Shown here: positions 1-64,000 of the stretch, piece by piece | Layout: each line of letters begins with the position of its first letter | Numbering within the stretch: position 1 is the stretch's first letter | Assembly (NCBI GenBank): GCA_903867885.1 | Contig: CAIPTD010000058.1 | Location: forward strand, 1 to 64,000 | Origin: an uncultured Ferrovum sp. | GTDB taxonomy: Bacteria > Pseudomonadota > Gammaproteobacteria > Burkholderiales > Ferrovaceae | Length of the DNA stretch: 64,000 nucleotides | Reading direction: 5' to 3' | Translations under genes and position numbers: made by a program | Notes under the pieces: model-generated | Database searches by the model: none | The model's input: the letters and a program-made list of their open reading frames with translations, nothing else | What the model was told of the DNA's origin: nothing

Positions 1-10
1 CAAAAGGTGA

Positions 11-40
11 CGTTCCTTCCGCCGGATACGCGGAAGAACG
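11..40 (+). other. imperfect hairpin upstream of mgtA
   Basis: Bases 11-22 pair with 30-40 (about 11 bp with one bulged C) around a 7-base loop. No T-run follows, so it is not a clear terminator. It lies about 100 bases before the Mg transporter gene and could be part of its leader or an upstream operator. The rest of 1-142 holds no recognisable gene. Confidence 0.4.
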
Positions 41-142
41 ATATAAGTTGCTCTTGCTGTTGTCGATGTATTCGATTCAGCGCCCCATAGCCACTGCTCG
101 GAAATCAGCAACCAAGATATAACCTAGGTGCGGGAGCGTGAT

Positions 143-2863
143 ATGGCTTCAACCCTAAATGCATTGAGCTATCTAATCGACCGCTTGCGTAGCCTTGTTT
201 CTGGCTTAGGACATGCAGGCAAACCCACTATGTCGCGCTCAAATAAATTGCGCGAAATCGCCATGTGTGACCCAGAGATCGCCCTACGCAGAATGGCGTC
301 TTCTCACTCTGGTTTGTTAGATCGAGATGCAATTGAACGCCTTCAGGCTGTGGGTCCCAATACAGTTGCACAAGAGCATAGAGAAACGATTTGGGGCCAG
401 TTAATGCATCACTGCTGGAACCCGCTGAATATTCTTTTGGTCGGTCTTTCTTGCGTTTCTGCGTATCTGGGGGATATCGATGCGGCCACCATTATTGGTT
501 TAATGGTGACCTTATCAGTGATGTTGTCCTTTATTCAAGAATATCGCTCTAATAATGCTGCTGAGCGTTTACGTGCGATGGTCAGCACCACGGCCACGGT
601 ATTACGTAAAGACAAACGCGATGGCGTGCCACCCGAAGTGAATCAAGCTTTTCACATTCAATTGCCCAAAGTTCCTCCTTCTCGTCGGGAGGTTGCGCTG
701 GATCAATTGGTGCCGGGCGACATGGTGGTGCTCTCTGCAGGAGATATGATTCCAGCCGACGTGAGGGTGATCACGGCTAAAGATTTGTTTATCAATCAAT
801 CCTCTTTGACAGGTGAATCAATGCCTGTCGAAAAATTCACTACGCCTGAAAATCCCTCTGAACAAGATCCTCTTCAGTTTGGAAACGTTTGTTTTATGGG
901 GACCAATGTGGTGAGTGGAACGGCAACAGCTTTGGTGATAGAGACCGGCCCCCGCACTTATTTTGGAGCCGTAGCCAGTGCGATGATGGGGCAACGTACG
1001 CTGACTAATTTTGACCGTGGTATCAATCAGTTTACTTGGTTGATGTTGCGTTTTATGGCAGTGATGGTGCCCTTGGTCTTCGTGGTCAATGGACTGACGA
1101 AACACGATTGGATGGAGGCTTTTTTATTTTCTATGGCCGTAGCAGTGGGGCTCACTCCTGAGATGTTACCCATGATTGTTACGGTCAATTTGGGTAAAGG
1201 CGCGCTGGCGATGTCTCGCAAAAAGGTGATTGTAAAGCGCCTCAACTCTATTCAAAACTTTGGCGCGATGGATGTGTTGTGTACTGATAAAACCGGCACC
1301 TTAACGCAAGACAAAATCATTCTGGAAAAACATGTTGACATTTCTGGTGTAGAAAATGAGACCGTGCTGGAATACGCCTATCTCAATTCCTTTTATCAAT
1401 CTGGGTTAAAAAATCTTCTTGATATTGCCGTGCTCGATTTTGTAGACGTGCATGAACGCCTGCGCCCGCATTTAAATTATTCCAAAGTAGATGAAATTCC
1501 TTTTGACTTCCAACGTCGTCGCATGTCGGTGGTGGTGGATGCACCTGATGAACGTCTCTTAATTTGCAAGGGAGCAGTAGAAGAAGTCTTCTCATGCTGC
1601 ACCCAATGTGATGTTGAGGGTGTGGCCACGCCGCTCAGCGAAGAAGATTTAATTAGCCTACAAAGTATTACCCGAGAACTCAATGAAGATGGCTTTAGGG
1701 TCATTGCGATTGCTTATAAAACCGTGAGCGCGGAACAACAAAATTTCTCTGTTCAAGATGAATCAAACCTCAGACTTGTAGGCTATATTGCCTTTCTTGA
1801 TCCCCCCAAAGATAGTGCCCGTGATGCCATTGCGGCCTTAGCAAGGCATGGCGTTTCGGTAAAAATTCTTACGGGTGATAACGATGTCATTACTCGAAAA
1901 GTATGCCGCGAAGTGGGCTTATCCGTTGACCGCATTGTATTGGGTTCTGAAGTCGAAAAAATGGACGAAGCCACCTTGGCCCACACGGCTGAAGAAGTAA
2001 CGGTCTTTGCTAAGCTTTCTCCTGCCCAGAAAGCGCGCGTCATTGGCGCCTTGCATCTTCGTGGTCACGTGGTTGGCTTTCTAGGCGATGGGATCAATGA
2101 TGGGCCTGCCCTGAAAGCGGCTGATGTAGGTATTTCAGTGGATACCGCAGTCGATATCGCAAAAGAATCAGCAGATATCATCTTGCTTGAAAAGAGTTTG
2201 ATGGTATTGGAAGAAGGGGTAATTGAAGGCCGGAAGGTATTCGGTAACATCATTAAATACATCAAGATGGGAGCCAGTTCTAACTTTGGAAATATGTTCA
2301 GCGTAATTGGGGCGAGTGCCTTCCTGCCTTTCTTGCCGATGCAATCGATTCAAGTGCTAACGAATAACTTGATGTATGACTTCTCCCAAACGGCTATTCC
2401 AACCGACAACGTGGATGAAGAATATTTTGCTACCCCGCGTCGTTGGGATATTCAGGCGATTACGCGCTATATGATTTATCTGGGTCCCATTAGCTCGATC
2501 TTTGACTATGCGACCTATGGCTTGATGTGGTTTGTGTTTAAGGCCAATACACCAGAGCAAGCTTCTTTGTTTCAAACGGGTTGGTTTGTAGAGTCATTGT
2601 TGACCCAAACGCTCATTATTCACATTATCCGCACAGGTCGAATACCCTTCGTACAAAGTATGGCAAGCGCCCCTTTGATCTTTACCAGTCTCATCATCTG
2701 CGCGGTTGGGGTGTGGTTGCCTTACTCGCCTTTTGCCCATGCTCTAGGCTTTGTGCCCTTACCGCTAAGCTATTGGCCCGTAGTGGCCGGGATTGTGTTG
2801 TGCTATCTAACGCTCACCCATTTTGTCAAAACCGCCTTCATCCAGCGATTCGGGCTTAACTAA
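143..2863 (+). CDS. mgtA: magnesium-translocating P-type ATPase (MgtA/MgtB type)
   Basis: Inner-membrane P3B ATPase that imports Mg2+ using ATP. The 906-residue product matches MgtA length (about 900). Visible signatures in order are the TGES dephosphorylation loop, the M4 segment VGLTPEMLPMIV typical of the Mg-importing group, the phosphorylation motif DKTGTLT (Asp near residue 382), and the hinge GDGINDGPAL. Hydrophobic segments near residues 100-150 and 300-370 and over the last 200 residues form the channel. The ATG at 143 is preferred because GGGAG lies just upstream; an in-frame GTG at 128 would add five residues. It is convergent with the NlpC/P60 gene, with only 4 bases between stops. 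A leader hairpin upstream may be regulatory, but no Mg-sensing element was recognised. Confidence 0.95.
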   Translation: MASTLNALSYLIDRLRSLVSGLGHAGKPTMSRSNKLREIAMCDPEIALRRMASSHSGLLDRDAIERLQAVGPNTVAQEHRETIWGQLMHHCWNPLNILLVGLSCVSAYLGDIDAATIIGLMVTLSVMLSFIQEYRSNNAAERLRAMVSTTATVLRKDKRDGVPPEVNQAFHIQLPKVPPSRREVALDQLVPGDMVVLSAGDMIPADVRVITAKDLFINQSSLTGESMPVEKFTTPENPSEQDPLQFGNVCFMGTNVVSGTATALVIETGPRTYFGAVASAMMGQRTLTNFDRGINQFTWLMLRFMAVMVPLVFVVNGLTKHDWMEAFLFSMAVAVGLTPEMLPMIVTVNLGKGALAMSRKKVIVKRLNSIQNFGAMDVLCTDKTGTLTQDKIILEKHVDISGVENETVLEYAYLNSFYQSGLKNLLDIAVLDFVDVHERLRPHLNYSKVDEIPFDFQRRRMSVVVDAPDERLLICKGAVEEVFSCCTQCDVEGVATPLSEEDLISLQSITRELNEDGFRVIAIAYKTVSAEQQNFSVQDESNLRLVGYIAFLDPPKDSARDAIAALARHGVSVKILTGDNDVITRKVCREVGLSVDRIVLGSEVEKMDEATLAHTAEEVTVFAKLSPAQKARVIGALHLRGHVVGFLGDGINDGPALKAADVGISVDTAVDIAKESADIILLEKSLMVLEEGVIEGRKVFGNIIKYIKMGASSNFGNMFSVIGASAFLPFLPMQSIQVLTNNLMYDFSQTAIPTDNVDEEYFATPRRWDIQAITRYMIYLGPISSIFDYATYGLMWFVFKANTPEQASLFQTGWFVESLLTQTLIIHIIRTGRIPFVQSMASAPLIFTSLIICAVGVWLPYSPFAHALGFVPLPLSYWPVVAGIVLCYLTLTHFVKTAFIQRFGLN

Positions 2864-2867
2864 TGGA

Positions 2868-3434
2868 TCAGGGAGCGCCGGAGGGGGCAGCGTCGGTATC
2901 GAGGCGCCGAGCGCCATTAAAGCGGCGGCCCCAATACATATCGTTCATGTCATCCACCTGCACACCCTTGCCATGGCTAGGGGCATGAATGAACCGGTTC
3001 TCACCGATGTAAATTCCAACATGAGAAAACTGCCGGCGCACTGTGTTGAAAAATACCAAGTCTCCCGGTTGAAGCTCATTCACAGCGACGGTCTTCCCCT
3101 GCAAACTCATTGAGTAAGCATTGTGAGGAAGCAAAAGACCGACCGCCTGCTTATAAACATGCTGCACAAAGCCACTGCAATCAAAACCGATGCCTGGATC
3201 GTTAGAACCCAAGCGATATTTCACTCCCAAGAGTGATAATGAAGTGGCCAGCAAATCTTGTGTTTTAGCCCCCGCCCATTGCATTAAACCTGGCGCAGCA
3301 AGGTTGATTGGCTGGCTTATATTGGGATCTTGCGCCGCAACATCAGACTGAGGCAAACGGATCGATTCTGATTCCGCTGCGACACAGTTCACTATACTTA
3401 GGGCCAAAAAAAGAGAAAAAATACGTAATTTCAT
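2868..3434 (-). CDS. NlpC/P60 family cell-wall endopeptidase
   Basis: Secreted 188-residue peptidoglycan hydrolase of the NlpC/P60 cysteine peptidase family, which cuts peptide stems of murein. A hydrophobic signal peptide spans residues 1-20; the NC at 16-17 is a poor lipobox, so Sec export is more likely than lipidation. The catalytic Cys lies in FDCSGF (Cys86), the His in FSHVGIY (His138) and the third polar residue in FIHAPS (His150), so the triad is complete. It is transcribed divergently from the helicase gene at 3532. The exact substrate cannot be told from sequence. Confidence 0.9.
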   Translation of the reverse strand: MKLRIFSLFLALSIVNCVAAESESIRLPQSDVAAQDPNISQPINLAAPGLMQWAGAKTQDLLATSLSLLGVKYRLGSNDPGIGFDCSGFVQHVYKQAVGLLLPHNAYSMSLQGKTVAVNELQPGDLVFFNTVRRQFSHVGIYIGENRFIHAPSHGKGVQVDDMNDMYWGRRFNGARRLDTDAAPSGAP

Positions 3435-3531
3435 AGCGCGAGTGTAACTGAGCTCAAAGCGTCTTGCACCCCCCCATCCAGCGAAACGAGATCTGTCTCA
3501 TCTAAAAGCAAAAACACGTATCATCTAGAGT

Positions 3532-5550
3532 ATGGAGAGTATTGACTCAAATCAGCCGCAAGAGTCGGCAAAAAAACCACTGCTAGTGGATTCAGATATT
3601 GACGCGATTTTAGGTGAAGGGGGGGTGTTTTCCAGTCGCCTACAGGATTTTAAAGCGCGCCCTGGCCAACTGGAAATGGCCACTGAAGTACTTGCTGCAA
3701 TGCGTCAACAGCAAGGCCTGATTGTCGAAGCCGGAACCGGTACAGGTAAAACTTATGCGTACTTGGTGCCTGCCTTATTAGCAGGCGGCAAGGTCATCGT
3801 TTCTACCGGAACGAGAACGCTACAAGACCAACTCTTTCATCGAGATTTACCTACGGTAAAAAAATTATTGGCCATCCCAGTCGAGACAGCCTTGCTTAAA
3901 GGTCGAGCCAATTATGTTTGTCATCATCACTTAAAAATTGCCCGATTGGAAGGGCGCTTTGCCAGTCGTGAAGACGCTAAATATCTTAAAGAAATTGAGC
4001 GTTTTGCTGCTACTAGCGCAACAGGTGACCGATCAGAACTCTCAGGGGTTCCTGAGACAGCAGGGGTTTGGGCGCAGGTTGCCTCCACCCGTGAAAACTG
4101 CCTAGGACAGGACTGCGAGTTTCACAGTGAATGTTTTGTTCTTGGAGCACGACGCCGCGCCCAGCAGGCAGATATCGTGGTGGTGAACCACCATCTTTTC
4201 TTTGCAGATGTCATGTTAAAAGATGAAGGTGCTGGGGAATTATTGCCCAATTGCCAGGCTGTCATCTTTGATGAAGCACACCAACTCCCCGAAATCGCTA
4301 GCTTGTTTTTTGGGAATTCTCTGTCTACTGCCCAAATTTTAGATTTGTGCCGAGATACACGCGCTGAAGGACGCACACTGGCTGCTTTTCCGGATGAGGT
4401 CGAAGCTGCCTTAGATCGTCTAGAAAAAGCCAGCCGTGAATTACGCTTGGTTTTTAGAGATCGAGAAGGGCGGCAGGCCTATGAGGGCTTAAGCGACAAA
4501 GAATCATTTAAGGCCGCGCTCACACAGCTTGATGAGGCTCTCGAGGCGTGTTCTAACTGGCTTAAAGAACTTGCAGGGCGCAGTGAAGGAATGGCGCTAT
4601 GTGCAAGCCGCACGGAGGAAATCAGGGCGTATATTGCCCTATGGGACAGCCAGTCACAAGAAGGGTTAAATCATGCCAGCGTGAGGTGGATCGAACTTTT
4701 TCAAACGGCGGTGCATTTAAATGCCACCCCGCTATCCGTCGCCGAGCCCTTCCGCAAGCAACTAGAGCTGCCCAACAAGGCATGGATCTTTACCTCGGCC
4801 ACCTTGTCGGTGGCAGGAGACTTTCAGCATTACCAAACTCAAATGGGCTTGGATGATGTTAAAACTGGGCGATGGGAAAGCCCTTTCGATTATCAAGAAC
4901 AGGCCTTGCTTTATGTTCCTGATGGGCTGCCCGCCCCCAATACGCCCGGCTATACCGAGGCAGTCGTAAAAGTAGGGCTATCGTTGATACTGGCTAGCCA
5001 AGGCCGGGCGTTTTTCTTATTTACAAGCCTAAGAGCGCTCTCAGAAGCCCAAACGCTGCTCAGACAAGCCTTTGATGCGCAAGGGGTGCAATTGCCCTTG
5101 TTGGTGCAAGGACAAGCTTCACGCGGTGAATTGCTCACTCGATTCCGATCCTTAGGTAATGCCGTTTTACTCGGTAGCCAGTCTTTTTGGGAAGGGGTCG
5201 ACGTCAAGGGTGAAGCGCTTTCGCTTGTGATTATCGACAAGTTACCCTTTGCCGCCCCTGACGATCCCGTTCTGGCAGCGCGCATTGCAGAAATTGAGCG
5301 CAGAGGGGGCAATGGCTTTATGGATCATCAACTGCCACTTGCTGTCATCAACCTCAAGCAAGGGGCAGGGCGCCTCATTCGCGATGAAACCGATCAGGGC
5401 GTTCTTACCATCTGTGACCCTCGTCTGATCTCTAAGCCCTACGGTAAAAAAATCTGGCGCAGCCTACCGCCCATGAAGCGCACGCGCGACCAATCCGTGG
5501 CTGAAGCCTTTCTCAAAACGCTGCGGCGACCCAGCGACCCTCCGTTCTGA
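3532..5550 (+). CDS. dinG: DinG/YoaA-type ATP-dependent DNA helicase
   Basis: Superfamily 2 iron-sulfur helicase of the XPD/DinG group, 672 residues, acting on damaged or R-loop DNA. Walker A EAGTGTGKT lies near residue 67, followed by four cysteines (one in NYVCHH, then CLGQDCEFHSEC) that would bind [4Fe-4S], the DEAH box in IFDEAHQ, and C-terminal motifs GSQSFWEGVD and QGAGRLIRDETD. There is no exonuclease domain, and the length is closer to E. coli YoaA (636) than to DinG (716), so YoaA is an equally good name. A hairpin followed by a T-rich stretch at 5559-5589 ends the transcript. Confidence 0.92.
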   Translation: MESIDSNQPQESAKKPLLVDSDIDAILGEGGVFSSRLQDFKARPGQLEMATEVLAAMRQQQGLIVEAGTGTGKTYAYLVPALLAGGKVIVSTGTRTLQDQLFHRDLPTVKKLLAIPVETALLKGRANYVCHHHLKIARLEGRFASREDAKYLKEIERFAATSATGDRSELSGVPETAGVWAQVASTRENCLGQDCEFHSECFVLGARRRAQQADIVVVNHHLFFADVMLKDEGAGELLPNCQAVIFDEAHQLPEIASLFFGNSLSTAQILDLCRDTRAEGRTLAAFPDEVEAALDRLEKASRELRLVFRDREGRQAYEGLSDKESFKAALTQLDEALEACSNWLKELAGRSEGMALCASRTEEIRAYIALWDSQSQEGLNHASVRWIELFQTAVHLNATPLSVAEPFRKQLELPNKAWIFTSATLSVAGDFQHYQTQMGLDDVKTGRWESPFDYQEQALLYVPDGLPAPNTPGYTEAVVKVGLSLILASQGRAFFLFTSLRALSEAQTLLRQAFDAQGVQLPLLVQGQASRGELLTRFRSLGNAVLLGSQSFWEGVDVKGEALSLVIIDKLPFAAPDDPVLAARIAEIERRGGNGFMDHQLPLAVINLKQGAGRLIRDETDQGVLTICDPRLISKPYGKKIWRSLPPMKRTRDQSVAEAFLKTLRRPSDPPF

Positions 5551-5558
5551 CATGCCGT

Positions 5559-5589
5559 AACAGTCTGCTGACTGTTCCATTTATTTTCA
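5559..5589 (+). terminator. intrinsic terminator after the DinG-type gene
   Basis: A perfect 7-bp stem (5559-5565 with 5570-5576), a 4-base loop and a downstream T-rich tract, 8 bases after the helicase stop codon. Confidence 0.7.
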
Positions 5590-5674
5590 AAAAAAAGGTG
5601 ACTGAAGACGTGTATAAATTCTGAGAGTGCATTTACAATTCTTATTGGCAAAATTTCACTTTATTCAGTTGCTC

Positions 5675-6328
5675 ATGCAAAAACCTACTCTATTTTCTAT
5701 TATTTTTATGGCTGTTTTAGCGCTGACGAGTTGCTCAACAACCAAGACCTCTCCGACTTCACCAACCGCCATCAAAGACCAAAAACTCAGCACCTACTTT
5801 ACAGATGAAGGGATCAAGATTACCTATTCCTTGTTTGGAAAGCTGGAGAAGATAGAAGTTTATGGCCAAGCAGATGCTTGGAAAGGTAATTTGGAAGCGC
5901 TTGCTGAAGCCGACGCTTATGCCAAGCTAGTCAAGTTTGTTCACGGTTCACAAGTCAGCACAGAACGCCGCACCAAGATCATCGGAACGGCCATTGAGAA
6001 AGCTGAAGACAATAGCTTGAATAAATACATGACCAATGAAGGGATCATCGATGTTACAGATAAGCAGATTGATCAAGAAGCGGATGACAAAAGTAAAAAC
6101 AGCTCCGGTTCAATCAATAGCGCCAGCAGAGCAGCAAATATCGTGAATACCACATCCGTATCAACTATTACTTCGATCACCGCCCAAGGCCGACTAAGTG
6201 GCATCCGCAAGGTCAAGGACTATAAAGAAAATGATGGGAAATTGTATGTGGCTGTCTATAGCTGGTCAGAGCAAGATCAAGCTGCCTCTGAGTATGTGCG
6301 AAATCGTATGAACGGCCTAAAGAATTGA
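5675..6328 (+). CDS. small lipoprotein, LPP20-like, first of a pair
   Basis: Predicted outer-membrane or periplasmic lipoprotein of 217 residues. The ATG at 5675 is chosen because it places a signal peptide with a good lipobox (LTSC, Cys about residue 20) at the N-terminus; an in-frame GTG at 5627 would add 16 residues before it. The body has an Ala-rich segment (LEALAEADAYAKLVKFVHG) and a C-terminal stretch ending in a YVAVYSWSEQ motif, reminiscent of LPP20-type lipoproteins. Function is unknown. The next gene begins one base after the stop codon and also encodes a lipoprotein, so the two are probably one operon and may form a complex. Confidence 0.65.
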   Translation: MQKPTLFSIIFMAVLALTSCSTTKTSPTSPTAIKDQKLSTYFTDEGIKITYSLFGKLEKIEVYGQADAWKGNLEALAEADAYAKLVKFVHGSQVSTERRTKIIGTAIEKAEDNSLNKYMTNEGIIDVTDKQIDQEADDKSKNSSGSINSASRAANIVNTTSVSTITSITAQGRLSGIRKVKDYKENDGKLYVAVYSWSEQDQAASEYVRNRMNGLKN

Positions 6329-6329
6329 A

Positions 6330-7481
6330 ATGTTGCGTGGTCTTGGGATCAGACTTCCAACATATATTCTGTTTGCTCAACTGCTTGTCCTAATCTCGTG
6401 CGCCACTGGGATTACACCTTCGCATTCAGTCGTTAGCGGGCAATGGATTGAACGGGATTCTAAAAAAGTCTATTACGTTCAACTTGAGTCTGTTGGTAAC
6501 AACACAGATCAAGCTATTCAATCTGCTTTAAAGCAGGCAGTGACTTATGCGGTGGGTGCACTCGTAGTATCAGAGATTGAGGTTAAAAATAGTCAAGTTG
6601 CACGTCAAGAAATCATTCAGTACTCGTCAGGCTTTATCGATGACTATAAGGTCATCAAATCCAGCCAAGACGGAAATCAAACTAAGCTTCTATTGGATGT
6701 GTGGGTGGCAGAAAGCAAGATTGCCAATCGTCTTTTGAACGAAAGCAAGTCAAGCGGAGAAATTGATGGTAGCCGGGCCGCAACCCAACTCAAATCTTTG
6801 GTTCAAGAGATGCAATCGAGTGATCAATTACTTGAAGGCATCGTAAGAGATTTTCCTAAGCGAGCATTTGATATCAAGTTAGGAAAAACAACGATCAATC
6901 GGGTAGGTGGTGGAGCTCAAATTCAAATCCCGGTATCTATTGCATGGAATAACGGTTACATCGATGGCTTGATCGAAGCGCTTGAGAAGACCCGTGATGG
7001 TCGCTATGCAAATTCATATCAGAATCACCCTTGGGGATCCATCATTCAGTACAGGGGACGCTCATCATGGGGGCAATCGATTGCTGCGTATCATGATGCC
7101 AATAAGTTTGAAATACTTAAGAACAGTTTTATTCTTTCAAATCCAATGATCCGGCTTCACATCAAAGGAGAGTTAAGATCTATTTCATTTGATCAGTGCT
7201 ATAGATACGGTCACTTTAGTTCTTATTGGGGCGAGCGAACTGCATTTGGATATATGCCTGATCGGTACGGAAATACCGCTGGTCAGTTTTACTACACAGA
7301 CGGTGACTCGCCCGGTAACAATTCATATTCAGCTGTATTTCATATTCTGGGTGATTTTAAGGATGACTTTACTTTAACTATAAATCTTGAATCTGAATCA
7401 GATATTAATGCTCTTGCAAGCATGAAAACCATCGAGGTTTCAGTTGTGCCTGCAAGAAGTTGTAGCCTCGTAAATCCATAG
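6330..7481 (+). CDS. lipoprotein with FlgT/LPP20-like N-terminal domain
   Basis: 383-residue predicted lipoprotein: hydrophobic leader with lipobox LISC (Cys near residue 24). Residues about 55-135 (SALKQAVTYAVGALVVSE...DDYKVIKS) resemble the N-terminal domain of FlgT and related envelope proteins, where an Ala-rich helix precedes a strand set. The C-terminal 150 residues are rich in Tyr, Ser and Gly and match no family that I recognise. It starts one base after the preceding lipoprotein gene. There is no flagellar gene nearby, so a role in flagella is not supported. Product function unknown. Confidence 0.6.
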   Translation: MLRGLGIRLPTYILFAQLLVLISCATGITPSHSVVSGQWIERDSKKVYYVQLESVGNNTDQAIQSALKQAVTYAVGALVVSEIEVKNSQVARQEIIQYSSGFIDDYKVIKSSQDGNQTKLLLDVWVAESKIANRLLNESKSSGEIDGSRAATQLKSLVQEMQSSDQLLEGIVRDFPKRAFDIKLGKTTINRVGGGAQIQIPVSIAWNNGYIDGLIEALEKTRDGRYANSYQNHPWGSIIQYRGRSSWGQSIAAYHDANKFEILKNSFILSNPMIRLHIKGELRSISFDQCYRYGHFSSYWGERTAFGYMPDRYGNTAGQFYYTDGDSPGNNSYSAVFHILGDFKDDFTLTINLESESDINALASMKTIEVSVVPARSCSLVNP

Positions 7482-7609
7482 TTACAGCCTATAGCTTTAA
7501 AAGATTGAAGTAATCTATTATGAATTAAAAAGAAATGCTAGGTTGGTTCATAAAGGAACGCAGCTGAACACTAGATTAAATAATTCGTCCTTTGATTTTT
7601 GCCATAGTT

Positions 7610-7631
7610 GATATTGAATTTTTCCAATATC
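7610..7631. repeat. 7-bp inverted repeat
   Basis: GATATTG at 7610-7616 pairs with CAATATC at 7625-7631 across 8 bases. It lies just beyond the stop of the PIN remnant and could be a weak terminator for minus-strand transcripts, but a proper T-run is missing. Confidence 0.3.
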
Positions 7632-7641
7632 ATACGATTGT

Positions 7642-7851
7642 TTACGGGGGGCGTAAACGCTGCTCGATCAAGCCGGGTAATGACTCAAAAGTAGGATCTT
7701 TGTGAACAAGTATTGCCTCTAGTTCTAATGCCGATGCCCCAACCCTAGCCTCGGCATGTGATAGCGACTCATGGCTCAAGGCGTATTTCTGATTCGCGGT
7801 CTGGCAAAAATGATTCGCATATCCCTTTCTTGCCAGTTCTGCTAAACGAAT
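7642..7851 (-). pseudogene. 3' remnant of a PIN-domain (VapC-like) toxin gene
   Basis: A minus-strand frame stays open for 69 codons up to a TAA at 7642-7644, but has no ATG and begins right after an in-frame TGA. Its translation reads like the C-terminal half of a PIN nuclease: KYALSHESLSHAEARVGASA, then LELEAILVHKDPTFESLPG, which corresponds to the last PIN helix-strand with the final acidic residue. Whole VapC proteins are about 130 residues, so the N-terminal half with the first catalytic Asp is gone. No antitoxin gene is next to it. Family assignment is from pattern recognition only; a TTG-started mini-protein cannot be excluded. Confidence 0.45.
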
Positions 7852-7864
7852 TCATTGGTTTGGT

Positions 7865-9202
7865 TCAGCCAAGTGCTATAAAGCTGACCTTGGCGACAAG
7901 GCCGCCGCCCTCACGCTCGCTCAATGCGAACTTCGCATGGTGGGATTGCGCCAGGCGGTTCACGATAGCCAGGCCCAGGCCCGCACCTGTGGAGCCGTTA
8001 CGCGAGGGGTCCAGTCGGGTGAAAGGTTGCATCAATCGTGCGATCTGATCTTCAGGTATGCCCGGTCCGCGATCTAAAACGGCTAGCACTACTTGATCAC
8101 CATCACGATAGATCTGCAATTCAATAGGCGTCCCCCCATAGCGCCAAGCATTTTCCAACAGGTTGTTGATGATACGGCGTACTTGGATGGGGTTCATGCG
8201 AATGCGTAAGTCATTCTGAATAGTGCAGATAACTGGGCGATGTTGAACCCGAGCGCCTTCTGCAACTTGATGAGCTAATTCTGATAAGTCATGAGTTTCT
8301 AAATGAACGGGCTCCGGCGCCCGAGCAAAATCCAAGAATTGGCTGATGATACGGTCCATCTCTTCGATGTCTAAGGCCAGTTGCTGCAACTCTGCAGGAT
8401 GATCTACCCCCATCATTTCCACCCCTAAACGAAGACGTGATAAAGGAGTACGCAAGTCGTGAGATATTCCTGCCAAGAGCAAGGTGCGGTCGGTTTCTGC
8501 TTGCTTTAGGTGCCCCGCCATTTTGTTTACCGCCAGGGCAAGGTCGTTGACTTCTTTGAGGCCATTACTAGGCTGGATGGGTATTGGAGTTTGGCCTGCA
8601 GCCAAATTTAAAATTTGTTTTTGTACCGCCGCCAAGGGTTGATTTACACGCTTAACTAAACCCCATGCCAGAAATACAGCCAGTAACACGCTAGATAGAA
8701 TCAGTATGGCGGCGGTATAGGGAAAGTTTCTGTCAAACTGAAACCGCTGCCCCTGAATCCACCAAGCCCCACCCTCTAGAGGCAGGTAAATCCAAGTTTT
8801 CTGGGGGTTCAAATCCTTTTCGATGTAGATCGCTGCTTCAGGAGATATTTCTTTCTTAAGGCGTTCTTCAATCAGCGCGAGGCGGGGCGAAAGTTCTTTT
8901 GAGGCTGAAGGGGGAAGCGTAGCTTCAGAGGCGGGTGTGAGTTTATAGATCGATCTCTTTGCAATATCGTCAGCGTAAATCTTCCGCTCTGCGGGGCTCA
9001 TTAGACGTAATGCTTGATACATTGAGAGCAAATTATTAGAGCCTATTCTCACCAACTGTGATCCAAATTCATCGATCACGTAGCGCTGAAATACCCATTG
9101 AGAAGCGATTTGGGTGCCAATCACGACCAGAACCAAAATTAAAATGGTTTGGCCAAGAAGCGTCTTAGGTGAAAATGATTTGGGTAGTAAATGGATTGGC
9201 AT
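7865..9202 (-). CDS. envZ: EnvZ-type sensor histidine kinase
   Basis: Inner-membrane sensor kinase, 445 residues, partner of the OmpR-type regulator encoded immediately upstream (9 bases between them). Two membrane segments (about 18-37 and 163-183) flank a periplasmic domain. A HAMP linker follows, then the phosphoacceptor motif GISHDLRTPLSRLR (His248), the N-box NNLLENAWRYG (near 346-356) and G-boxes DRGPGIP and GTGAGLGLAIV-like sequence near the end. This is the EnvZ subfamily layout and all catalytic motifs are present. It probably controls envelope or porin genes in response to osmolarity or pH, as in related bacteria. Confidence 0.92.
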   Translation of the reverse strand: MPIHLLPKSFSPKTLLGQTILILVLVVIGTQIASQWVFQRYVIDEFGSQLVRIGSNNLLSMYQALRLMSPAERKIYADDIAKRSIYKLTPASEATLPPSASKELSPRLALIEERLKKEISPEAAIYIEKDLNPQKTWIYLPLEGGAWWIQGQRFQFDRNFPYTAAILILSSVLLAVFLAWGLVKRVNQPLAAVQKQILNLAAGQTPIPIQPSNGLKEVNDLALAVNKMAGHLKQAETDRTLLLAGISHDLRTPLSRLRLGVEMMGVDHPAELQQLALDIEEMDRIISQFLDFARAPEPVHLETHDLSELAHQVAEGARVQHRPVICTIQNDLRIRMNPIQVRRIINNLLENAWRYGGTPIELQIYRDGDQVVLAVLDRGPGIPEDQIARLMQPFTRLDPSRNGSTGAGLGLAIVNRLAQSHHAKFALSEREGGGLVAKVSFIALG

Positions 9203-9211
9203 AAGCGCAAT

Positions 9212-9964
9212 TTAATCCGGCACGAATACATAGCCAAAGCCCCATACGGTTTGGATGTGTCTGGGTTGACTAGAATCGGTTTCGATCAAACGCCGAAGCC
9301 GGGAGACTTGCACATCAATGCTTCGATCAAAAATTTCATGATCCCGCCCACGTGCCATATCCATCAAGCGTTCTCGAGATAACGATTCGCGCGGGTGGCT
9401 GGCCAGGACTTTTAACAGGGCAAATTCACCGCTGGTGAGGGGCATCAATTCCCCATCTTTTTTTAGTTCGCGGGTAGTGATATTCAAGCTAAAGCGCCCA
9501 AAACGAATATCTTTAATTAATTCTTGGCTTGGTGCTGAAGGAATTCCGGGGGATGGCAAACGGCGCATAATAGCGTTGATTCGCGCCACCAATTCACGCG
9601 GATTAAATGGCTTGGCAAGATAGTCATCCGCGCCCATTTCTAAGCCTACAATACGATCTACCTCGTCGCCTTTTGCGGTCAGCATAATAATGGGGATGGT
9701 ATTATCGTTGGCTCGCAGGCGACGGCAAATGGATAAGCCATCCTCACCAGGCAGCATCAGGTCTAAAACAATCAGATCAAAAGGGTCGCGGGCAACGACT
9801 TTATCCATGAATGAAGCATCGGGGGCGACTTCAACCGTGAACCCTTGATCAGATAAATAGCGTCGCAACAATTCACGCAAACGCACATCATCATCAACAA
9901 CAAGAATGCGCACCTTGCGTCGAGCAATGCTATTTTTTGAAGGTTTTTCCTTAATGGAGTTCAT
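9212..9964 (-). CDS. ompR: OmpR-type response regulator
   Basis: 250-residue transcription factor with a receiver domain (acidic pair Asp24/Asp25, phosphoacceptor Asp68 in IVLDLMLPG, Thr96, Lys118 in LAKPF) and a C-terminal winged helix ending in VWGFGYVFVPD. All receiver residues are intact, so it should be phosphorylated by the adjacent EnvZ-type kinase. First gene of the two-gene operon; a 93-base divergent region separates it from the phosphoesterase gene at 10058. Confidence 0.94.
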   Translation of the reverse strand: MNSIKEKPSKNSIARRKVRILVVDDDVRLRELLRRYLSDQGFTVEVAPDASFMDKVVARDPFDLIVLDLMLPGEDGLSICRRLRANDNTIPIIMLTAKGDEVDRIVGLEMGADDYLAKPFNPRELVARINAIMRRLPSPGIPSAPSQELIKDIRFGRFSLNITTRELKKDGELMPLTSGEFALLKVLASHPRESLSRERLMDMARGRDHEIFDRSIDVQVSRLRRLIETDSSQPRHIQTVWGFGYVFVPD

Positions 9965-10057
9965 TCAGCTATCCTAATATTGTTTCTGCTCTCAGGTTAG
10001 ATCTTTTTGTAACATCGTATTGCCCTCAAATCACTACAAGTTATCGCGAACCCCTTC

Positions 10058-11077
10058 ATGTTTATGCATCGTTTGATCATACTGCCTTGTTTGGCGCTCT
10101 TCACCCTTTTGGGTTTGGGGGCTTGTGCGAGTTCAGCGCGCTATGCGGATGATCTAGGTACTTCGCTTAATGAGGCAGGACAATCAGTACGCAGTGTTTT
10201 TTATGAAGATGAAAATGCTGGCCAAAAAGGGCCTGCTAAGTTGGTGTCTGATCTTGAGAAACAAGGCATGCCTCCGAGGCTGTTGATGACGGCCGATATT
10301 GGTCAATGTGGCGCGGATCATCAACCTAGTCCTTCTGTATTTGCGACCGCTGAATTATTAGAAGAACGCCCAGGACTCATCCTGCTTGCAGGAGATATTG
10401 CCTATCCCGATGGCCGTGCTGTGGATTTTAGTGAATGTTACGACCCTGCCTATGGCCCTTTAAAAAAACGTAGTTTGCCCGCACCAGGCAACCATGAGTA
10501 TCGCGATAAAGACGCAAATGCTTATTTTCAGTATTTTGGTGAACAGGCAGGCCAAGCCGGAAAAGGCTGGTACAGCGTGAATTTTGCAGGGTGGCATATC
10601 ATTGCGCTCAATAGCAATGTGCCGATCGATGAGGGTTCACCTCAATTCAAATGGTTACAAAACGATTTGGCTAAACGCCCCTCTGGTTGCCTCTTGGCCT
10701 TTTGGCATCACCCCAGATTTAGTAGCGGTGAGCATGGTAATAATACCTCGATGGATCCCGCTTGGCAGTCCCTCGTGCAGGCCGGAGCCGATCTGGTTCT
10801 CGCAGGTCATGATCATGACTATGAGCGGTTTGCTCCCATGAATGCTTTTGCTGAAGAGGTGGAATTGGGCACCAGGCAAATTGTAGTAGGCACAGGGGGG
10901 GCCAAGCTTAGAAACCTCGAGGAGATCAAGCCCAATAGTGAAGTTCGCAATGGGCAAACCTATGGAATCTTAGAAGTGCAGTTACGAAAAGACAGCTATG
11001 ACTGGCGGTTTTTAGGCACGCAGGATAGTGAATTTGAAGATAGAGGCACTGGGCAATGCCATCGGATCGTGCATTGA
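10058..11077 (+). CDS. metallophosphoesterase lipoprotein
   Basis: 339-residue calcineurin-like phosphoesterase exported as a lipoprotein (hydrophobic leader then lipobox LGAC, Cys near residue 23). Dinuclear metal motifs are all present: ADIG in place of the usual DxH, GDIAYPDG, GNHEY, a His in FWHHPRF, and GHDHDYER. This pattern resembles the purple acid phosphatase-like branch. Natural substrate unknown, probably a phosphate ester in the periplasm or at the surface. Its stop is one base before the tsaB start. Confidence 0.85.
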   Translation: MFMHRLIILPCLALFTLLGLGACASSARYADDLGTSLNEAGQSVRSVFYEDENAGQKGPAKLVSDLEKQGMPPRLLMTADIGQCGADHQPSPSVFATAELLEERPGLILLAGDIAYPDGRAVDFSECYDPAYGPLKKRSLPAPGNHEYRDKDANAYFQYFGEQAGQAGKGWYSVNFAGWHIIALNSNVPIDEGSPQFKWLQNDLAKRPSGCLLAFWHHPRFSSGEHGNNTSMDPAWQSLVQAGADLVLAGHDHDYERFAPMNAFAEEVELGTRQIVVGTGGAKLRNLEEIKPNSEVRNGQTYGILEVQLRKDSYDWRFLGTQDSEFEDRGTGQCHRIVH

Positions 11078-11078
11078 A

Positions 11079-11801
11079 ATGAAAGTGTTAGCCTTGGAAT
11101 GCGCTACCGAGCGCCGCTCTGTTGCCCTTTGGATTGATGGTGAAGTGCATAGTCTCCATTCAGACGGACAGCAACAGCGCAACTCAGAGAGTCTATTGCC
11201 CATGGTGAGCGCCTTGCTGAAAGAGGCCGATAGTCAATTGCAGGCGCTGGATGTCATCGCCTTTGGCGCAGGTCCCGGCGCCTTTACCGGTTTGAGAGTG
11301 GCCTGTGGAGTGGCGCAAGGTTTGGCTTTTGGGGCAGGGCTTCCAGTGATCGCAGTGGGAACAATGGATACCCTGGCTGAAGGCATGCGTATGTACCTTG
11401 CGTCCCAAGGTGAAACGCAGCAAGAGCCTATCCGAGTATTCACGGTATTGGATGCCCGAATGGGAGAAGTCTACGCTGCTGAACTCATTCAATTAGGCCA
11501 AGATTGGCACTCACTCTGCGACCCGCATTTATCTCGGCCTGAAAGCTTAAAACTTGAAGATCACGGTGCTTACTTAGGGGTAGGAAATGGCTTTGCCCTT
11601 TACCCAGAACTTCTTACAAATCGATTGGGCCCCAGATTGAAATGGATGGATGCCTGCTTGCAAGTTCCTGATGCCGTTCCTCTGGCACAACTTGCAGCCT
11701 ATCGATATCAAAAACAGGGTGGCACAGATCCTGAACAGGCCCAGCCTATGTATGTTCGGGATAAAGTGGCCCTCACTTCTGCTGAAAGAGCAAAAACATG
11801 A
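11079..11801 (+). CDS. tsaB: tRNA N6-threonylcarbamoyladenosine biosynthesis protein TsaB
   Basis: 240-residue ASKHA-fold protein that scaffolds TsaD and TsaE in t6A modification of tRNAs reading ANN codons. The N-terminus MKVLALECATERRSVAL and the motif GAGPGAFTGLRVACGVAQGLA are diagnostic. The ATG at 11079 is used; upstream in-frame codons overlap the preceding gene and add nothing family-like. It overlaps rimI by 4 bases, a linkage widespread in proteobacteria. Confidence 0.94.
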   Translation: MKVLALECATERRSVALWIDGEVHSLHSDGQQQRNSESLLPMVSALLKEADSQLQALDVIAFGAGPGAFTGLRVACGVAQGLAFGAGLPVIAVGTMDTLAEGMRMYLASQGETQQEPIRVFTVLDARMGEVYAAELIQLGQDWHSLCDPHLSRPESLKLEDHGAYLGVGNGFALYPELLTNRLGPRLKWMDACLQVPDAVPLAQLAAYRYQKQGGTDPEQAQPMYVRDKVALTSAERAKT

Positions 11802-12274
11802 TGTGCCAACCCCTCCACTCCGCTCAGTCAGTAGATGAAGTGTTTATTGAGCTCGGGGATCTCAATAAGGTCACTCACATTGAAGAGCGTGCCTATGTCT
11901 TCCCATGGACGCCTGGAAACTTTCGTGATTCGTTAGCAGCAGGTCATTTGTTCCCCGCCTTGAAACAAGGCGATACCCTCATTGCCTATAGTATTTTGAT
12001 GCCTATCTTGGATGAAATTCACTTACTCAACATTACCGTAGCGCCCGAACTGCAAGGCCAGGGTTGGGGCCGAGAAATGTTATTACTGAGTTTGCGCTTA
12101 GCTACAACGGCGCTTCACGGACAGTCGATCTTGCTTGAAGTCCGTCCCAGTAACGCTAAAGCGCTGGCAATGTACGATAAATACGGTTTTAAATCGATTG
12201 GTTTGCGCAAACACTATTATCCCGCCGAGGATGGCCGTGAAGATGCCGTGATTTTAAGGCGTGCCCTGCCATGA
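11798..12274 (+). CDS. rimI: ribosomal protein S18-alanine N-acetyltransferase RimI
   Basis: 158-residue GNAT acetyltransferase, expected to acetylate the N-terminal Ala of S18. The acetyl-CoA loop QGQGWGREML follows strand 4 (LLNITVAPE), and the C-terminal part LEVRPSNAKALAMYDKYGFKSIGLRKHYY is typical of RimI. The start codon overlaps the tsaB stop (ATGA), and its own stop overlaps the udg start. Confidence 0.92.
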   Translation: MMCQPLHSAQSVDEVFIELGDLNKVTHIEERAYVFPWTPGNFRDSLAAGHLFPALKQGDTLIAYSILMPILDEIHLLNITVAPELQGQGWGREMLLLSLRLATTALHGQSILLEVRPSNAKALAMYDKYGFKSIGLRKHYYPAEDGREDAVILRRALP

Positions 12275-13110
12275 TGAAGTTGTCTATACGCGCTTGGGAA
12301 GAGTTGGGCATTGCGCCTCCTTATCTACCCGCCTTTTACGAAGAAGAGTCGCTCAAAGCGCAACCGGTTCTCACTCCACCTGCTCAAGACAGTTCTAATC
12401 GATCCGGCCCAAAAGCTTCAAGCGTGAATAGGATAGGAGCTGAGCGCCCGCGCCCTTCTTCAATCAAAGCTGAACCTCATCTGGGCTCCCCACCCGCTAT
12501 CAAGCCGAGTGGGCCTGCCATGGTGAGCACCCCAGAACACTTAGCGGAGATTGCCAAACTGGACTGGGATCGGATGAATAAGGCTATTGAAGCCTGTTCC
12601 GCTTGCTCGCTTCATCAAAGTAGAAGTCGCATTGTGCCGGGTGTGGGGGACCGTCAAGCAACTTGGCTATTTGTTGGAGAAGCCCCAGGAGTTGAAGAGG
12701 ATCAACAGGGAGAACCGTTTGTAGGGCCGGCGGGAATATTGCTCGATAGTATGCTTGCGGCTTTGAGCCTATCGCGCATGCAAGATGTTTACATCGCCAA
12801 TGTGATTAAATGTCATCCGCCAGATAATCGAACCCCAGTGAGCGTTGAGTGCCATGCCTGCATGCCTTATTTAGAGCGGCAGATTACCCTGTTGCAACCC
12901 AAAATCATTGTGGCGCTGGGTAAAGTAGCTGCACAGTCATTACTCAACTCAGACATCAACTTAGGCAGCCTTAGAAACAAAGTACATGCCTATGGCAATA
13001 TCCCGTTGATTGTGACTTTTCATCCGGCCTACTTGCTCAGAAACATGCCAGAAAAAGGCAAAGCATGGGCAGATTTGTGCCTGGCTAAAAAGACGCTCAA
13101 TCAAGCGTAG
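12271..13110 (+). CDS. family 4-type uracil-DNA glycosylase with iron-sulfur cluster
   Basis: 279-residue base-excision repair enzyme removing uracil from DNA. After a Pro/Ser-rich linker of about 100 residues come the cluster cysteines in ACSACSLHQ, the catalytic loop GEAPGVEEDQQGEPFVGPAG, two more cysteines in IKCHPPDNR and ECHACMPYL, and the active-site HPAYLLR near the C-terminus. The long N-terminal extension is common in betaproteobacterial homologues and resembles an adaptor rather than a catalytic part. Third gene of tsaB-rimI-udg; it overlaps the convergent lplT by 10 bases. Confidence 0.9.
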   Translation: MMKLSIRAWEELGIAPPYLPAFYEEESLKAQPVLTPPAQDSSNRSGPKASSVNRIGAERPRPSSIKAEPHLGSPPAIKPSGPAMVSTPEHLAEIAKLDWDRMNKAIEACSACSLHQSRSRIVPGVGDRQATWLFVGEAPGVEEDQQGEPFVGPAGILLDSMLAALSLSRMQDVYIANVIKCHPPDNRTPVSVECHACMPYLERQITLLQPKIIVALGKVAAQSLLNSDINLGSLRNKVHAYGNIPLIVTFHPAYLLRNMPEKGKAWADLCLAKKTLNQA

Positions 13111-14423
13111 GGCGTATCTCTATAACGCCGCCATAAAAAGGCCATGAGGCCACTGATAAACCCTGCCAGCAAAACAACGGAGACCCACAAGGCCGCTTCT
13201 TGGGGGCTAAAAGAGCGACCAATTAAATGCTGAAGACCTGCCGTTTGAAGAATCGAATGGATCGGGTCTTGAGCTCGCAAGATGCCCGCATAAGCACCCA
13301 ACATGAGCAGAATGCTCAGGTTTTCATTGAAGTTTTGAACGGCAATACTGTGACCTGCGCCCATCAATAAATGGCCCCGATGTTGGAGCAAAGCGTTCAT
13401 CGGAACTACAAAGAAGCCGCTTGCTGCCCCCGCTAAAACCAAAAGCACAATGGCTGGAAGGGTGTCATGAATAAACAGCATGGCAAATATAATGGCCCCC
13501 ATTGCAATCCCTACAGGAAGTACTTTTAAAGAGCGTTCTAGTTTTACCATTCGTGCTGCAAAGATCGCTCCAATCGCGATCCCAATGGCTGACCATGCTG
13601 TCATTTGAGTAGCAGACTCTAAACTAAGATTCAGATTTTGGCTGGCCCACACCAACACTATCAGTCTAATCGAAGCACCCACGCCCCAAAATAGGGTGGT
13701 CACTGCCAATGAAACCTTACCTAAGGGGTCTTTCCATAAGTTGATTAAGCAGGTCACGAAATCAGTCAATAATTCCCAAGGCTTACGGCGCTGATGCACT
13801 TCATCCCGCACCACTTTAGGAATATACAAGTTCACCACCGCAGCCAAAAGATAAAGCAGGGTGAGTATCAATAGAGAAAAATAAGCAGGGGATAAATTGA
13901 GATGAAGGGTTTGGAATATTTCCTCTCTAAACCCTGTGATAAAGGGATTATCAGGGCTGAGTAGTTTTCCACCGATGACCGCCCCCAAAATAATCGACAA
14001 GACGGTGAGGCCCTCCATCCAACTATTCGCTAATACCAGTTTGGATGGCGGAAGATATTCGGTCAGGATTCCATACTTGGCTGGAGAATAGGCGGCTGCA
14101 CCTAAACCCACAATGGCATAGGCATACATGGGGTGCATGCCTGCAAACATTGCCAAGCACCCCACCAATTTGATTGCGTTACTAATGAGCATGACCTGAC
14201 CTTTTGGAATCGCATCCGAAAATGCGCCTACAAACGGGGCGAGCACGATATAAGAGACAACAAAAAATTGTTGCAGGATGGGCGTGAATTCAGGCGGCGC
14301 TTGCAATTCACTTAAGAGTGCAATGGCGGCAAAAAGTAACGCGTTGTCAGCAAGTGCAGAGAGAAATTGCGCGAGGAGAATGGTATAAAACCCCAGCGAC
14401 ATCCCTTTTTGATCATCAGTCAT
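13101..14423 (-). CDS. lplT: lysophospholipid transporter LplT (MFS)
   Basis: 440-residue major facilitator with about 12 hydrophobic segments, matching LplT, which flips lysophospholipids across the inner membrane for re-acylation. The N-terminus reads GFYTILLAQFLSALADNALLFAAIALL, and the block YSPAKYGILTEYLPPSKLVLANSWMEG is a strong family signature. No fused acyltransferase domain is present. Confidence 0.9.
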   Translation of the reverse strand: MTDDQKGMSLGFYTILLAQFLSALADNALLFAAIALLSELQAPPEFTPILQQFFVVSYIVLAPFVGAFSDAIPKGQVMLISNAIKLVGCLAMFAGMHPMYAYAIVGLGAAAYSPAKYGILTEYLPPSKLVLANSWMEGLTVLSIILGAVIGGKLLSPDNPFITGFREEIFQTLHLNLSPAYFSLLILTLLYLLAAVVNLYIPKVVRDEVHQRRKPWELLTDFVTCLINLWKDPLGKVSLAVTTLFWGVGASIRLIVLVWASQNLNLSLESATQMTAWSAIGIAIGAIFAARMVKLERSLKVLPVGIAMGAIIFAMLFIHDTLPAIVLLVLAGAASGFFVVPMNALLQHRGHLLMGAGHSIAVQNFNENLSILLMLGAYAGILRAQDPIHSILQTAGLQHLIGRSFSPQEAALWVSVVLLAGFISGLMAFLWRRYRDTPYA

Positions 14424-14514
14424 TCTCGCGTTATAACATGAAAATCCTGATCATCGGGCACTTCGTACCTCATTAATATATAAGTGCGTTCATATCAATA
14501 GTGTTTTTTTATTC

Positions 14515-15453
14515 ATGCCTAGCTTGTACCCTGATTTTGCCAATGCCCGTATAAAAACGAGTGGAGCTGAAATTTTTGCTAGGGTGGCTGGTGATGGGCC
14601 GCCTCTGTTGCTCCTTCACGGTTATCCTCAAACGCATGCCATGTGGCATCGTGTTGCCCCTATTCTGGCCCGAGACTTTACGGTGGTACTCACCGATCTG
14701 AGAGGCTATGGCGACAGTAGCCGTCCCTCTAGCGGTCATCAATCACAACACTATTCCAAGCGCGAGATGGCGAGGGATCAGATTGAAGTCATGGAGGCCC
14801 TCGGTTTTCCCCAATTTATGGTTGCGGGACATGATCGCGGCGCGCGGGTTGCGCACCGAATGGCATTAGATCATTCGGATCGTGTCATCCGATTGGCCAT
14901 GCTGGATATTGTCCCTACTCGGGTCGTCTTCGAGAAAGTAGATCAAGAAACGGCCATGCGCTACTTTCACTGGTTTTTTCTTTCCCAACCCCATCCTTTA
15001 CCTGAGCGCATGATCGGAGAAGATCCTGAACGCTGGTTAAAAGGACGATTGGCGGCTTGGTCGCGCACCAAACGTGCATTTCCTCCGCATATTGTGTCTG
15101 AGTACTTGCGCTGTTTTAGTCAACCCGAATGTATTCGCGCTACCTGTGATGACTACCGAGCCGCTTCCGGTATCGATTTAGAACATGATCGTGAAAGCAA
15201 TAAAAAACTTTCCATGCCCACCCTCGTCCTGTGGGGAGAGCAAGGCTTTGTGGGCCTGCATTATGATGTATTGAAGGAGTGGAAAGAATTTGCTATCCAG
15301 CTTCAAGGACAGGGTTTACCCTGCGGCCATTTCTTGCCAGAAGAACAGCCGCAGAGAACCAGTGATGGCTTAACAGAGTTTTTTTTGGCCTCGGCTACAA
15401 CACCTCTGAAGCGTGCTCAGCCAAGCGTGAGCGTTCGCCGCGCTGCAGCGTGA
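14515..15453 (+). CDS. alpha/beta hydrolase, fluoroacetate/haloacetate dehalogenase type
   Basis: 312-residue alpha/beta hydrolase. The oxyanion segment HGYPQTHAMW is followed by the nucleophile elbow GHDRGAR (Asp107), which is Asp rather than Ser, so this is a dehalogenase or epoxide hydrolase type. Residues known to bind the substrate carboxylate and halide in fluoroacetate dehalogenase RPA1163 are all present at matching places: Arg108, Arg111, His152, Trp153 and Tyr214, with catalytic His272 in CGHFLPEE. Known family members turn haloacetates into glycolate; which halogen it accepts is unknown. Its last 59 bases overlap the 3' end of phoH on the other strand. No good ribosome binding site was seen before 14515. 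Confidence 0.85.
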   Translation: MPSLYPDFANARIKTSGAEIFARVAGDGPPLLLLHGYPQTHAMWHRVAPILARDFTVVLTDLRGYGDSSRPSSGHQSQHYSKREMARDQIEVMEALGFPQFMVAGHDRGARVAHRMALDHSDRVIRLAMLDIVPTRVVFEKVDQETAMRYFHWFFLSQPHPLPERMIGEDPERWLKGRLAAWSRTKRAFPPHIVSEYLRCFSQPECIRATCDDYRAASGIDLEHDRESNKKLSMPTLVLWGEQGFVGLHYDVLKEWKEFAIQLQGQGLPCGHFLPEEQPQRTSDGLTEFFLASATTPLKRAQPSVSVRRAAA

Positions 15454-16795
15454 TGTGTCCGCTATGACCCCAGTCTTTAAAGCGATCCACTACATACGTT
15501 AAACCAGAACTGCCCTCGGTGAGGTATGGGGTATCAATCTGCGCGATATTCCCTAAACAGACCACTTTGGTTCCGGGGCCTGCGCGGGTGATGAGTGTTT
15601 TCATCTGCTTAGGTGTCAGGTTTTGTGCTTCATCAATAATCAGGTATTTATTGAGGAAGGTTCTGCCGCGCATAAAGTTTAGGCTCTTAATTTTAATGCG
15701 GCTACGGATCAAATCTCGGGTTGCAGCGCGGCCCCAATCCCCTGCCTCGTCATCGGTGCGGTTGAGGACATCTAGGTTGTCTTCCAGCGCCCCCATCCAA
15801 GGTGTCATTTTTTCTTCCTCCGTTCCGGGTAAAAAGCCAATGTCCTCGCCCACTGGAACGGTGACACGGGTCATGATGATCTCGTTGTAGATCTTGTATT
15901 CCAATGTTTGCATCAATCCTGCGGCCAAGGTCAGTAAGGTTTTACCGGTACCTGCTTGACCCAGTAGCGTTACAAAATCTAACTCAGGGTCCATTAATAA
16001 ATTCAAAGCAAAATTTTGTTCGCGGTTGGCAGCTACGATGCCCCAGGTATTGTTCCGTTGGGAGCCATAGTCTTTGAGCGTTTGCAGGACAGCAGTTTTT
16101 CCATCGCGTGATCGCACTTGAGCAAAGAAGGGCCGATCGCCTTCTTGCCACACAAATTCATTGACTAAAAGTTGAGAACATAGGGGGCCTTCAATGCGGT
16201 ACAAAGTGCGCCCTTGTTCCTGCCAAGATTCAATATTGCCCCCGTGCAAATCCCAGAAATCATGACCCAGTTCGCGCGAGCCGGTGTAGAGCAGATCGCT
16301 GTCTTCCAGCACCTTGTCGGTGGTGTAATCCTCGGCTTGAATGCCCAAAGCATGCGCTTTAATACGCATATTAATGTCTTTGGTGACCAGAATGACAGGG
16401 CGCTTGGGGCTGCGACGCTGAAGAGCCAGAGCCACCCCCAGAATCTGGTTATCCGCCTTCATCCCTGCCAGGGCTGAGGTTTGCTCTAACACCAAGGTTT
16501 CAGTTTGCAGATACAGGTTTCCGGTGGCTTGACGTTGACCGGTTACGCCAAGGGGTAATCCCATCGTCATATCCGCATCGGGTTGACGCACGAGCTCATC
16601 CAGGAAACGGCTGACTTGGCGGGCATTACGCGCTACTTCGGTCATCCCTTTTTTGTTATTGTCTAGTTCCTCCAATACCACCATCGGCACATAAACATCA
16701 TGTTCCTCAAATTGAAACAAGCTCGTAGGGTCATGCATTAATACATTGGTATCCAGCACAAACAATTTGCTGGTTGTCGTGGCTTTACGGGTCAT
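15395..16795 (-). CDS. phoH2: PhoH family protein with N-terminal PIN domain
   Basis: 466-residue PIN-PhoH fusion (PhoH2/YlaK type). The N-terminal PIN nuclease starts with FVLDTNVLMHDP and keeps its acidic residues. The C-terminal part is an ATPase with Walker A GQAGTGKTLLTLAAG, Walker B IIDEAQNLTPKQ and the LGNIAQID segment. Family members are RNA helicase-ribonucleases; the biological target here is unknown. The gene precedes bcp in the opposite reading of the cluster (bcp lies 32 bases upstream), and the two may be cotranscribed with the deacetylase gene further upstream. Confidence 0.92.
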   Translation of the reverse strand: MTRKATTTSKLFVLDTNVLMHDPTSLFQFEEHDVYVPMVVLEELDNNKKGMTEVARNARQVSRFLDELVRQPDADMTMGLPLGVTGQRQATGNLYLQTETLVLEQTSALAGMKADNQILGVALALQRRSPKRPVILVTKDINMRIKAHALGIQAEDYTTDKVLEDSDLLYTGSRELGHDFWDLHGGNIESWQEQGRTLYRIEGPLCSQLLVNEFVWQEGDRPFFAQVRSRDGKTAVLQTLKDYGSQRNNTWGIVAANREQNFALNLLMDPELDFVTLLGQAGTGKTLLTLAAGLMQTLEYKIYNEIIMTRVTVPVGEDIGFLPGTEEEKMTPWMGALEDNLDVLNRTDDEAGDWGRAATRDLIRSRIKIKSLNFMRGRTFLNKYLIIDEAQNLTPKQMKTLITRAGPGTKVVCLGNIAQIDTPYLTEGSSGLTYVVDRFKDWGHSGHITLQRGERSRLAEHASEVL

Positions 16796-16827
16796 GAAGA
16801 CTCCAAAGGAGGGGGTGGTAGGTATAT

Positions 16828-17289
16828 TTACAAAGTTTTGATGAAATCCAATACCGCTTGGGCATGACCAGGAACCTTAACGCCACGCCATTCATGGCGC
16901 AGGGTGCCTTCTGCATCAATCACAAATGTACTGCGCTCAATGCCACGCACTTGCTTGCCGTACATGTTTTTTTGTTTCATCACTTCAAATATTCCACAAG
17001 CCAATTCTTCAGGATCACTGATCAGCTCGAATGGAAAATTCATTTTGGCTTTGAATCGTTCGTGTGATTTAACCGTATCGCGTGAGAGCCCAAAAATCAA
17101 ACAGTTTGCTTCAGTGAAGGCAGGAAATAATTCGGTAAACTGCAAGCCTTCATCGGTACACCCTGGCGTGTCGTCCTTAGGGTAAAAATACAAAACAATG
17201 TGCTTACCCCTCAGAAGCGAAAGTTTAAAGGTTTGTTCACTGGTTGTTGCCAGTTCAAAGTCTTCAACTATTTGATTAATAGCCGGCAT
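16828..17289 (-). CDS. bcp: thioredoxin-dependent peroxiredoxin (Bcp/PrxQ family)
   Basis: 153-residue peroxiredoxin that reduces hydroperoxides. The peroxidatic Cys lies in DDTPGCTDEG (Cys44). The PrxQ-type resolving Cys normally five residues later is Leu here, so it may act as a one-Cys enzyme or use one of the other cysteines (near 61 and 97). Ends with the family pattern VPGHAQAVLDFIK. Lies between phoH and the ArnD-like gene on the same strand. Confidence 0.92.
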   Translation of the reverse strand: MPAINQIVEDFELATTSEQTFKLSLLRGKHIVLYFYPKDDTPGCTDEGLQFTELFPAFTEANCLIFGLSRDTVKSHERFKAKMNFPFELISDPEELACGIFEVMKQKNMYGKQVRGIERSTFVIDAEGTLRHEWRGVKVPGHAQAVLDFIKTL

Positions 17290-17308
17290 GGTAAATCTCC
17301 TGTTTTTA

Positions 17309-18247
17309 TTAAGGTGTCGATGAAGCGGCCACGGCAGTTGGGGGAAACGCAGGGCCTTGAAGACTCAAAGTGCCAGAACGTCCTGGAATGAGGCCTTGCA
17401 AAAATTGATGTCTTGGCAGTTGATCATCGCGTACTGATTCTGCTAGCTCCCCGACAGAAACCAGTTTCCATCCTTGCGCAATCCAGCCTTTAAGCAGGTC
17501 TTCAAACTGAGGTAAGAATTTCATTCCCTCCAATTCAGCATGCAAGGTAAACACTTGGCTATGTTCTCTGCGCTCATTCGTGATGTTGAGTAAATGCTCA
17601 GCAACGTTTTCCTTTGTAATTTGATCCACGCCAATGAGCTCATCTAAGGTTGGCAAGGTAGTCGGAAACTGAGGACAGGAAAACAATTCGCCATTAACCA
17701 CCGGAAGGAATGGGTGCGTGCCGCGACAGTCGGAGGCATAGTCCATTTTAAGGTCGTCCAAATGGCGCAGAGCGTCTACGTTCATCTGCCAACCAGCGGA
17801 TCCATGTGTTCGGGGCGAAACTCCAAAAACATCCCGAAAGCGATTCTTGGCCTTATCCATTTCAGCAAATGTCCATTGCTGATTTGCTTGTCCTACTCCA
17901 TCTTGCCAGCGGATATGGTCCCAGCAATGAATCCCCACTTCAAACCCCGCAGCGGCGGTAGCTTGCATTTCCTTCAAGGCTTTACGGCCTATATCGGGCC
18001 CGGGTAATAAGGTACCGTAAAGTAGAGTTTGCAGCCCGTAATGCTCCAACACAGAGGTTCTCGATACTTTTTTTAGGAAACCTGGGCGAAACACACGCTT
18101 GAGCGCGCGGCCAGTGTGATCGGGGCCCAGGCTGAACAGAAAAGTGGCCCCAGCGCCATACTGCTGAAGTATTTCCACAAGTCGCGGAATTCCCTCCCGG
18201 GTTCCGCGTAGGGTATCGGCATCAATTTTTAGAGCGAGTAACTGCAT
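17309..18247 (-). CDS. arnD: ArnD-like polysaccharide deacetylase
   Basis: 312-residue cytoplasmic-side NodB-homology deacetylase. It reads closely like ArnD along its length: LKIDADTLRGTREGIPRLVEIL at the N-terminus with the metal Asp, FSLGPDHTGRALKRV, then EVGIHCWDHIRWQ with the metal His pair, DCRGTHPF, PTTLPTLDELIG and HAELEG near the C-terminus. ArnD deformylates undecaprenyl-phosphate formyl-aminoarabinose in lipid A modification. No other arn gene is adjacent, so the substrate here is open. 19 bases separate it from bcp. Confidence 0.82.
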   Translation of the reverse strand: MQLLALKIDADTLRGTREGIPRLVEILQQYGAGATFLFSLGPDHTGRALKRVFRPGFLKKVSRTSVLEHYGLQTLLYGTLLPGPDIGRKALKEMQATAAAGFEVGIHCWDHIRWQDGVGQANQQWTFAEMDKAKNRFRDVFGVSPRTHGSAGWQMNVDALRHLDDLKMDYASDCRGTHPFLPVVNGELFSCPQFPTTLPTLDELIGVDQITKENVAEHLLNITNERREHSQVFTLHAELEGMKFLPQFEDLLKGWIAQGWKLVSVGELAESVRDDQLPRHQFLQGLIPGRSGTLSLQGPAFPPTAVAASSTP

Positions 18248-18397
18248 CAGAGGACCCTATAAAATGCTTACCACTATGAACTGAGCAAGACCTGAATGGC
18301 AAGCTCAGAAATATGACGAAATTGCTTTTTTTCTTGTCATCGGTGCGGTGCAGCAAGCGTGTTAAACTGCTGGGTTGATTCTTATTGGATACCTCTC

Positions 18398-20209
18398 ATG
18401 GCTCGCGCCCTTCGCAATATCGCTATTATCGCCCACGTTGACCACGGAAAAACTACCTTGGTGGACAAGCTGTTACAACAATCCGGCACCTTTGCTGCGC
18501 ATCAGCAGGTAGTCGAAAGGGTGATGGACAGTAATGATCTTGAGAAAGAGCGCGGCATTACCATTTTGGCAAAAAACTGTGCGGTGCAGTTTGAAGGCAC
18601 CCATATTAATATTGTAGATACACCTGGGCACGCCGACTTTGGGGGCGAAGTAGAGCGGGTTTTATCGATGGTGGATGGCGTGGTCTTGTTGGTAGACGCC
18701 GTAGAAGGCCCCATGCCCCAGACCCGATTTGTAACCAAGAAAGCCTTATCCCTGGGCCTCAAGCCCATCGTGGTAGTGAATAAAATCGACCGTCCAGGCG
18801 CGCGGCCTGATTGGGTGGTCAATCAAACCTTTGATCTTTTTGATAAGTTGGGCGCTACAGACGAACAATTAGATTTTCCGGTGGTGTATGCCTCGGCGCT
18901 GCAAGGCTATGCAAGCTTGGATCCTACCGAGCGTCCAGACAACATGCGGGCGCTGTTCCAAACAGTTTTAGATTATGTTCCAAATCGTGCAGGCGATCCC
19001 GAGGCGCCTTTGCAGTTGCAGATTACCTCGCTGGATTACTCCACCTTCGTTGGACGAATTGGTATTGGTCGTGTGCGTCGTGGCCGAATTAAACCTAACC
19101 AAGAGGTGATGGTGGTATCAGGACCAGATGGCACGCCTAAGCGTGCCAAAGTCAATCAGGTTCTGGGTTTCCGTGGATTAGAGCGCGTGCCTTTTGATAC
19201 GGCAGAAGCAGGCGACATTATCGCAATTACCGGTATTGAAGATCTGGGTATTGGTGTCACCGTTACAGCGGTAGAGACCCCAGAGGGATTGGCATTGATG
19301 ACGGTGGATGAGCCCACCCTCACCATGAATTTTCAAGTCAATACTTCACCTTTCGCAGGTCAGGAAGGAAAGTTTGTGACGAGCCGTCAAGTACGTGAGC
19401 GTTTGACCAAAGAACTTCTCAGTAATGTGGCAATGCGTGTAGAAGATACGGATGACACCGATGTCTTTTTGGTCTCCGGTCGCGGTGAATTGCATCTTAC
19501 AATTTTGCTCGAAAATATGCGCCGCGAAGGTTATGAGCTTGCAGTATCGCGTCCTCGCGTATTGATTCGCGAAATCAATGGTGAGAAATGCGAACCCATT
19601 GAAATGCTGACTGTTGACGTTGAAGAAGATCATCAAGGTGGGGTAATGCAAGCGCTGGGTGAGCGCCGTGGTGACCTGCAAGACATGGTGTCTGACGGCC
19701 GTGGTCGTGTGCGTTTGGATTACCGCATCCCTGCCCGTGGTTTAATCGGATTTCAGTCTGAGTTTTTAACGATGACACGCGGTACCGGTTTGATGAGCCA
19801 TGTTTTCGATGATTACGCTCCCCTCCGCCCTGAATTGGCCAGCCGTCACAATGGTGTGTTGATCTCGGCAGAAACCGGTGAGGCAGTGGCTTACGCCCTA
19901 TGGAAACTGCAGGATCGGGGCAGAATGTTTGTCTCACCTGGTGATCGCGTCTACGAAGGAATGGTGATTGGTATTCATACCCGCGATAACGATCTGGTCG
20001 TGAACCCCGTTAAAACCAAGCAGCTCACTAACGTGCGTGCATCAGGTAAGGATGAGGCGATTGCTTTGACGCCCCCAATTGCCATGACCTTAGAGTCCGC
20101 GATTGAATTTATTGCTGAAGATGAGTTGGTAGAAATTACACCCAAGACCATTCGTATTCGTAAACGCTTCTTACTGGAGCATGAGCGCAAAAAAGCTTCT
20201 CGCTCCTAA
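18398..20209 (+). CDS. typA: translational GTPase TypA/BipA
   Basis: 603-residue ribosome-associated GTPase. G1 IIAHVDHGKTTLVD, the switch containing ERGITI, G3 DTPGHADFGGEVER, and G4 NKIDRPGARPDWV are intact, followed by EF-G-like domains and the TypA-specific C-terminal domain. The ATG at 18398 is used because it gives MARALRNIAIIAHVDHGK, the family N-terminus. It assists ribosome assembly and stress or cold growth in other bacteria. Confidence 0.96.
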   Translation: MARALRNIAIIAHVDHGKTTLVDKLLQQSGTFAAHQQVVERVMDSNDLEKERGITILAKNCAVQFEGTHINIVDTPGHADFGGEVERVLSMVDGVVLLVDAVEGPMPQTRFVTKKALSLGLKPIVVVNKIDRPGARPDWVVNQTFDLFDKLGATDEQLDFPVVYASALQGYASLDPTERPDNMRALFQTVLDYVPNRAGDPEAPLQLQITSLDYSTFVGRIGIGRVRRGRIKPNQEVMVVSGPDGTPKRAKVNQVLGFRGLERVPFDTAEAGDIIAITGIEDLGIGVTVTAVETPEGLALMTVDEPTLTMNFQVNTSPFAGQEGKFVTSRQVRERLTKELLSNVAMRVEDTDDTDVFLVSGRGELHLTILLENMRREGYELAVSRPRVLIREINGEKCEPIEMLTVDVEEDHQGGVMQALGERRGDLQDMVSDGRGRVRLDYRIPARGLIGFQSEFLTMTRGTGLMSHVFDDYAPLRPELASRHNGVLISAETGEAVAYALWKLQDRGRMFVSPGDRVYEGMVIGIHTRDNDLVVNPVKTKQLTNVRASGKDEAIALTPPIAMTLESAIEFIAEDELVEITPKTIRIRKRFLLEHERKKASRS

Positions 20210-20248
20210 GCTGAATCATTGCAGACCTATTGTAGAGAGGAATCGCCG

Positions 20249-21091
20249 TTGACCGTCAGCGATGTGCAGCTATTTGAGGCCTGTCTGGGGGAGCTAGAGT
20301 CTCCCGGGGCCTTGGCACGAGCGGCGCTGATTGTCTCTAGGCTCACCCATTCGCAGATTTCTATTCAGCATTATTTGGATCAGCTTGATCAGGATGCGGC
20401 AACGATTCGAGCCAGAAAACCTGATGATGCATCACGCGCTTGGGTGATTTCTCAACTCAATCATTTTCTATTTGAGGAGAGAGGTTTTCGCGGTAACAAA
20501 GAAGACTATTACGACCCGCGCAATAGTCTTTTAAGTGAAGTGATCGATCGCCGTATTGGGATTCCAATTACGCTCTCAATTGTTTATATGGAATTGGGTT
20601 GGCGTCTAGGTTTACCTTTAGAAGGCATCGCTTTTCCAGGGCATTTTTTAGTGAAATGCCAGATGGAGCGTGGAGTGGTCGTGCTAGACCCCTTTCATGC
20701 AGGCCTCAGCCTTTCTGAAGACGTGTTGCGTGAGCGATTGGTGCAGCAGGGTTTGACTGTTCGCCCCGATGAAGAGATCAAAGATTGGCTTCAACCCGCA
20801 CCCAAGCGAGCCATTATTAGCCGCTTACTGCGCAACCTTAAAAAAATCTATTCAGATAGCGGTCAACTTGCTGAAGCTATTCGCATATTAGATTTTTTGG
20901 TGATGGTTGACCCCGGGCTGGGTCGCGACTTGCAGGATCGTGGCAATTTGTATCGGCGTTTGGAATGTTGGGGAGCAGCAGTGTCCGATCTAGAGGCTGC
21001 AATCGCCTCGGGTAGACTTGAAATGCATGAGGCCGAGCAAGCGCATCAAGCGCTACTAGAATTGCGATCCCGGCCCCGATTGCTGCACTAA
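20249..21091 (+). CDS. sirB1: SirB1-type transglutaminase-like/TPR protein
   Basis: 280-residue protein of the SirB1 family: a transglutaminase-like N-terminal domain (LSEVIDRRIGIPITLSIVYMELGWRLGLPLEGIAFPGHFLVK) followed by tetratricopeptide-like helices (AIRILDFLVMVDPGLGRDLQDRGNLYRRLECWGAAVSDLEAAI). The catalytic Cys of true transglutaminases is not evident, as usual for this family. A TTG at 20249 is chosen because GAGAGG lies 8 bases before it. Exact function is unknown. Confidence 0.82.
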   Translation: MTVSDVQLFEACLGELESPGALARAALIVSRLTHSQISIQHYLDQLDQDAATIRARKPDDASRAWVISQLNHFLFEERGFRGNKEDYYDPRNSLLSEVIDRRIGIPITLSIVYMELGWRLGLPLEGIAFPGHFLVKCQMERGVVVLDPFHAGLSLSEDVLRERLVQQGLTVRPDEEIKDWLQPAPKRAIISRLLRNLKKIYSDSGQLAEAIRILDFLVMVDPGLGRDLQDRGNLYRRLECWGAAVSDLEAAIASGRLEMHEAEQAHQALLELRSRPRLLH

Positions 21092-21128
21092 TAAGCTAGC
21101 TTGTATCGGATGAAAGGAGTCAAGAAAT

Positions 21129-21665
21129 TTGAGAGCAATCGGTTTTGCAGGGTTTTCGGGAAGCGGAAAGACCACCCTCATCGAGGCATTGATTCCTATT
21201 TTACGCGCGAGTGGTTTGACTCTCTCTTTAATCAAGCATGCCCATCATGGCTTTGATGTGGATGTGCCAGGTAAAGATTCGTATCGGCATCGCGAAGCGG
21301 GGGCGCAGGAGGTATTGGTTACCTCCGATCGTCGCTGGGCATTAATGCATGAGTTGCGCGGTCATCCCGAGCCCTCTTTTCATGAGCATCTTCAGCGCTT
21401 GTCTCCCTGTGATCTTGTCATTGTAGAGGGCTTTAAAAAGGAAGCTTTCGCCAAGATTGAAGTGCGCCGAAAAGATCACGATGCCCCTGATTTAGCGCCA
21501 CACGATCCTTGGATCATAGCGATTGCTTCTGATACTCAAATTGATTCGGGTGCACTCCCGCTCTTGAACTTAAATGACCCCCATGATGTTGCCCATTTTT
21601 TGTTGGATTGGTTAGAAAAACCAGAGACAGCTTTGGGCAGTGGCGCACTGGGCGCTCAATCATGA
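21129..21665 (+). CDS. mobB: molybdopterin-guanine dinucleotide biosynthesis adaptor MobB
   Basis: 178-residue P-loop protein, Walker A GFSGSGKTTL at residues 6-15, followed by IKHAHHGFDVDVPGKDSYRHREAGA, the MobB signature. It supports MobA in attaching GMP to molybdopterin. TTG start, supported by AAAGGAG nine bases upstream. First of a train of overlapping genes (mobB-moaD-moaE-sufU-like) that serve molybdenum-cofactor and sulfur chemistry. Confidence 0.9.
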   Translation: MRAIGFAGFSGSGKTTLIEALIPILRASGLTLSLIKHAHHGFDVDVPGKDSYRHREAGAQEVLVTSDRRWALMHELRGHPEPSFHEHLQRLSPCDLVIVEGFKKEAFAKIEVRRKDHDAPDLAPHDPWIIAIASDTQIDSGALPLLNLNDPHDVAHFLLDWLEKPETALGSGALGAQS

Positions 21666-21916
21666 TTACTGTGCGTTATTTTGCTTCATTGCGAGAGGCG
21701 GTAGGTCAGGATATCGAATACTTCAACTATGGTGAGGATGTTCAAACCGTACGCGCGGTGTTGGATTTCTGTCGCGCTCAGAGCAAGCAGCATGCAGAAG
21801 CCTTGTCGATCACAAAAGTGTTGCGTGCAGCGTTGAACCAAACGCTGACCTCGCTTGAAGCACAGGTTGCTGATGGCGATGAAATCGCTTTTTTTCCTCC
21901 TGTTACGGGAGGCTAA
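21662..21916 (+). CDS. moaD: molybdopterin synthase small subunit MoaD
   Basis: 84-residue ubiquitin-like sulfur carrier ending in the required Gly-Gly (PPVTGG), which becomes a thiocarboxylate. The ATG overlaps the mobB stop (ATGA). The N-terminus VRYFASLREAVGQ is typical. Partner MoaE follows 6 bases later. Confidence 0.94.
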   Translation: MITVRYFASLREAVGQDIEYFNYGEDVQTVRAVLDFCRAQSKQHAEALSITKVLRAALNQTLTSLEAQVADGDEIAFFPPVTGG

Positions 21917-21922
21917 GTAGCA

Positions 21923-22414
21923 ATGCCCGCTCAAGACTTCCCTCGTTCACCCTTCATTGAAATTAGAGTTCAAGCTGAGGCGTTTAAACCCGGAGAAGAA
22001 CTAGATCGATGGTGCGCGCTATCGAATGGCGCTGGAGCAATCGCCAGTTTTGTGGGTTTGGTACGAGATCTTAATTTAGGCGATCAGGTATCAGCACTTC
22101 ATCTTGAACATTATCCTGGCATGACTCATAAAGCCTTGAACTTGATTGCAGAGCAAGCGAGTGCGAAATGGTCACTCACTGCTGTAACCGTCATTCATCG
22201 TTTTGGTGATCTCATACCCACTGAACCGATTGTGATGGTGATGACCAGCAGTGCCCACAGAGGAGATGCTTTTTCGGCTTGTGAATTCGTGATGGATTAT
22301 CTCAAGACTCAAGCTCCATTCTGGAAGCGCGAGAACACGTCTTCTGGTACGCATTGGGTTGAAGCGCGAGAGTCAGATCTGCAAGCGGCAGCGCGATGGG
22401 AAAACCAGCCATGA
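21923..22414 (+). CDS. moaE: molybdopterin synthase catalytic subunit MoaE
   Basis: 163-residue large subunit of molybdopterin synthase, which inserts two sulfurs into precursor Z. Family blocks GAIASFVGLVRD, LHLEHYPGMTHKAL, IHRFGDLIPTEPIVMV, SSAHRGDAFSACEFVMDYLK and APFWKRE contain the catalytic lysines. Product cofactor is needed by the NasA and SoxC-like enzymes in this window. Confidence 0.94.
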   Translation: MPAQDFPRSPFIEIRVQAEAFKPGEELDRWCALSNGAGAIASFVGLVRDLNLGDQVSALHLEHYPGMTHKALNLIAEQASAKWSLTAVTVIHRFGDLIPTEPIVMVMTSSAHRGDAFSACEFVMDYLKTQAPFWKRENTSSGTHWVEARESDLQAAARWENQP

Positions 22415-22926
22415 GTAATACGTTAAATACGATCTATGATGCATTATTGATGCGCCATATTCGTGAAGCCTATCGTTATGGTCTTAAGGGGTTTGGCGAA
22501 GAAATCAACACGAGCTGCATAGAGGTTTCTAATCCCCTGTGCGGTGATACGCTGACTTTAAAACGTTGGAAAGCGAAAGAGCACCTGCAGGGTATGCATC
22601 TTAGTTTTGAATGTGAATGTTGCGGAATTGCAATGGGAAGCGCCTCACTCATGACACTAATGATGGATTGCGCTCCTGTAAACCAAGCCAGAGCGCTCGC
22701 TGAAGCGGCTCTTGCTGTATTACGAGGCGAACCCGTCCCCCAGGAAATACTTTCCTTGTCTTACATATCAGAACCCTTGCGAGAAGATGCGCTGGGTGGC
22801 TGGCAACTTCTATCTGAAATTGGTCAAAACCTGCCAAATCGAAGAACCTGTGCGTCCTTGGCTTGGCAAGCTCTCTTGGCTGACTTAGAAGGCCAATTCA
22901 ATATCATTGCTATCGAGGTGAAGTAA
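22411..22926 (+). CDS. SufU/IscU-like iron-sulfur or sulfur-transfer scaffold
   Basis: 171-residue protein of the SufU/NifU-N family. The three metal-ligand cysteines are visible: Cys44 in NPLCGDTL (with Asp46), Cys71 in ECCGIAMGSAS, and Cys147 in RRTCASLAW. SufU-like proteins either carry nascent Fe-S clusters or relay sulfur from a cysteine desulfurase. Its ATG overlaps the moaE stop by 4 bases, so a sulfur-supply role for molybdopterin synthase is plausible by context; the gene pair linkage is an inference. An in-frame ATG at 22396 would add 5 residues. Confidence 0.8.
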   Translation: MSNTLNTIYDALLMRHIREAYRYGLKGFGEEINTSCIEVSNPLCGDTLTLKRWKAKEHLQGMHLSFECECCGIAMGSASLMTLMMDCAPVNQARALAEAALAVLRGEPVPQEILSLSYISEPLREDALGGWQLLSEIGQNLPNRRTCASLAWQALLADLEGQFNIIAIEVK

Positions 22927-22929
22927 TCC

Positions 22930-23829
22930 ATGCAGTTAAAGAATGTGCGTATTGTGCGTTTTGATCCAGGCACTTTTCCTTCTGTAGAGGTCTTGGAAGA
23001 TCAATTGGCTAAACGTGGCTTAGAAGCACTCGGTGCGCTTGAACGTGAACGTTATGGTTTTGTTCCTCCCAGCCCGGATGGAACCCTGGTGCACGCCCGT
23101 GAAAGCTATCGCTTAATTGCGCTTGGGAGTGAAAAAAAACTACTCCCCAGCACTGTAGTTCGTCAAACGGCTGATCAACGCGCTCAAAAACTAGAGCTGC
23201 AACAAGGACGAGCCCCCGGCAAAAAGCAAATGCGTGACTTACGCGATCAAGTCGAAACCGAGCTACTTTCTCGTGCCTTCACAGTTAGGCAAAGTACCCG
23301 TATTTGGTTTGATCTTGAAACCGGTTTTGTCTTGATTGACAACGCCAGTCATAAACTAGAAGAAACTTTCTTTGAGGTCTGGCATCAGACTGTATCTGGA
23401 GTGGAGTTGCAGCGTTTGGAAGTAGAACGCGCTCCCCTTTCAGCCATGACGCATTGGATAGCGAGCGGAGAGGCTCCAACGGGTTTTTCGATCGATCAGG
23501 AAGCTGAGCTTCGCTCTGCCGCAGCAGGGCAGGCAACGGTTCGTTATCTTCGTCATGTTCTGGACGAAGCTGAAATTCGTAAACACATTAGTAATGGCAA
23601 GCAATGTACTCGGCTTGCCCTGACTTGGCGAGATCGTATCGCTTTTGTTTTAGGTGAAGATCTCAGCTTGAAACGTCTGCAATGGGTAGACAAAGAATCC
23701 GATGAAAATGGCACCCAAGTTACCGAAGAGGAACGATTTGATGTGGATTTTATTTTATCGTCGGGTGACCTGGCTGGGCTATGTCACGATCTGGTCGAGG
23801 CATTGGATGGAGTACTGCAACGTGCGTAA
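22930..23829 (+). CDS. rdgC: recombination-associated protein RdgC
   Basis: 299-residue nucleoid-associated DNA-binding protein that forms a ring around double-stranded DNA and restrains RecA. The sequence follows E. coli RdgC (303 residues) end to end: N-terminal LEDQLAKRG, ESYRLIALGSEKKLLPSTVV, RAFTVRQSTRIWFD, GKQCTRLALTWRDRIAFVLGEDLSLKRLQW and the last segment DVDFILSSGDLAGLCHDLVEALDG. It lies 3 bases after the SufU-like gene and its 3' end overlaps the RND gene that follows, which is an odd neighbour for a DNA-binding protein. Confidence 0.9.
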   Translation: MQLKNVRIVRFDPGTFPSVEVLEDQLAKRGLEALGALERERYGFVPPSPDGTLVHARESYRLIALGSEKKLLPSTVVRQTADQRAQKLELQQGRAPGKKQMRDLRDQVETELLSRAFTVRQSTRIWFDLETGFVLIDNASHKLEETFFEVWHQTVSGVELQRLEVERAPLSAMTHWIASGEAPTGFSIDQEAELRSAAAGQATVRYLRHVLDEAEIRKHISNGKQCTRLALTWRDRIAFVLGEDLSLKRLQWVDKESDENGTQVTEEERFDVDFILSSGDLAGLCHDLVEALDGVLQRA

Positions 23830-25321
23830 GTCTTTTTTACTCTTACTGCTTGGTGTAGCCGTTACACTCAATGGATGCGGCTATTCCTCTTGGGTTTATA
23901 CCCATCCAAATGCGCAGGTTCCCGAAAAATTTATAACTGCATCGGCACTCAACGATCAACACTTTGCAGTAGGGCAACACCCTGAAGCAGATTGGTGGAA
24001 GCGTTTCAATCAACCGCAGTTAAACAATTTAGTGGATGAAGCGCTATCACATCAGCCCACGATTGCTGCTGCTCAAGCGGCAATTCAACAAGCGCAAGCT
24101 GATCTGGAGGCCAGTCGTGGTCAACTGTTGACGCCTCAAATTGGTTTAAGCACCTCAGTGATGCGAGAGCACATTAACAGCTCCAATACAGGTGGTGTAT
24201 TTCCTTTTGGAGGAAGTTTTAATTTATATAATGCCGCTTTAAATGTCTCTTATAGCCCCGATTTATTTGGATCAATTCACGAAGCCCTGGATGGTTTGGG
24301 CGCAAAAGTAGATGTTGAAAAGTATGCGCTTGAAAGTGCGAGGCTTAATTTGGCTGGAAATGTGGTGAATGCAGCAGCTAAAGAAGCCGGATTGCGCGCG
24401 CAACGCGCAATCATCATGAGTTTGCTAGAAACCCAACAAACACAAATCGATTTGGTCCGGGCTAGAATCAAGTTGGGCGGGGCTTCACGCAACGAGTTGC
24501 TGGCCGCAGAGGGCGCCATTGAGATTACGCGTGCGAGCTTACCTGCAGTTGATAAAGCACTGTCTCAAAATCGAAATCTAATGGCACGTCTGGTTGGGCG
24601 AGGCACACAAGCAGAGTCTCTACCCGTTTTTGAATTATCTGGTTTTACATTGCCCGAGACCTTACCTGTTAGTTTGCCCAGCGAATTGGCCCGTCAGCGC
24701 CCTGACATCCTTGCTTCGGAGGCGTCTGTTCGTGCAGCAAACTCAGCAGTTGGCGTAGCGGATGGCAATCTCTATCCTAGCCTCAATCTGACAGGAAGCT
24801 ATGGCCGCAGCACCAATCAACTGTCCGACTTATTTAAAAGCCAGTCCACCCTATGGTCTTTTGGTGGCAGCCTAGTTGCGCCTCTGATCGATGGAGGCGC
24901 GTTACGTGCTAAGAAACGTTCAGCTCAGGCAGCCTATGATCAAGTGCTTGCCCAATATCGCGATACTGTGTTGCAGGCGCTTCAAAGCGTCAGTGATGCC
25001 TTGGCGGCAATTGAGGAAGACAGTAAAACTTTAGATGCGCAACGCGCAGTGATTGCGAATGCCGAGGCAAGCCAAGAGTTAGCGCTAGCGCAATTAAAAA
25101 TAGGAAGCGGTACCCAGCAACAAGTGCTGAGTGCCCGGGTTGCTGTTCTTCAGGCTCAAGTCAATCTGGGGCAGCAACATGCTAATCGATTAATCAATAC
25201 CGTTGCTTTATATGAGTCACTCGGTGGGGGATGGTCTGAGCAGACTTCTTTTTCTAGCCCCGCTCATAATTCAACCACTTCATTTCCGACCCATTCTTCC
25301 CATGTTGAGGCCAAACCATGA
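23807..25321 (+). CDS. RND efflux outer-membrane lipoprotein (NodT/TolC-like)
   Basis: About 500-residue outer-membrane factor of the NodT family. A lipoprotein signal ends in LNGC, then two OEP repeats with helical periodicity (QPTIAAAQAAIQQAQADLEASRGQL and later QRAVIANAEASQELALAQLKIGSGTQQQVL). Either ATG 23807 or GTG 23822 gives a good signal peptide; both overlap rdgC. It forms the exit duct for the membrane fusion protein and RND pump encoded downstream. Confidence 0.88.
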   Translation: MEYCNVRKSFLLLLLGVAVTLNGCGYSSWVYTHPNAQVPEKFITASALNDQHFAVGQHPEADWWKRFNQPQLNNLVDEALSHQPTIAAAQAAIQQAQADLEASRGQLLTPQIGLSTSVMREHINSSNTGGVFPFGGSFNLYNAALNVSYSPDLFGSIHEALDGLGAKVDVEKYALESARLNLAGNVVNAAAKEAGLRAQRAIIMSLLETQQTQIDLVRARIKLGGASRNELLAAEGAIEITRASLPAVDKALSQNRNLMARLVGRGTQAESLPVFELSGFTLPETLPVSLPSELARQRPDILASEASVRAANSAVGVADGNLYPSLNLTGSYGRSTNQLSDLFKSQSTLWSFGGSLVAPLIDGGALRAKKRSAQAAYDQVLAQYRDTVLQALQSVSDALAAIEEDSKTLDAQRAVIANAEASQELALAQLKIGSGTQQQVLSARVAVLQAQVNLGQQHANRLINTVALYESLGGGWSEQTSFSSPAHNSTTSFPTHSSHVEAKP

Positions 25322-26475
25322 TGGACGCCATTCGTAAACAACCTTCATTCACCAAACGCTTGGTGATCATGCTGATTTTAGTGGGCGGACTGATTGGCGG
25401 CTTGGTCTGGTTTAACGGGTTCAAAACAAAAATGATCAAACAGTTTATGGCGGGTATGTCTGAGCCGCCTGCTACTGTTTCAACCATCATTGCTCAATCA
25501 CAAGACTGGACCTCTAGCTTAAGTGCGATTGGTACTTTGCGAGCGCATCGTGCGGTCGATCTTTCACCAGAAATATCAGGATCTATTCGAACTTTGCACA
25601 TTCAATCTGGTGATCACGTGACGGCCGGGCAGGTGCTGATAGAGATGAATGACGATGTTGAGCGGGCTCAGTTGCGAACGCTCACGGCAGCCCGCGATCT
25701 TGCTAAAGTTATTCTGGATCGCGATCGCAAGCAACTGGCTATTCAAACCGTTCCTGTTGCACAGGTTGATGCCGATGAAGCTGATCTAAAATCCAAAGAA
25801 GCGCAGTTAGAGGCCCAATCTGCTTTGATTACTAAAAAACGTATTTTGGCGCCCTTCACCGGGGATATTGGCATTACCACTGTAGCGCCGGGGCAGTATG
25901 TGAACCCTGGAGATAAACTCGCAAATCTTCAAGATTTATCAAATTTAGTGATTGATTTCAGTATTCCACAAGGAGACTTTGGGAAGATCAATATGGGCGC
26001 TAAAGTAGAACTCAACATTGATTCTGTGCCTGACCAGATTTTTCATGGCGTCATCTCTGCACGAAACCCCAGCGTAGACGCTTCCACGCGTAATCTTCAA
26101 GTTGAAGCGATGATCAAAAACAAGCACCGCCGTTTGTTGCCAGGCATGTTTGCTCAAGTTAATGTGATTTCAGGTGAACAGCATCGCTATATTACTTTGC
26201 CCCAGACTGCTGTTGCCTATAACCCCTATGGTTCATTAGTTTTTGTTGTTAAAGAAGTTCAAGGGCCTGACGGTAAACCACGCAAAGTGGCTCAGCAGGT
26301 AGTGGTTAAAACAGGGCCCACACGCGGTGATCAGGTAGCGATTTTATCGGGTGTTAGTGCGGATACAGAAGTAGTTTCAAGCGGGCAACTCAAAGTTAAA
26401 AATGGGACGCCTTTGATCATTAATAATTTGATCAATCCAGCTTCTGATGCCGATCCCCACCCCTTAGATCATTGA
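25318..26475 (+). CDS. RND efflux membrane fusion protein
   Basis: 385-residue periplasmic adaptor anchored by an N-terminal membrane segment (about residues 15-35). A lipoyl/barrel-sandwich half (HRAVDLSPEISGSIRTLHIQSGDHVTAGQVLIEM) is followed by a coiled hairpin and a second half (KKRILAPFTGDIGITTVAPGQYVNPGDKLANL), then beta-barrel and membrane-proximal domains. Start overlaps the outer-membrane factor by 4 bases. The family is MexH/AcrA-like. Confidence 0.92.
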   Translation: MMDAIRKQPSFTKRLVIMLILVGGLIGGLVWFNGFKTKMIKQFMAGMSEPPATVSTIIAQSQDWTSSLSAIGTLRAHRAVDLSPEISGSIRTLHIQSGDHVTAGQVLIEMNDDVERAQLRTLTAARDLAKVILDRDRKQLAIQTVPVAQVDADEADLKSKEAQLEAQSALITKKRILAPFTGDIGITTVAPGQYVNPGDKLANLQDLSNLVIDFSIPQGDFGKINMGAKVELNIDSVPDQIFHGVISARNPSVDASTRNLQVEAMIKNKHRRLLPGMFAQVNVISGEQHRYITLPQTAVAYNPYGSLVFVVKEVQGPDGKPRKVAQQVVVKTGPTRGDQVAILSGVSADTEVVSSGQLKVKNGTPLIINNLINPASDADPHPLDH

Positions 26476-26485
26476 GGTTCTGACA

Positions 26486-29400
26486 ATGCGCTTTACCGAC
26501 ATCTTTATTCGGCGGCCGGTGCTGGCCTGTGTGGTCAGTCTACTGATTATGGTACTGGGGCTGCGCTCGCTTGCTTCCCTACCGGTTAATCAATTCCCTA
26601 AAATTGAAACAGCAGAGGTCACGGTCTCCACCACTTATTTTGGTGCTGATGCCAATACGATTTCAGGATTTATTACTCAGCCACTCGAATCCTCTATTGC
26701 GCAAGCGCAAGGGATTGAGTACATGTCCTCTACTAGTATCCCTGGTATATCCACCATCACGGTGACCCTTAAGCTTAATCGCTCAGCCAATGCGGCACTC
26801 ACCGAGATCACCACTCAGGTTAATGCGGTTAAAAACCAGCTTCCGCCTCAGGCGCAGACCCCAGTGATTACGGTAGTTGCGGGTGGACAAACAGTTGATG
26901 CGATGTACTTGCGTTTCCAGAGTTCCACACTGGAGGCCAACTCTGTTACCGACTATGTGCAAAGAGTGGTCAAGCCTAAGTTAGATGGTTTAGAAGGAGT
27001 TCAAACCGCCGAGATTATTGGGGGACGACAGTTTGCTTTACGTGCTTGGTTAGATCCTGCACGTATGGCGGGTCACAGTATTACTGCTGGTGAGATATAT
27101 AGCGCGCTCGGTGCAAATAATTACCTTGCAACATTGGGGACATCAAAAGGTCAGATGGTCAGTATTCCGCTCACGGGCGGAACGGATATGCACTCAGTAG
27201 AAGAATTTAAAGATCTCATTATTAAACGCAGTGGAACGGGCGTAGTGCATTTGCGGGATGTGGCAAACGTGATGTTGGGTGCGGAAAACTATGACCTCAA
27301 TGTGGCATTTGCAGGCAAACAAGCTGTGTTTGTCGGGATCAAAACATCGCCAACGGCAAATTCAATTCAAGTCGTTAAAAAGGTTCGCGAAGTTTTTCCC
27401 TCTATCGAATCTCAGTTTCCTGTCGGTCTGACGGGGGGGATTGCTTACGATGCCACTGAATATATCAATACCTCAATCTATGAAGTAGAAAAAACACTGA
27501 TTGAAACCCTGGCGATTGTCACGCTGGTTATTTTCTTGTTCCTAGGCAGTGTCAGAGCGGTGGTGATTCCCGTTCTTGCCATGCCTTTATCCTTAATTGG
27601 CACTTTCTTTGTAATGTTGGTTTTGGGTTACTCCATTAACCTGCTGACTTTGTTAGCCCTTGTGCTTGCAATTGGTCTGGTCGTGGACGATGCCATTATC
27701 GTTGTGGAGAACATAGACAGACACATGCGCGAGGAAGGTAAAACGCCTTATGAAGCCGCGCTGATTGCAGCACGTGAGTTAGGTAGTCCCATTATTGCTA
27801 TGACTATTGTGCTGATTGCGGTTTATATTCCCATCGGTTTTCAAGGCGGATTAACCGGTGCGCTGTTTACTGAATTTGCCTTTACTTTGGCCGGCAGCGT
27901 TGCGGTGTCGGGGGTCATTGCGCTGACTTTATCACCCATGATGTGCTCCCGTTTATTTAAGGCTGAGCAAAAGCCTTCTGGTTTTGTGGCATGGCTAGAA
28001 CGCCGTTTTCATGCGTTACGAGCGGGATATCAGCGCTGGTTAGCCAGTACACTAAAAACATGGTCAGTGATGGCAATCATGGGGTTGATGTTACTGGGGG
28101 GGACGGCTTATCTCTATAGTACCGCTGCTTCTGAATTGGCGCCTCAAGAAGACCAAGGATTTGTGGTGGGTTTTTTATCGGGTCCTGCCAACGCAACTGC
28201 AGATCAAATGCAGCTTTATGCAAAGCAAATGTTTGAAGCAGGGCGCACATTGCCAGAATTTGATTATAGTTTTCAGCTCACTGGTGTACCCAGCGTGAAT
28301 CAAGGTATTGGTGGCATTGTATTGAAACCCTATGACCAGCGTTCTCGTAGTGCAAATCAGATTCAACAGGAGTTACAAAAACGTTGGGGTGGAATTGCAG
28401 GGGCCAAAATTGCTGCCTTTCAGTTTCCACCCTTGCCAGGTGCAAAAGGCTTGCCCATGCAGTTCGTCATTACCACCACAGAATCCTTCCCGCGCTTAAA
28501 AGAAGTAGCAGATGAAGTGCTGGCGCGCGCGCAGCGTAGTGGAATGTTTTTCTTTATTGATTCTGATTTGAAAATCGATGCACCCCAAACGGTGGTTAAA
28601 GTAAATCGAGAAATGGCAGCGAATTTGGGTCTCAATGCCTCTGACGTAGGCAATACACTGGGTGCAGCTTTGGGGGGCAACTATGTGAATTACTTTGCTG
28701 TGGATGGGCGTTCTTATAAGGTCATCCCACAAACTCAACAATCCACGCGCCTTAACCCTGAACAGATTTTGGATTATCAGCTTAAAGCCCCTGATGGCAG
28801 CATGTTCGCCGCTCGCACTATTGTGAGCCTGGAAAAAGAGGTCGTACCTGAAACCATTAGCCATTTCCAACAGTTTAATTCCGCCACAATAGCGGGGGTT
28901 TACACCCCATTCACCACGCAGGCTGAGGTGGTAGCTTTTTTAAATACAACGCTTAAAGAAGTTGCACCATCTGGTTTTAACTCTGACTACTCTGGGGGTA
29001 CGCGCCAATTTGTTCAGGAATCTGGCGGCTTTGTGACCACCTTATTCTTCGCGATTGTGATTGTATTTTTGGCCTTGGCCGCACAGTTTGAAAGCTTCCG
29101 TGATCCCGTGGTGATCTTGGTATCAGTGCCGATGGCTTTATTTGGCTCGCTCATTTTTATTAATCTGGGCTTAAGTACTCTGAACATTTATACCCAAGTG
29201 GGCTTGGTGACACTCATGGGGCTCATTAGTAAGCACGGGATCCTGATGGTGGAGTTTGCTAACAAATTGCAAGCCCAGGGCCACAATAAGTTTGATGCGA
29301 TAGTTGAAGCAGCAGGTGTGCGTTTGCGTCCTATTCTGATGACCACAGCGGCCATGGTATTAGGCGTCTTGCCCTTGGTGATTGCTTCAGGTGCAGGTGC

Positions 29401-29563
29401 GGCGGGGCGTCGTGCGATGGGCTTGGTGATCTTTACAGGCTTGTCTATAGGTACGCTTTTTACCCTGTTCGTAGTTCCTGCGGTTTACATGATGCTGGCG
29501 GCAGCGCATCAACATGATCTAGACCCCGTAGCCGCTGACGCTGATGGCTCTGGCAGTGTCTGA
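26486..29563 (+). CDS. RND multidrug efflux permease (HAE1 family)
   Basis: 1025-residue inner-membrane proton/drug antiporter of the AcrB/MexI type. The first segment is FIRRPVLACVVSLLIMVLGL, and the proton-relay TM4 contains GLVVDDAIIVVENIDRH. The second half has GLISKHGILMVEFANK and RLRPILMTTAAMVLGVLPL. Full length matches the family (about 1030). Genes of all three efflux components are collinear; no repressor gene is next to them. Substrate cannot be read from sequence. Confidence 0.93.
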   Translation: MRFTDIFIRRPVLACVVSLLIMVLGLRSLASLPVNQFPKIETAEVTVSTTYFGADANTISGFITQPLESSIAQAQGIEYMSSTSIPGISTITVTLKLNRSANAALTEITTQVNAVKNQLPPQAQTPVITVVAGGQTVDAMYLRFQSSTLEANSVTDYVQRVVKPKLDGLEGVQTAEIIGGRQFALRAWLDPARMAGHSITAGEIYSALGANNYLATLGTSKGQMVSIPLTGGTDMHSVEEFKDLIIKRSGTGVVHLRDVANVMLGAENYDLNVAFAGKQAVFVGIKTSPTANSIQVVKKVREVFPSIESQFPVGLTGGIAYDATEYINTSIYEVEKTLIETLAIVTLVIFLFLGSVRAVVIPVLAMPLSLIGTFFVMLVLGYSINLLTLLALVLAIGLVVDDAIIVVENIDRHMREEGKTPYEAALIAARELGSPIIAMTIVLIAVYIPIGFQGGLTGALFTEFAFTLAGSVAVSGVIALTLSPMMCSRLFKAEQKPSGFVAWLERRFHALRAGYQRWLASTLKTWSVMAIMGLMLLGGTAYLYSTAASELAPQEDQGFVVGFLSGPANATADQMQLYAKQMFEAGRTLPEFDYSFQLTGVPSVNQGIGGIVLKPYDQRSRSANQIQQELQKRWGGIAGAKIAAFQFPPLPGAKGLPMQFVITTTESFPRLKEVADEVLARAQRSGMFFFIDSDLKIDAPQTVVKVNREMAANLGLNASDVGNTLGAALGGNYVNYFAVDGRSYKVIPQTQQSTRLNPEQILDYQLKAPDGSMFAARTIVSLEKEVVPETISHFQQFNSATIAGVYTPFTTQAEVVAFLNTTLKEVAPSGFNSDYSGGTRQFVQESGGFVTTLFFAIVIVFLALAAQFESFRDPVVILVSVPMALFGSLIFINLGLSTLNIYTQVGLVTLMGLISKHGILMVEFANKLQAQGHNKFDAIVEAAGVRLRPILMTTAAMVLGVLPLVIASGAGAAGRRAMGLVIFTGLSIGTLFTLFVVPAVYMMLAAAHQHDLDPVAADADGSGSV

Positions 29564-30647
29564 ATCGGAGCAGGACTCAAGCCCGCATTCTCCTCACCCC
29601 TTCAGCCAGCTCACACCTGATTTTTTGCTGGATGCCCTGCAGAGCGTGGGGATAAGGGGCGATGGGCGCCTCTTGGCGCTGAACTCCTATGAGAATCGGG
29701 TATGGCAAGTGGGCGTGGAAGATGGCGAAACCCTCATTGCTAAGTTCTATCGCCCTGAACGCTGGACTGAAGCGCAACTCCTTGAAGAACACGCTTTTGC
29801 GCAGGCTTTAGTGGAAGATGATGTGCCTGTTGTGGCGCCGCTTGCTTTGCGCTCTGCCGGGATGAATGCGCTTACTCAAATTCATTCTGAAGATTCATCT
29901 GTATCTACCTTTGAATTCTCTTCGGAATCCTTATCAACACTCCATTGGTATCAAGATTTTCATTTCGCCGTTTTCCCGCGCAAAGGGGGCAGAGCACCTG
30001 AGCTTGATCGCACAGGGGTGCTGGAGCGTATGGGCTACTTCCTGGGGCGTTTGCATACTACAGGGGCTCAGCTTTGCTTTACGCATCGTCCTACTTTATC
30101 GATTGAAGAGTTTGGCAGAGAGCCACTGCGCTTTCTTCTTGCAGGGGAGTGCATTCCTTTTGAGTTAAAGCCTTCATGGCAAGCCATTGCGGAGCAAGCT
30201 ATACAGGCTGTTGAAGAATGCTTCGCGCGCGTGGGGCCCGTATCCGGTTTTCGTATTCATGGGGACTGCCATCCGGGCAATGTGCTCTGGACTGAGGCTG
30301 GCCCGCACTTTGTGGATCTTGATGATGCACGCAATGGACCTGCTATTCAGGATATTTGGATGCTGCTTTCAGGATCTCGTGAGGAACAGCAGATTCAGTT
30401 AGAAGAGATCATGCGCGGATACCGGGCCTTCCGCCGTTTTGATACACGTGAATTGAGCTTGATTGAACCCTTACGCACGCTTCGCTTATTGCACTACAGT
30501 GCGTGGATTGCGAGACGTTGGGATGACCCTGCCTTCCCCATGAACTTTCCTTGGTTCGGTACCACCCGCTATTGGCAAGATCGCATCCTTGAACTACGCG
30601 AGCAGGTCGCTGCCATGCAGGAGCCCGCTCTGCATCTGCAGGATTAG
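29544..30647 (+). CDS. srkA: stress response kinase SrkA (YihE family)
   Basis: 367-residue APH-fold kinase. The catalytic loop IHGDCHPGNVLW and the metal-binding VDLDDARNGPAIQDIW are intact, and the N-terminal NSYENRVWQVG is the SrkA-type P-loop substitute. SrkA counters oxidative stress and programmed death in E. coli. It overlaps the RND gene by 20 bases and so is probably cotranscribed, but shares no obvious function. Confidence 0.87.
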   Translation: MALAVSESEQDSSPHSPHPFSQLTPDFLLDALQSVGIRGDGRLLALNSYENRVWQVGVEDGETLIAKFYRPERWTEAQLLEEHAFAQALVEDDVPVVAPLALRSAGMNALTQIHSEDSSVSTFEFSSESLSTLHWYQDFHFAVFPRKGGRAPELDRTGVLERMGYFLGRLHTTGAQLCFTHRPTLSIEEFGREPLRFLLAGECIPFELKPSWQAIAEQAIQAVEECFARVGPVSGFRIHGDCHPGNVLWTEAGPHFVDLDDARNGPAIQDIWMLLSGSREEQQIQLEEIMRGYRAFRRFDTRELSLIEPLRTLRLLHYSAWIARRWDDPAFPMNFPWFGTTRYWQDRILELREQVAAMQEPALHLQD

Positions 30648-30652
30648 AGTTC

Positions 30653-31429
30653 TTACTTCTCTACAAAGGCACGCTCGATCACGTAGTCGCCAGGGGCGCC
30701 GATATGGGGTGAGATCTTGAAGCCAAGGCCATCGAGAATATCACTGGTGTCTTTGAGCATGGCGGGGCTTCCGCAGATCATCCCGCGATCGGTACCCGGG
30801 TTGATTTGAGCTAAACCAATATCAGCGCAGAGTTTACCCGAGGTTAAGAGATCAGTGATACGACCCTGATTGCGGAAAGGCTCGCGGGTCACGGTAGGGT
30901 AATAAATGAGTTTTGAAGCGATCTCTTCACCTAAAAACTCATGATGAGGTAGCGCCTTGCTGATGAAGTCGGAATAGGCCAACTCGCTCACCAAACGAAC
31001 TCCGTGTACCAAGACCACTTTCTCAAAACGCTCATAAGTTTCGGGATCTTGAATGATGCTCATGAAAGGCGCCAAGCCAGTTCCGCTTCCAAACAGAAAG
31101 AGGTTTTTGGCAGGCAAGAGGTCATGAATGATTAAGGTACCCACCGGTTTGCGACTGACCAAAAGATCATCGCCGGCTTTCAAGTGTTGAAGGCGAGAGG
31201 TAAGGGGGCCGTCTTGCACCTTAATGCTCAGAAACTCTAAGGTCTCTTGATAGTTGGGGCTGGCAATACTGTAGGCACGTAAGAGGGGCTTGCCATCAAC
31301 ATGCAGGCCAATCATCACGAAATGACCATTCTCAAATTTAAGACCGGGATCACGGGTGGTCGTGAAGCTGAATAGTGTGTCGTTCCAATGGTGAACGCTT
31401 AATACTTTTTCTGTTCCGTAAGCTGACAT
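30653..31429 (-). CDS. fpr: ferredoxin-NADP reductase
   Basis: 258-residue flavoprotein that exchanges electrons between NADPH and ferredoxin or flavodoxin. FAD-binding RAYSIASP, NADP-binding GSGTGLAPFMS, and the C-terminal YVIERAFVEK characteristic of the bacterial (Pseudomonas/Rhodobacter-like) FPR subgroup. It converges with srkA with 5 bases between stops. Confidence 0.93.
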   Translation of the reverse strand: MSAYGTEKVLSVHHWNDTLFSFTTTRDPGLKFENGHFVMIGLHVDGKPLLRAYSIASPNYQETLEFLSIKVQDGPLTSRLQHLKAGDDLLVSRKPVGTLIIHDLLPAKNLFLFGSGTGLAPFMSIIQDPETYERFEKVVLVHGVRLVSELAYSDFISKALPHHEFLGEEIASKLIYYPTVTREPFRNQGRITDLLTSGKLCADIGLAQINPGTDRGMICGSPAMLKDTSDILDGLGFKISPHIGAPGDYVIERAFVEK

Positions 31430-31469
31430 GATCGTATAAAGATAAAATTTAGCCCTGCATTATAAGGCA

Positions 31470-33074
31470 TTAAAGCTTGACCGCATGTTCGCGTGTGGTG
31501 TGGAAGGTCAAATCAGGCCAGCGCTCTTGAACTAACTGAAGGTTCACGCGATTAGGGGCCAAGTAAGCCATATTCCCAGCGGCGTCATAGGCTACGTTCT
31601 GGCCTACTGCGTTTTCAAATTCTAAGAGCCGTTTAGAGTCGGTACAGCTCACCCAACGGGCGCTGGCAACCGATGCACCTTCAAATACGGCATCTACCCC
31701 ATACTCTGCCGCCAAGCGACTGGCGACCACATCAAACTGTAGTTCTCCTACTGCACCTAAAATGATGTCAGCTCCAGTCACAGGCCTAAATACTTGCACC
31801 GCCCCTTCCTCGCCTAATTGCTGTAAACCTTTTTGCAATTGTTTCATCTTGAGCGGGTTGCGAATTCGCACCGCTCGAAAATAATCAGGGGCAAAGTAAG
31901 GGATACCGGTGAATTGCAAAACTTCTCCTTCGGAGAAACTATCGCCGATTTGCATAGCGCCGTGATTGGGTAATCCGATGATATCGCCTGCATAGGCTTC
32001 TTCTACTTGTTCACGATTAGACGCCATGAAAGTCACCACACTGCTGGCCCGAATATCTTTGCCAATACGCAAATGCTTAAGCTTCATGCCACGTTCAAAT
32101 CGTCCTGAACACACGCGCAGGAAAGCAATACGGTCACGGTGAGCGGGATCCATATTGGCTTGTATCTTGAACACAAAGCCAGAGAAGGGCTCCTCAACTG
32201 GCTCCACTTCGCGTACCGTAGCATTGCGGCTGCGCGGGGGAGGGGCCCAGTCAATCAGAGCATTCAAGATTTCACGCACACCAAAGTTATTAATCGCAGA
32301 GCCAAAAAATACGGGGGTTTGTTTTCCCGCCAAAAAGCGCTCTTGATCAAAGGCATGGGAGGCGCCTGCAAGTAACGCTACTTCGCCCCGCAGTTGTTCG
32401 ATTTCCATGGGAAACAGTTCATCCAGACGCGGATGATCGATACCAGAAATCACTTCAAACTCTTGGTCAGCGCGCTCTTCACCCGGTGCAAACAACAACA
32501 CTTCATCGCGCAGCAAATGGTAAACCCCTCGGAATCGTTTTCCGAAACCAATGGGCCAGGTCACGGGTGCGCATTCAATGCCCAAAACGGATTCCACTTC
32601 ATCCAATAATTCCAAGCTGTCGCGAATTTCGCGGTCTAGCTTATTCATGAAGGTAATGATGGGGGTATCGCGCATGCGGCAAACGTTGAGTAGCTTGATC
32701 GTTTGTGCCTCAACCCCCTTGGCGGCATCGATTACCATCAAGGCCGAATCCACCGCCGTTAATACGCGATAGGTATCTTCCGAAAAATCCTGGTGACCGG
32801 GGGTATCGAGCAAGTTGATCACATGATCTTGATAATCCACCTGCATCACCGAGCTGGCGACCGAGATGCCCCGCTGTTTTTCAATATCCATCCAGTCAGA
32901 AGTGGCGTGCCGTGCACTTTTACGCGCCTTGACTGTTCCCGCAAGCTGGATCGCCCCTGAAAATAACAAGAGCTTTTCAGTCAGCGTCGTTTTACCTGCG
33001 TCAGGGTGAGAGATGATCGCGAAGGTGCGGCGGCGCTGAACTTCACGGGTAATCTGCTGTACGGCGTCATTCAT
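31470..33074 (-). CDS. prfC: peptide chain release factor 3
   Basis: 534-residue translational GTPase that recycles RF1/RF2 from the ribosome. Motifs are [48 protein letters not shown] and [11 protein letters not shown]. Length matches E. coli RF3 (529). A 57-base divergent gap precedes the sulfite dehydrogenase gene. Confidence 0.96.
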
Positions 33075-33131
33075 GGCTTAGGGTACTTGGCGGTTTGAAG
33101 CGCATCGTCTGATATAACCCGCTATTATAGC

Positions 33132-34433
33132 TTGACCGAGTATTGTTCCGAGCCTTCAGTGAGTACATTTCTAGATCGACGCGTATTTTTAGAACAAGGA
33201 CTGCGCTTATCGCTAGCAACAGCCGCTGCGGGGGCTTTGCCTTTGGCGCAGGCGCAGAGTGAAGAGCGCTCTGCTGACAAAATGGGAGAGATGCGTTCAG
33301 ATGCGTTGGCCAGCCAGCACAAGGCAGGACAAGCCTTCAGCAATTACGGCATGCCCTCTGTGTATGAGAAAAGAGTCATTCGGCTGATTGGCTCCAATCG
33401 GATGGTTTCGGGCAATGGCGTGTCCTGGACCCCTTTAGAATCCCTTGAAGGAATTGTCACGCCAACGGGTCTTCATTTTGAACGGCACCATAATGGGGTG
33501 CCGGATGTGGATCCTGCTCGTTTCGAACTCCTCATGCATGGCATGGTGGCGAGGCCCCTGCGCTTTGATTTAGCTGGTTTGCTGCGCTATCCCTTGCAAT
33601 CCCGACTGATCTTTATAGAATGTGGAGGCAATAGCAACGCAGGATGGCATGAAGAGCCCATGCAAAAGCCAGTTGGTTCTTTTCATGGTTTAGTGTCTTG
33701 CTCAGAATGGACCGGCGTTCCGCTCAACTATTTGTTGGATGAGGCTGGCATTGATAGCAAAGCGACTTGGGCGATTGCTGAAGGCTTGGATGCTGCTGCT
33801 ACCGAGGTCAGTATTCCCGTATCAAAATTACGGGAGGATGCCCTGCTTGCGCTATATCAAAACGGCGAACGCTTACGTGCTGAAAACGGCTATCCGCTGC
33901 GCTTGGTGCTTCCTGGCTGGGAAGGCGTACGCCAGGTCAAATGGTTGCATCGCCTTGAGTTCACCGATCAGCCTGTGATGTCAAGAAATGAAACAGGTGA
34001 ATACACACAGTTACTCCCTTCGGGAAAAGCTGAGCAGTTTGATTTTGTGATGGGGCCTAAGTCGCTCATCACTTCTCCTTCGCATGGTCAAACACTAGGT
34101 TTACCTGGAGTTTATGAGATTCGGGGTTTGGCTTGGAGTGGCCACGGTTCGGTTGCAAAGGTTGAAGTTTCTGCGGATGGCGGACAATCTTGGAGCACAG
34201 CTCATATTGATGGTCCGGTCATGTCTAAATGTTTTGCGCGTTTTCGTGCTGCATGGAAATGGAATGGAAAGCCTGCAGTTTTACAAAGTAGAGCAAAAGA
34301 CGATCACGGTAATATTCAACCTACGCGCGCAAGACTCCTTGCTGAGCGCGGGCGAAATGGCTATTTTCACTACAACGCAATTGTCAGTTGGGCTGTGGAT
34401 TCAGATGGAACGGTGCGCCATGTCTACGCTTAA
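33132..34433 (+). CDS. soxC: SoxC/SorA-like sulfite dehydrogenase, molybdopterin subunit
   Basis: Periplasmic molybdenum oxidoreductase of the sulfite oxidase family, about 430 residues. A Tat-type signal (DRRVFLEQGLRLSLATAAAGALPLAQAQ) precedes the domain; the molybdenum-binding Cys is in IFIECGGNSNAGW. Substrate-site Arg/Trp blocks and a C-terminal dimer domain with SADGGQSW are visible. Starts are uncertain (TTG 33132 or GTG 33159; neither has a clear ribosome binding site). A cytochrome c gene overlaps its 3' end, as in soxCD. Confidence 0.85.
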   Translation: MTEYCSEPSVSTFLDRRVFLEQGLRLSLATAAAGALPLAQAQSEERSADKMGEMRSDALASQHKAGQAFSNYGMPSVYEKRVIRLIGSNRMVSGNGVSWTPLESLEGIVTPTGLHFERHHNGVPDVDPARFELLMHGMVARPLRFDLAGLLRYPLQSRLIFIECGGNSNAGWHEEPMQKPVGSFHGLVSCSEWTGVPLNYLLDEAGIDSKATWAIAEGLDAAATEVSIPVSKLREDALLALYQNGERLRAENGYPLRLVLPGWEGVRQVKWLHRLEFTDQPVMSRNETGEYTQLLPSGKAEQFDFVMGPKSLITSPSHGQTLGLPGVYEIRGLAWSGHGSVAKVEVSADGGQSWSTAHIDGPVMSKCFARFRAAWKWNGKPAVLQSRAKDDHGNIQPTRARLLAERGRNGYFHYNAIVSWAVDSDGTVRHVYA

Positions 34434-34989
34434 GATCGCACGAATAGTTCAGTTACCTCCATTGTTATTAGCGAGCCTACTATTCAGTTTCTCAAGCTTA
34501 ACCACCCCTTTAGCTCACGCAGATAGCACCGCATCCACCCCAAGCCCTATGGGTAAACCCCTGGATACGGGCTCAATCACCAGGCTCGCGCCTAATATTT
34601 ATCCCAATGGACAAGGTTTGCCGGATGGGATGGGCTTAGCGAAGAATGGCTCAGTGCTATACCAAGCACACTGTGCCAACTGCCATGGATCAAAAGGGGA
34701 AGGAGCGACAGCTCAAGGTTTAATTGGGGGCGATGGGCCACTGAGTGCCCATGATGCAGATAAAACGATTCTAACTTACTGGCCTTATGCAACAACCTTA
34801 ATCGATACCATCGCGAGGAGTATGCCCCCTGCTGCTCCTGGCCATTTGTCCGCAGATGAGCTCTACTCTTTGTGCGCTTATCTTCTAGCAGAAAATGGTT
34901 TATGGGCTCGTGATCAGCCCATGGGGCCAAAGGAACTGGCAGCGATCGTGATGCCGAATCGCAATGGCTTTATTCGTAAATTCCCTTGA
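34420..34989 (+). CDS. monoheme cytochrome c, SoxD-like
   Basis: 189-residue exported cytochrome c: signal peptide (residues about 1-35, cleavage near AHA-DS), then heme motif CANCHGSKGEG, and a C-terminal block YSLCAYLLAENGLWARDQPMGPKELAAI that resembles the N-terminal domain of SoxD. Classical SoxD has two hemes; the second is absent here. It starts inside the 3' end of the SoxC-like gene (14-base overlap) and should receive its electrons during sulfite oxidation. Confidence 0.82.
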   Translation: MSTLKIARIVQLPPLLLASLLFSFSSLTTPLAHADSTASTPSPMGKPLDTGSITRLAPNIYPNGQGLPDGMGLAKNGSVLYQAHCANCHGSKGEGATAQGLIGGDGPLSAHDADKTILTYWPYATTLIDTIARSMPPAAPGHLSADELYSLCAYLLAENGLWARDQPMGPKELAAIVMPNRNGFIRKFP

Positions 34990-35023
34990 GGCATTGACCG
35001 ACTAAGTTGTTGCTCAGAAACCT

Positions 35024-35064
35024 GACCCGGCCAAGGCATAGGCTCAGTCCGCCTAGCCGGGTTT
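35024..35064 (+). terminator. probable terminator between convergent genes
   Basis: ACCCGGC near 35025-35031 pairs with GCCGGGT at 35056-35062, followed by TTT, between the cytochrome gene and the oppositely oriented PQQ-type gene. The T-run is short, so strength is doubtful. Confidence 0.45.
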
Positions 35065-35095
35065 CTGCGCAATATAGGATCGCTGTGGCTAGCTT

Positions 35096-36916
35096 TTAAT
35101 GTTTATGATGATGTTTCTTGTGTGGATGTTCTTTCAAAGAGGACTCCGGCAATGCAAAGGCTGCAACAGCATCACCCGTCTTGAAACCAAATAAAGAATT
35201 TCCACCCACCGCCACTGCCACCATTTGTTGATGACCTTGCTTCCAACTCACAGGGGGGGCATTGACACCCGCATCTAATTCCACATCCCAAAGTTTGACC
35301 CCATTCAAAGAATCATAAGCTGAAAAATGATGTTTTCCGCTGCCAGTAAAGATCACGCCACCTGCTGTCGCCAATACTCCGCCAATCATGGGTTCAACCG
35401 TTTTCTCCTGCCAGCGAATGGTGCCACCATGGCGCATATCCAGTGCTGTTAAGGTCCCCCCTTTCTCATCGCCATCTTGCGTGGAAACATAATTCAAAAC
35501 CTTGCCGTCTTTGGTTTCTTTATGCAGAACATAGCGAGTAGGAAGATGAAGAGCGGGTACAAATAGCAGGCCATTTTTGCTGTCATAAGCGGCAGGTGAC
35601 CAATTGGAACCACCAGCAATTCCGGGAGCAATCACTACACCTTCTCCACTGATGGGTTCCGCTAGAAGATTACTTTGCGGTACAAAAGCATCCGATTTAA
35701 ACAAGAGCTTTCCAGTTCTACGATCATGCACATATACCCAACCTAATTTGCTGGGGGACGCCACGGCCGGCACTTTTTTCCCTTTGATTTTGAGTGTCAT
35801 CAGTACCGGAGGCGTCGCCACATCGTAACCCCAGCGGTCATGGGGGATCTGTTGATAGGCCCACACCAACTTTCCGGTTTTGATGTTCAGAGCCACCAAA
35901 GAAGAGGTATGCAAATTGTCTCCGGGGCGGCTGTCATCCGCCATTTGTGGCGAAGGATTGCCGGTTCCAAATATCAGCAATCCTCGTTCACGATCTATGG
36001 CTGGACTGGCATAGATAGATCCGCCTCCATAGCGCCAGGCATCATTAAAATCGGGTAGGGCGTTTTTCTCACCTTCAATGTCTCGGTGCATGGGCACGCC
36101 ATCGCCCGTACTGTTTTTAAAGTCACCCTCCCAGCCCGGTCCAGTCACATCCCATTTCCATACTAACTTGCCCGTTTTTTCATCGTAGGCAGCCATAAAA
36201 CCAGACTGGCTTTGAGTTCCATTCATGCCAACCACTGCCAAACCTTGATCTGGATGAAGGCCGTAGCCCACACCATTCACAGCCACAAAAACCATGCCAT
36301 GAAACACAATGGGTGCCATCCCGATACCAATCCCCGTTGATCCGGTTGCTTCTACTTTTTTAAGAGGATCATCCCCGCTCAGGTTACTTGAACTCTCAGT
36401 TGACCCGGTTTGTTCCGCTACGGCCACATCCCAGACTGGGCCTCCCGTTTTTGCATTCAATGCAACCAGACGCCCGTCTACAGTGCCAATAAACACTTTG
36501 TCATGATCCACGGCAACCCCGCGGTTAGCCGGCCCACAACAAATCGCTTTCCAACGTGATACATGTTTGTATTTCCATATTTCTTCGCCGGTTTTTGCAT
36601 CGACCGCAGCAACACCGCTAAAGGGAAGCGATACGTACATCACTCCTTTAGTCACTATCGGTGTGGTTTGGAATGTGGCATTGATCCCGCTGTGGTAAGT
36701 CCAGGCGGGGATCAATTGCTCCACATTATGCGTATTGATATCTTTTAGTGGCGAAAAGCGTTGATTCCCGTTTCGATGTCCGTGAATGGCCCATTCATTT
36801 CCTTGATCTTGGGCATCTGCAATGCAAGTAAATATCAGGCTAGCCAGAAGGATTCCCGACAGAGACAAAGGGCGCAAAGCTGAGATCGAACGAGATGGCA
36901 TGGTGTTATTCCTCAA
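35096..36916 (-). CDS. divergent PQQ-dependent alcohol dehydrogenase-like protein
   Basis: 606-residue exported eight-bladed propeller of the methanol/ethanol dehydrogenase family, with signal peptide (residues about 15-35) and repeated W-docking motifs (KTGEEIWKYKH, KTGGPVWDV, KTGKLVWKWD). The vicinal disulfide CC (126-127) and the metal ligand in GTGN (Asn320) are present. However the catalytic Asp of MxaF-type enzymes (WD in HDEWDYAG) is Gly363 (HDRWGYD), the metal-ligand Glu position reads Thr, and the stacking Trp after GGG is Tyr302. The last ten residues are HPHKKHHHKH. It may be a dehydrogenase with another active site or a non-catalytic relative. No PQQ synthesis genes lie in the window. 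Confidence 0.75.
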   Translation of the reverse strand: MRNNTMPSRSISALRPLSLSGILLASLIFTCIADAQDQGNEWAIHGHRNGNQRFSPLKDINTHNVEQLIPAWTYHSGINATFQTTPIVTKGVMYVSLPFSGVAAVDAKTGEEIWKYKHVSRWKAICCGPANRGVAVDHDKVFIGTVDGRLVALNAKTGGPVWDVAVAEQTGSTESSSNLSGDDPLKKVEATGSTGIGIGMAPIVFHGMVFVAVNGVGYGLHPDQGLAVVGMNGTQSQSGFMAAYDEKTGKLVWKWDVTGPGWEGDFKNSTGDGVPMHRDIEGEKNALPDFNDAWRYGGGSIYASPAIDRERGLLIFGTGNPSPQMADDSRPGDNLHTSSLVALNIKTGKLVWAYQQIPHDRWGYDVATPPVLMTLKIKGKKVPAVASPSKLGWVYVHDRRTGKLLFKSDAFVPQSNLLAEPISGEGVVIAPGIAGGSNWSPAAYDSKNGLLFVPALHLPTRYVLHKETKDGKVLNYVSTQDGDEKGGTLTALDMRHGGTIRWQEKTVEPMIGGVLATAGGVIFTGSGKHHFSAYDSLNGVKLWDVELDAGVNAPPVSWKQGHQQMVAVAVGGNSLFGFKTGDAVAAFALPESSLKEHPHKKHHHKH

Positions 36917-36959
36917 GGTACCGCAACAATAATCCTACTAGGATATCAAATTCAAGCAA

Positions 36960-38270
36960 TTAGAATGACGTGTCCTCTAGATCATTGCCTAGGCGGGCTA
37001 ATTCGGGATCTAAGGATTCCCATGTAACTTGTCTGCCTACCAGCGCATAAACCCAGCGCAATACCGGGTTGGCATGGTGGCAATAATTGGTCAAAGGAAT
37101 CATTTGATGCCCCACTGAAATCTTCGCGTCATAGCCTGTTTGTCCGCTTTCTATGGCGTGATAACCTCCTTCAATGGCGAGATCTACACATGCATCCCAT
37201 AGTCGGAAATACAGAAACCACTCTTTAGGAGCCGAGTAATTGATCCCGATGAATTTGTTGACCAGCTTTGCGCCATTTACATATACCAGCATGAAGGCAA
37301 CAGGTTCGGTACTTGGAAAACTAGAGTGGGGTGTGTTACCCGAAGGGTCGTTAAGGCGGTGCCTCAGCGCTGATTCTCCTGCAGGGTAGATAACAATAAA
37401 TCGGCAACAGTCCACCTTTGCCATTGCCTCAAAAAAGGTTTGGTTCAGTTTTTCAAATCGGGTGGTGGCATGTTCATACGTTTGCCAAAATAAATTAAAA
37501 AGCGAATCGAGGAGTGCTGAAGAGGGGTGTTGAATAAGCTCAATTCTCAAATCGATTGCAGCTTCTGCTCGTCGCAGAGTGCGTCGTAATTTTTGCCGAC
37601 GACTGGGTTTGATCGATGTGAAATACGCTTCTTTACGAAGTGTTAAATAACGTTCTCTGATTTGATCTTCCACATTTTTGGGTTTGGCTTGATTGCTATT
37701 AGTTTTGGATGGCACCATTACATCAGGCAATATGACTTCGGTTCCTGGAAAACTGACTACGCGGAATAAATTAAAGTCAGGGCTGATTGCATTGAATATC
37801 ACCCCAAACTGCTCTGGCATGTCTTTCCATACGCGCATGGGTGCCCCAAGTTCGTTGGCTTTTTGCAGAACAGCTTGATGGAGTGTGCGAAAAACACGTT
37901 CAATTTCTGAAGGGTTCATTCCGGGCTTCAGTCCAATCCATCCTTGATCACTGCAAGGTGATCCTACAAAAAAAGTTCTTTGATGCAACAAGGGCGGATA
38001 ATATTTAGCAAGAAAACGTAGCGCCGGAATCATAGTGTCAGGTGCTACCATTTCAAGCGGCATATCCATCACAAAGCAGGGAGCAAGGGCGATAGCTATG
38101 TTCTCGTGATTACGAAGTTCCAAATATAAAAAAGAAAACTGATCTTCGAGTTGTGCCTGTTCTAAAGACTCATACCACCACTTACCTTCAATCAAAGGGG
38201 GAAACCCTTCCTTCCAAAGCGCAGGGTCGCAATCGGATGCTCGGATAAACCAGTTCGCGTTGAGGATCAT
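36960..38270 (-). CDS. GNAT/FemAB-like acyltransferase domain protein (DUF482-like)
   Basis: 436-residue protein (start at 38270, an ATGA overlap with the upstream SMR gene) resembling the peptidogalycan-biosynthesis/FemAB-like group of GNAT-fold transferases. It shows two halves, with a basic segment KPSRRQKLRRTLRRAEAAIDLRIE in the middle and the conserved ending block IESGQTGYDAKISVGHQMIPLTNYCHHAN. It lacks a signal peptide or clear membrane segment. The substrate is unknown. Operon partners are two small multidrug-type transporters, suggesting it modifies something that they then move across the membrane. Confidence 0.62.
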   Translation of the reverse strand: MILNANWFIRASDCDPALWKEGFPPLIEGKWWYESLEQAQLEDQFSFLYLELRNHENIAIALAPCFVMDMPLEMVAPDTMIPALRFLAKYYPPLLHQRTFFVGSPCSDQGWIGLKPGMNPSEIERVFRTLHQAVLQKANELGAPMRVWKDMPEQFGVIFNAISPDFNLFRVVSFPGTEVILPDVMVPSKTNSNQAKPKNVEDQIRERYLTLRKEAYFTSIKPSRRQKLRRTLRRAEAAIDLRIELIQHPSSALLDSLFNLFWQTYEHATTRFEKLNQTFFEAMAKVDCCRFIVIYPAGESALRHRLNDPSGNTPHSSFPSTEPVAFMLVYVNGAKLVNKFIGINYSAPKEWFLYFRLWDACVDLAIEGGYHAIESGQTGYDAKISVGHQMIPLTNYCHHANPVLRWVYALVGRQVTWESLDPELARLGNDLEDTSF

Positions 38271-38596
38271 TCTGGGATTGCAAGGGCAGCCCCTGCAACG
38301 ATAAAGGCCACACCCAGCCAACGACGAAAATTTGGTTTTTCACCCAATAACACCCGGGCGGCAATCACAACAGCGGCGTAACTCAGCGCACTAAGGGGAT
38401 AGGCCACAGCGATATCTAAGGTTTTAAGTGCGCGGGTATAGAATGAAATCTCGATCAAAAATAAGCTCGCTCCCAAGCTGACCCATAGCACATACGCTCG
38501 TGCTGTGTGTGCAGAGGCGACTTTTAAACATACTTGTGCCAAACCCTCCAGCACAGATCCTGCAAGAATAAGAATAATACCTGGCATGAGATTCAT
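38267..38596 (-). CDS. small SMR/EamA-type transporter, second of pair
   Basis: 109-residue four-helix membrane protein. The Glu in TM1 (GSVLEGLAQVCLK) is the SMR proton/substrate residue. A pair of 109 and 130 residues matches the sizes of ArnE and ArnF, the heterodimeric flippase of aminoarabinose lipid, but sequence alone does not settle this. It overlaps the GNAT gene by 4 bases downstream and the other SMR gene by 4 upstream. Confidence 0.75.
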   Translation of the reverse strand: MNLMPGIILILAGSVLEGLAQVCLKVASAHTARAYVLWVSLGASLFLIEISFYTRALKTLDIAVAYPLSALSYAAVVIAARVLLGEKPNFRRWLGVAFIVAGAALAIPE

Positions 38597-38985
38597 GAAT
38601 CGGCAACCTTTTGACTAGATACCAAAGCAACGCCAATCAGTATCAAAATCACACTCATCACGCTACGCCCATTCCATTGCTCGCCTAAGCATAGCCACGA
38701 AAGCAGACCCACTCCAATGTAACTCAGCGAAGTAATAGGTTGCGCAAAGCTAAGATCAGCCCGTTTAAGCACGGTCATCCATAAGAATAACTGGGCCAAC
38801 AGTATCCCCATTAATATCCAAAAAACAGGCATATCAGCTGCAGCCAACACCAGTGTCGGGATATGATCTGTATCCGGAAGTCGACTAGCAAGTGACTTCC
38901 AAATGATCTGACCAAAAGAATCGGCCACAACGGTAATTGCTAATCCAAGCCATACTTGCTTAGAACTATTTTTCACATCTATCAA
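38593..38985 (-). CDS. small SMR/EamA-type transporter, first of pair
   Basis: 130-residue four-helix membrane protein (segments about 13-30, 50-70, 80-100, 105-125) of the SMR/EamA superfamily. TM1 carries DSFGQIIWK with an acidic Asp in place of the usual Glu. Head of a three-gene minus-strand operon with the second SMR gene and the GNAT-like protein. Confidence 0.75.
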   Translation of the reverse strand: MIDVKNSSKQVWLGLAITVVADSFGQIIWKSLASRLPDTDHIPTLVLAAADMPVFWILMGILLAQLFLWMTVLKRADLSFAQPITSLSYIGVGLLSWLCLGEQWNGRSVMSVILILIGVALVSSQKVADS

Positions 38986-39027
38986 TCCTTCATCGCACCA
39001 ACTTAGATTGTACGACTTTCCTTCCTG

Positions 39028-40098
39028 ATGACCTTTTCCTTAATTCAATCCTTGCCCTCAGAGGGTGTCGATATCGTGGGTGATGTGCATGGCGAAATTG
39101 ATGCACTGCATGATTTAGTTCGTGTCTTGGGCTATGACCATCAAGCACGTCACCCAGAAGGTAGAAGCTTGGTTTTTGTGGGTGATTTATGTGATCGTGG
39201 TCCGGATAGCCCTGCCGTAGTTGATTGGGTTCGGCGGCGTCGTGATGATGGGCGGGTGCAATGTGTTTTGGGTAATCATGAATTGAATTTGATGCGCGGA
39301 CAGCGCAAAGATGGCAACGATTGGTTCTATGGCGATGTATCAGAAGAAGGTGAACGCTATCTTCCTTTCGCTATGCTATCCAAAGGTGAGCAACACTCTG
39401 TTAAAGCTTTTTTCAATAATTTGCCTGTGGCTTTAGAAGGAAAGGGTCTCAGAGTGGTACATGCAGCATGGCATTCCGCTTCTGTGACGCATTTGAAAAC
39501 CTGTGTAGCCCGTTCTATGGAGGTCTTTGATCAGATCGATCACGCATTTAAACTTGACATTGAAAACAGAACCTTAGCTAGCATGGCTTTAGAAGAAAAA
39601 CAACCTTGGTTAGATCATCTTCATCATCAGCATACTCCGCCCCCATTACTTCATATGACCGGGAAATGGAATGCCAAACTGCAAATGGGTAACCCCATTC
39701 GTGTCATGACTTCAGGGATTGAAAAAGAAACGAATACCCCGTTTTTTGCAGGAGGGGCATGGCGTTTCGTTGAACGTGCTGCTTGGTGGAACGACTATCA
39801 AGACACTACCCCTGTGGTTTTTGGCCATTATTGGAGACGCTGGAATAGGCAAACCGCTCAACCCCGAACAGCATTTGGTCCAAACTTGTTTTATGGGGTA
39901 GAGCCGGATGCTTGGTTTGGCTCAGCAGGCCAAGTGTTTTGCACTGATTTTTCTGTGGGTGGGCGCTTTATGGAGCGTAAGAATAAAGTCAATGCAGGAT
40001 TCATTGGGCGTCTTGGAGCATTACGTTGGCCCGAGCGCGATCTGTATTTTGATGATGGAACCTGTGTTCCTACTCACCATTTTCTGGGTACAAAATAA
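39028..40098 (+). CDS. PPP-type metallophosphoesterase
   Basis: 356-residue cytoplasmic phosphoesterase of the PPP/ApaH-like group. Metal motifs GDVHG, GDLCDRGPDS and GNHELNLM are intact, with a later GHYWRR in the position of the GH motif. Substrates of relatives are phosphoproteins or diadenosine tetraphosphate; no signal decides between them. yaeQ starts immediately after the stop. Confidence 0.85.
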   Translation: MTFSLIQSLPSEGVDIVGDVHGEIDALHDLVRVLGYDHQARHPEGRSLVFVGDLCDRGPDSPAVVDWVRRRRDDGRVQCVLGNHELNLMRGQRKDGNDWFYGDVSEEGERYLPFAMLSKGEQHSVKAFFNNLPVALEGKGLRVVHAAWHSASVTHLKTCVARSMEVFDQIDHAFKLDIENRTLASMALEEKQPWLDHLHHQHTPPPLLHMTGKWNAKLQMGNPIRVMTSGIEKETNTPFFAGGAWRFVERAAWWNDYQDTTPVVFGHYWRRWNRQTAQPRTAFGPNLFYGVEPDAWFGSAGQVFCTDFSVGGRFMERKNKVNAGFIGRLGALRWPERDLYFDDGTCVPTHHFLGTK

Positions 40099-40641
40099 AT
40101 GGCCTTACGCGCAACCATCTATAAAGTTGAACTGCAAATCAATGACCTTGATCGGCAAGTATTTGAACAACATTCGCTGGCATTAGCTTGCCATCCCTCT
40201 GAAACCACTGAGCGTATGATGGTGCGCTTGTTAGCCTTCGTTTTGAATTCAGGTGAGGGCTTGAGTTTTGGTCGTGGATTATCGAGTGAAGATGAGGCCA
40301 CACTCTGGCAGCATGACCTCAGTAGGGCCCTGCGGCTTTGGATTGAGGTTGGTTTACCTGATGAGCGTTTGCTTCGAAAGGCCTCTGGTCGGGCAGATCG
40401 TGTGATTCTTTATACCTACGGTGGGCGTTCTGCAGGGGTATGGTGGCAACAAAATCAGGCTGTACTTGAACGCATTAAAAACTTAAAAGTGATTGATCTT
40501 GTTGAGGAATCAACTAAGGCACTCGCGAAGTTGGCGCAACGATCGATGGATGTTCAGGTTACGATTCAAGATGGTGAGATTTGGTTTAGCGAAGGTGAGC
40601 GAACGGTTCAACTTCATCCAATTAATTTATTTATGTCGTAA
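40099..40641 (+). CDS. yaeQ: YaeQ family protein
   Basis: 180-residue protein with the YaeQ layout: MALRATIYKVELQINDLDRQVFE at the N-terminus, ETTERMMVRLLAFVLN, and WIEVGLPDERLLRKASGRADRVILYTYGG in the middle. The fold is related to PD-(D/E)xK nucleases, but a nuclease activity is not established. Adjacent to the phosphoesterase with no intergenic bases. Confidence 0.9.
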   Translation: MALRATIYKVELQINDLDRQVFEQHSLALACHPSETTERMMVRLLAFVLNSGEGLSFGRGLSSEDEATLWQHDLSRALRLWIEVGLPDERLLRKASGRADRVILYTYGGRSAGVWWQQNQAVLERIKNLKVIDLVEESTKALAKLAQRSMDVQVTIQDGEIWFSEGERTVQLHPINLFMS

Positions 40642-40763
40642 TAAAAGGCTTAAATAACAGCGACTGCAGATTTGTACTATTCAAAAAACTTTTATAAAAG
40701 CTTCATTTTGCATTCAATATAGGGTTCTAAAGTAGCGGCTTTTAATTAAATAGGACCGCCGCC

Positions 40764-41510
40764 GTGAACCCCGCATCATCTCCTCTGATTGGCACCCCCG
40801 TTTTAGTGCCCAACCAACACGAACTCCAACGCGGTGAGGTGTGCCGCTATCCCATTCGATTAATTTTAGCCAATCCTCAACCCATGGTGATGTGGAGTCA
40901 GCGGGTTCTGATAGAGCAATTCGCTCGGCACATTGAAGTCGTGGGAGAAGTATTGAACATAGCGTCTCTTGAAGAACTGCTTTCTGTATCTATTACGACT
41001 GTCGTCTTACTCGATATTTCGTTGATGACCATAGAGACCCTGCCCCAGATTCAAGAGTTAATCCAACACCATTCCACGCAAGTGCTTGTGATTGGAAACA
41101 GTTCAGAGGAATGGTTGAAGCGAGAAGGTATTGCCCATGGTATTCGCGGTTTTATAGACAGAGATGACCCGCCACCTAAGTTATTTCGAGGCATTGAAGC
41201 CCTTCACAATGGAGATACCTGGTTAAACCCAATTTGGTTATCTGGCTCCACCCAGCAATTTTCACACAGGCCAACATCACGAAGAGATACGACTGCAAAA
41301 GGGAGGATTGCCTCGCTCACTAAATGTGAATATCAAACGATGATTTTCATGCATAAGTTGGGTGGAGAAAAAAATGATGTAGTGGCAGATGCATTGAATA
41401 TTAGTCCTTCCACCCTGCGAAATCGTCTTTCCATTATCTATGAAAAATTGGATGTACCTGGTAAGGCAGGGTTAATTTTATTTGTCGCTGAAAACGGGCT
41501 AGAGCATTGA
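40764..41510 (+). CDS. degenerate LuxR/NarL-type response regulator
   Basis: 248-residue two-domain transcription factor: receiver-like domain at 30-150 and LuxR-type helix-turn-helix at 185-245 (LTKCEYQTMIFMH, VADALNISPSTLRNRLSIIYEKLDV). Asp84 occupies the phosphoacceptor position, but the two N-terminal acidic residues read Ala36-Asn37 and the conserved Lys region reads FIDRD, so metal binding and phosphorylation are doubtful. GTG start 8 bases after GGA. The stop overlaps the start of the desaturase-creatininase fusion (TTGA), so the two are translationally coupled; the tad locus follows 2 kb on. It may regulate either. No kinase gene is nearby. Confidence 0.78.
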   Translation: MNPASSPLIGTPVLVPNQHELQRGEVCRYPIRLILANPQPMVMWSQRVLIEQFARHIEVVGEVLNIASLEELLSVSITTVVLLDISLMTIETLPQIQELIQHHSTQVLVIGNSSEEWLKREGIAHGIRGFIDRDDPPPKLFRGIEALHNGDTWLNPIWLSGSTQQFSHRPTSRRDTTAKGRIASLTKCEYQTMIFMHKLGGEKNDVVADALNISPSTLRNRLSIIYEKLDVPGKAGLILFVAENGLEH

Positions 41511-43363
41511 TTTACCCCTATCTGTTTGGGCGCCTGATGGCGCCCTTTCAAGCTGTATTCCTGCCTGAAGAACGGTTATGTTGGGTTTATCTCTTATCTG
41601 CAGTACTCATTGCAGGATGGGCGCGCGGTAAATTGAAACGGTTTCGTTGGTCCAAAATTAAATTGTATTTTTTCTCTTGGAAAACTTCAGCTTTGCTGGA
41701 CTATCGTTTTTTTATCGTCAATCGCGTGCTGTTTGGATTGTGCTTCAGCCCACTTTTTTTGGCATTGAATGTTTGGGTGTCGAGTGCGTGTGAAATTTAT
41801 TTGCATCAGTATCTTCCCTTATTGCAAGGAATCGCCGCAGTCCATTTTGGAATAAGAAATGGATGGAACGATCTTGCTCTGACCCTTTTTTCATTGATTG
41901 CAATGGATGTGGCTTTTTTTTTAAGTCATCGCTTACAACACCGTGTGCCGGCTCTTTGGGCATTTCACAAAGTACATCATTCAGCGCAGGTGTTAACACC
42001 GCTGACAGCCTACCGGGTACATCCTGTAGATGACATTCTTTCTTTAACATTGTCCGCTTTGTTGGTGGGCGGTGTGGAAGGCATTTTTGCTTTTATCACA
42101 TCACATTCCAGTCATGTTTTAACTTTGGCTGGGGTACAAATTGGTCTAGTCATTTTCTACATGGCAGGTTTCAATCTTCGTCACTCTAGAGCTTGGATGA
42201 GTTATGGAACGTTTTGGAGCCATTGGTTTATTAGCCCTGCTCAACATCATATTCATCACAGTGTGAAACCGGAGCATTTTGATAAAAACTTTGGATTTAT
42301 TTTTGCGTGTTGGGATCGATGTTGTGGATCACTACTGATTCCATCTAAAGCACAACACCTTCGGGTTGGCCTTACTACAACCACAGATGATGTGAACTTT
42401 GATTCAGTTTGGGGATTGTACTGTCATCCCTTTATCGCCTTATGGCATGGATCAAGATCAAGATTTGTTGGCCTGCTGATTGCGGTTTTGATGGCCGAAA
42501 TCATATGGATTAATGCCTCAGCTGCTTACCAAGCCCTTTCAGCTCGAAGTGTGTTCTTGGAAGACCTCAGTAGTCCAGAGGTCAAGACTTTGATTTCTGC
42601 GGGCTATGATACTTTGCTCATACCCACTGGAGGATTAGAACAAAACGGTAACCATATGGCGCTTGGTAAGCACAATAGTGTGTTGCGCTACACCAGTCAG
42701 CATATCGCTCTTCAGTTGGGTCACACCCTTGTTGCCCCATTGATTCCCATTGTTCCAGAGGGTCAATTTCATCCTGCTACTGGGCATTTGCAATGGCCGG
42801 GTACCCTGGGGCTTTCTTCCGGAGTGTTTGAGGGCGTTCTGTTAGATATTGCTCAGAGTGCTGAACTGCATGGTTTTCGCTATGTATGTTTTATTGGCGA
42901 ACACGGTGAAAGCCAAGTCAGCCAAATGCGCGTAGCTCAAAAAATCAATCAGGATCAAACGCGTTTTTCTCATCGTTTCTCTGCGCTAAATGTCGATGCG
43001 TATTACGAGGATGCTGAGCAGCGGTCATGGTTGTTGTCTAGAGGGGAGACAGAACAGACGATTGGGCATCATGGGGGGATCATTGATACTTCGGAGTTGA
43101 TGGCGGTTGAGCCTGGACGAGTGGGGCTGCAAGTCGTATCTAAAATACGTGCGGTGGGTAATTTAGAGGCCATTCCATATCGGGCTCCGGCTGCGCCTGG
43201 CGCACCCGCCCAGAGCCATTTCGATTTATTGGGTGGGGAGCTTAAGGAGGGATCGGATGGCCAGCCGAGCCGAGCATCTGCGTCTTACGGGCAGGTGTTG
43301 ATCAATCTCAAAATCAAGCATGCGGTTACGCAAATTCAAAACTGGAAATCTCATATTTCTTGA
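41507..43363 (+). CDS. sterol desaturase/fatty acid hydroxylase-creatininase fusion
   Basis: 618-residue fusion. Residues about 20-310 are an integral membrane fatty-acid-hydroxylase domain with the di-iron histidine clusters HRLQH (141-145), HKVHH (154-158), NLRHS (223-227) and QHHIHH (246-251). A last membrane-like segment (321-341) leads into a creatininase-family domain (350-600) with LEQNGNH (Glu378, His383), LGKHN and GEHGES (His466, Glu468). The pattern EQNG..LGKHN belongs to a creatininase subgroup usually exported by itself, so the joining helix may be a former signal peptide and the C-terminal domain may face the periplasm (inference). TTG start overlapping the regulator stop; ATG 41537 is an alternative. 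Confidence 0.85.
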   Translation: MIYPYLFGRLMAPFQAVFLPEERLCWVYLLSAVLIAGWARGKLKRFRWSKIKLYFFSWKTSALLDYRFFIVNRVLFGLCFSPLFLALNVWVSSACEIYLHQYLPLLQGIAAVHFGIRNGWNDLALTLFSLIAMDVAFFLSHRLQHRVPALWAFHKVHHSAQVLTPLTAYRVHPVDDILSLTLSALLVGGVEGIFAFITSHSSHVLTLAGVQIGLVIFYMAGFNLRHSRAWMSYGTFWSHWFISPAQHHIHHSVKPEHFDKNFGFIFACWDRCCGSLLIPSKAQHLRVGLTTTTDDVNFDSVWGLYCHPFIALWHGSRSRFVGLLIAVLMAEIIWINASAAYQALSARSVFLEDLSSPEVKTLISAGYDTLLIPTGGLEQNGNHMALGKHNSVLRYTSQHIALQLGHTLVAPLIPIVPEGQFHPATGHLQWPGTLGLSSGVFEGVLLDIAQSAELHGFRYVCFIGEHGESQVSQMRVAQKINQDQTRFSHRFSALNVDAYYEDAEQRSWLLSRGETEQTIGHHGGIIDTSELMAVEPGRVGLQVVSKIRAVGNLEAIPYRAPAAPGAPAQSHFDLLGGELKEGSDGQPSRASASYGQVLINLKIKHAVTQIQNWKSHIS

Positions 43364-43529
43364 GCGTTATCACGTGACACAACTACCGGTAGAAAGCACC
43401 TGATAAACAAGGCTAAGTTTCTTCGTAAAACGGGTGATTTCTCCGTATTTTAGATGCATCACTCTCTTTAAGATGATCTTCAACCGTGCGATTGGCGTGC
43501 GGGTTTTGATTTCTTAAGGAGAAAGACTG
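43364..43529. other. leader of the tad locus
   Basis: 166 bases before the pilin gene hold no ORF. An AAGGAGA ribosome binding site lies just before the flp start. A clear sigma-70 promoter was not identified. Confidence 0.4.
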
Positions 43530-43715
43530 ATGCGAGCTTTAATTCAATCTGCACTACATTTTTTGCGAGATGAAGAAGGCGCGACTGCCGTGGAATATGG
43601 GTTGATCATCGCGCTGGTAGGGGCCGCCATTACGGTTGCGGTAAGTAATTTAGGTAGTGGCCTCACCTTGGTGTTTACCAATATTGCAAACAAAATCACC
43701 CTTGCCGCGGCTTGA
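43530..43715 (+). CDS. flp: Flp/Fap type IVb major pilin
   Basis: 61-residue type IVb pilin. The prepilin site G17/A18 precedes the motif ATAVEYGLI, whose Glu and Tyr are typical, then one hydrophobic helix. It is the subunit of the Tad pilus, assembled by the following ten genes and strongly translated from AAGGAGA. Confidence 0.93.
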   Translation: MRALIQSALHFLRDEEGATAVEYGLIIALVGAAITVAVSNLGSGLTLVFTNIANKITLAAA

Positions 43716-43724
43716 GTAGCAACG

Positions 43725-44171
43725 ATGATCACGTCACTTATGCCTGCTATTGATGCCCGCTTAGTGGGGCTCATTCTTCTGGTCAGTGCCGCCGCCGCTT
43801 GGGATATCACTGCAAGGCGGATTCCAAATCTCTTACTTTTAGCAGGAGCACTGACCAGTCTTGTACTACTGATTCAGTCTCGTGGTTGGTTTGGGCTGAC
43901 AGATTGGATAGCAGGGGGAGGATTGATGCTAGCCCTCTTTCTGATTCCTTATGTGCTAGGTATTTTGGGTGCAGGAGATGTGAAATTGATGGCCACTATT
44001 GGATGTTTTTTAGGGCCTATCGCAGCTTTTTGGAATGGGGTGATGTGTGCCTTCAGTGGTGGCGTTTTGAGTCTGATGGTACTGGTTTTATTACCTTGGG
44101 ATCGCCCTGTTTCACGCATTCCCTATGGCGTTTCTATCGCCTTAGGCACCCTTACTTTTATTGCACTATAA
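43725..44171 (+). CDS. cpaA: prepilin peptidase TadV/CpaA
   Basis: 148-residue inner-membrane aspartic peptidase of the A24 family with about five hydrophobic segments and the two catalytic Asp sites: WDITARRIPN at the N-terminus and GAGDVKLMATIG. It processes Flp and probably the TadE-like pseudopilins. Confidence 0.9.
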   Translation: MITSLMPAIDARLVGLILLVSAAAAWDITARRIPNLLLLAGALTSLVLLIQSRGWFGLTDWIAGGGLMLALFLIPYVLGILGAGDVKLMATIGCFLGPIAAFWNGVMCAFSGGVLSLMVLVLLPWDRPVSRIPYGVSIALGTLTFIAL

Positions 44172-44186
44172 AAAAGGATTGTCATC

Positions 44187-44921
44187 ATGAATCTAAGTCG
44201 CTTCCTACCTCTTAGCCTGCGTCATTTGAGAGCGTTTGCTTTGTTCTTGGGTTCTGCTGCCCTCGCGTTTGCTTCAGTTTGGATTGCCGAAAAAGAGTTT
44301 GCAGTTACACGTGCTCCTGCTGCAATTCAAATGGCCAGCACTATTCCAGTTCAGCATCAGGAGGACTCTCAAGCCTTATCCCATAAACTCACTCCCGGTA
44401 TGCGCGCAATGTCTGTTCGAGTGAATGAAGTAGCTGGCGTGGCGGGCTTTGCGTTACCTGGGAGCTATGTTGATATCCTAGTGAATATGCAGGAAGCGCA
44501 TGCCTCAACGATGGGAAACGAGCAGAGCATTTCAAAAATCATCTTAGAAAAAGTATTGGTCTTAGCCGTCGCGCAGGAGACCAGCCACGATGATAAAAAG
44601 CCCAAGGTAGTCAATGCAGTGACCTTACAAGTCACTCCCGAGCAATCCGAACTCCTGGATCTCGCACGTAATGTAGGCACGCTCTCTCTGGTTTTACGTA
44701 ACCAAGCTGATCTAGCCCTTGCTCCTTCCTCAGGGGTAAGCCGAAAAACTTTATTGGCCGGAATACTTTCTCCTGAGCTTGCGCACCCTCATGCTCCATC
44801 GTCTTCAAACGGTTTGATTTCTGCTGAATCAATAAAGCCCAGCGATACCCAGAAAATAGAATTAATTAAGGGAAGTGACCATGTCACTTTTTTTTCGGGG
44901 AAGAGGGAGGGCCCTCAATGA
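44187..44921 (+). CDS. cpaB: Flp pilus assembly protein CpaB/RcpC
   Basis: 244-residue periplasmic protein: N-terminal membrane segment (17-38), then an SAF domain (LTPGMRAMSVRVNEVAGVAGFALPGSYVDILVNM) and a C-terminal TLQVTPEQSELLDLARNVGTLSLVLRN. CpaB supports secretin assembly. Overlaps cpaC by 4 bases. Confidence 0.88.
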   Translation: MNLSRFLPLSLRHLRAFALFLGSAALAFASVWIAEKEFAVTRAPAAIQMASTIPVQHQEDSQALSHKLTPGMRAMSVRVNEVAGVAGFALPGSYVDILVNMQEAHASTMGNEQSISKIILEKVLVLAVAQETSHDDKKPKVVNAVTLQVTPEQSELLDLARNVGTLSLVLRNQADLALAPSSGVSRKTLLAGILSPELAHPHAPSSSNGLISAESIKPSDTQKIELIKGSDHVTFFSGKREGPQ

Positions 44922-46603
44922 CTTCATCCACAGCCACAGCCTTGATCTCTTCCCAACAAACCATGCTATGCGGATACCTGGCTTTATCATTCTTGATGAG
45001 CGCGGAACCTTGTTGGTCTGCAACTGATGCCCCGCATCAGATTGCACTGAAATCAGGCCAAGCAATCACTGTCTCATTGCCAGAATCCGTCCGTCGAATC
45101 GCTTTGGCAGACCCCAGCGTGGCAGATGTGAACTTATTGAACGCTAGAGAAATATATTTACTAGGAAAACGCTCTGGGAATACTAACCTACTCATTTGGT
45201 CGACCAATCAAAAAACACAAACCATAGAGTTAGAAGTCGGTCTCAATTTGCAGCCTTTGCAATCAGCATTTCAACTTTATTTCCCAGAGGAAATCAGTCT
45301 CAAAGTAAGTCAGGTAGGCACTAGCATAGTGTTAAATGGAACAGTTGCTGATACGGTGAAAGCGCATCAAATTCTTGTATTAGCTCAAGCGTTTATCAAT
45401 ATGTCGGGTGCGACATCGCTTTCTTCTGGGCCACACTCTTCTGAGGCAATGCTCTCATCACATTCATCCAGCTTTCCCAACCGGTTTGACTCGCTTCGTA
45501 CACAAAGCGCAGCTCTCCCTCAAGCTATAGATTTAAACTCAAGTAGTCCTATTGGAGGTCAACTCCAACTCATTAATCTACTCAAAATCGCTGCCCCACA
45601 ACAAGTGCGACTGGATGTAAAAGTTGCAGAAGTATCAAAAACCTGGCTGCAACAATGGGGTGTAAAAGTAGGCTTAAATAGAACGCAAGGAGAATGGAGC
45701 GCTTCTCTAGGTTCAGCCCTGTCTAATTTAGCCTCCCCTGCAAATTTATCACTAGAGTTTGGCTCCGGTGAGGCGGCGATATCGGTGACACCACTCAGCC
45801 AAGATAGTCTGATTAAAACCTTGGCAGAACCCAGTTTGCTGGCGATCAGCGGTCAGCAAGCCAGTTTCTTGGCAGGCGGAAAAGTTTTTATTCCTGTTGT
45901 GCAGAGTTCAGCTCAAGGGGCTCCCCTTTCAAGCTTGGAAGAAAAGGAATTTGGTATTGCCCTAAAATTTACTCCCACAGTCTTAAATGGAGGGCGTATC
46001 CATCTAAAAGTGGCACCTGAAGTCTCTGAACTCAACCCGCAAGGGCTAGGTTTGGCAGCTAATGGAGTGAGTGGCCAAGCCATTCTTCCTTTATTCACTA
46101 CTCGCCGTGCGAGCACGGCGGTTGAGCTGCGTGATGGAGAGAGTTTCGCGATAGGTGGTCTGATGCAAAACAATATCAATTCAAATATTCAAGCTATTCC
46201 TTGGCTTTCAGATATTCCGGTATTGGGTGCATTGTTTCGCAGCAGCCAATTTCAAAAAGATGAAACAGAGTTATTATTTGTCGTCACGCCACATTTGCTT
46301 TCACCCAGCGATACTAGGCTGCCACTTCCTACTGACCGCTATAGTGAACCTTCTCAGAAAAGATTCTTTTTTGAAGGAAAACAACAAGAAGAAGCGGATC
46401 TTTCTCTCTCTCACCTAGACGAAAGTCCATACTCTGGTTTTATGCCTGAGGGGCACTCGGCTGAATGGAGCCAACCCAGACTAGATAGCGATGCAAGCAC
46501 GGCCTTACATGCCTTTGATCGCTATCAAAATGATGATGGTGTTCCGCTCCCTCTGGTTGGGCTCCCCAGAAACGCATCATCCTTGATGGGTGGGGCGCCA
46601 TGA
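44918..46603 (+). CDS. cpaC: Tad secretin CpaC/RcpA
   Basis: 561-residue outer-membrane secretin. BON/N-domain at 50-160 (QAITVSLPESVRRIALADPSVADV), then the secretin core with QVRLDVKVAEVSKTWLQQWGV, IKTLAEPSLLAISGQQASFLAGG, and the C-terminal RDGESFAIGGLMQNN...IPWLSDIPVLGALFRS signature. The secretin forms the pilus exit pore. ATGA overlaps on both sides. Confidence 0.92.
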   Translation: MTSSTATALISSQQTMLCGYLALSFLMSAEPCWSATDAPHQIALKSGQAITVSLPESVRRIALADPSVADVNLLNAREIYLLGKRSGNTNLLIWSTNQKTQTIELEVGLNLQPLQSAFQLYFPEEISLKVSQVGTSIVLNGTVADTVKAHQILVLAQAFINMSGATSLSSGPHSSEAMLSSHSSSFPNRFDSLRTQSAALPQAIDLNSSSPIGGQLQLINLLKIAAPQQVRLDVKVAEVSKTWLQQWGVKVGLNRTQGEWSASLGSALSNLASPANLSLEFGSGEAAISVTPLSQDSLIKTLAEPSLLAISGQQASFLAGGKVFIPVVQSSAQGAPLSSLEEKEFGIALKFTPTVLNGGRIHLKVAPEVSELNPQGLGLAANGVSGQAILPLFTTRRASTAVELRDGESFAIGGLMQNNINSNIQAIPWLSDIPVLGALFRSSQFQKDETELLFVVTPHLLSPSDTRLPLPTDRYSEPSQKRFFFEGKQQEEADLSLSHLDESPYSGFMPEGHSAEWSQPRLDSDASTALHAFDRYQNDDGVPLPLVGLPRNASSLMGGAP

Positions 46604-47148
46604 AGACATTGAATTCTTTAAATAGCTGTTCCTCCCTAACGCTCCGTCAGGGTATTCAAGGCTCTATTGCGATCCTGGCGGCGCTCTCATTGTCTGCGCT
46701 AATCGGTATGATGGCTTTAGCCATAGACCTTACCCGTTTTTTCATAGCGCAAAATCAGTTGCAATTTATTTCAGATAGTTGCGCATTAGCCGGGATCGCT
46801 GCTTTGCCATGTGCAAGCATTAATACGACTTCCACAAGCTGCGCAGCGGTCGATTACGCAAGGGCTTCAGAGGCCGGACAGCGAATCGCGCAAACCAATC
46901 CAGTGCCGGGTAGTGATGCCATCACCAATGTAAGTTTTCCGCAGAGTAATCGAGTACAGTGTCAAGTACAGTTGGATGGTTTTCTGCCTTCTCTATTGCA
47001 AGCCTTTGGAGTGGGCACACAGAACCTTCAGGCCCAGTCAATTGCAACAGTATGGCCCCAACAAACATCCTGCCCACTTTGTGGTAGTTCGCATTTTGCG
47101 GGTGCAATCAATAGCACTGGAAGCCTTATTCCGGTATTGGTGCGATAG
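46600..47148 (+). CDS. short TadG-like protein
   Basis: 182-residue protein with one hydrophobic segment near the N-terminus (GSIAILAALSLSALIGMMALAIDLTRFF) preceded by a positively charged tail, the pattern of TadG/TadE-type pilus proteins. Full TadG proteins are much longer and carry a von Willebrand domain, which is absent. The C-terminus contains CPLCG and several other cysteines. Confidence 0.65.
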   Translation: MKTLNSLNSCSSLTLRQGIQGSIAILAALSLSALIGMMALAIDLTRFFIAQNQLQFISDSCALAGIAALPCASINTTSTSCAAVDYARASEAGQRIAQTNPVPGSDAITNVSFPQSNRVQCQVQLDGFLPSLLQAFGVGTQNLQAQSIATVWPQQTSCPLCGSSHFAGAINSTGSLIPVLVR

Positions 47149-47151
47149 GCA

Positions 47152-47610
47152 ATGCAGTCTCAGCGTGGAGCGGCAGCGATTGAATTTGCCATTGTTGCGA
47201 TTCCTCTCATTACGCTTTGTTTTGCCGGATTGGAATGCAGCTTGGCGCTGCAGCGCTTTCAAGCATTACAATTTTCAGTGGCGGCGGCAGTCCGCTATCT
47301 TTCCCTTTCTCAGCCTGGTGACAGCAGCGCCATGCTAACGGCTCAATGCCTTGCCATTACAGGCACACCCAATGTCAGCCTCAATCAATGCACTGATGCA
47401 CCTATCGTTCCTGGCGCTAAGCTTTTCAATGCTGAGGTCTGTGATGTTGCTCAATGCAGTCATCCTCAACAAATGATCTTGGCAGACGGTACACATCTCA
47501 ACCTCGTTTCAGTCAGCACCCGTGATATTGAGATGACTGATTTTCCTGAATGGTTAGACGTGCTGGTTTTTCCCAACATTCAGTATTCAATGGTGCAGCC
47601 TTCAGCATGA
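47152..47610 (+). CDS. tadE: TadE-like pseudopilin
   Basis: 152-residue pseudopilin: RGAAAIEFAIVAIPLITLCF, the TadE-type hydrophobic N-terminus with the Glu near position 10, followed by a Cys-containing periplasmic domain. Likely processed by CpaA. ATG at 47152, 3 bases after the preceding stop. Confidence 0.8.
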   Translation: MQSQRGAAAIEFAIVAIPLITLCFAGLECSLALQRFQALQFSVAAAVRYLSLSQPGDSSAMLTAQCLAITGTPNVSLNQCTDAPIVPGAKLFNAEVCDVAQCSHPQQMILADGTHLNLVSVSTRDIEMTDFPEWLDVLVFPNIQYSMVQPSA

Positions 47611-48035
47611 ATTCTCAGAGAGGAGCGACAGCAATTGAATTCGCCTTGATTGCCAGTATTTTTTTGATGCTGGTAATTGGCATGCTGGAATGCGCAAGGC
47701 TCATGATGCAGATAAACACCGTGGCTGCTGTGAGCCAAATACTCGCAAGATCGGCTTCTGTTTGTGATGTAAAAAAGATCAATGTTGCCTCTGTTCTCAA
47801 TCAATTTATGCCAGGTCTGCCCGCTGAGTTACTCAGTGTGGACTATCTTCCATCCGGCTGCGACACAACAAATTGCCAGTGGGTTCAAGTCAAAACGCAG
47901 ATTGGAATTCCACTTAATAGTCTCAACCCTTTTTTCAGTTCTTCTTTAAACTGGCCCGCGCTGATCTTTACTTTACCAAGAGAGAGTTTAAGTCATTCAG
48001 CAAGCGACTCAATGAACCCCGTGTGTTCTTGGTAA
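47607..48035 (+). CDS. second TadE/TadF-like pseudopilin
   Basis: 142-residue pseudopilin with RGATAIEFALIASIFLMLVIGMLECARL at the N-terminus. Starts at the ATG that overlaps the tadE-like stop (ATGA); an upstream in-frame extension adds no family sequence. Two TadE-like subunits are usual for tad loci, where one is TadF. Confidence 0.78.
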   Translation: MNSQRGATAIEFALIASIFLMLVIGMLECARLMMQINTVAAVSQILARSASVCDVKKINVASVLNQFMPGLPAELLSVDYLPSGCDTTNCQWVQVKTQIGIPLNSLNPFFSSSLNWPALIFTLPRESLSHSASDSMNPVCSW

Positions 48036-48077
48036 AGCATATTTTTAATCAATCTTAGTTCTAATGAGGTCACACCC

Positions 48078-49238
48078 TTGCATCCTTCTACTATCGCTGT
48101 TGTCTCCCCTCTCTCAACGCAACTCCTGGATCTAGGGCAAAGGCTCAAACGTATCCCTAATATCGGGTCGGTGATCACTATCCATAGTGACCTGCAAAAT
48201 CTGCCTGATCTTCAAGATCCTCCTGATGTGGTGATTGCAGCAGATCCTTTTGAAGAATATCAGTCAATGGATGCCCTGGCCCGTTTTGTGATGCGCTATC
48301 CGCGTACTCGTCTAGTCGTGTGTTCGAGGCAAAACTCAGCCGATTTTTTGATGCATGCCATGCGGAGTGGCGTGCGTGAAGTGATACCCCCAGAGGCGAG
48401 TGATGAATTCCTGTTAGAAGCAATGCGACGCATTCAGTCACAACAGCATCCGGCCTTAGAACAAGAAGGCACAGTGATGTCTTTTATTTCTTGCAAGGGA
48501 GGAGGAGGCGCTTCATTTCTAGCCACCAATTTAGCCTATGCGTTAGCTTCTCAGCACAATAAGCGCTTAGCAGTGATTGATTTGAATTTACAGTATGGTG
48601 ATGCTGCCTTATTTGTATCTGATCAAAAACCTGCCACGCATCTAGGGGAGTTGTGTCAGAAAATGCGGCACCTCGATGCCTCTCTTTTGTCTGCAGCAAT
48701 GCTCCCTGTGTTGCCAAATTATGGCTTATTGGCTTCTCCAGAAACGCCTGCGCTTGCATCGGATATTCAAGCTGGCCAAATTGCATCCATTATTCGTTTA
48801 GCACGCAGCCAATATGATTATGTGATTCTGGATATAGGTCGCGGACTGGATCAGGTGGGATTCACAGCCCTAGAGCTTTCAGATCAAATTTATCCTATTC
48901 TGCAAAATACAATTCCCTACATCCGCGATGGAAAAAGGCTATTGGGCTTAATGCAATCTATGGGATATGAGGATGAAAAAATCTTCCCGGTGGTCAATCG
49001 ACATGATCGCGAAAGTGAAATTACGATCAAGCAATTAGAAACAGCCTTGGCAAAAAAAATAGCACTGACGATTCCCAATCATTATTCAGCCGTTGCGGCA
49101 TCAGTGAATCAGGGTGTACCTGTTGTGAAACTTGCCAAGGCTAGCCCTGTAGCAAAGAGTTTATTGAATTGGGCCAGCAAACTATCCGGGAAATGTCAAA
49201 ACACCCCTCGTGGTTGGATAGCAAGAGTTCTGCACTGA
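48078..49238 (+). CDS. cpaE: Tad pilus localisation ATPase CpaE/TadZ
   Basis: 386-residue protein with an N-terminal receiver-like domain (TIAVVSPLSTQLLDLGQRLKRI, no clear phosphoacceptor) and a MinD/ParA-like ATPase domain. The P-loop reads CKGGGGASFLATN, an atypical form lacking the usual second Lys, as in TadZ proteins. TTG start supported by GAGGT 8 bases upstream. It positions the Tad machine at the pole in other bacteria. Confidence 0.87.
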   Translation: MHPSTIAVVSPLSTQLLDLGQRLKRIPNIGSVITIHSDLQNLPDLQDPPDVVIAADPFEEYQSMDALARFVMRYPRTRLVVCSRQNSADFLMHAMRSGVREVIPPEASDEFLLEAMRRIQSQQHPALEQEGTVMSFISCKGGGGASFLATNLAYALASQHNKRLAVIDLNLQYGDAALFVSDQKPATHLGELCQKMRHLDASLLSAAMLPVLPNYGLLASPETPALASDIQAGQIASIIRLARSQYDYVILDIGRGLDQVGFTALELSDQIYPILQNTIPYIRDGKRLLGLMQSMGYEDEKIFPVVNRHDRESEITIKQLETALAKKIALTIPNHYSAVAASVNQGVPVVKLAKASPVAKSLLNWASKLSGKCQNTPRGWIARVLH

Positions 49239-50515
49239 TGGCTGCCTATCATGATCTGAAACAGCGCATTCATGACCGATTGCTGCGCCAGTTAGATTTG
49301 GTGCAGCTTCAGCGTCTTTCTCAAGAACAGATTCGCTACGAACTCGGTAACCATACTGAGCGAGTTTTGCTCGAGGAGTCGATAGCGGTCAATGAGTTTG
49401 AACGCCGTGACTTGATCCGTGACATCCATAATGAAATGGTGGGACTAGGGCCTTTGCAACCTTTATTTAATGATCCCACGGTTTCCGATATCTTGGTGAA
49501 CACGTATCAACGGGTGTATGTGGAACGCAGTGGTCGGCTTGAGTTGAGTGACATTGTATTTAATGATGAGGCGCACTTAATGAAGATCATAGAAAAAATG
49601 ATTTCTCGAGTAGGTCGCAGAATTGATGAATCTAGTCCCATGGTCGATGCTCGTTTGCCCGATGGATCTCGTGTTAATGCCATCATTCCGCCCTTGGCAA
49701 TTGATGGCCCGATGGTTTCTATTCGCAAGTTCGCTCATGAAGCGCTTCGAATGCAACATCTCCTTGATGTGGGAACCCTATCACCTGAAATGGCAACGGT
49801 ATTGCAAACGATGGGAAAGCTGGATGCCAATCTCTTGGTGTCTGGTGGAACAGGAAGTGGCAAAACCACATTGCTCAATATTCTTTCTGCCTCAATTGAT
49901 TCTCATGAACGCATTGTTACCATTGAAGACGCGGCTGAACTTCAACTCCAGCAGCCTCACGTTGTGCGCTTAGAAACGCGCCCCGCCAATATCGAGGGAA
50001 AAGGGGAGATTACCCAGCGTGCATTGATACGTAACGCCCTTCGTATGCGTCCTGATCGCATCATTTTGGGAGAGGTAAGGGGATCTGAGGCCATAGATAT
50101 GTTGCAGGCTATGAATACGGGCCATCAAGGATCCATGGCGACGATCCATGCCAACACGCCTCGGGATGCGCTTGCGAGACTTGAAAATATGATTTGTCTT
50201 GGCTCTACTGCAATGAGTCCTGCCGCAATTCGTCGACAAATTGCCTCTGCAATTCACATTGTTATTCAGGTAGCAAGGCTGACAGATGGTCAGCGCAAAG
50301 TCACTTCCATTACCGAAGTCACGGGCATCGAAGGAGAAACTTTAAGCTTGCAAGAACTCTTTGCTTATCGACAAACAGGAATCAGCCGTTTTGGACGTGT
50401 AGAAGGACATTTTATCTGCTCAGGGATTCGCCCACGTTTTGCAGAAAAGCTTCGCGTGCAAGGAGTCGTGCTTCATCCGGATGTATTTCATCGCACTGCT
50501 GAGCGGGAGATCTAA
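49193..50515 (+). CDS. cpaF: Tad pilus assembly ATPase CpaF/TadA
   Basis: About 440-residue secretion ATPase. Arg-finger region [34 protein letters not shown], Walker [14 protein letters not shown] (about residue 217), Asp box [10 protein letters not shown], Walker [32 protein letters not shown]. It powers pilus assembly. The start is uncertain: ATG 49193, 49238 (right at the cpaE stop) or ATG 49169, all overlapping or abutting cpaE. Confidence 0.9.
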
Positions 50516-50519
50516 GTGC

Positions 50520-51338
50520 ATGAAGCTTGATCTGATTTTGATACTGAGCAGTAGTTTAGGTTTATTGTACTTGGGCTATTTGTCCCTATTCAAAACCGAT
50601 CGCTATACCAACAACTCTAGACTCCAACTACGTTTAGAGCAGGTTATTAGTGAGAGGGCACATACAATACCCGCCCCAATTTTGCTCAAGCCCAAAGAAC
50701 CTCCGGGTAAGGGTTCACCATATAAATTATCGTGGGCGATAGCCAGTCCCAAATATTGGGGGCTGCCTTTGTATCGATTGATTGTTCATGGTAGGCGTAA
50801 GGCCCAATGTGAGGCACAGCTTCCGGAAGTTTTGGATTGGATTGCCCGCGCATTACGAGCGGGTCATTCCCTGAATGCTGCCCTCACTCTGGCAAGTCAG
50901 GATGCCGCTGAGCCTCTGGGTAGCGAACTTAGAATGGCCATTGATGCGCTAAGGTATGGGCGATCAATGGAAGACTGCTTGCGCCAACTTTCAGAGCGCT
51001 TGCCCGCTACCGATTTACGCTTTGTAGTGATTGCCATCCTGGTACAGCGAGAAACGGGAGGAAACCTTGCTGAGCTTCTCAGTAGAGTGGCCAATACCCT
51101 TAGGGCCCGTATGTTGCTAAAAAGCTTTGTTCAAGCCCAAGCCGCAGAGGGAAAAATGTCGGCGTGGGTGTTGACCTTGCTTCCTATTCTATTGCTGGTA
51201 TGGACTGCTTGGGCCTCACCGCATGCCATACATATTTTTATGACGGATCCGCTGGGTCAACGCTTGATGGCAAGTGCGCTTTTCACTCTTCTTCTTGGGA
51301 TATTTTGGGTATGGCATTTCACTCGTATTCGACGGTAA
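50520..51338 (+). CDS. tadB: Tad pilus inner-membrane protein TadB
   Basis: 272-residue membrane protein of the T2SSF/GspF family. N-terminal hydrophobic segment, then the cytoplasmic F-domain QLPEVLDWIARALRAGHSLNAALTLASQDAAEPLGSEL and the C-terminal helices. Starts 4 bases after the cpaF stop. Confidence 0.87.
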   Translation: MKLDLILILSSSLGLLYLGYLSLFKTDRYTNNSRLQLRLEQVISERAHTIPAPILLKPKEPPGKGSPYKLSWAIASPKYWGLPLYRLIVHGRRKAQCEAQLPEVLDWIARALRAGHSLNAALTLASQDAAEPLGSELRMAIDALRYGRSMEDCLRQLSERLPATDLRFVVIAILVQRETGGNLAELLSRVANTLRARMLLKSFVQAQAAEGKMSAWVLTLLPILLLVWTAWASPHAIHIFMTDPLGQRLMASALFTLLLGIFWVWHFTRIRR

Positions 51339-52048
51339 TCACTTTGATCGCCCTTTTTTTATTGGTATTTTGGGGGAGCCAAAGTTTTTTTCAGCGTTCC
51401 TATTCAAGCCCCACTCAATTGCGGTTAAAAAAACTTTTAGAACAGCGCTTCGGCTTGCGTCATCCCCAGCCAAAGTCAAATAAGCAAGTGCTTATGCTTG
51501 CTGAAGTAAAGCCATCCCATCGTTTTATTGATCAACAATGGAAGCGTTATCAGCATTTTTTTCGTCAGCATGCTTTACTGAAAGATCTTCCTGACGCACT
51601 AGATTTGTTATGCGTATGCATGGAAGCAGGACTTGCCCTTGATGCGGCCTTGGTGAAAGTGGCGCAAGAAATGCGACACCATAAAAGACCGCTTGGGCAA
51701 GAATTAGAATATCTCAGTGTTTCGCTTCTTGCAGGGCTGAGCAAAGAAATTGCGCTTCGCCAATTCGCCAATAAAATAGGCGGCACTGAAATCCACACCC
51801 TAGTCAGTTTGCTCATTCAAGCTGAGCGATTTGGCACCAGCATTGTGGCTTCTTTACGTGTTCATGCCGATATGATGCGCGAGCAAAAACGGCTCAAATC
51901 ACAAGAGGATGCCTCTAAAATTGGGCTGAAACTGCTCCTTCCCATCGTGTTTTGCCACCTTCCGGCCCTATTCATTATTTTGCTCGGGCCTGCCTGCATT
52001 CAACTGTATCGAACCCTATCGCCGCTTTGGGACGTTGCCACGAACTAA
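51311..52048 (+). CDS. tadC: Tad pilus inner-membrane protein TadC
   Basis: 245-residue partner of TadB with the same F-domain: LKDLPDALDLLCVCMEAGLALDAALVKVAQEMRHHKRPLGQEL and two C-terminal membrane segments. Starts inside tadB (28-base overlap). Last gene of the tad operon in this window; tadD and rcpB homologues are not adjacent. Confidence 0.87.
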   Translation: MAFHSYSTVITLIALFLLVFWGSQSFFQRSYSSPTQLRLKKLLEQRFGLRHPQPKSNKQVLMLAEVKPSHRFIDQQWKRYQHFFRQHALLKDLPDALDLLCVCMEAGLALDAALVKVAQEMRHHKRPLGQELEYLSVSLLAGLSKEIALRQFANKIGGTEIHTLVSLLIQAERFGTSIVASLRVHADMMREQKRLKSQEDASKIGLKLLLPIVFCHLPALFIILLGPACIQLYRTLSPLWDVATN

Positions 52049-52078
52049 ATCCAACTTCAACGCCTCACTTAAATAATT

Positions 52079-52095
52079 TGGCATAAAGATTGCTT
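52079..52095 (+). promoter_or_regulatory. sigma-54 (-24/-12) promoter for the nitrate operon
   Basis: TGGCAT at 52079-52084 and TTGCTT at 52090-52095, with GG and GC 10 bases apart, matching the RpoN consensus TGGCAC-N5-TTGC. It is about 130 bases before nrtA. No second copy or palindromic NtrC site was recognised just upstream. Confidence 0.8.
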
Positions 52096-52121
52096 ACAAA
52101 CTCAAACTGAAAGAGATTCAC

Positions 52122-52164
52122 CATGAAACCGACTTTTGTGGTGCATGTATACGGTTTCATGCAC
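52122..52164 (+). repeat. competing inverted repeats in the nitrate-operon leader
   Basis: CATGAAACCG (52122-52131) pairs perfectly with CGGTTTCATG (52152-52161); an alternative pair is GTGCATG (52141-52147) with CATGCAC (52158-52164). The two share 52158-52161 and so are mutually exclusive. A second palindrome TGAGCGCTCA lies at 52171-52180. Possible attenuation or antitermination element. Confidence 0.55.
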
Positions 52165-52173
52165 TGCAATTGA
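52123..52173 (+). CDS. candidate 16-residue leader peptide of the nitrate operon
   Basis: ATG at 52123, TGA at 52171-52173, encoding MKPTFVVHVYGFMHCN. An AGAG stretch about 8 bases upstream could be a ribosome binding site. It lies between the sigma-54 promoter and nrtA, and its codons overlap both stem alternatives, so its translation would open or close them. No codon run indicates a specific amino acid. The function is an inference. Confidence 0.45.
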   Translation: MKPTFVVHVYGFMHCN

Positions 52174-52223
52174 GCGCTCATTCTTCTAGACAACCTTAAT
52201 CCGATTTTATTGGGAGCCGCTGC

Positions 52224-53504
52224 ATGAAAGTCAAAACACCCTCAACACAACCAACGGTTGATTCTCAGGAACTCAATACAGGTCGCCGCAAGCTGATTAA
52301 GACTCTTGGTGCGGCGACTACTTTGTCTTTGATTGATCCCATGGTGCGTATGGGCGCATGGGCTGCGGGCTCTGATGCTCCAGAAAAACCCGAAGTAAAA
52401 GTGAGTTTTATTGCGCTCACTGATTGCGCATCCGTGGTGATGGCCAGTCATCTCGGTCTGGATAAAAAATATGGCGTCAAAATTGTTCCAACTAAAGAGG
52501 CTTCTTGGGCAGCCATTAGAGATAAATTGATCAATGGCGAAAATGATCTTTCTCATATTTTGTATGGCTTGGTATATGGCCTACAAATGGGGATTGGTGG
52601 CCAGCAAAAAGACATGTCTGTTCTGATGACGCTGAATCACAACGGTCAGGCTATTACGCTTTCAAAAGATCTCTTCAAGAAAGGAGTGACGGATGGAGCA
52701 AGTCTCAAAGCGCAGATTGATAAAGAAAAACGTGAATATACCTTTGCACAAACCTTCCCTACGGGAACACATGCAATGTGGCTCTATTACTGGCTAGCCA
52801 ATTATGGGATTCACCCAATGAAAGACGCCAAGATCATTACTGTTCCCCCGCCGCAAATGGTGGCCAATATGCGCAGTGGCAATATGGATGGCTACTGTGT
52901 GGGTGAACCATGGAATGCGCGGGCTATTATTGATGATATTGGTTTTACCGTCACGACTTCGCAGCAGATCTGGCAGGACCATCCTGAAAAAGTATTAGGG
53001 GTGACTGCAGAGTTTGCCAAGAAGTATCCCAATACTTGTAGGGCAGTGATGGCAGCAATTTTAGAAGCTGGAAAATACATTGATGCTTCTCAAGCCAACA
53101 AACATGAAACGGCTCAGATCATTTCTCCGGCTTCTTTTGTGAATGCGGATGTCAACGTGATTCAGGATCGTGTGATGGGCCACTATAACAATGGCATCGG
53201 TAAGACTTGGGAAGACACTCACCCCATGAAGTTCTATGAAGAGGGATTAGTGAACTACCCATTCCTATCCGATGGGATGTGGTTTATGACACAACACAAA
53301 CGTTGGGGCTTACTCAAAGATCATCCAGATTATTTGGGAGTAGCTAAAAAAGTGAACAACATTGCACTCTATAAAGAGGCAGCCGATCTCACAAAAACCC
53401 CTGTACCAAAGAGTGATATGCGTTCTAGTAAGTTAATGGATGGCGTGGTGTGGAACGGTTCTAATCCTGCAGCCTATGCAGACAGCTTCAAGATTAAGGC
53501 ATGA
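52224..53504 (+). CDS. nrtA: NrtA-type nitrate/nitrite substrate-binding protein
   Basis: 426-residue exported ABC-type binding protein of the NrtA/CmpA family. Signal looks Tat-like (GRRKLIKTLGAATTLSLIDPMVRMGAWAAG). Family blocks are KVSFIALTDCASVVMASHLGLDKKYG, PTGTHAMWLYYWLANYGI and ITVPPPQMVANMRSGNMDGYCVGEPWNA. No nrtB or nrtC follows it; the nearest permease and ATPase lie at 61.4-63.1 kb on the other strand. It could also act as a nitrate-sensing protein. ATGA overlap with nirB. Confidence 0.88.
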   Translation: MKVKTPSTQPTVDSQELNTGRRKLIKTLGAATTLSLIDPMVRMGAWAAGSDAPEKPEVKVSFIALTDCASVVMASHLGLDKKYGVKIVPTKEASWAAIRDKLINGENDLSHILYGLVYGLQMGIGGQQKDMSVLMTLNHNGQAITLSKDLFKKGVTDGASLKAQIDKEKREYTFAQTFPTGTHAMWLYYWLANYGIHPMKDAKIITVPPPQMVANMRSGNMDGYCVGEPWNARAIIDDIGFTVTTSQQIWQDHPEKVLGVTAEFAKKYPNTCRAVMAAILEAGKYIDASQANKHETAQIISPASFVNADVNVIQDRVMGHYNNGIGKTWEDTHPMKFYEEGLVNYPFLSDGMWFMTQHKRWGLLKDHPDYLGVAKKVNNIALYKEAADLTKTPVPKSDMRSSKLMDGVVWNGSNPAAYADSFKIKA

Positions 53505-55951
53505 AAAAACAAAAACTGGTGATGATTGGAAATGGGATGGCTGGTGTTCGGACCATCGAAGAGTTGCTCAAACTTAACTCAGATTTATATGACATCTCTA
53601 TATTTGGTTCTGAGCCCCATCCCAATTACAACCGTATTTTGCTATCACCTGTATTGGCGGGTGAGCAGACTTTAGAGCAAATTGTGCTCAATGATTTAGA
53701 GTGGTACGAATCCAATGGCATTCAGTTGCACACGGGTAAAAAAATCACTCAGATCAATCGTAAAGAACGAACCGTCACCGCTGAAGATGGAACGTCCGAA
53801 ACGTATGATCGTTTGCTCCTTGCTACGGGTTCATTGCCTTTTATTCTGCCTGTGCCAGGAAATGATTTACCTGGAGTCATGGCTTATCGCGATATCAAAG
53901 ACACCCTGGAAATGATTGATGTGTCCACACGATATAAAAATGCGGTAGTGATTGGTGGAGGGCTATTGGGTTTAGAAGCCGCAAATGGGCTGGCACTCAG
54001 AGGCATGAGTGTGACCGTGGTGCATCTGGCCGAATGGCTGATGGAAAAGCAGCTTGATAAAACTGCAGCAGATCTCTTGCGCAAATCTTTAGAGTCAAAA
54101 GGCTTAAAGTTTTTACTGAACACAGCCACTGAGGCACTGACCCCAAATGCTTCAGGAGATCGAGTCGGTCATATCCGTTTTAAAGGTGGACTTGAAATCC
54201 CTGCTGATTTGGTCGTTATGGCGGCAGGTATTAAGCCCAATACAGCGCTTGCAGAATCCGCAGGCTTACATTGCAATCGTGGCATAGTTGTCAATGACAC
54301 CATGCAAACCTTTGATCCTAGGGTGTATGCCGTTGGTGAATGCGTGAGTCATCGCGGAACCACCTATGGCTTGGTTGCCCCTCTCTTTGAGCAAGCCAAA
54401 GTTTGTGCCAATCATCTTGCAGAGTATGGCATTGGGCTATACATGGGCTCAGTGACTTCCACCAAGTTAAAGGTGACTGGGGTTGATCTTTTTTCTGCCG
54501 GTAATTTTATGGGTGGAGAAGGCACCGAAGAAATTACCCTGACTGACTCGATAGGTGGTGTCTATAAAAAGTTGGTCTTAAAAGATGATCGTCTTGTTGG
54601 GGCCTGCATGTTTGGTGATACCGCAGAGAGCACTTGGTATTTCAAACTCATGCGCGATATGCAAAATGTGGCTGAGATGCGCGACACCTTAATGTTTGGA
54701 GAATCGAATATTGGTGATGTAGGTCATCAAGGCCACAACAAAGTAGCGGGCATGACCGATGAAGATGAGGTGTGCGGTTGTAACGGAGTGACCAAGGGAG
54801 CGATTGTAAAAGCTATTCGTGACCAAGGGCTGTTCACTTTAGATGAAGTGAAGAAATGTACGAAGGCCAGTAGCTCTTGTGGCTCATGTACCGGCTTGGT
54901 GGAACAAGTGCTGATGAATGTTCTTGGTACCGACTATTCGGCGACACCCAGAAAGAAATTCATATGTGGATGCGTGGATCTCTCGCACGATGAGATTCGA
55001 CAAGGCATTCGTAAAGAGCATCTGATCTCACAAGAAGCGGTTCGCAGCCAACTAGGCTGGCGAACCCCCAATGGCTGCGCCACCTGCCGCCCTGCGATCA
55101 ACTACTATTTGATTTCCACTTGGCCCCATGAGGCTAAAGATGATCCGCAATCGCGTTTCATCAATGAGCGGGCCCATGCCAATATTCAAAAGGATGGCAC
55201 CTACTCAGTTGTTCCAAGAATGTTTGGCGGCTTAACCACACCTGCTGAACTCAGGAGAATTGCAGATGTAGCAGAAAAATACAAAGTCCCAACGGTAAAA
55301 GTAACCGGTGGACAGCGTATCGATTTATTGGGCATTAAGAAAGATGACTTGCCTGCTGTGTGGAAAGAACTTGATATGCCCTCTGGTCATGCGTATGGAA
55401 AATCCATTCGTACTGTTAAAACCTGTGTGGGTGATGAACATTGCCGTTTTGGAACTCAATCCTCAATGAGGATGGGGGTTGAGTTAGAGCGCATGTTGTT
55501 TGGCATGTATTCGCCCCATAAGGTGAAGCTCGCTGTATCGGGTTGCCCTAGAAACTGCGCTGAAGCCGGCATCAAGGATGTAGGTATTATCGGGGTTGAA
55601 TCAGGCTGGGAACTGTATATCGGTGGCAATGGCGGAATCAAAACCGAGGTGGCAGAGTTTCTATGCAAAGTAAAAACCGATGAAGAGGTGCGTGAATACT
55701 CAGGTGCTTTTCTGCAGCTATATCGTGAAGAGGCTTGGTATCTTGACCGCACCGTGCATTATCTTCAGCGCGTGGGAATGGATTACATCAAGCAAAAAAT
55801 TGTGGACGATGCAGAAAGCCGCAAAGCACTTTACGAGCGTCTAGTCTTTGATTTGAAAGATGCACCTGATCCATGGAAAGACTTTGAACGTGCAGGCGTA
55901 GATGTGCGTCAATTTAAAACCATCCCGATCATTGAGGTGGAAAGTGTCTGA
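53501..55951 (+). CDS. nirB: NAD(P)H-dependent assimilatory nitrite reductase, large subunit
   Basis: 816-residue cytoplasmic siroheme enzyme that turns nitrite into ammonium. FAD/NAD domain at 1-300 (GNGMAGVRTIEELL, VVIGGGLLGLEAANGL), BFD-like [2Fe-2S] segment (about 425-465, CGCNG and CGSC), a second related segment around 490-535 (CGCVD, CATC), then ferredoxin-like and siroheme domain with TCVGDEHCRFG and SGCPRNCAEAG supplying four cysteines. Complete in length. Confidence 0.95.
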   Translation: MKKQKLVMIGNGMAGVRTIEELLKLNSDLYDISIFGSEPHPNYNRILLSPVLAGEQTLEQIVLNDLEWYESNGIQLHTGKKITQINRKERTVTAEDGTSETYDRLLLATGSLPFILPVPGNDLPGVMAYRDIKDTLEMIDVSTRYKNAVVIGGGLLGLEAANGLALRGMSVTVVHLAEWLMEKQLDKTAADLLRKSLESKGLKFLLNTATEALTPNASGDRVGHIRFKGGLEIPADLVVMAAGIKPNTALAESAGLHCNRGIVVNDTMQTFDPRVYAVGECVSHRGTTYGLVAPLFEQAKVCANHLAEYGIGLYMGSVTSTKLKVTGVDLFSAGNFMGGEGTEEITLTDSIGGVYKKLVLKDDRLVGACMFGDTAESTWYFKLMRDMQNVAEMRDTLMFGESNIGDVGHQGHNKVAGMTDEDEVCGCNGVTKGAIVKAIRDQGLFTLDEVKKCTKASSSCGSCTGLVEQVLMNVLGTDYSATPRKKFICGCVDLSHDEIRQGIRKEHLISQEAVRSQLGWRTPNGCATCRPAINYYLISTWPHEAKDDPQSRFINERAHANIQKDGTYSVVPRMFGGLTTPAELRRIADVAEKYKVPTVKVTGGQRIDLLGIKKDDLPAVWKELDMPSGHAYGKSIRTVKTCVGDEHCRFGTQSSMRMGVELERMLFGMYSPHKVKLAVSGCPRNCAEAGIKDVGIIGVESGWELYIGGNGGIKTEVAEFLCKVKTDEEVREYSGAFLQLYREEAWYLDRTVHYLQRVGMDYIKQKIVDDAESRKALYERLVFDLKDAPDPWKDFERAGVDVRQFKTIPIIEVESV

Positions 55952-56288
55952 ACTCACGTCACAGAAAAAATGGATTCAGGTTGCGGCGATAGAGGACATT
56001 CCTATTTTAGGTGCGCGCGTGATCCAGGCCAAAGAAACCCGTATTGCAATTTTTAGAAATACAGAAAACGAAGTGTTTGCCTTAGAAGATCGCTGCCCAC
56101 ACAAGGGTGGCCCTTTGTCTCAAGGGATTGTTCATGGAACAACCGTAACCTGTCCTTTACACGCTTGGAATATCAATCTGGATAAAGGTTGTGCCTTAGA
56201 GCCGGATGAGGGTTGCGTGAAAACGTATGAGTTAAAAGTAGAAGCCAGTTTAATTTGGTTGAATAGTGATTGCCTCAGTGAGTTTTAG
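55944..56288 (+). CDS. nirD: nitrite reductase small subunit NirD
   Basis: 114-residue Rieske-fold partner of NirB. Here the iron-sulfur ligands appear intact: CPHKGGP and CPLHAWN. GTG at 55944 overlaps the nirB stop by 8 bases with GGTGGA upstream; an upstream in-frame GTG would only add out-of-family residues. Confidence 0.92.
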   Translation: MSELTSQKKWIQVAAIEDIPILGARVIQAKETRIAIFRNTENEVFALEDRCPHKGGPLSQGIVHGTTVTCPLHAWNINLDKGCALEPDEGCVKTYELKVEASLIWLNSDCLSEF

Positions 56289-56330
56289 GCGTGTGATCGT
56301 GTTTTTCTAAATTAAATTTGGCACACTATT

Positions 56331-59207
56331 TTGTCTGATCAAAGTCCTATCATTCACCATACCAAAAGCACTTGCTGCTATTGCGGGGTAGGCTGCGGGG
56401 TAATCATAGAGACTACTCAGAATGACACCTCTGAGAATATGAGTGGCCTAGCTGTCGTTACTGGTGTTCGCGGTGACCCAGATCATCCGGCAAATTTCGG
56501 AAGGCTATGCAGCAAAGGGTCTACCTTGCATCTCACTGCAAGTTCAGCATTGCAGGAACAAGCGCGTCTGGGTGCTCCTGCTATTCGCCCTTCACGTGGG
56601 GATGTGCCCAATGCTATTACATGGACCGAAGCGATCCAGACCGTTGCTGCAAAGTTTGCCGAAACGATTCAACAACATGGTCCTGACTCAGTAGCGATTT
56701 ATGTATCGGGCCAAATCCTGACTGAGGATTACTACATCTTTAATAAGCTGATGAAAGGATTAATTGGTTCGAACAATATCGATACCAATTCTCGTCTTTG
56801 CATGTCGAGCGCAGTAGCGGGTTACAAGCAAACCTTGGGATCAGATGCACCCCCGTGCTCTTATGAAGACCTTGATCACGCCAGTACCCTTTTCATCAGC
56901 GGTTCAAACACTGCCTTTGCTCATCCTATTTTATATCGCCGACTAGAAGACGCGCGTAAGGCGAACCCGGATATAAAAGTCATCGTGGTTGATCCTCGAA
57001 AAACGGATACCGCTAAAGATGCAGATCTTTTTTTGCAAATTCAACCGGGAACCGATATCGCTCTTTATCATGGCATGCTGCATATCATGCTGTGGGAAAA
57101 ATGGATAAATGAACACTACATCACGCAATACACCTCTGGTTTTGAAGCGCTCAAAGATTTAGTCAGAGACTTCACCCCAAAATCAGTGAGTGGTATTTGT
57201 GGGATAGACGAAAAAGACTTATACCAAGCAGCTGAATGGTTTGCGTGTTCGCCTGCAACCTTATCTTTATATTGCCAAGGACTGAATCAATCTTCTTCTG
57301 GCACAGCTAAGAATGCGGCTTTAATCAATCTGCACTTGGCCACGGCACAAATTGGCAAACCAGGGGCCGGACCTTTTTCGCTTACGGGTCAACCTAATGC
57401 AATGGGTGGCCGGGAAGTAGGGGGATTATCCAATTTACTTTCTGCACATCGAGACATGGCTAACCCCAGTCATCGCACTGAAGTGGCTGAGCTTTGGGGT
57501 GTGCGTTCCGTGCCTGATCAGCCGGGTCTCAGCGCCATTCCGATGTTTGAGGCATTACGATCCGGAAAACTCAAAGCGATTTGGATTGTATGTACCAATC
57601 CTGCTCAGTCTATGCCCGATCTGCATACCGTGCATGAAGGCTTGAGAAATGCAGAGTTTGTGGTGGTGCAAGAGGCCTATGCGCATACCGCCACTACCCA
57701 ATTTGCTGATGTGTTGCTACCCGCAACAACCTGGGCAGAAAAAGTAGGAACCGTGACGAATTCAGAGCGCAGGATTTCCAAGGTAAATCCTGCGATCGCA
57801 CCTTTTAAATCAGCTAAACATGATTGGCAAATTGCGCTTGAAATAGGTCGAGCCCTCGAGGCTTTGTTGCCCAATAATAAAAAAGAAGGGACCACCACTT
57901 TATTTCCTTATCACACTTCTGAAGATATTTTTAATGAGCATCGTGCCAGTACCCAAGGCCGTGATCTAGATATTACCGCGCTCACTTATAAGATTTTAGA
58001 AACACAGGGGCCGCAGCAATGGCCTATGCCAAGTGGCCATCTCAGCGGAAAAAAACGTTTATACGAAGACGGTATATTTCCCACCAAAGATACAAAAGCA
58101 CGTTTTGTTGCTGCGGAATATAGAGCAACCGCTGAAGCGGTGAATGCACGCTATCCCTTTGCTTTAAATACCGGTCGGCTCAGAGATCAGTGGCATGGCA
58201 TGAGTAGAACAGGAACGATTGGCACTTTGTTCGGACATGAGCCTGAGCCCTGTATCGAGATTTCTCCCAAAGATTCGGGCAGAATGAATCTCAAGAATGG
58301 TGATCTTGTTCAAGTGAGTAACCACAGAGGCAGTGAAATTTTTCCTGTTAAAATTTCGAATAGCATAGGCACGTCACAAGCTTTTATAGCAATGCATTGG
58401 GGGTCAGAGTTTATTTCTGGAAGCGGACAAGAAAATCCAGGTAGGGGAGTGAATAGCCTCACTTGTAATATCACTGATCCAGATTCGGCGCAGCCTGAAC
58501 TTAAACATGCAGCAGTGAAAATACAAGCAGTACATCTTCCTTGGAGGGCGGTTGCATTTGGTTTGTTTTCTAAGTCTGAAGCCTTTGCTGTTCAGGCCAG
58601 TTTACGCAGTGCATTGAAGAGTTTTGATTCTGCGCACTGTGTGTTGTTTGGCCGTGAACAAGATAGCGAAATGATTGGGGTTTCATTTAAAGCTGCCCAT
58701 CATGCTGATCCTCAGGAGGACGTTTCAAGTAACGGGGCCACAGCACTGCAGCAACTCATGGAAAAGTTTCAATTAGATGAGCAGTCTTCATCAAATGTTT
58801 TGCGCTATCGAGATTCTAAAAAAGGAATTACACGGTTTGTCCGCGCTGAAGACAAGGTGATGTCTGCATTGCTAACAGGGTCAGAAGATAGCCTTGCAAG
58901 CACGGCTTGGTTGAGAGCGTTTTTAGAGCAAGGGATCGATGTAAAAAGTTTGGGGCAGTCATTATTGTTGCCAGTGAGTGAGGCTCCGATAGCTTTAAAA
59001 AAGAAGAGCCGCGCGATCTGTAATTGCTTTAATGTTTCTGAAGACACAATACAACAATGCCTTTCTAAAATGCAGACTACGAGTAATACGGATGAGGCCA
59101 TGACCTTTCTTCAAAACGAAACGCTATGTGGTACAAATTGTGGTTCCTGCAAACCAGAGGTCAAGCAACTGATCACGCTTTATTTGAAGTCTTTGGCGCT
59201 TGCTTAA
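56331..59207 (+). CDS. nasA: assimilatory nitrate reductase catalytic subunit
   Basis: 958-residue bis-MGD molybdoenzyme that reduces nitrate to nitrite in the cytoplasm. N-terminal [4Fe-4S] cysteines 15/18/22 in CCYCGVGCG and Cys60 in RLCSKGS. The molybdenum Cys lies in TNSRLCMSSAVAGYK. The C-terminus has a BFD-like [2Fe-2S] domain with ICNCFN and CGTNCGSC, as in NasA forms that receive electrons from NAD(P)H via a partner or ferredoxin. TTG start, no strong ribosome binding site seen. ybiB follows 6 bases after the stop. Confidence 0.94.
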   Translation: MSDQSPIIHHTKSTCCYCGVGCGVIIETTQNDTSENMSGLAVVTGVRGDPDHPANFGRLCSKGSTLHLTASSALQEQARLGAPAIRPSRGDVPNAITWTEAIQTVAAKFAETIQQHGPDSVAIYVSGQILTEDYYIFNKLMKGLIGSNNIDTNSRLCMSSAVAGYKQTLGSDAPPCSYEDLDHASTLFISGSNTAFAHPILYRRLEDARKANPDIKVIVVDPRKTDTAKDADLFLQIQPGTDIALYHGMLHIMLWEKWINEHYITQYTSGFEALKDLVRDFTPKSVSGICGIDEKDLYQAAEWFACSPATLSLYCQGLNQSSSGTAKNAALINLHLATAQIGKPGAGPFSLTGQPNAMGGREVGGLSNLLSAHRDMANPSHRTEVAELWGVRSVPDQPGLSAIPMFEALRSGKLKAIWIVCTNPAQSMPDLHTVHEGLRNAEFVVVQEAYAHTATTQFADVLLPATTWAEKVGTVTNSERRISKVNPAIAPFKSAKHDWQIALEIGRALEALLPNNKKEGTTTLFPYHTSEDIFNEHRASTQGRDLDITALTYKILETQGPQQWPMPSGHLSGKKRLYEDGIFPTKDTKARFVAAEYRATAEAVNARYPFALNTGRLRDQWHGMSRTGTIGTLFGHEPEPCIEISPKDSGRMNLKNGDLVQVSNHRGSEIFPVKISNSIGTSQAFIAMHWGSEFISGSGQENPGRGVNSLTCNITDPDSAQPELKHAAVKIQAVHLPWRAVAFGLFSKSEAFAVQASLRSALKSFDSAHCVLFGREQDSEMIGVSFKAAHHADPQEDVSSNGATALQQLMEKFQLDEQSSSNVLRYRDSKKGITRFVRAEDKVMSALLTGSEDSLASTAWLRAFLEQGIDVKSLGQSLLLPVSEAPIALKKKSRAICNCFNVSEDTIQQCLSKMQTTSNTDEAMTFLQNETLCGTNCGSCKPEVKQLITLYLKSLALA

Positions 59208-59213
59208 TTCCTG

Positions 59214-60113
59214 ATGCGTACCAGCGCTTTTCTGAAAGTGATAGGTCGTGGTACCAAAGGTGCCGGTGACCTAGATCGTGACCAAGCCAAAGTTCTCTTC
59301 TCGTATATTCTCAATGGGGATGTGAGCGATCTTGAGCTAGGAGCGTTTTGCCTTGCCATGCGATTCAAAGGCGAGTCGGTGTCTGAACTGATGGGTTTTA
59401 TGGATGCGCTGGAACCCCATATCACTCAATTGGATACAGGGAAACGCCCAACGATCATTTTGCCTAGTTATAACGGCGCTCGAAAGCAGGCAAATTTGAC
59501 CCCTTTGCTGGCAGGCTTGTTAGCACAACAGGGATGGACGGTAATCGTTCAAGGCATTCAAATAGACCCGAGTAGGATCACGAGCCATGCCATTTTTGAG
59601 TCACTCTCATGGCCGATTCTGGAGGCTCCCTCAGACCTTGCACGCAGCCTTAAAAGGCAGTTACCTATTTTTTGCCCAACAACAATCATTTCTCCACAAC
59701 TACAACAACTCTTAGATGTGCGTCATCAACTGGGTTTGAGAAATTCAGGGCATGTGCTTGCTAAGCTTCTTAATCCAGTGGGTAATACAGCATGGTGTAT
59801 TTCTAATTACACCCATCCTGACTATTCTGAAAAGCTGAAAAGTTATTTTCAAGCCAGAGGCGTCAACGCCATACTCATGAGGGGTAACGAAGGCGAGCCC
59901 ACCGCTGCATTGCAAAGACTACCGGAGATGCGGTTTTTATGTGCCGATCAAAGCGAGCACACGAGCGCCGAAGAACGATTTGCAGAGGCCAACCCGTTTG
60001 AAGGGATGGATGCCATTTCTACCGCGCACACCACTGCAGACATTCTGGCAGGCAGAATACCTTGCCCGCAGTCACTTTCTCGCCAAGCCATTCAAATTTC
60101 CCAAATTCTTTAA
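59214..60113 (+). CDS. ybiB: YbiB/TrpD2-type DNA-binding protein
   Basis: 299-residue homologue of anthranilate phosphoribosyltransferase. The family-like blocks are DLDRDQAKVLFSYILNGDVSDLELGAFCLAMRFKGES and LRNSGHVLAKLLNPV. The TrpD-type phosphate-binding glycine motif is not visible, as in YbiB, which binds DNA instead. Often the last gene after nasA in betaproteobacteria; its role in nitrate assimilation is not known. Confidence 0.85.
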   Translation: MRTSAFLKVIGRGTKGAGDLDRDQAKVLFSYILNGDVSDLELGAFCLAMRFKGESVSELMGFMDALEPHITQLDTGKRPTIILPSYNGARKQANLTPLLAGLLAQQGWTVIVQGIQIDPSRITSHAIFESLSWPILEAPSDLARSLKRQLPIFCPTTIISPQLQQLLDVRHQLGLRNSGHVLAKLLNPVGNTAWCISNYTHPDYSEKLKSYFQARGVNAILMRGNEGEPTAALQRLPEMRFLCADQSEHTSAEERFAEANPFEGMDAISTAHTTADILAGRIPCPQSLSRQAIQISQIL

Positions 60114-60483
60114 TCGCTTCTTTTTTTGTGTCAAAACGACTTTGTTCCATCGCATTTGAGGTGATGTGCAGTTTATGCAAAAATATGGCTTGTCTTTGAT
60201 GCTCTGCAGCGAATGAGTAAATTAGGCGCTAGCGCAAGCAACAGGCTATAGCGATCCGACTTCAAAAAGATAAAGCAATAGTTCCTGCTTTGTGGCAGCA
60301 AGAACTTTCAAATGTCCTCAAAACGGCCTGCGTGCGTGGAATGCCTGCCCATTGCAACGCAGGATTCACAGCTCAAAGCCGCTGCAATGTCTGCTGATAT
60401 CGTTGTGTTATGAGTGCCCATGTACCGAGCCACAGAAAAAGGTCATCTGGGATGTGAATCAAACTTTAATTTTTGAGAACAAT
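60114..60483. other. 370-base gap without a recognised gene
   Basis: Region between ybiB and the DUF1348 gene. It has a T-rich stretch right after the ybiB stop without a clear stem, a palindrome GCGCTAGCGC at 60226-60235, and an inverted repeat CCTGCGT (60327-60333)/ACGCAGG (60357-60363). An open frame running through to the next gene from 60292 has no family resemblance and is ignored. No sigma-54 promoter was found. Confidence 0.5.
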
Positions 60484-60951
60484 ATGGAACAAAAACCACC
60501 GCTGCCCCCCTTTACCAAAGAAACGGCCATTCAAAAGATTCGAATGGCGGAAGATGCTTGGAATACGCGTGACCCTGAGAAGGTATCACTGGTGTACACC
60601 GAAGATACGCTTTGGAGAAATCGCGCCGAGTTTCCTAAAGGGCGCGAGCAAGTGAAGGAATTTCTTAAGCGTAAGTGGGCCAAGGAATTGGAATACCGGT
60701 TAATCAAAGAATTGTGGGCCTTCACGGAACATCGCATTGCGGTGCGTTTTGCTTACGAGTGCCATGATGATTCAGGTAATTGGACACGCAGCTTTGGTAA
60801 TGAAAACTGGGAATTCAATGAAAACGGTTTCATGATGAGGAGATTCGCCAGCATCAACGATCTCCCCATCAAAGAATCTGACCGCCAGTTTTTTTGGCCA
60901 CTAGGCCGTCGCCCTGACGACCATCCAGACTTGAGTAGCTTCGGATTTTAG
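60484..60951 (+). CDS. DUF1348 / NTF2-like protein
   Basis: 155-residue SnoaL/NTF2-like fold. Family pattern [40 protein letters not shown]...[16 protein letters not shown] is nearly complete, with an ending [16 protein letters not shown] at 60484 is chosen because it starts the family domain. Its stop overlaps the convergent cynS stop by 4 bases. No catalytic role is known for the family. Confidence 0.85.
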
Positions 60952-61391
60952 TAGGTTTTGTAAGGCAAAAACTTACCTGATAGAACGACATGCACTCGAT
61001 CCCCTTTGGGATCGGGTTCACGCTGGATATCCATCGAGAAATCAATTGCACTCATGATGCCATCACCAAACTCTTCATGTATGAGTTCTTTAATGGTGGT
61101 GCCATACACATTCACAATTTCATACCAACGGTAAATGAGTGGATCGGTGGGAACAGCGGAAGGTAATGACCCTTTGTAGGGAACAATCTGAAGCCAAGCC
61201 ATTTCTTCATCGGTCAGATCAAAAATCTTTCCTGCTATTTCAGCTTGCGCTTTGGTGAAGGTCATCTGTCCTAAGCAGGCTGCAGTGACCCATTCTTTTG
61301 ATTCACCAATATCTTTGGCTATCTCTGCCCACTTCATCCCTTTTTTGACTTTAGCTTGGATGATTTTGTGTGTAACGATTTGTCTGTTCAT
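60948..61391 (-). CDS. cynS: cyanate hydratase (cyanase)
   Basis: 147-residue decamer-forming enzyme that converts cyanate and bicarbonate to ammonia and CO2. Catalytic Arg88, Glu91 and Ser114 (in IYRWYEI and GIMSAIDF) all present. N-terminal helix-turn-helix-like region ([20 protein letters not shown]) is usual. Last gene of a minus-strand operon with an ABC transporter, 27 bases after the ATP-binding gene. Confidence 0.96.
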
Positions 61392-61418
61392 ATTTCAACT
61401 CCGCTATGAAGCATTGAT

Positions 61419-62285
61419 TTATTGAGAAAGAGGGGTATCGATACCAGGGCGAACAATGACAGGCTTGTGGCCATCCAATACGCCGCTGGCTGATTTGGCT
61501 TGAAGGTCTTTAGATCGATTGACCAAGAAATCCACCAAATGATTCCGCATGGGATAGTAAAGGGGATCGTGATGCATCGTGGCTCTTTGTCTGTTCTTGG
61601 GCAAAGTATTGACTACGATTTCAGCAATACGCGCATTGGGCCCGTTACTCATCAACATGATTTTGTCTGAGAGAAGAATCGCTTCATCTACATCATGCGT
61701 AATCATGAAAACGGTTTGATGGGTTTCACTACAAATTTTTAAAAGTTCATCTTGAATGACTCCGCGAGTGAGCGCATCCAGAGCGCCAAAGGGTTCATCG
61801 AGTAAGAGCATTTTGGGCTCAATTGCAAAGGCACGTGCAATTCCAACGCGCTGTTTCATTCCGCCAGAGAGTTCTGAGGGTTTTTTGTTTTCGGCGTTCA
61901 CTAGCCCAACCATAGAGAGATATTTCTGAGCGTGCTCTGCGATCTTCGCCTTAGGCCAATCGGGGTACTTCGACTTGACTGCAAAACACACATTATTTAA
62001 AACCGTCATCCAAGGCATCAAAGCGTGACCTTGAAAGACTACGCCTCGATCAAGACTTGGGCCTGAAATGTGCTTGTCTAACATCACTGCGACGCCTTCC
62101 GTGGCCTCTTCTAATCCGGCAAGCACGTTAAGGATGGTGGTTTTGCCACATCCAGAATGGCCAATGATGCAAACAAACTCCCCACGATGTATTTCAAAGT
62201 CAATTCCGGCGAATACTGGGGGGCCATCAGATTTATAAGATTTACCAAGGTTTTGAACTTTGAGAAAAGCTTTTTCAGTCTGCAT
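61419..62285 (-). CDS. ABC transporter ATP-binding protein (NrtD/CynD-like)
   Basis: 288-residue ATPase of the nitrate/cyanate/taurine ABC family. Walker [10 protein letters not shown], signature [16 protein letters not shown], Walker [16 protein letters not shown] and the switch His in MITHDVDEA. Start at 62285, 11 bases inside the permease gene 3' end. Powers the NrtB-type permease. Confidence 0.92.
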
Positions 62286-63135
62286 AAGACACCGCCTTCT
62301 GGATGCGTCCAATTAAGGTATCCAGCAACATTCCCACCACGCCAATTAAAAGAATTGCAAAGATCACGCTTGAGAGAGAGAGGTTGTTCCACTCATTCCA
62401 TAAGAAATAGCCCACCCCTGTCCCGCCTACCAACATTTCAGCTGCCACGATGACGAGCCAAGCAATTCCCATTGAAATCCGCATGCCAGTCAATATGGTA
62501 GGCGCTGCTGCAGGCAGAATCACCAGAAAAGCTTTACGAAGAGGAGAAACCTCAAGTGTTTTGGCAACGTTCAGTAATTCCTTACGCACATTGGCAACTC
62601 CAAAAGCGGTATTGAGCAACATCGGCCATAGAGAGCAAATAAAAATGACAAAGATGCCCGAGATAGAGGAATCTTTAATGGTGTAAAGCGCAATCGGCAT
62701 CCATGCGAGGGGAGAGATGGGTTTGAGAATTTGAATAAAAGGGTTGAAAGTCTGATAGGCCAAGGGAGACATCCCAATCAAAAAACCAAATGGGACGGCG
62801 ACTAAGGTTGCCAATAAGAAACCTAAGCCCACCCTTGCAAGCGAATAGGCAAGCTGTATCCCAATCCCCTTATCGTTGGGTCCATTGTCATAGAGGGGAT
62901 TAGATAATTGCTTGTAGATCGTTTGGCCAAGCTGTGTAGGAGTAGGGAAACCACTCTTTTGAGTACTCTCTCCACCACCTGCACTCATCAAGTCTGCATA
63001 TTCACTAGAGGTGGCCGCACCAACTGGTTTGGGCGCAGACTTCGGTAGGGTCTCAATTTGCCAAATCAAAAGTAAAAAGAACAGTACCAAAAGGGATAGG
63101 ACTGTAGCTTTAAGTCGTAAGGATGCTTTTTTCAT
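62275..63135 (-). CDS. ABC transporter permease (NrtB/CynB-like)
   Basis: 286-residue integral membrane protein with about six hydrophobic segments and the EAA loop region ([44 protein letters not shown]). The N-terminal segment 10-30 is followed by an extended linker. Adjacent cynS and the binding protein suggest cyanate import, though nitrate import is equally possible. Confidence 0.9.
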
Positions 63136-63149
63136 GACGGATTTTTTAA

Positions 63150-64000
63150 TTACCCTTTTGAAAATGTTGGGAAAGACTTAAGGTATGCACCCGGTTGTGA
63201 GGCATCAAATTCCTTACCCATGATCTTGAATTTTTTATGCCCAGATTTATCATCATCGGCAAACGTGAGCCCTGTTTCACTCATGTATTTCTTGGCATCG
63301 GTGAGCAAGAACACTTTTTCAGAAATGTCTTTGTAATTCACATCTCCTTTGATGTAACCCCAACGTTGCATTTGGGTCAGCATCCATGTGGCCATGGAGT
63401 ACCACGGAATTGGGTTGAAGTCGATGCGATCCGGAACATTCCTTACATTGCCCAAGCCGTCGGCAAACTTGCCCGTTAATACTTGCATGACCACCGTTTC
63501 AGGTTGGTTCAGATAGTTCGGTGCGCAGATCGCTTTAGCAATCATCGGGCGATTGGCAGGATCCCTTGCCATGGCTGTTGCGTTTAATACGGCTCGATAT
63601 AACGCTGCAAACGTATTTGGATTCTTTTTAATAAATTCTTCAGAAGTACCAAAGGCACAGCAAGGGTGACCATCCCAAATATCTCGGGTAAGAATATGAA
63701 TGAATCCAACCTCATCAAACACTGCGCGCTGATTAAATGGATCGGGGCCCAAGAATCCATCAATATTCCCTGCTCGCAAATTGGCCACCATTTCGGGCGG
63801 GGGAGTAACTCGAATCTGAATGTCTTTGTCTGGGTCTAGACCTGCTTGCGCGACGTAATAACGCAGTAAAAAGTTGTGCATTGAGTAATCAAACGGTACA
63901 GCAAATTTCATGCCCTTCCAGTTTTTGGGGTCGCGATTGTCTTTATGTTTCAGCGCAAGTGTGATTGCCTGACCATTTACATTTTGAATCGCAGCAACAC
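63150..64000 (-). CDS. NrtA/CynA-type substrate-binding protein (partial)
   Basis: 3' part of an ABC substrate-binding gene that runs off the window end; the visible sequence continues in frame past 63911 (QNVNGQAITLALKHKD) to the edge. Blocks PFDYSMHNFLLRYYVAQAGLDP, VTPPPEMVANLRAGNIDGFLGPDPFNQRAVFDEVGF and WYSMATWMLTQMQRWGY mark the NrtA family. First gene of the cyanate-linked operon; its N-terminus and promoter lie outside. Confidence 0.88.
   Translation of the reverse strand, partial: VAAIQNVNGQAITLALKHKDNRDPKNWKGMKFAVPFDYSMHNFLLRYYVAQAGLDPDKDIQIRVTPPPEMVANLRAGNIDGFLGPDPFNQRAVFDEVGFIHILTRDIWDGHPCCAFGTSEEFIKKNPNTFAALYRAVLNATAMARDPANRPMIAKAICAPNYLNQPETVVMQVLTGKFADGLGNVRNVPDRIDFNPIPWYSMATWMLTQMQRWGYIKGDVNYKDISEKVFLLTDAKKYMSETGLTFADDDKSGHKKFKIMGKEFDASQPGAYLKSFPTFSKG

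Follow-up and report, generated by a model that had tools for sequence, protein, structure and literature searches.

A membrane di-iron hydroxylase fused to an exported creatininase-like domain in an uncultured Ferrovum sp. belongs to a recurrent pair of several bacterial classes

Results

The window, the whole stretch of 64,000 nucleotides from an uncultured Ferrovum sp. that we analysed, is part of contig C58 of a genome of 2.19 Mb in 164 contigs. At this locus the gene order is yaeQ, a LuxR-type regulator gene, the fused gene and a prepilin-peptidase-like gene, the last named from reading the sequence (features in Table 1). The fused gene is a single open frame (TTG start, internal stops 0), and the initial annotation's claim that a fatty acid hydroxylase domain and a creatininase domain lie in one protein was borne out, since both score above the curated Pfam cut-offs (PF04116, 76.2 bits against 31; PF02633, 98.5 bits against 31.3). 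In the window's genus the fused gene and the gene of its LuxR-type regulator are probably co-transcribed, because the two reading frames overlap. Elsewhere in the window's genome the hydroxylase half has a second match, on contig C111, and PF02633 gave one match at E <= 0.001 in the genome.

Table 1. Features of the locus, in window coordinates
Feature	Coordinates	Strand	Basis
LuxR-type regulator	40764..41510	+	GerE score slightly over cut-off, receiver match under it; stop overlaps TTG of fused gene
Fused gene: integral membrane di-iron hydroxylase (N-terminal) and exported creatininase-like domain (C-terminal), 618 aa	41507..43363	+	kept in G004
FA_hydroxylase domain, residues 127-275	41885..42331	+	Pfam PF04116, E 4.2e-21
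Histidine clusters HX3H and HX2HH, residues 141-158	41927..41980	+	invariant, 38 aligned relatives
Last histidine cluster HX2HH, residues 247-251	42245..42259	+	invariant, 38 aligned relatives
Linking hydrophobic helix, residues 319-345; predicted last membrane crossing	42461..42541	+	AlphaFold2 model helix, pLDDT 57-72
Creatininase domain, residues 352-607	42560..43327	+	Pfam PF02633, E 5.3e-28; model against 1J2T, Z 24.7
Altered metal-site motif EQNGNHMALGKHN (EQNG...LGKHN variant), residues 378-390	42638..42676	+	alignment to creatininase 1Q3K; 54-row comparison

The fusion is genuine and conserved; neither chance nor a sequencing error can account for it. A sister species of the same genus (G004), which was the only other genome matching across both halves in a relatives search of 150 genomes, carries the same fusion as a 592-residue open frame with 67% identity over residues 4-543, and the TTG start of the window protein aligns with the ATG of the G004 protein. 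The G004 locus repeats the order of yaeQ, LuxR-like regulator, fusion and prepilin-peptidase-like gene, and the regulator was found at E <= 1e-20 in two of 61 genomes, the window's own (G000) and that of G004, both of which carry the fusion; the junction and the adjacent regulator, whose conservation had been proposed as a check, are kept in a related genome. The dN/dS values against G004 (0.138 for residues 1-300, dS 1.91; 0.052 for residues 346-618, dS 4.28, saturated) are rough, because dS is high, and give a rough sign of purifying selection. An insertion absent from G004 holds residues 553-556 and 569-579, which have pLDDT below 50 in the model. Because the same fusion stands in G004 at the same place between the same neighbours, and fused frames exist in ten other genomes as well, an error of sequencing or assembly that joined neighbouring genes is ruled out for practical purposes.

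Other origins and roles were rejected too. No relative was present among viral contigs, and phage records gave two weak hydroxylase matches, both under one Acinetobacter phage name; no single place in any of 169 matching plasmid records covered 80% of the query, and PADLOC gave no match to a defence system.

The histidine clusters of the fatty acid hydroxylase superfamily bind iron in a di-iron site. All of them were said to be present in the window protein, and indeed ten histidines (H141, H145, H154, H157, H158, H172, H226, H247, H250, H251) are invariant in 38 aligned hydroxylases. The hydroxylase half was folded alone, since creatininases filled the PDB list of the whole-protein model, and the model of residues 1-320 (pLDDT 90.1, pTM 0.89) had yeast Scs7p (4ZR0) as its best structural match, a weak one with Z 4.5 over 171 residues (67 chains aligned); Foldseek alone gave nothing for this half at E <= 0.001. 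Scs7p, which we take to act on sphingolipids, differs from the window protein in presumably having no creatininase domain. The sole named hydroxylase model of NCBIfam that matched was OlsE (NF052566, E 5.5e-10), which belongs to the same superfamily; the window protein scores 39 bits against the equivalog cut-off of 475, and the OlsE model, of 293 positions, lacks the creatininase half. In ornithine lipids it is the ornithine moiety that OlsE hydroxylates (PMC3972451).

Between the two domains the initial annotation had placed one extra hydrophobic segment, which we recovered with a best 15-residue Kyte-Doolittle mean of 2.57 and as a helix modelled at low confidence (residues 319-345, pLDDT block means 57-72). 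This helix sits where stand-alone relatives have their hydrophobic N-terminus. Among the hydropathy rows, which are stop-to-stop frames, some upstream residues of which may be untranslated, a hydrophobic stretch ahead of the creatininase domain was seen in 12/12 fused, 12/12 neighbouring, 17/17 YncE-linked and 12/13 other rows, and the residues before this stretch were net positive in 11, 7, 16 and 9 of these, respectively. Basic loops occur at residues 43-66 (6 K/R against 1 D/E) and 141-172 (4 against 0). By such simple rules, charge and hydropathy suggest that the di-iron site is cytoplasmic and the creatininase half periplasmic, which agrees with the periplasmic placement put forward earlier.

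The AlphaFold2 model of the whole protein, built from a 45-row alignment, had a mean pLDDT of 86.9 and a pTM of 0.68, and its CREATININASE half (C-terminal) matches creatininase 1J2T with Z 24.7 and rmsd 3.9 over 241 residues, that is, it has a creatininase fold. The canonical ligands of the binuclear site, which we take to be E34, H36, D45, H120 and E122 (E122 is named in PDB titles), correspond in the alignment to 1Q3K to E378, N380, H389, H466 and E468, and the window protein, reading E, N, H, H, E, departs from the binuclear set: E34, H120 and E122 are retained, whereas H36 is replaced by N and D45 by H, and a hydrophobic membrane segment lies ahead of the domain. The variant of the metal site described in the initial annotation is therefore present, at residues 378-390, and other proteins have it too: in the exported subfamily E378 and H389 occur in 54/54 rows and K388 in 53. 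Among the 12 fused proteins E378, N380, K388, H389, H427, H522 and D527 are identical in all, position 466 (H120) is S in 8/12 and H in 4/12, and position 468 (E122) is E in two, the window protein and L003. As judged from these alignments, the binuclear site is altered throughout the exported subfamily while the surrounding positions stay fixed, E378, H389 and H466 could hold one metal in the window protein, and an amidase activity of this half is putative, because the canonical binuclear ligands are mostly gone.

The window protein reaches 48 bits with creatininase (TIGR04448) against a cut-off of 235, and its score with MftE (TIGR03964), 40.8 bits against 172, is close to that. Stand-alone exported creatininases beside YncE-like propellers, as in Paraburkholderia (L035, L036), belong to the same GKHN subfamily and have the hydrophobic N-terminus; they differ in forming a separate clade (support 100/99) and in having YncE as partner instead of the hydroxylase. 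We found no papers on MftE with creatininase, or on YncE with creatininase, in the open-access literature.

The two domains, which the initial annotation did not regard as usual partners, are recurrent partners in several bacterial classes, because 12 fused proteins and 11 side-by-side loci were found. A hydroxylase alignment of eight sequences served to scan the contigs; from 561 confirmed stretches the best 80 were taken, and the partner was detected with a profile of exported creatininases. A partner creatininase was present at 15 or more of these best 80 of 561 hydroxylase loci, a lower bound as several loci end at contig ends: nine are fused (L039 Methylobacter, L042 Vampirovibrionales, L044, L045, L052 Silicimonas algicola, L059, L087 Robiginitomaculum, L104 and L107 Nevskia) and six neighbouring (L038, L040, L050, L060, L063, L075). 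L076, with a weak creatininase match (66 bits) about 3 kb off, was left out of the count. With later genomes and the window's genus we collected 12 fused and 12 neighbouring rows in all, the latter representing 11 distinct loci as the rows L040 and L140 are identical. The 12 fused proteins, the window's and that of G004 included, come from Pseudomonadota and one Vampirovibrionales MAG; eight of the nine fused loci of the scan are titled MAG, and single assignments, that to Vampirovibrionales above all, may be binning errors.

At eight of the 11 neighbouring loci both genes are on the same strand with the creatininase downstream (L038, L040, L060, L063, L124, L141, L142, L143); two are divergent (L050, L075) and one is convergent (L014). 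Relatives with two separate genes had been named as a sign that the fused frame is an error; 11 such loci do exist, and this part stood, whereas fused relatives exist too and the frame is no error. We found nothing in favour of an assembly error; same-strand neighbouring pairs do occur in other genomes. No neighbour family besides the two halves was shared across unrelated pair loci, and no lipid-synthesis gene recurred beside the pair (families in >= 3 loci, frames >= 90 aa, judged by eye); the other neighbour clusters were, by eye, related genomes (L060/L149/L150), overlapping spurious frames, and ABC-type and GTPase genes. Since pairings occur as fusions and in same-strand, divergent and convergent order in differing surroundings, chance linkage is no explanation. 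Other fusions of the hydroxylase were also seen: of the more distant hydroxylases, in the other tree half, L108 and L114 carry periplasmic solute-binding domains and L115 carries an acyltransferase, and L075, in the same tree half as the pair, has a VanZ-like domain.

Of the 56 rows in the creatininase tree, the 17 with a YncE neighbour all belong to a single clade of 22 (support 100/99), whose other five rows have neither partner in reach. Outside this clade the fused and neighbouring rows are intermixed; the label "fused" needs four changes, at least one of them forced by well-supported branches. The 97-row hydroxylase tree has a half of 48 rows (SH-aLRT 95) that takes in all 24 of the fused and neighbouring rows, together with 24 that have neither fusion nor neighbour; here the label needs five changes, three of them forced by well-supported branches. 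From the two trees it is likely that fusion or splitting happened repeatedly. The window pair clusters, with moderate support (87), with the neighbouring-gene hydroxylases L038, L063 and L142.

Further, we counted exported creatininases with the profile of the creatininase half at E <= 1e-50, a threshold chosen to stay within the exported subfamily. They occur in 3/369 genomes of the window's class, 14/398 of its phylum and 13/385 of the class of G551; these samples overlap, and the first two contain the window's genome. Within flanks of about 1.5 kb, the 14 of the phylum divide into two fused, one neighbouring, eight beside a YncE-like propeller and three with neither, and the 13 of the G551 class into one fused, five neighbouring, two YncE and five with neither, that is, 6/13 genomes of the latter sample have the hydroxylase fused or beside. 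A hydroxylase of the pair's group (E <= 1e-30) was present in six of 14 genomes with an exported creatininase, fused or beside it in G004, G112, G520 and G551 and elsewhere in the genome in G287 and G763, and was not found at this threshold in the other eight. Two of these eight, G566 and G839, have creatininases resembling those of the pair. With eight of 14 genomes showing no such hydroxylase and two with a copy elsewhere, the creatininase is therefore independent of this partner.

The OlsB-type acyltransferase family PF13444 was found in 18/23 carriers of the pair (8/8 and 10/15), in 101/200 genomes of the phylum, and in 31/34 hydroxylase-only genomes (hand-picked from the 65 loci without the pair among the best 80 of 561), oftener than in the carriers; the link to ornithine lipids therefore does not go with the pair as such. 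At E <= 1e-30 the counts, tallied from the tables, were 14/23, 37/200 and 7/34, respectively. The carriers are partly related to each other, and the phylum sample includes three of them (G000, G520, G551). In five of the 23 carriers, all titled MAG, no PF13444 gene was found, and it may be missing from the assembly; ornithine lipid is therefore unlikely to be the universal substrate of the pair, unless these genomes are incomplete. PF13444 is not specific to OlsB, with matches in two of 14 control genomes, E. coli being one of them, and none of the OlsB-like sequences compared with NCBIfam, one complete and two fragmentary, reached the OlsB cut-offs; the protein of the window's genome scored 174 and 173 bits against 320 and 350. 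Its gene lies between genes read as ppk and ppx-pst, a position that would suit a phosphate-linked membrane lipid.

Discussion

The initial annotation had proposed a membrane lipid hydroxylation coupled to an amide hydrolysis in the periplasm, which is possible, and the best reading that we can offer, held tentatively, goes in this direction: a two-step processing of an amide-bearing membrane lipid. In the inner leaflet, the hydroxylase half would add a hydroxyl group to an amide-bearing, amino-acid-containing lipid of the membrane, as OlsE, its nearest named relative, does with ornithine lipids; the lipid would then reach the outer leaflet, where the creatininase half would hydrolyse or open an amide bond of the head group with its remodelled, possibly mononuclear, metal site, and fusion or gene coupling would hold both steps together. 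As the two sites are predicted on opposite faces of the membrane, flipping of the lipid would be needed. A lactam is a cyclic amide, as in creatinine. In a more daring version, to which we give a small chance, an ornithine-like lipid has its head group hydroxylated at the cytoplasmic face and its amide or lactam ring opened or closed in the periplasm by the creatininase-fold domain, whose metal site would be new and possibly mononuclear. This would be an undescribed route of amino-lipid remodelling, and related hydroxylases joined to a solute-binding, an acyltransferase or a VanZ-like domain would be variations on the same plan, in which a membrane hydroxylase carries a partner on or beyond the membrane.

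The creatininase half may instead have ceased to be a hydrolase and serve for binding or sensing, presenting or recognising the substrate of the hydroxylase, as the solute-binding domains may do on the more distant hydroxylases. The loss of H36 and D45, and often of H120 and E122 too, speaks for this, as do the other domains fused to hydroxylases (L108, L114, L115, L075); however, E378, K388, H389, H427, H522 and D527 are identical in 12/12 fused proteins, the dN/dS of this half is low (0.05, with synonymous sites saturated), and in the window protein one metal could still be bound by E378, H389 and H466, and we consider a pure binding role unlikely, with perhaps a modest chance of being right.

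Less probable again is that the pair processes a peptide or a peptide-like natural product, the hydroxylase modifying it and the creatininase half acting as an exported peptidase like MftE, the creatininase-family peptidase of mycofactocin maturation. Among the named matches of the creatininase half MftE ranks with the best, and two contexts of the hydroxylase point the same way: in the cyanobacterial sister clade of five alphaproteobacterial fused hydroxylases an NRPS gene lies directly downstream in 6/8 loci (Pfam domains seen in L041), and in Kamptonema (L101) two hydroxylases adjoin a C39-peptidase exporter. The MftE score (40.8 against 172) is nevertheless far below its cut-off, and NRPS, exporter or precursor genes were not seen recurring beside the pairs (families in >= 3 loci, frames >= 90 aa).

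There is only a slim chance that the fusion merely supplies a membrane anchor and that two enzymes of unrelated pathways are co-expressed. Stand-alone copies of both halves are common, and some creatininase-bearing genomes have no hydroxylase, which would fit; the pairing as fusion and in same-strand, divergent (L050, L075) and convergent (L014) order, in differing surroundings, argues against it.

We found no description of a hydroxylase-creatininase pair among the open-access papers listed, where a crab transcriptome was the one entry for creatininase together with sterol desaturase; a description may exist elsewhere, for instance in domain databases. Within this literature the pair is undescribed, and it is a new combination, with an altered active site, within known families. 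It offers a functional handle on two groups with few known substrates, the bacterial membrane hydroxylases of the "sterol desaturase family" and the exported creatininase subfamily with its altered metal site. To our knowledge, the pathway of amino-lipid modification is described only as far as the cytoplasmic side. If the product is a new amino-lipid modification, a periplasmic step would be added to this pathway. The pair, fused or neighbouring in several bacterial groups, may constitute a unit for lipid or amide processing that is as yet undescribed.

Genes around the fused gene

In both the window's species and the same-genus genome carrying the same fusion (G004), the pair of LuxR-type regulator and fused gene is flanked by yaeQ and a prepilin-peptidase-like gene. 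Downstream in the window, reading by eye gave a pilin, a prepilin peptidase, RcpC-/RcpA-like, TadE/TadG-like and CpaE-like genes, a putative Tad/Flp pilus locus. The alanine- and proline-rich insertion in the creatininase half was absent from G004 and the other aligned relatives, and was placed with low confidence in the structure model. Elsewhere in the window's genome, the flanks of an OlsB-like acyltransferase gene were read as polyphosphate kinase / exopolyphosphatase-pst phosphate uptake, and its neighbours in G004 (L181) are the same.

Features located in the window and in other loci
Feature	Locus	Position
A- and P-rich insertion, creatininase half (residues about 546-582)	window	43142-43252
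Putative Tad/Flp pilus locus, downstream of fused gene	window	43531-49238
OlsB-like acyltransferase gene and surroundings	L179 (G000:C111)	1825-10519
Creatininase + YncE-like propeller	L035	6031-8081
Creatininase + YncE-like propeller	L036	5965-8016
Creatininase + YncE-like propeller	L004, L016, L126-L133	
Hydroxylase + periplasmic solute-binding domain	L108	8926-10980
Hydroxylase + periplasmic solute-binding domain	L114	2926-4983
Hydroxylase + Acyl_transf_3 fusion	L115	7764-9776
Hydroxylase + VanZ-like fusion	L075	1827-3227
Cyanobacterial hydroxylase before NRPS gene	L041, L043, L046, L049, L051, L062	about 8970-9960
Two tandem hydroxylases, then C39-peptidase ABC exporter (Kamptonema)	L101	6812-14168
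Plasmid clusters with membrane hydroxylase (Pantoea/Xenorhabdus)	L032; L033	2083-6948; 2846-6768

Related creatininases and hydroxylases

In Burkholderiaceae and others, a YncE-like propeller gene adjoins the exported GKHN-type creatininase, and the four propellers whose C-termini were inspected (L004, L010, L016 and L017) share a conserved tail there, QPGRYSLGHTGN[LM]R, which may serve in processing or sorting. Other hydroxylases from this broad family carry a fused periplasmic solute-binding domain, and the one in L108 comes closest, among NCBIfam models, to 2-aminoethylphosphonate-binding proteins; the locus of the VanZ-like fusion also holds a divergent exported creatininase.

In six cyanobacterial loci NRPS genes lie directly downstream of the hydroxylase, with a small frame between the two in L051, and these loci, together with that of Kamptonema, are possible natural-product clusters. 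Pantoea and Xenorhabdus plasmids have in common a small cluster of MFS transporter, ferritin-like protein, hypothetical protein and membrane hydroxylase, to which Pantoea adds a Gfo/Idh oxidoreductase and one more gene, and which looks like a specialised-metabolite cassette.
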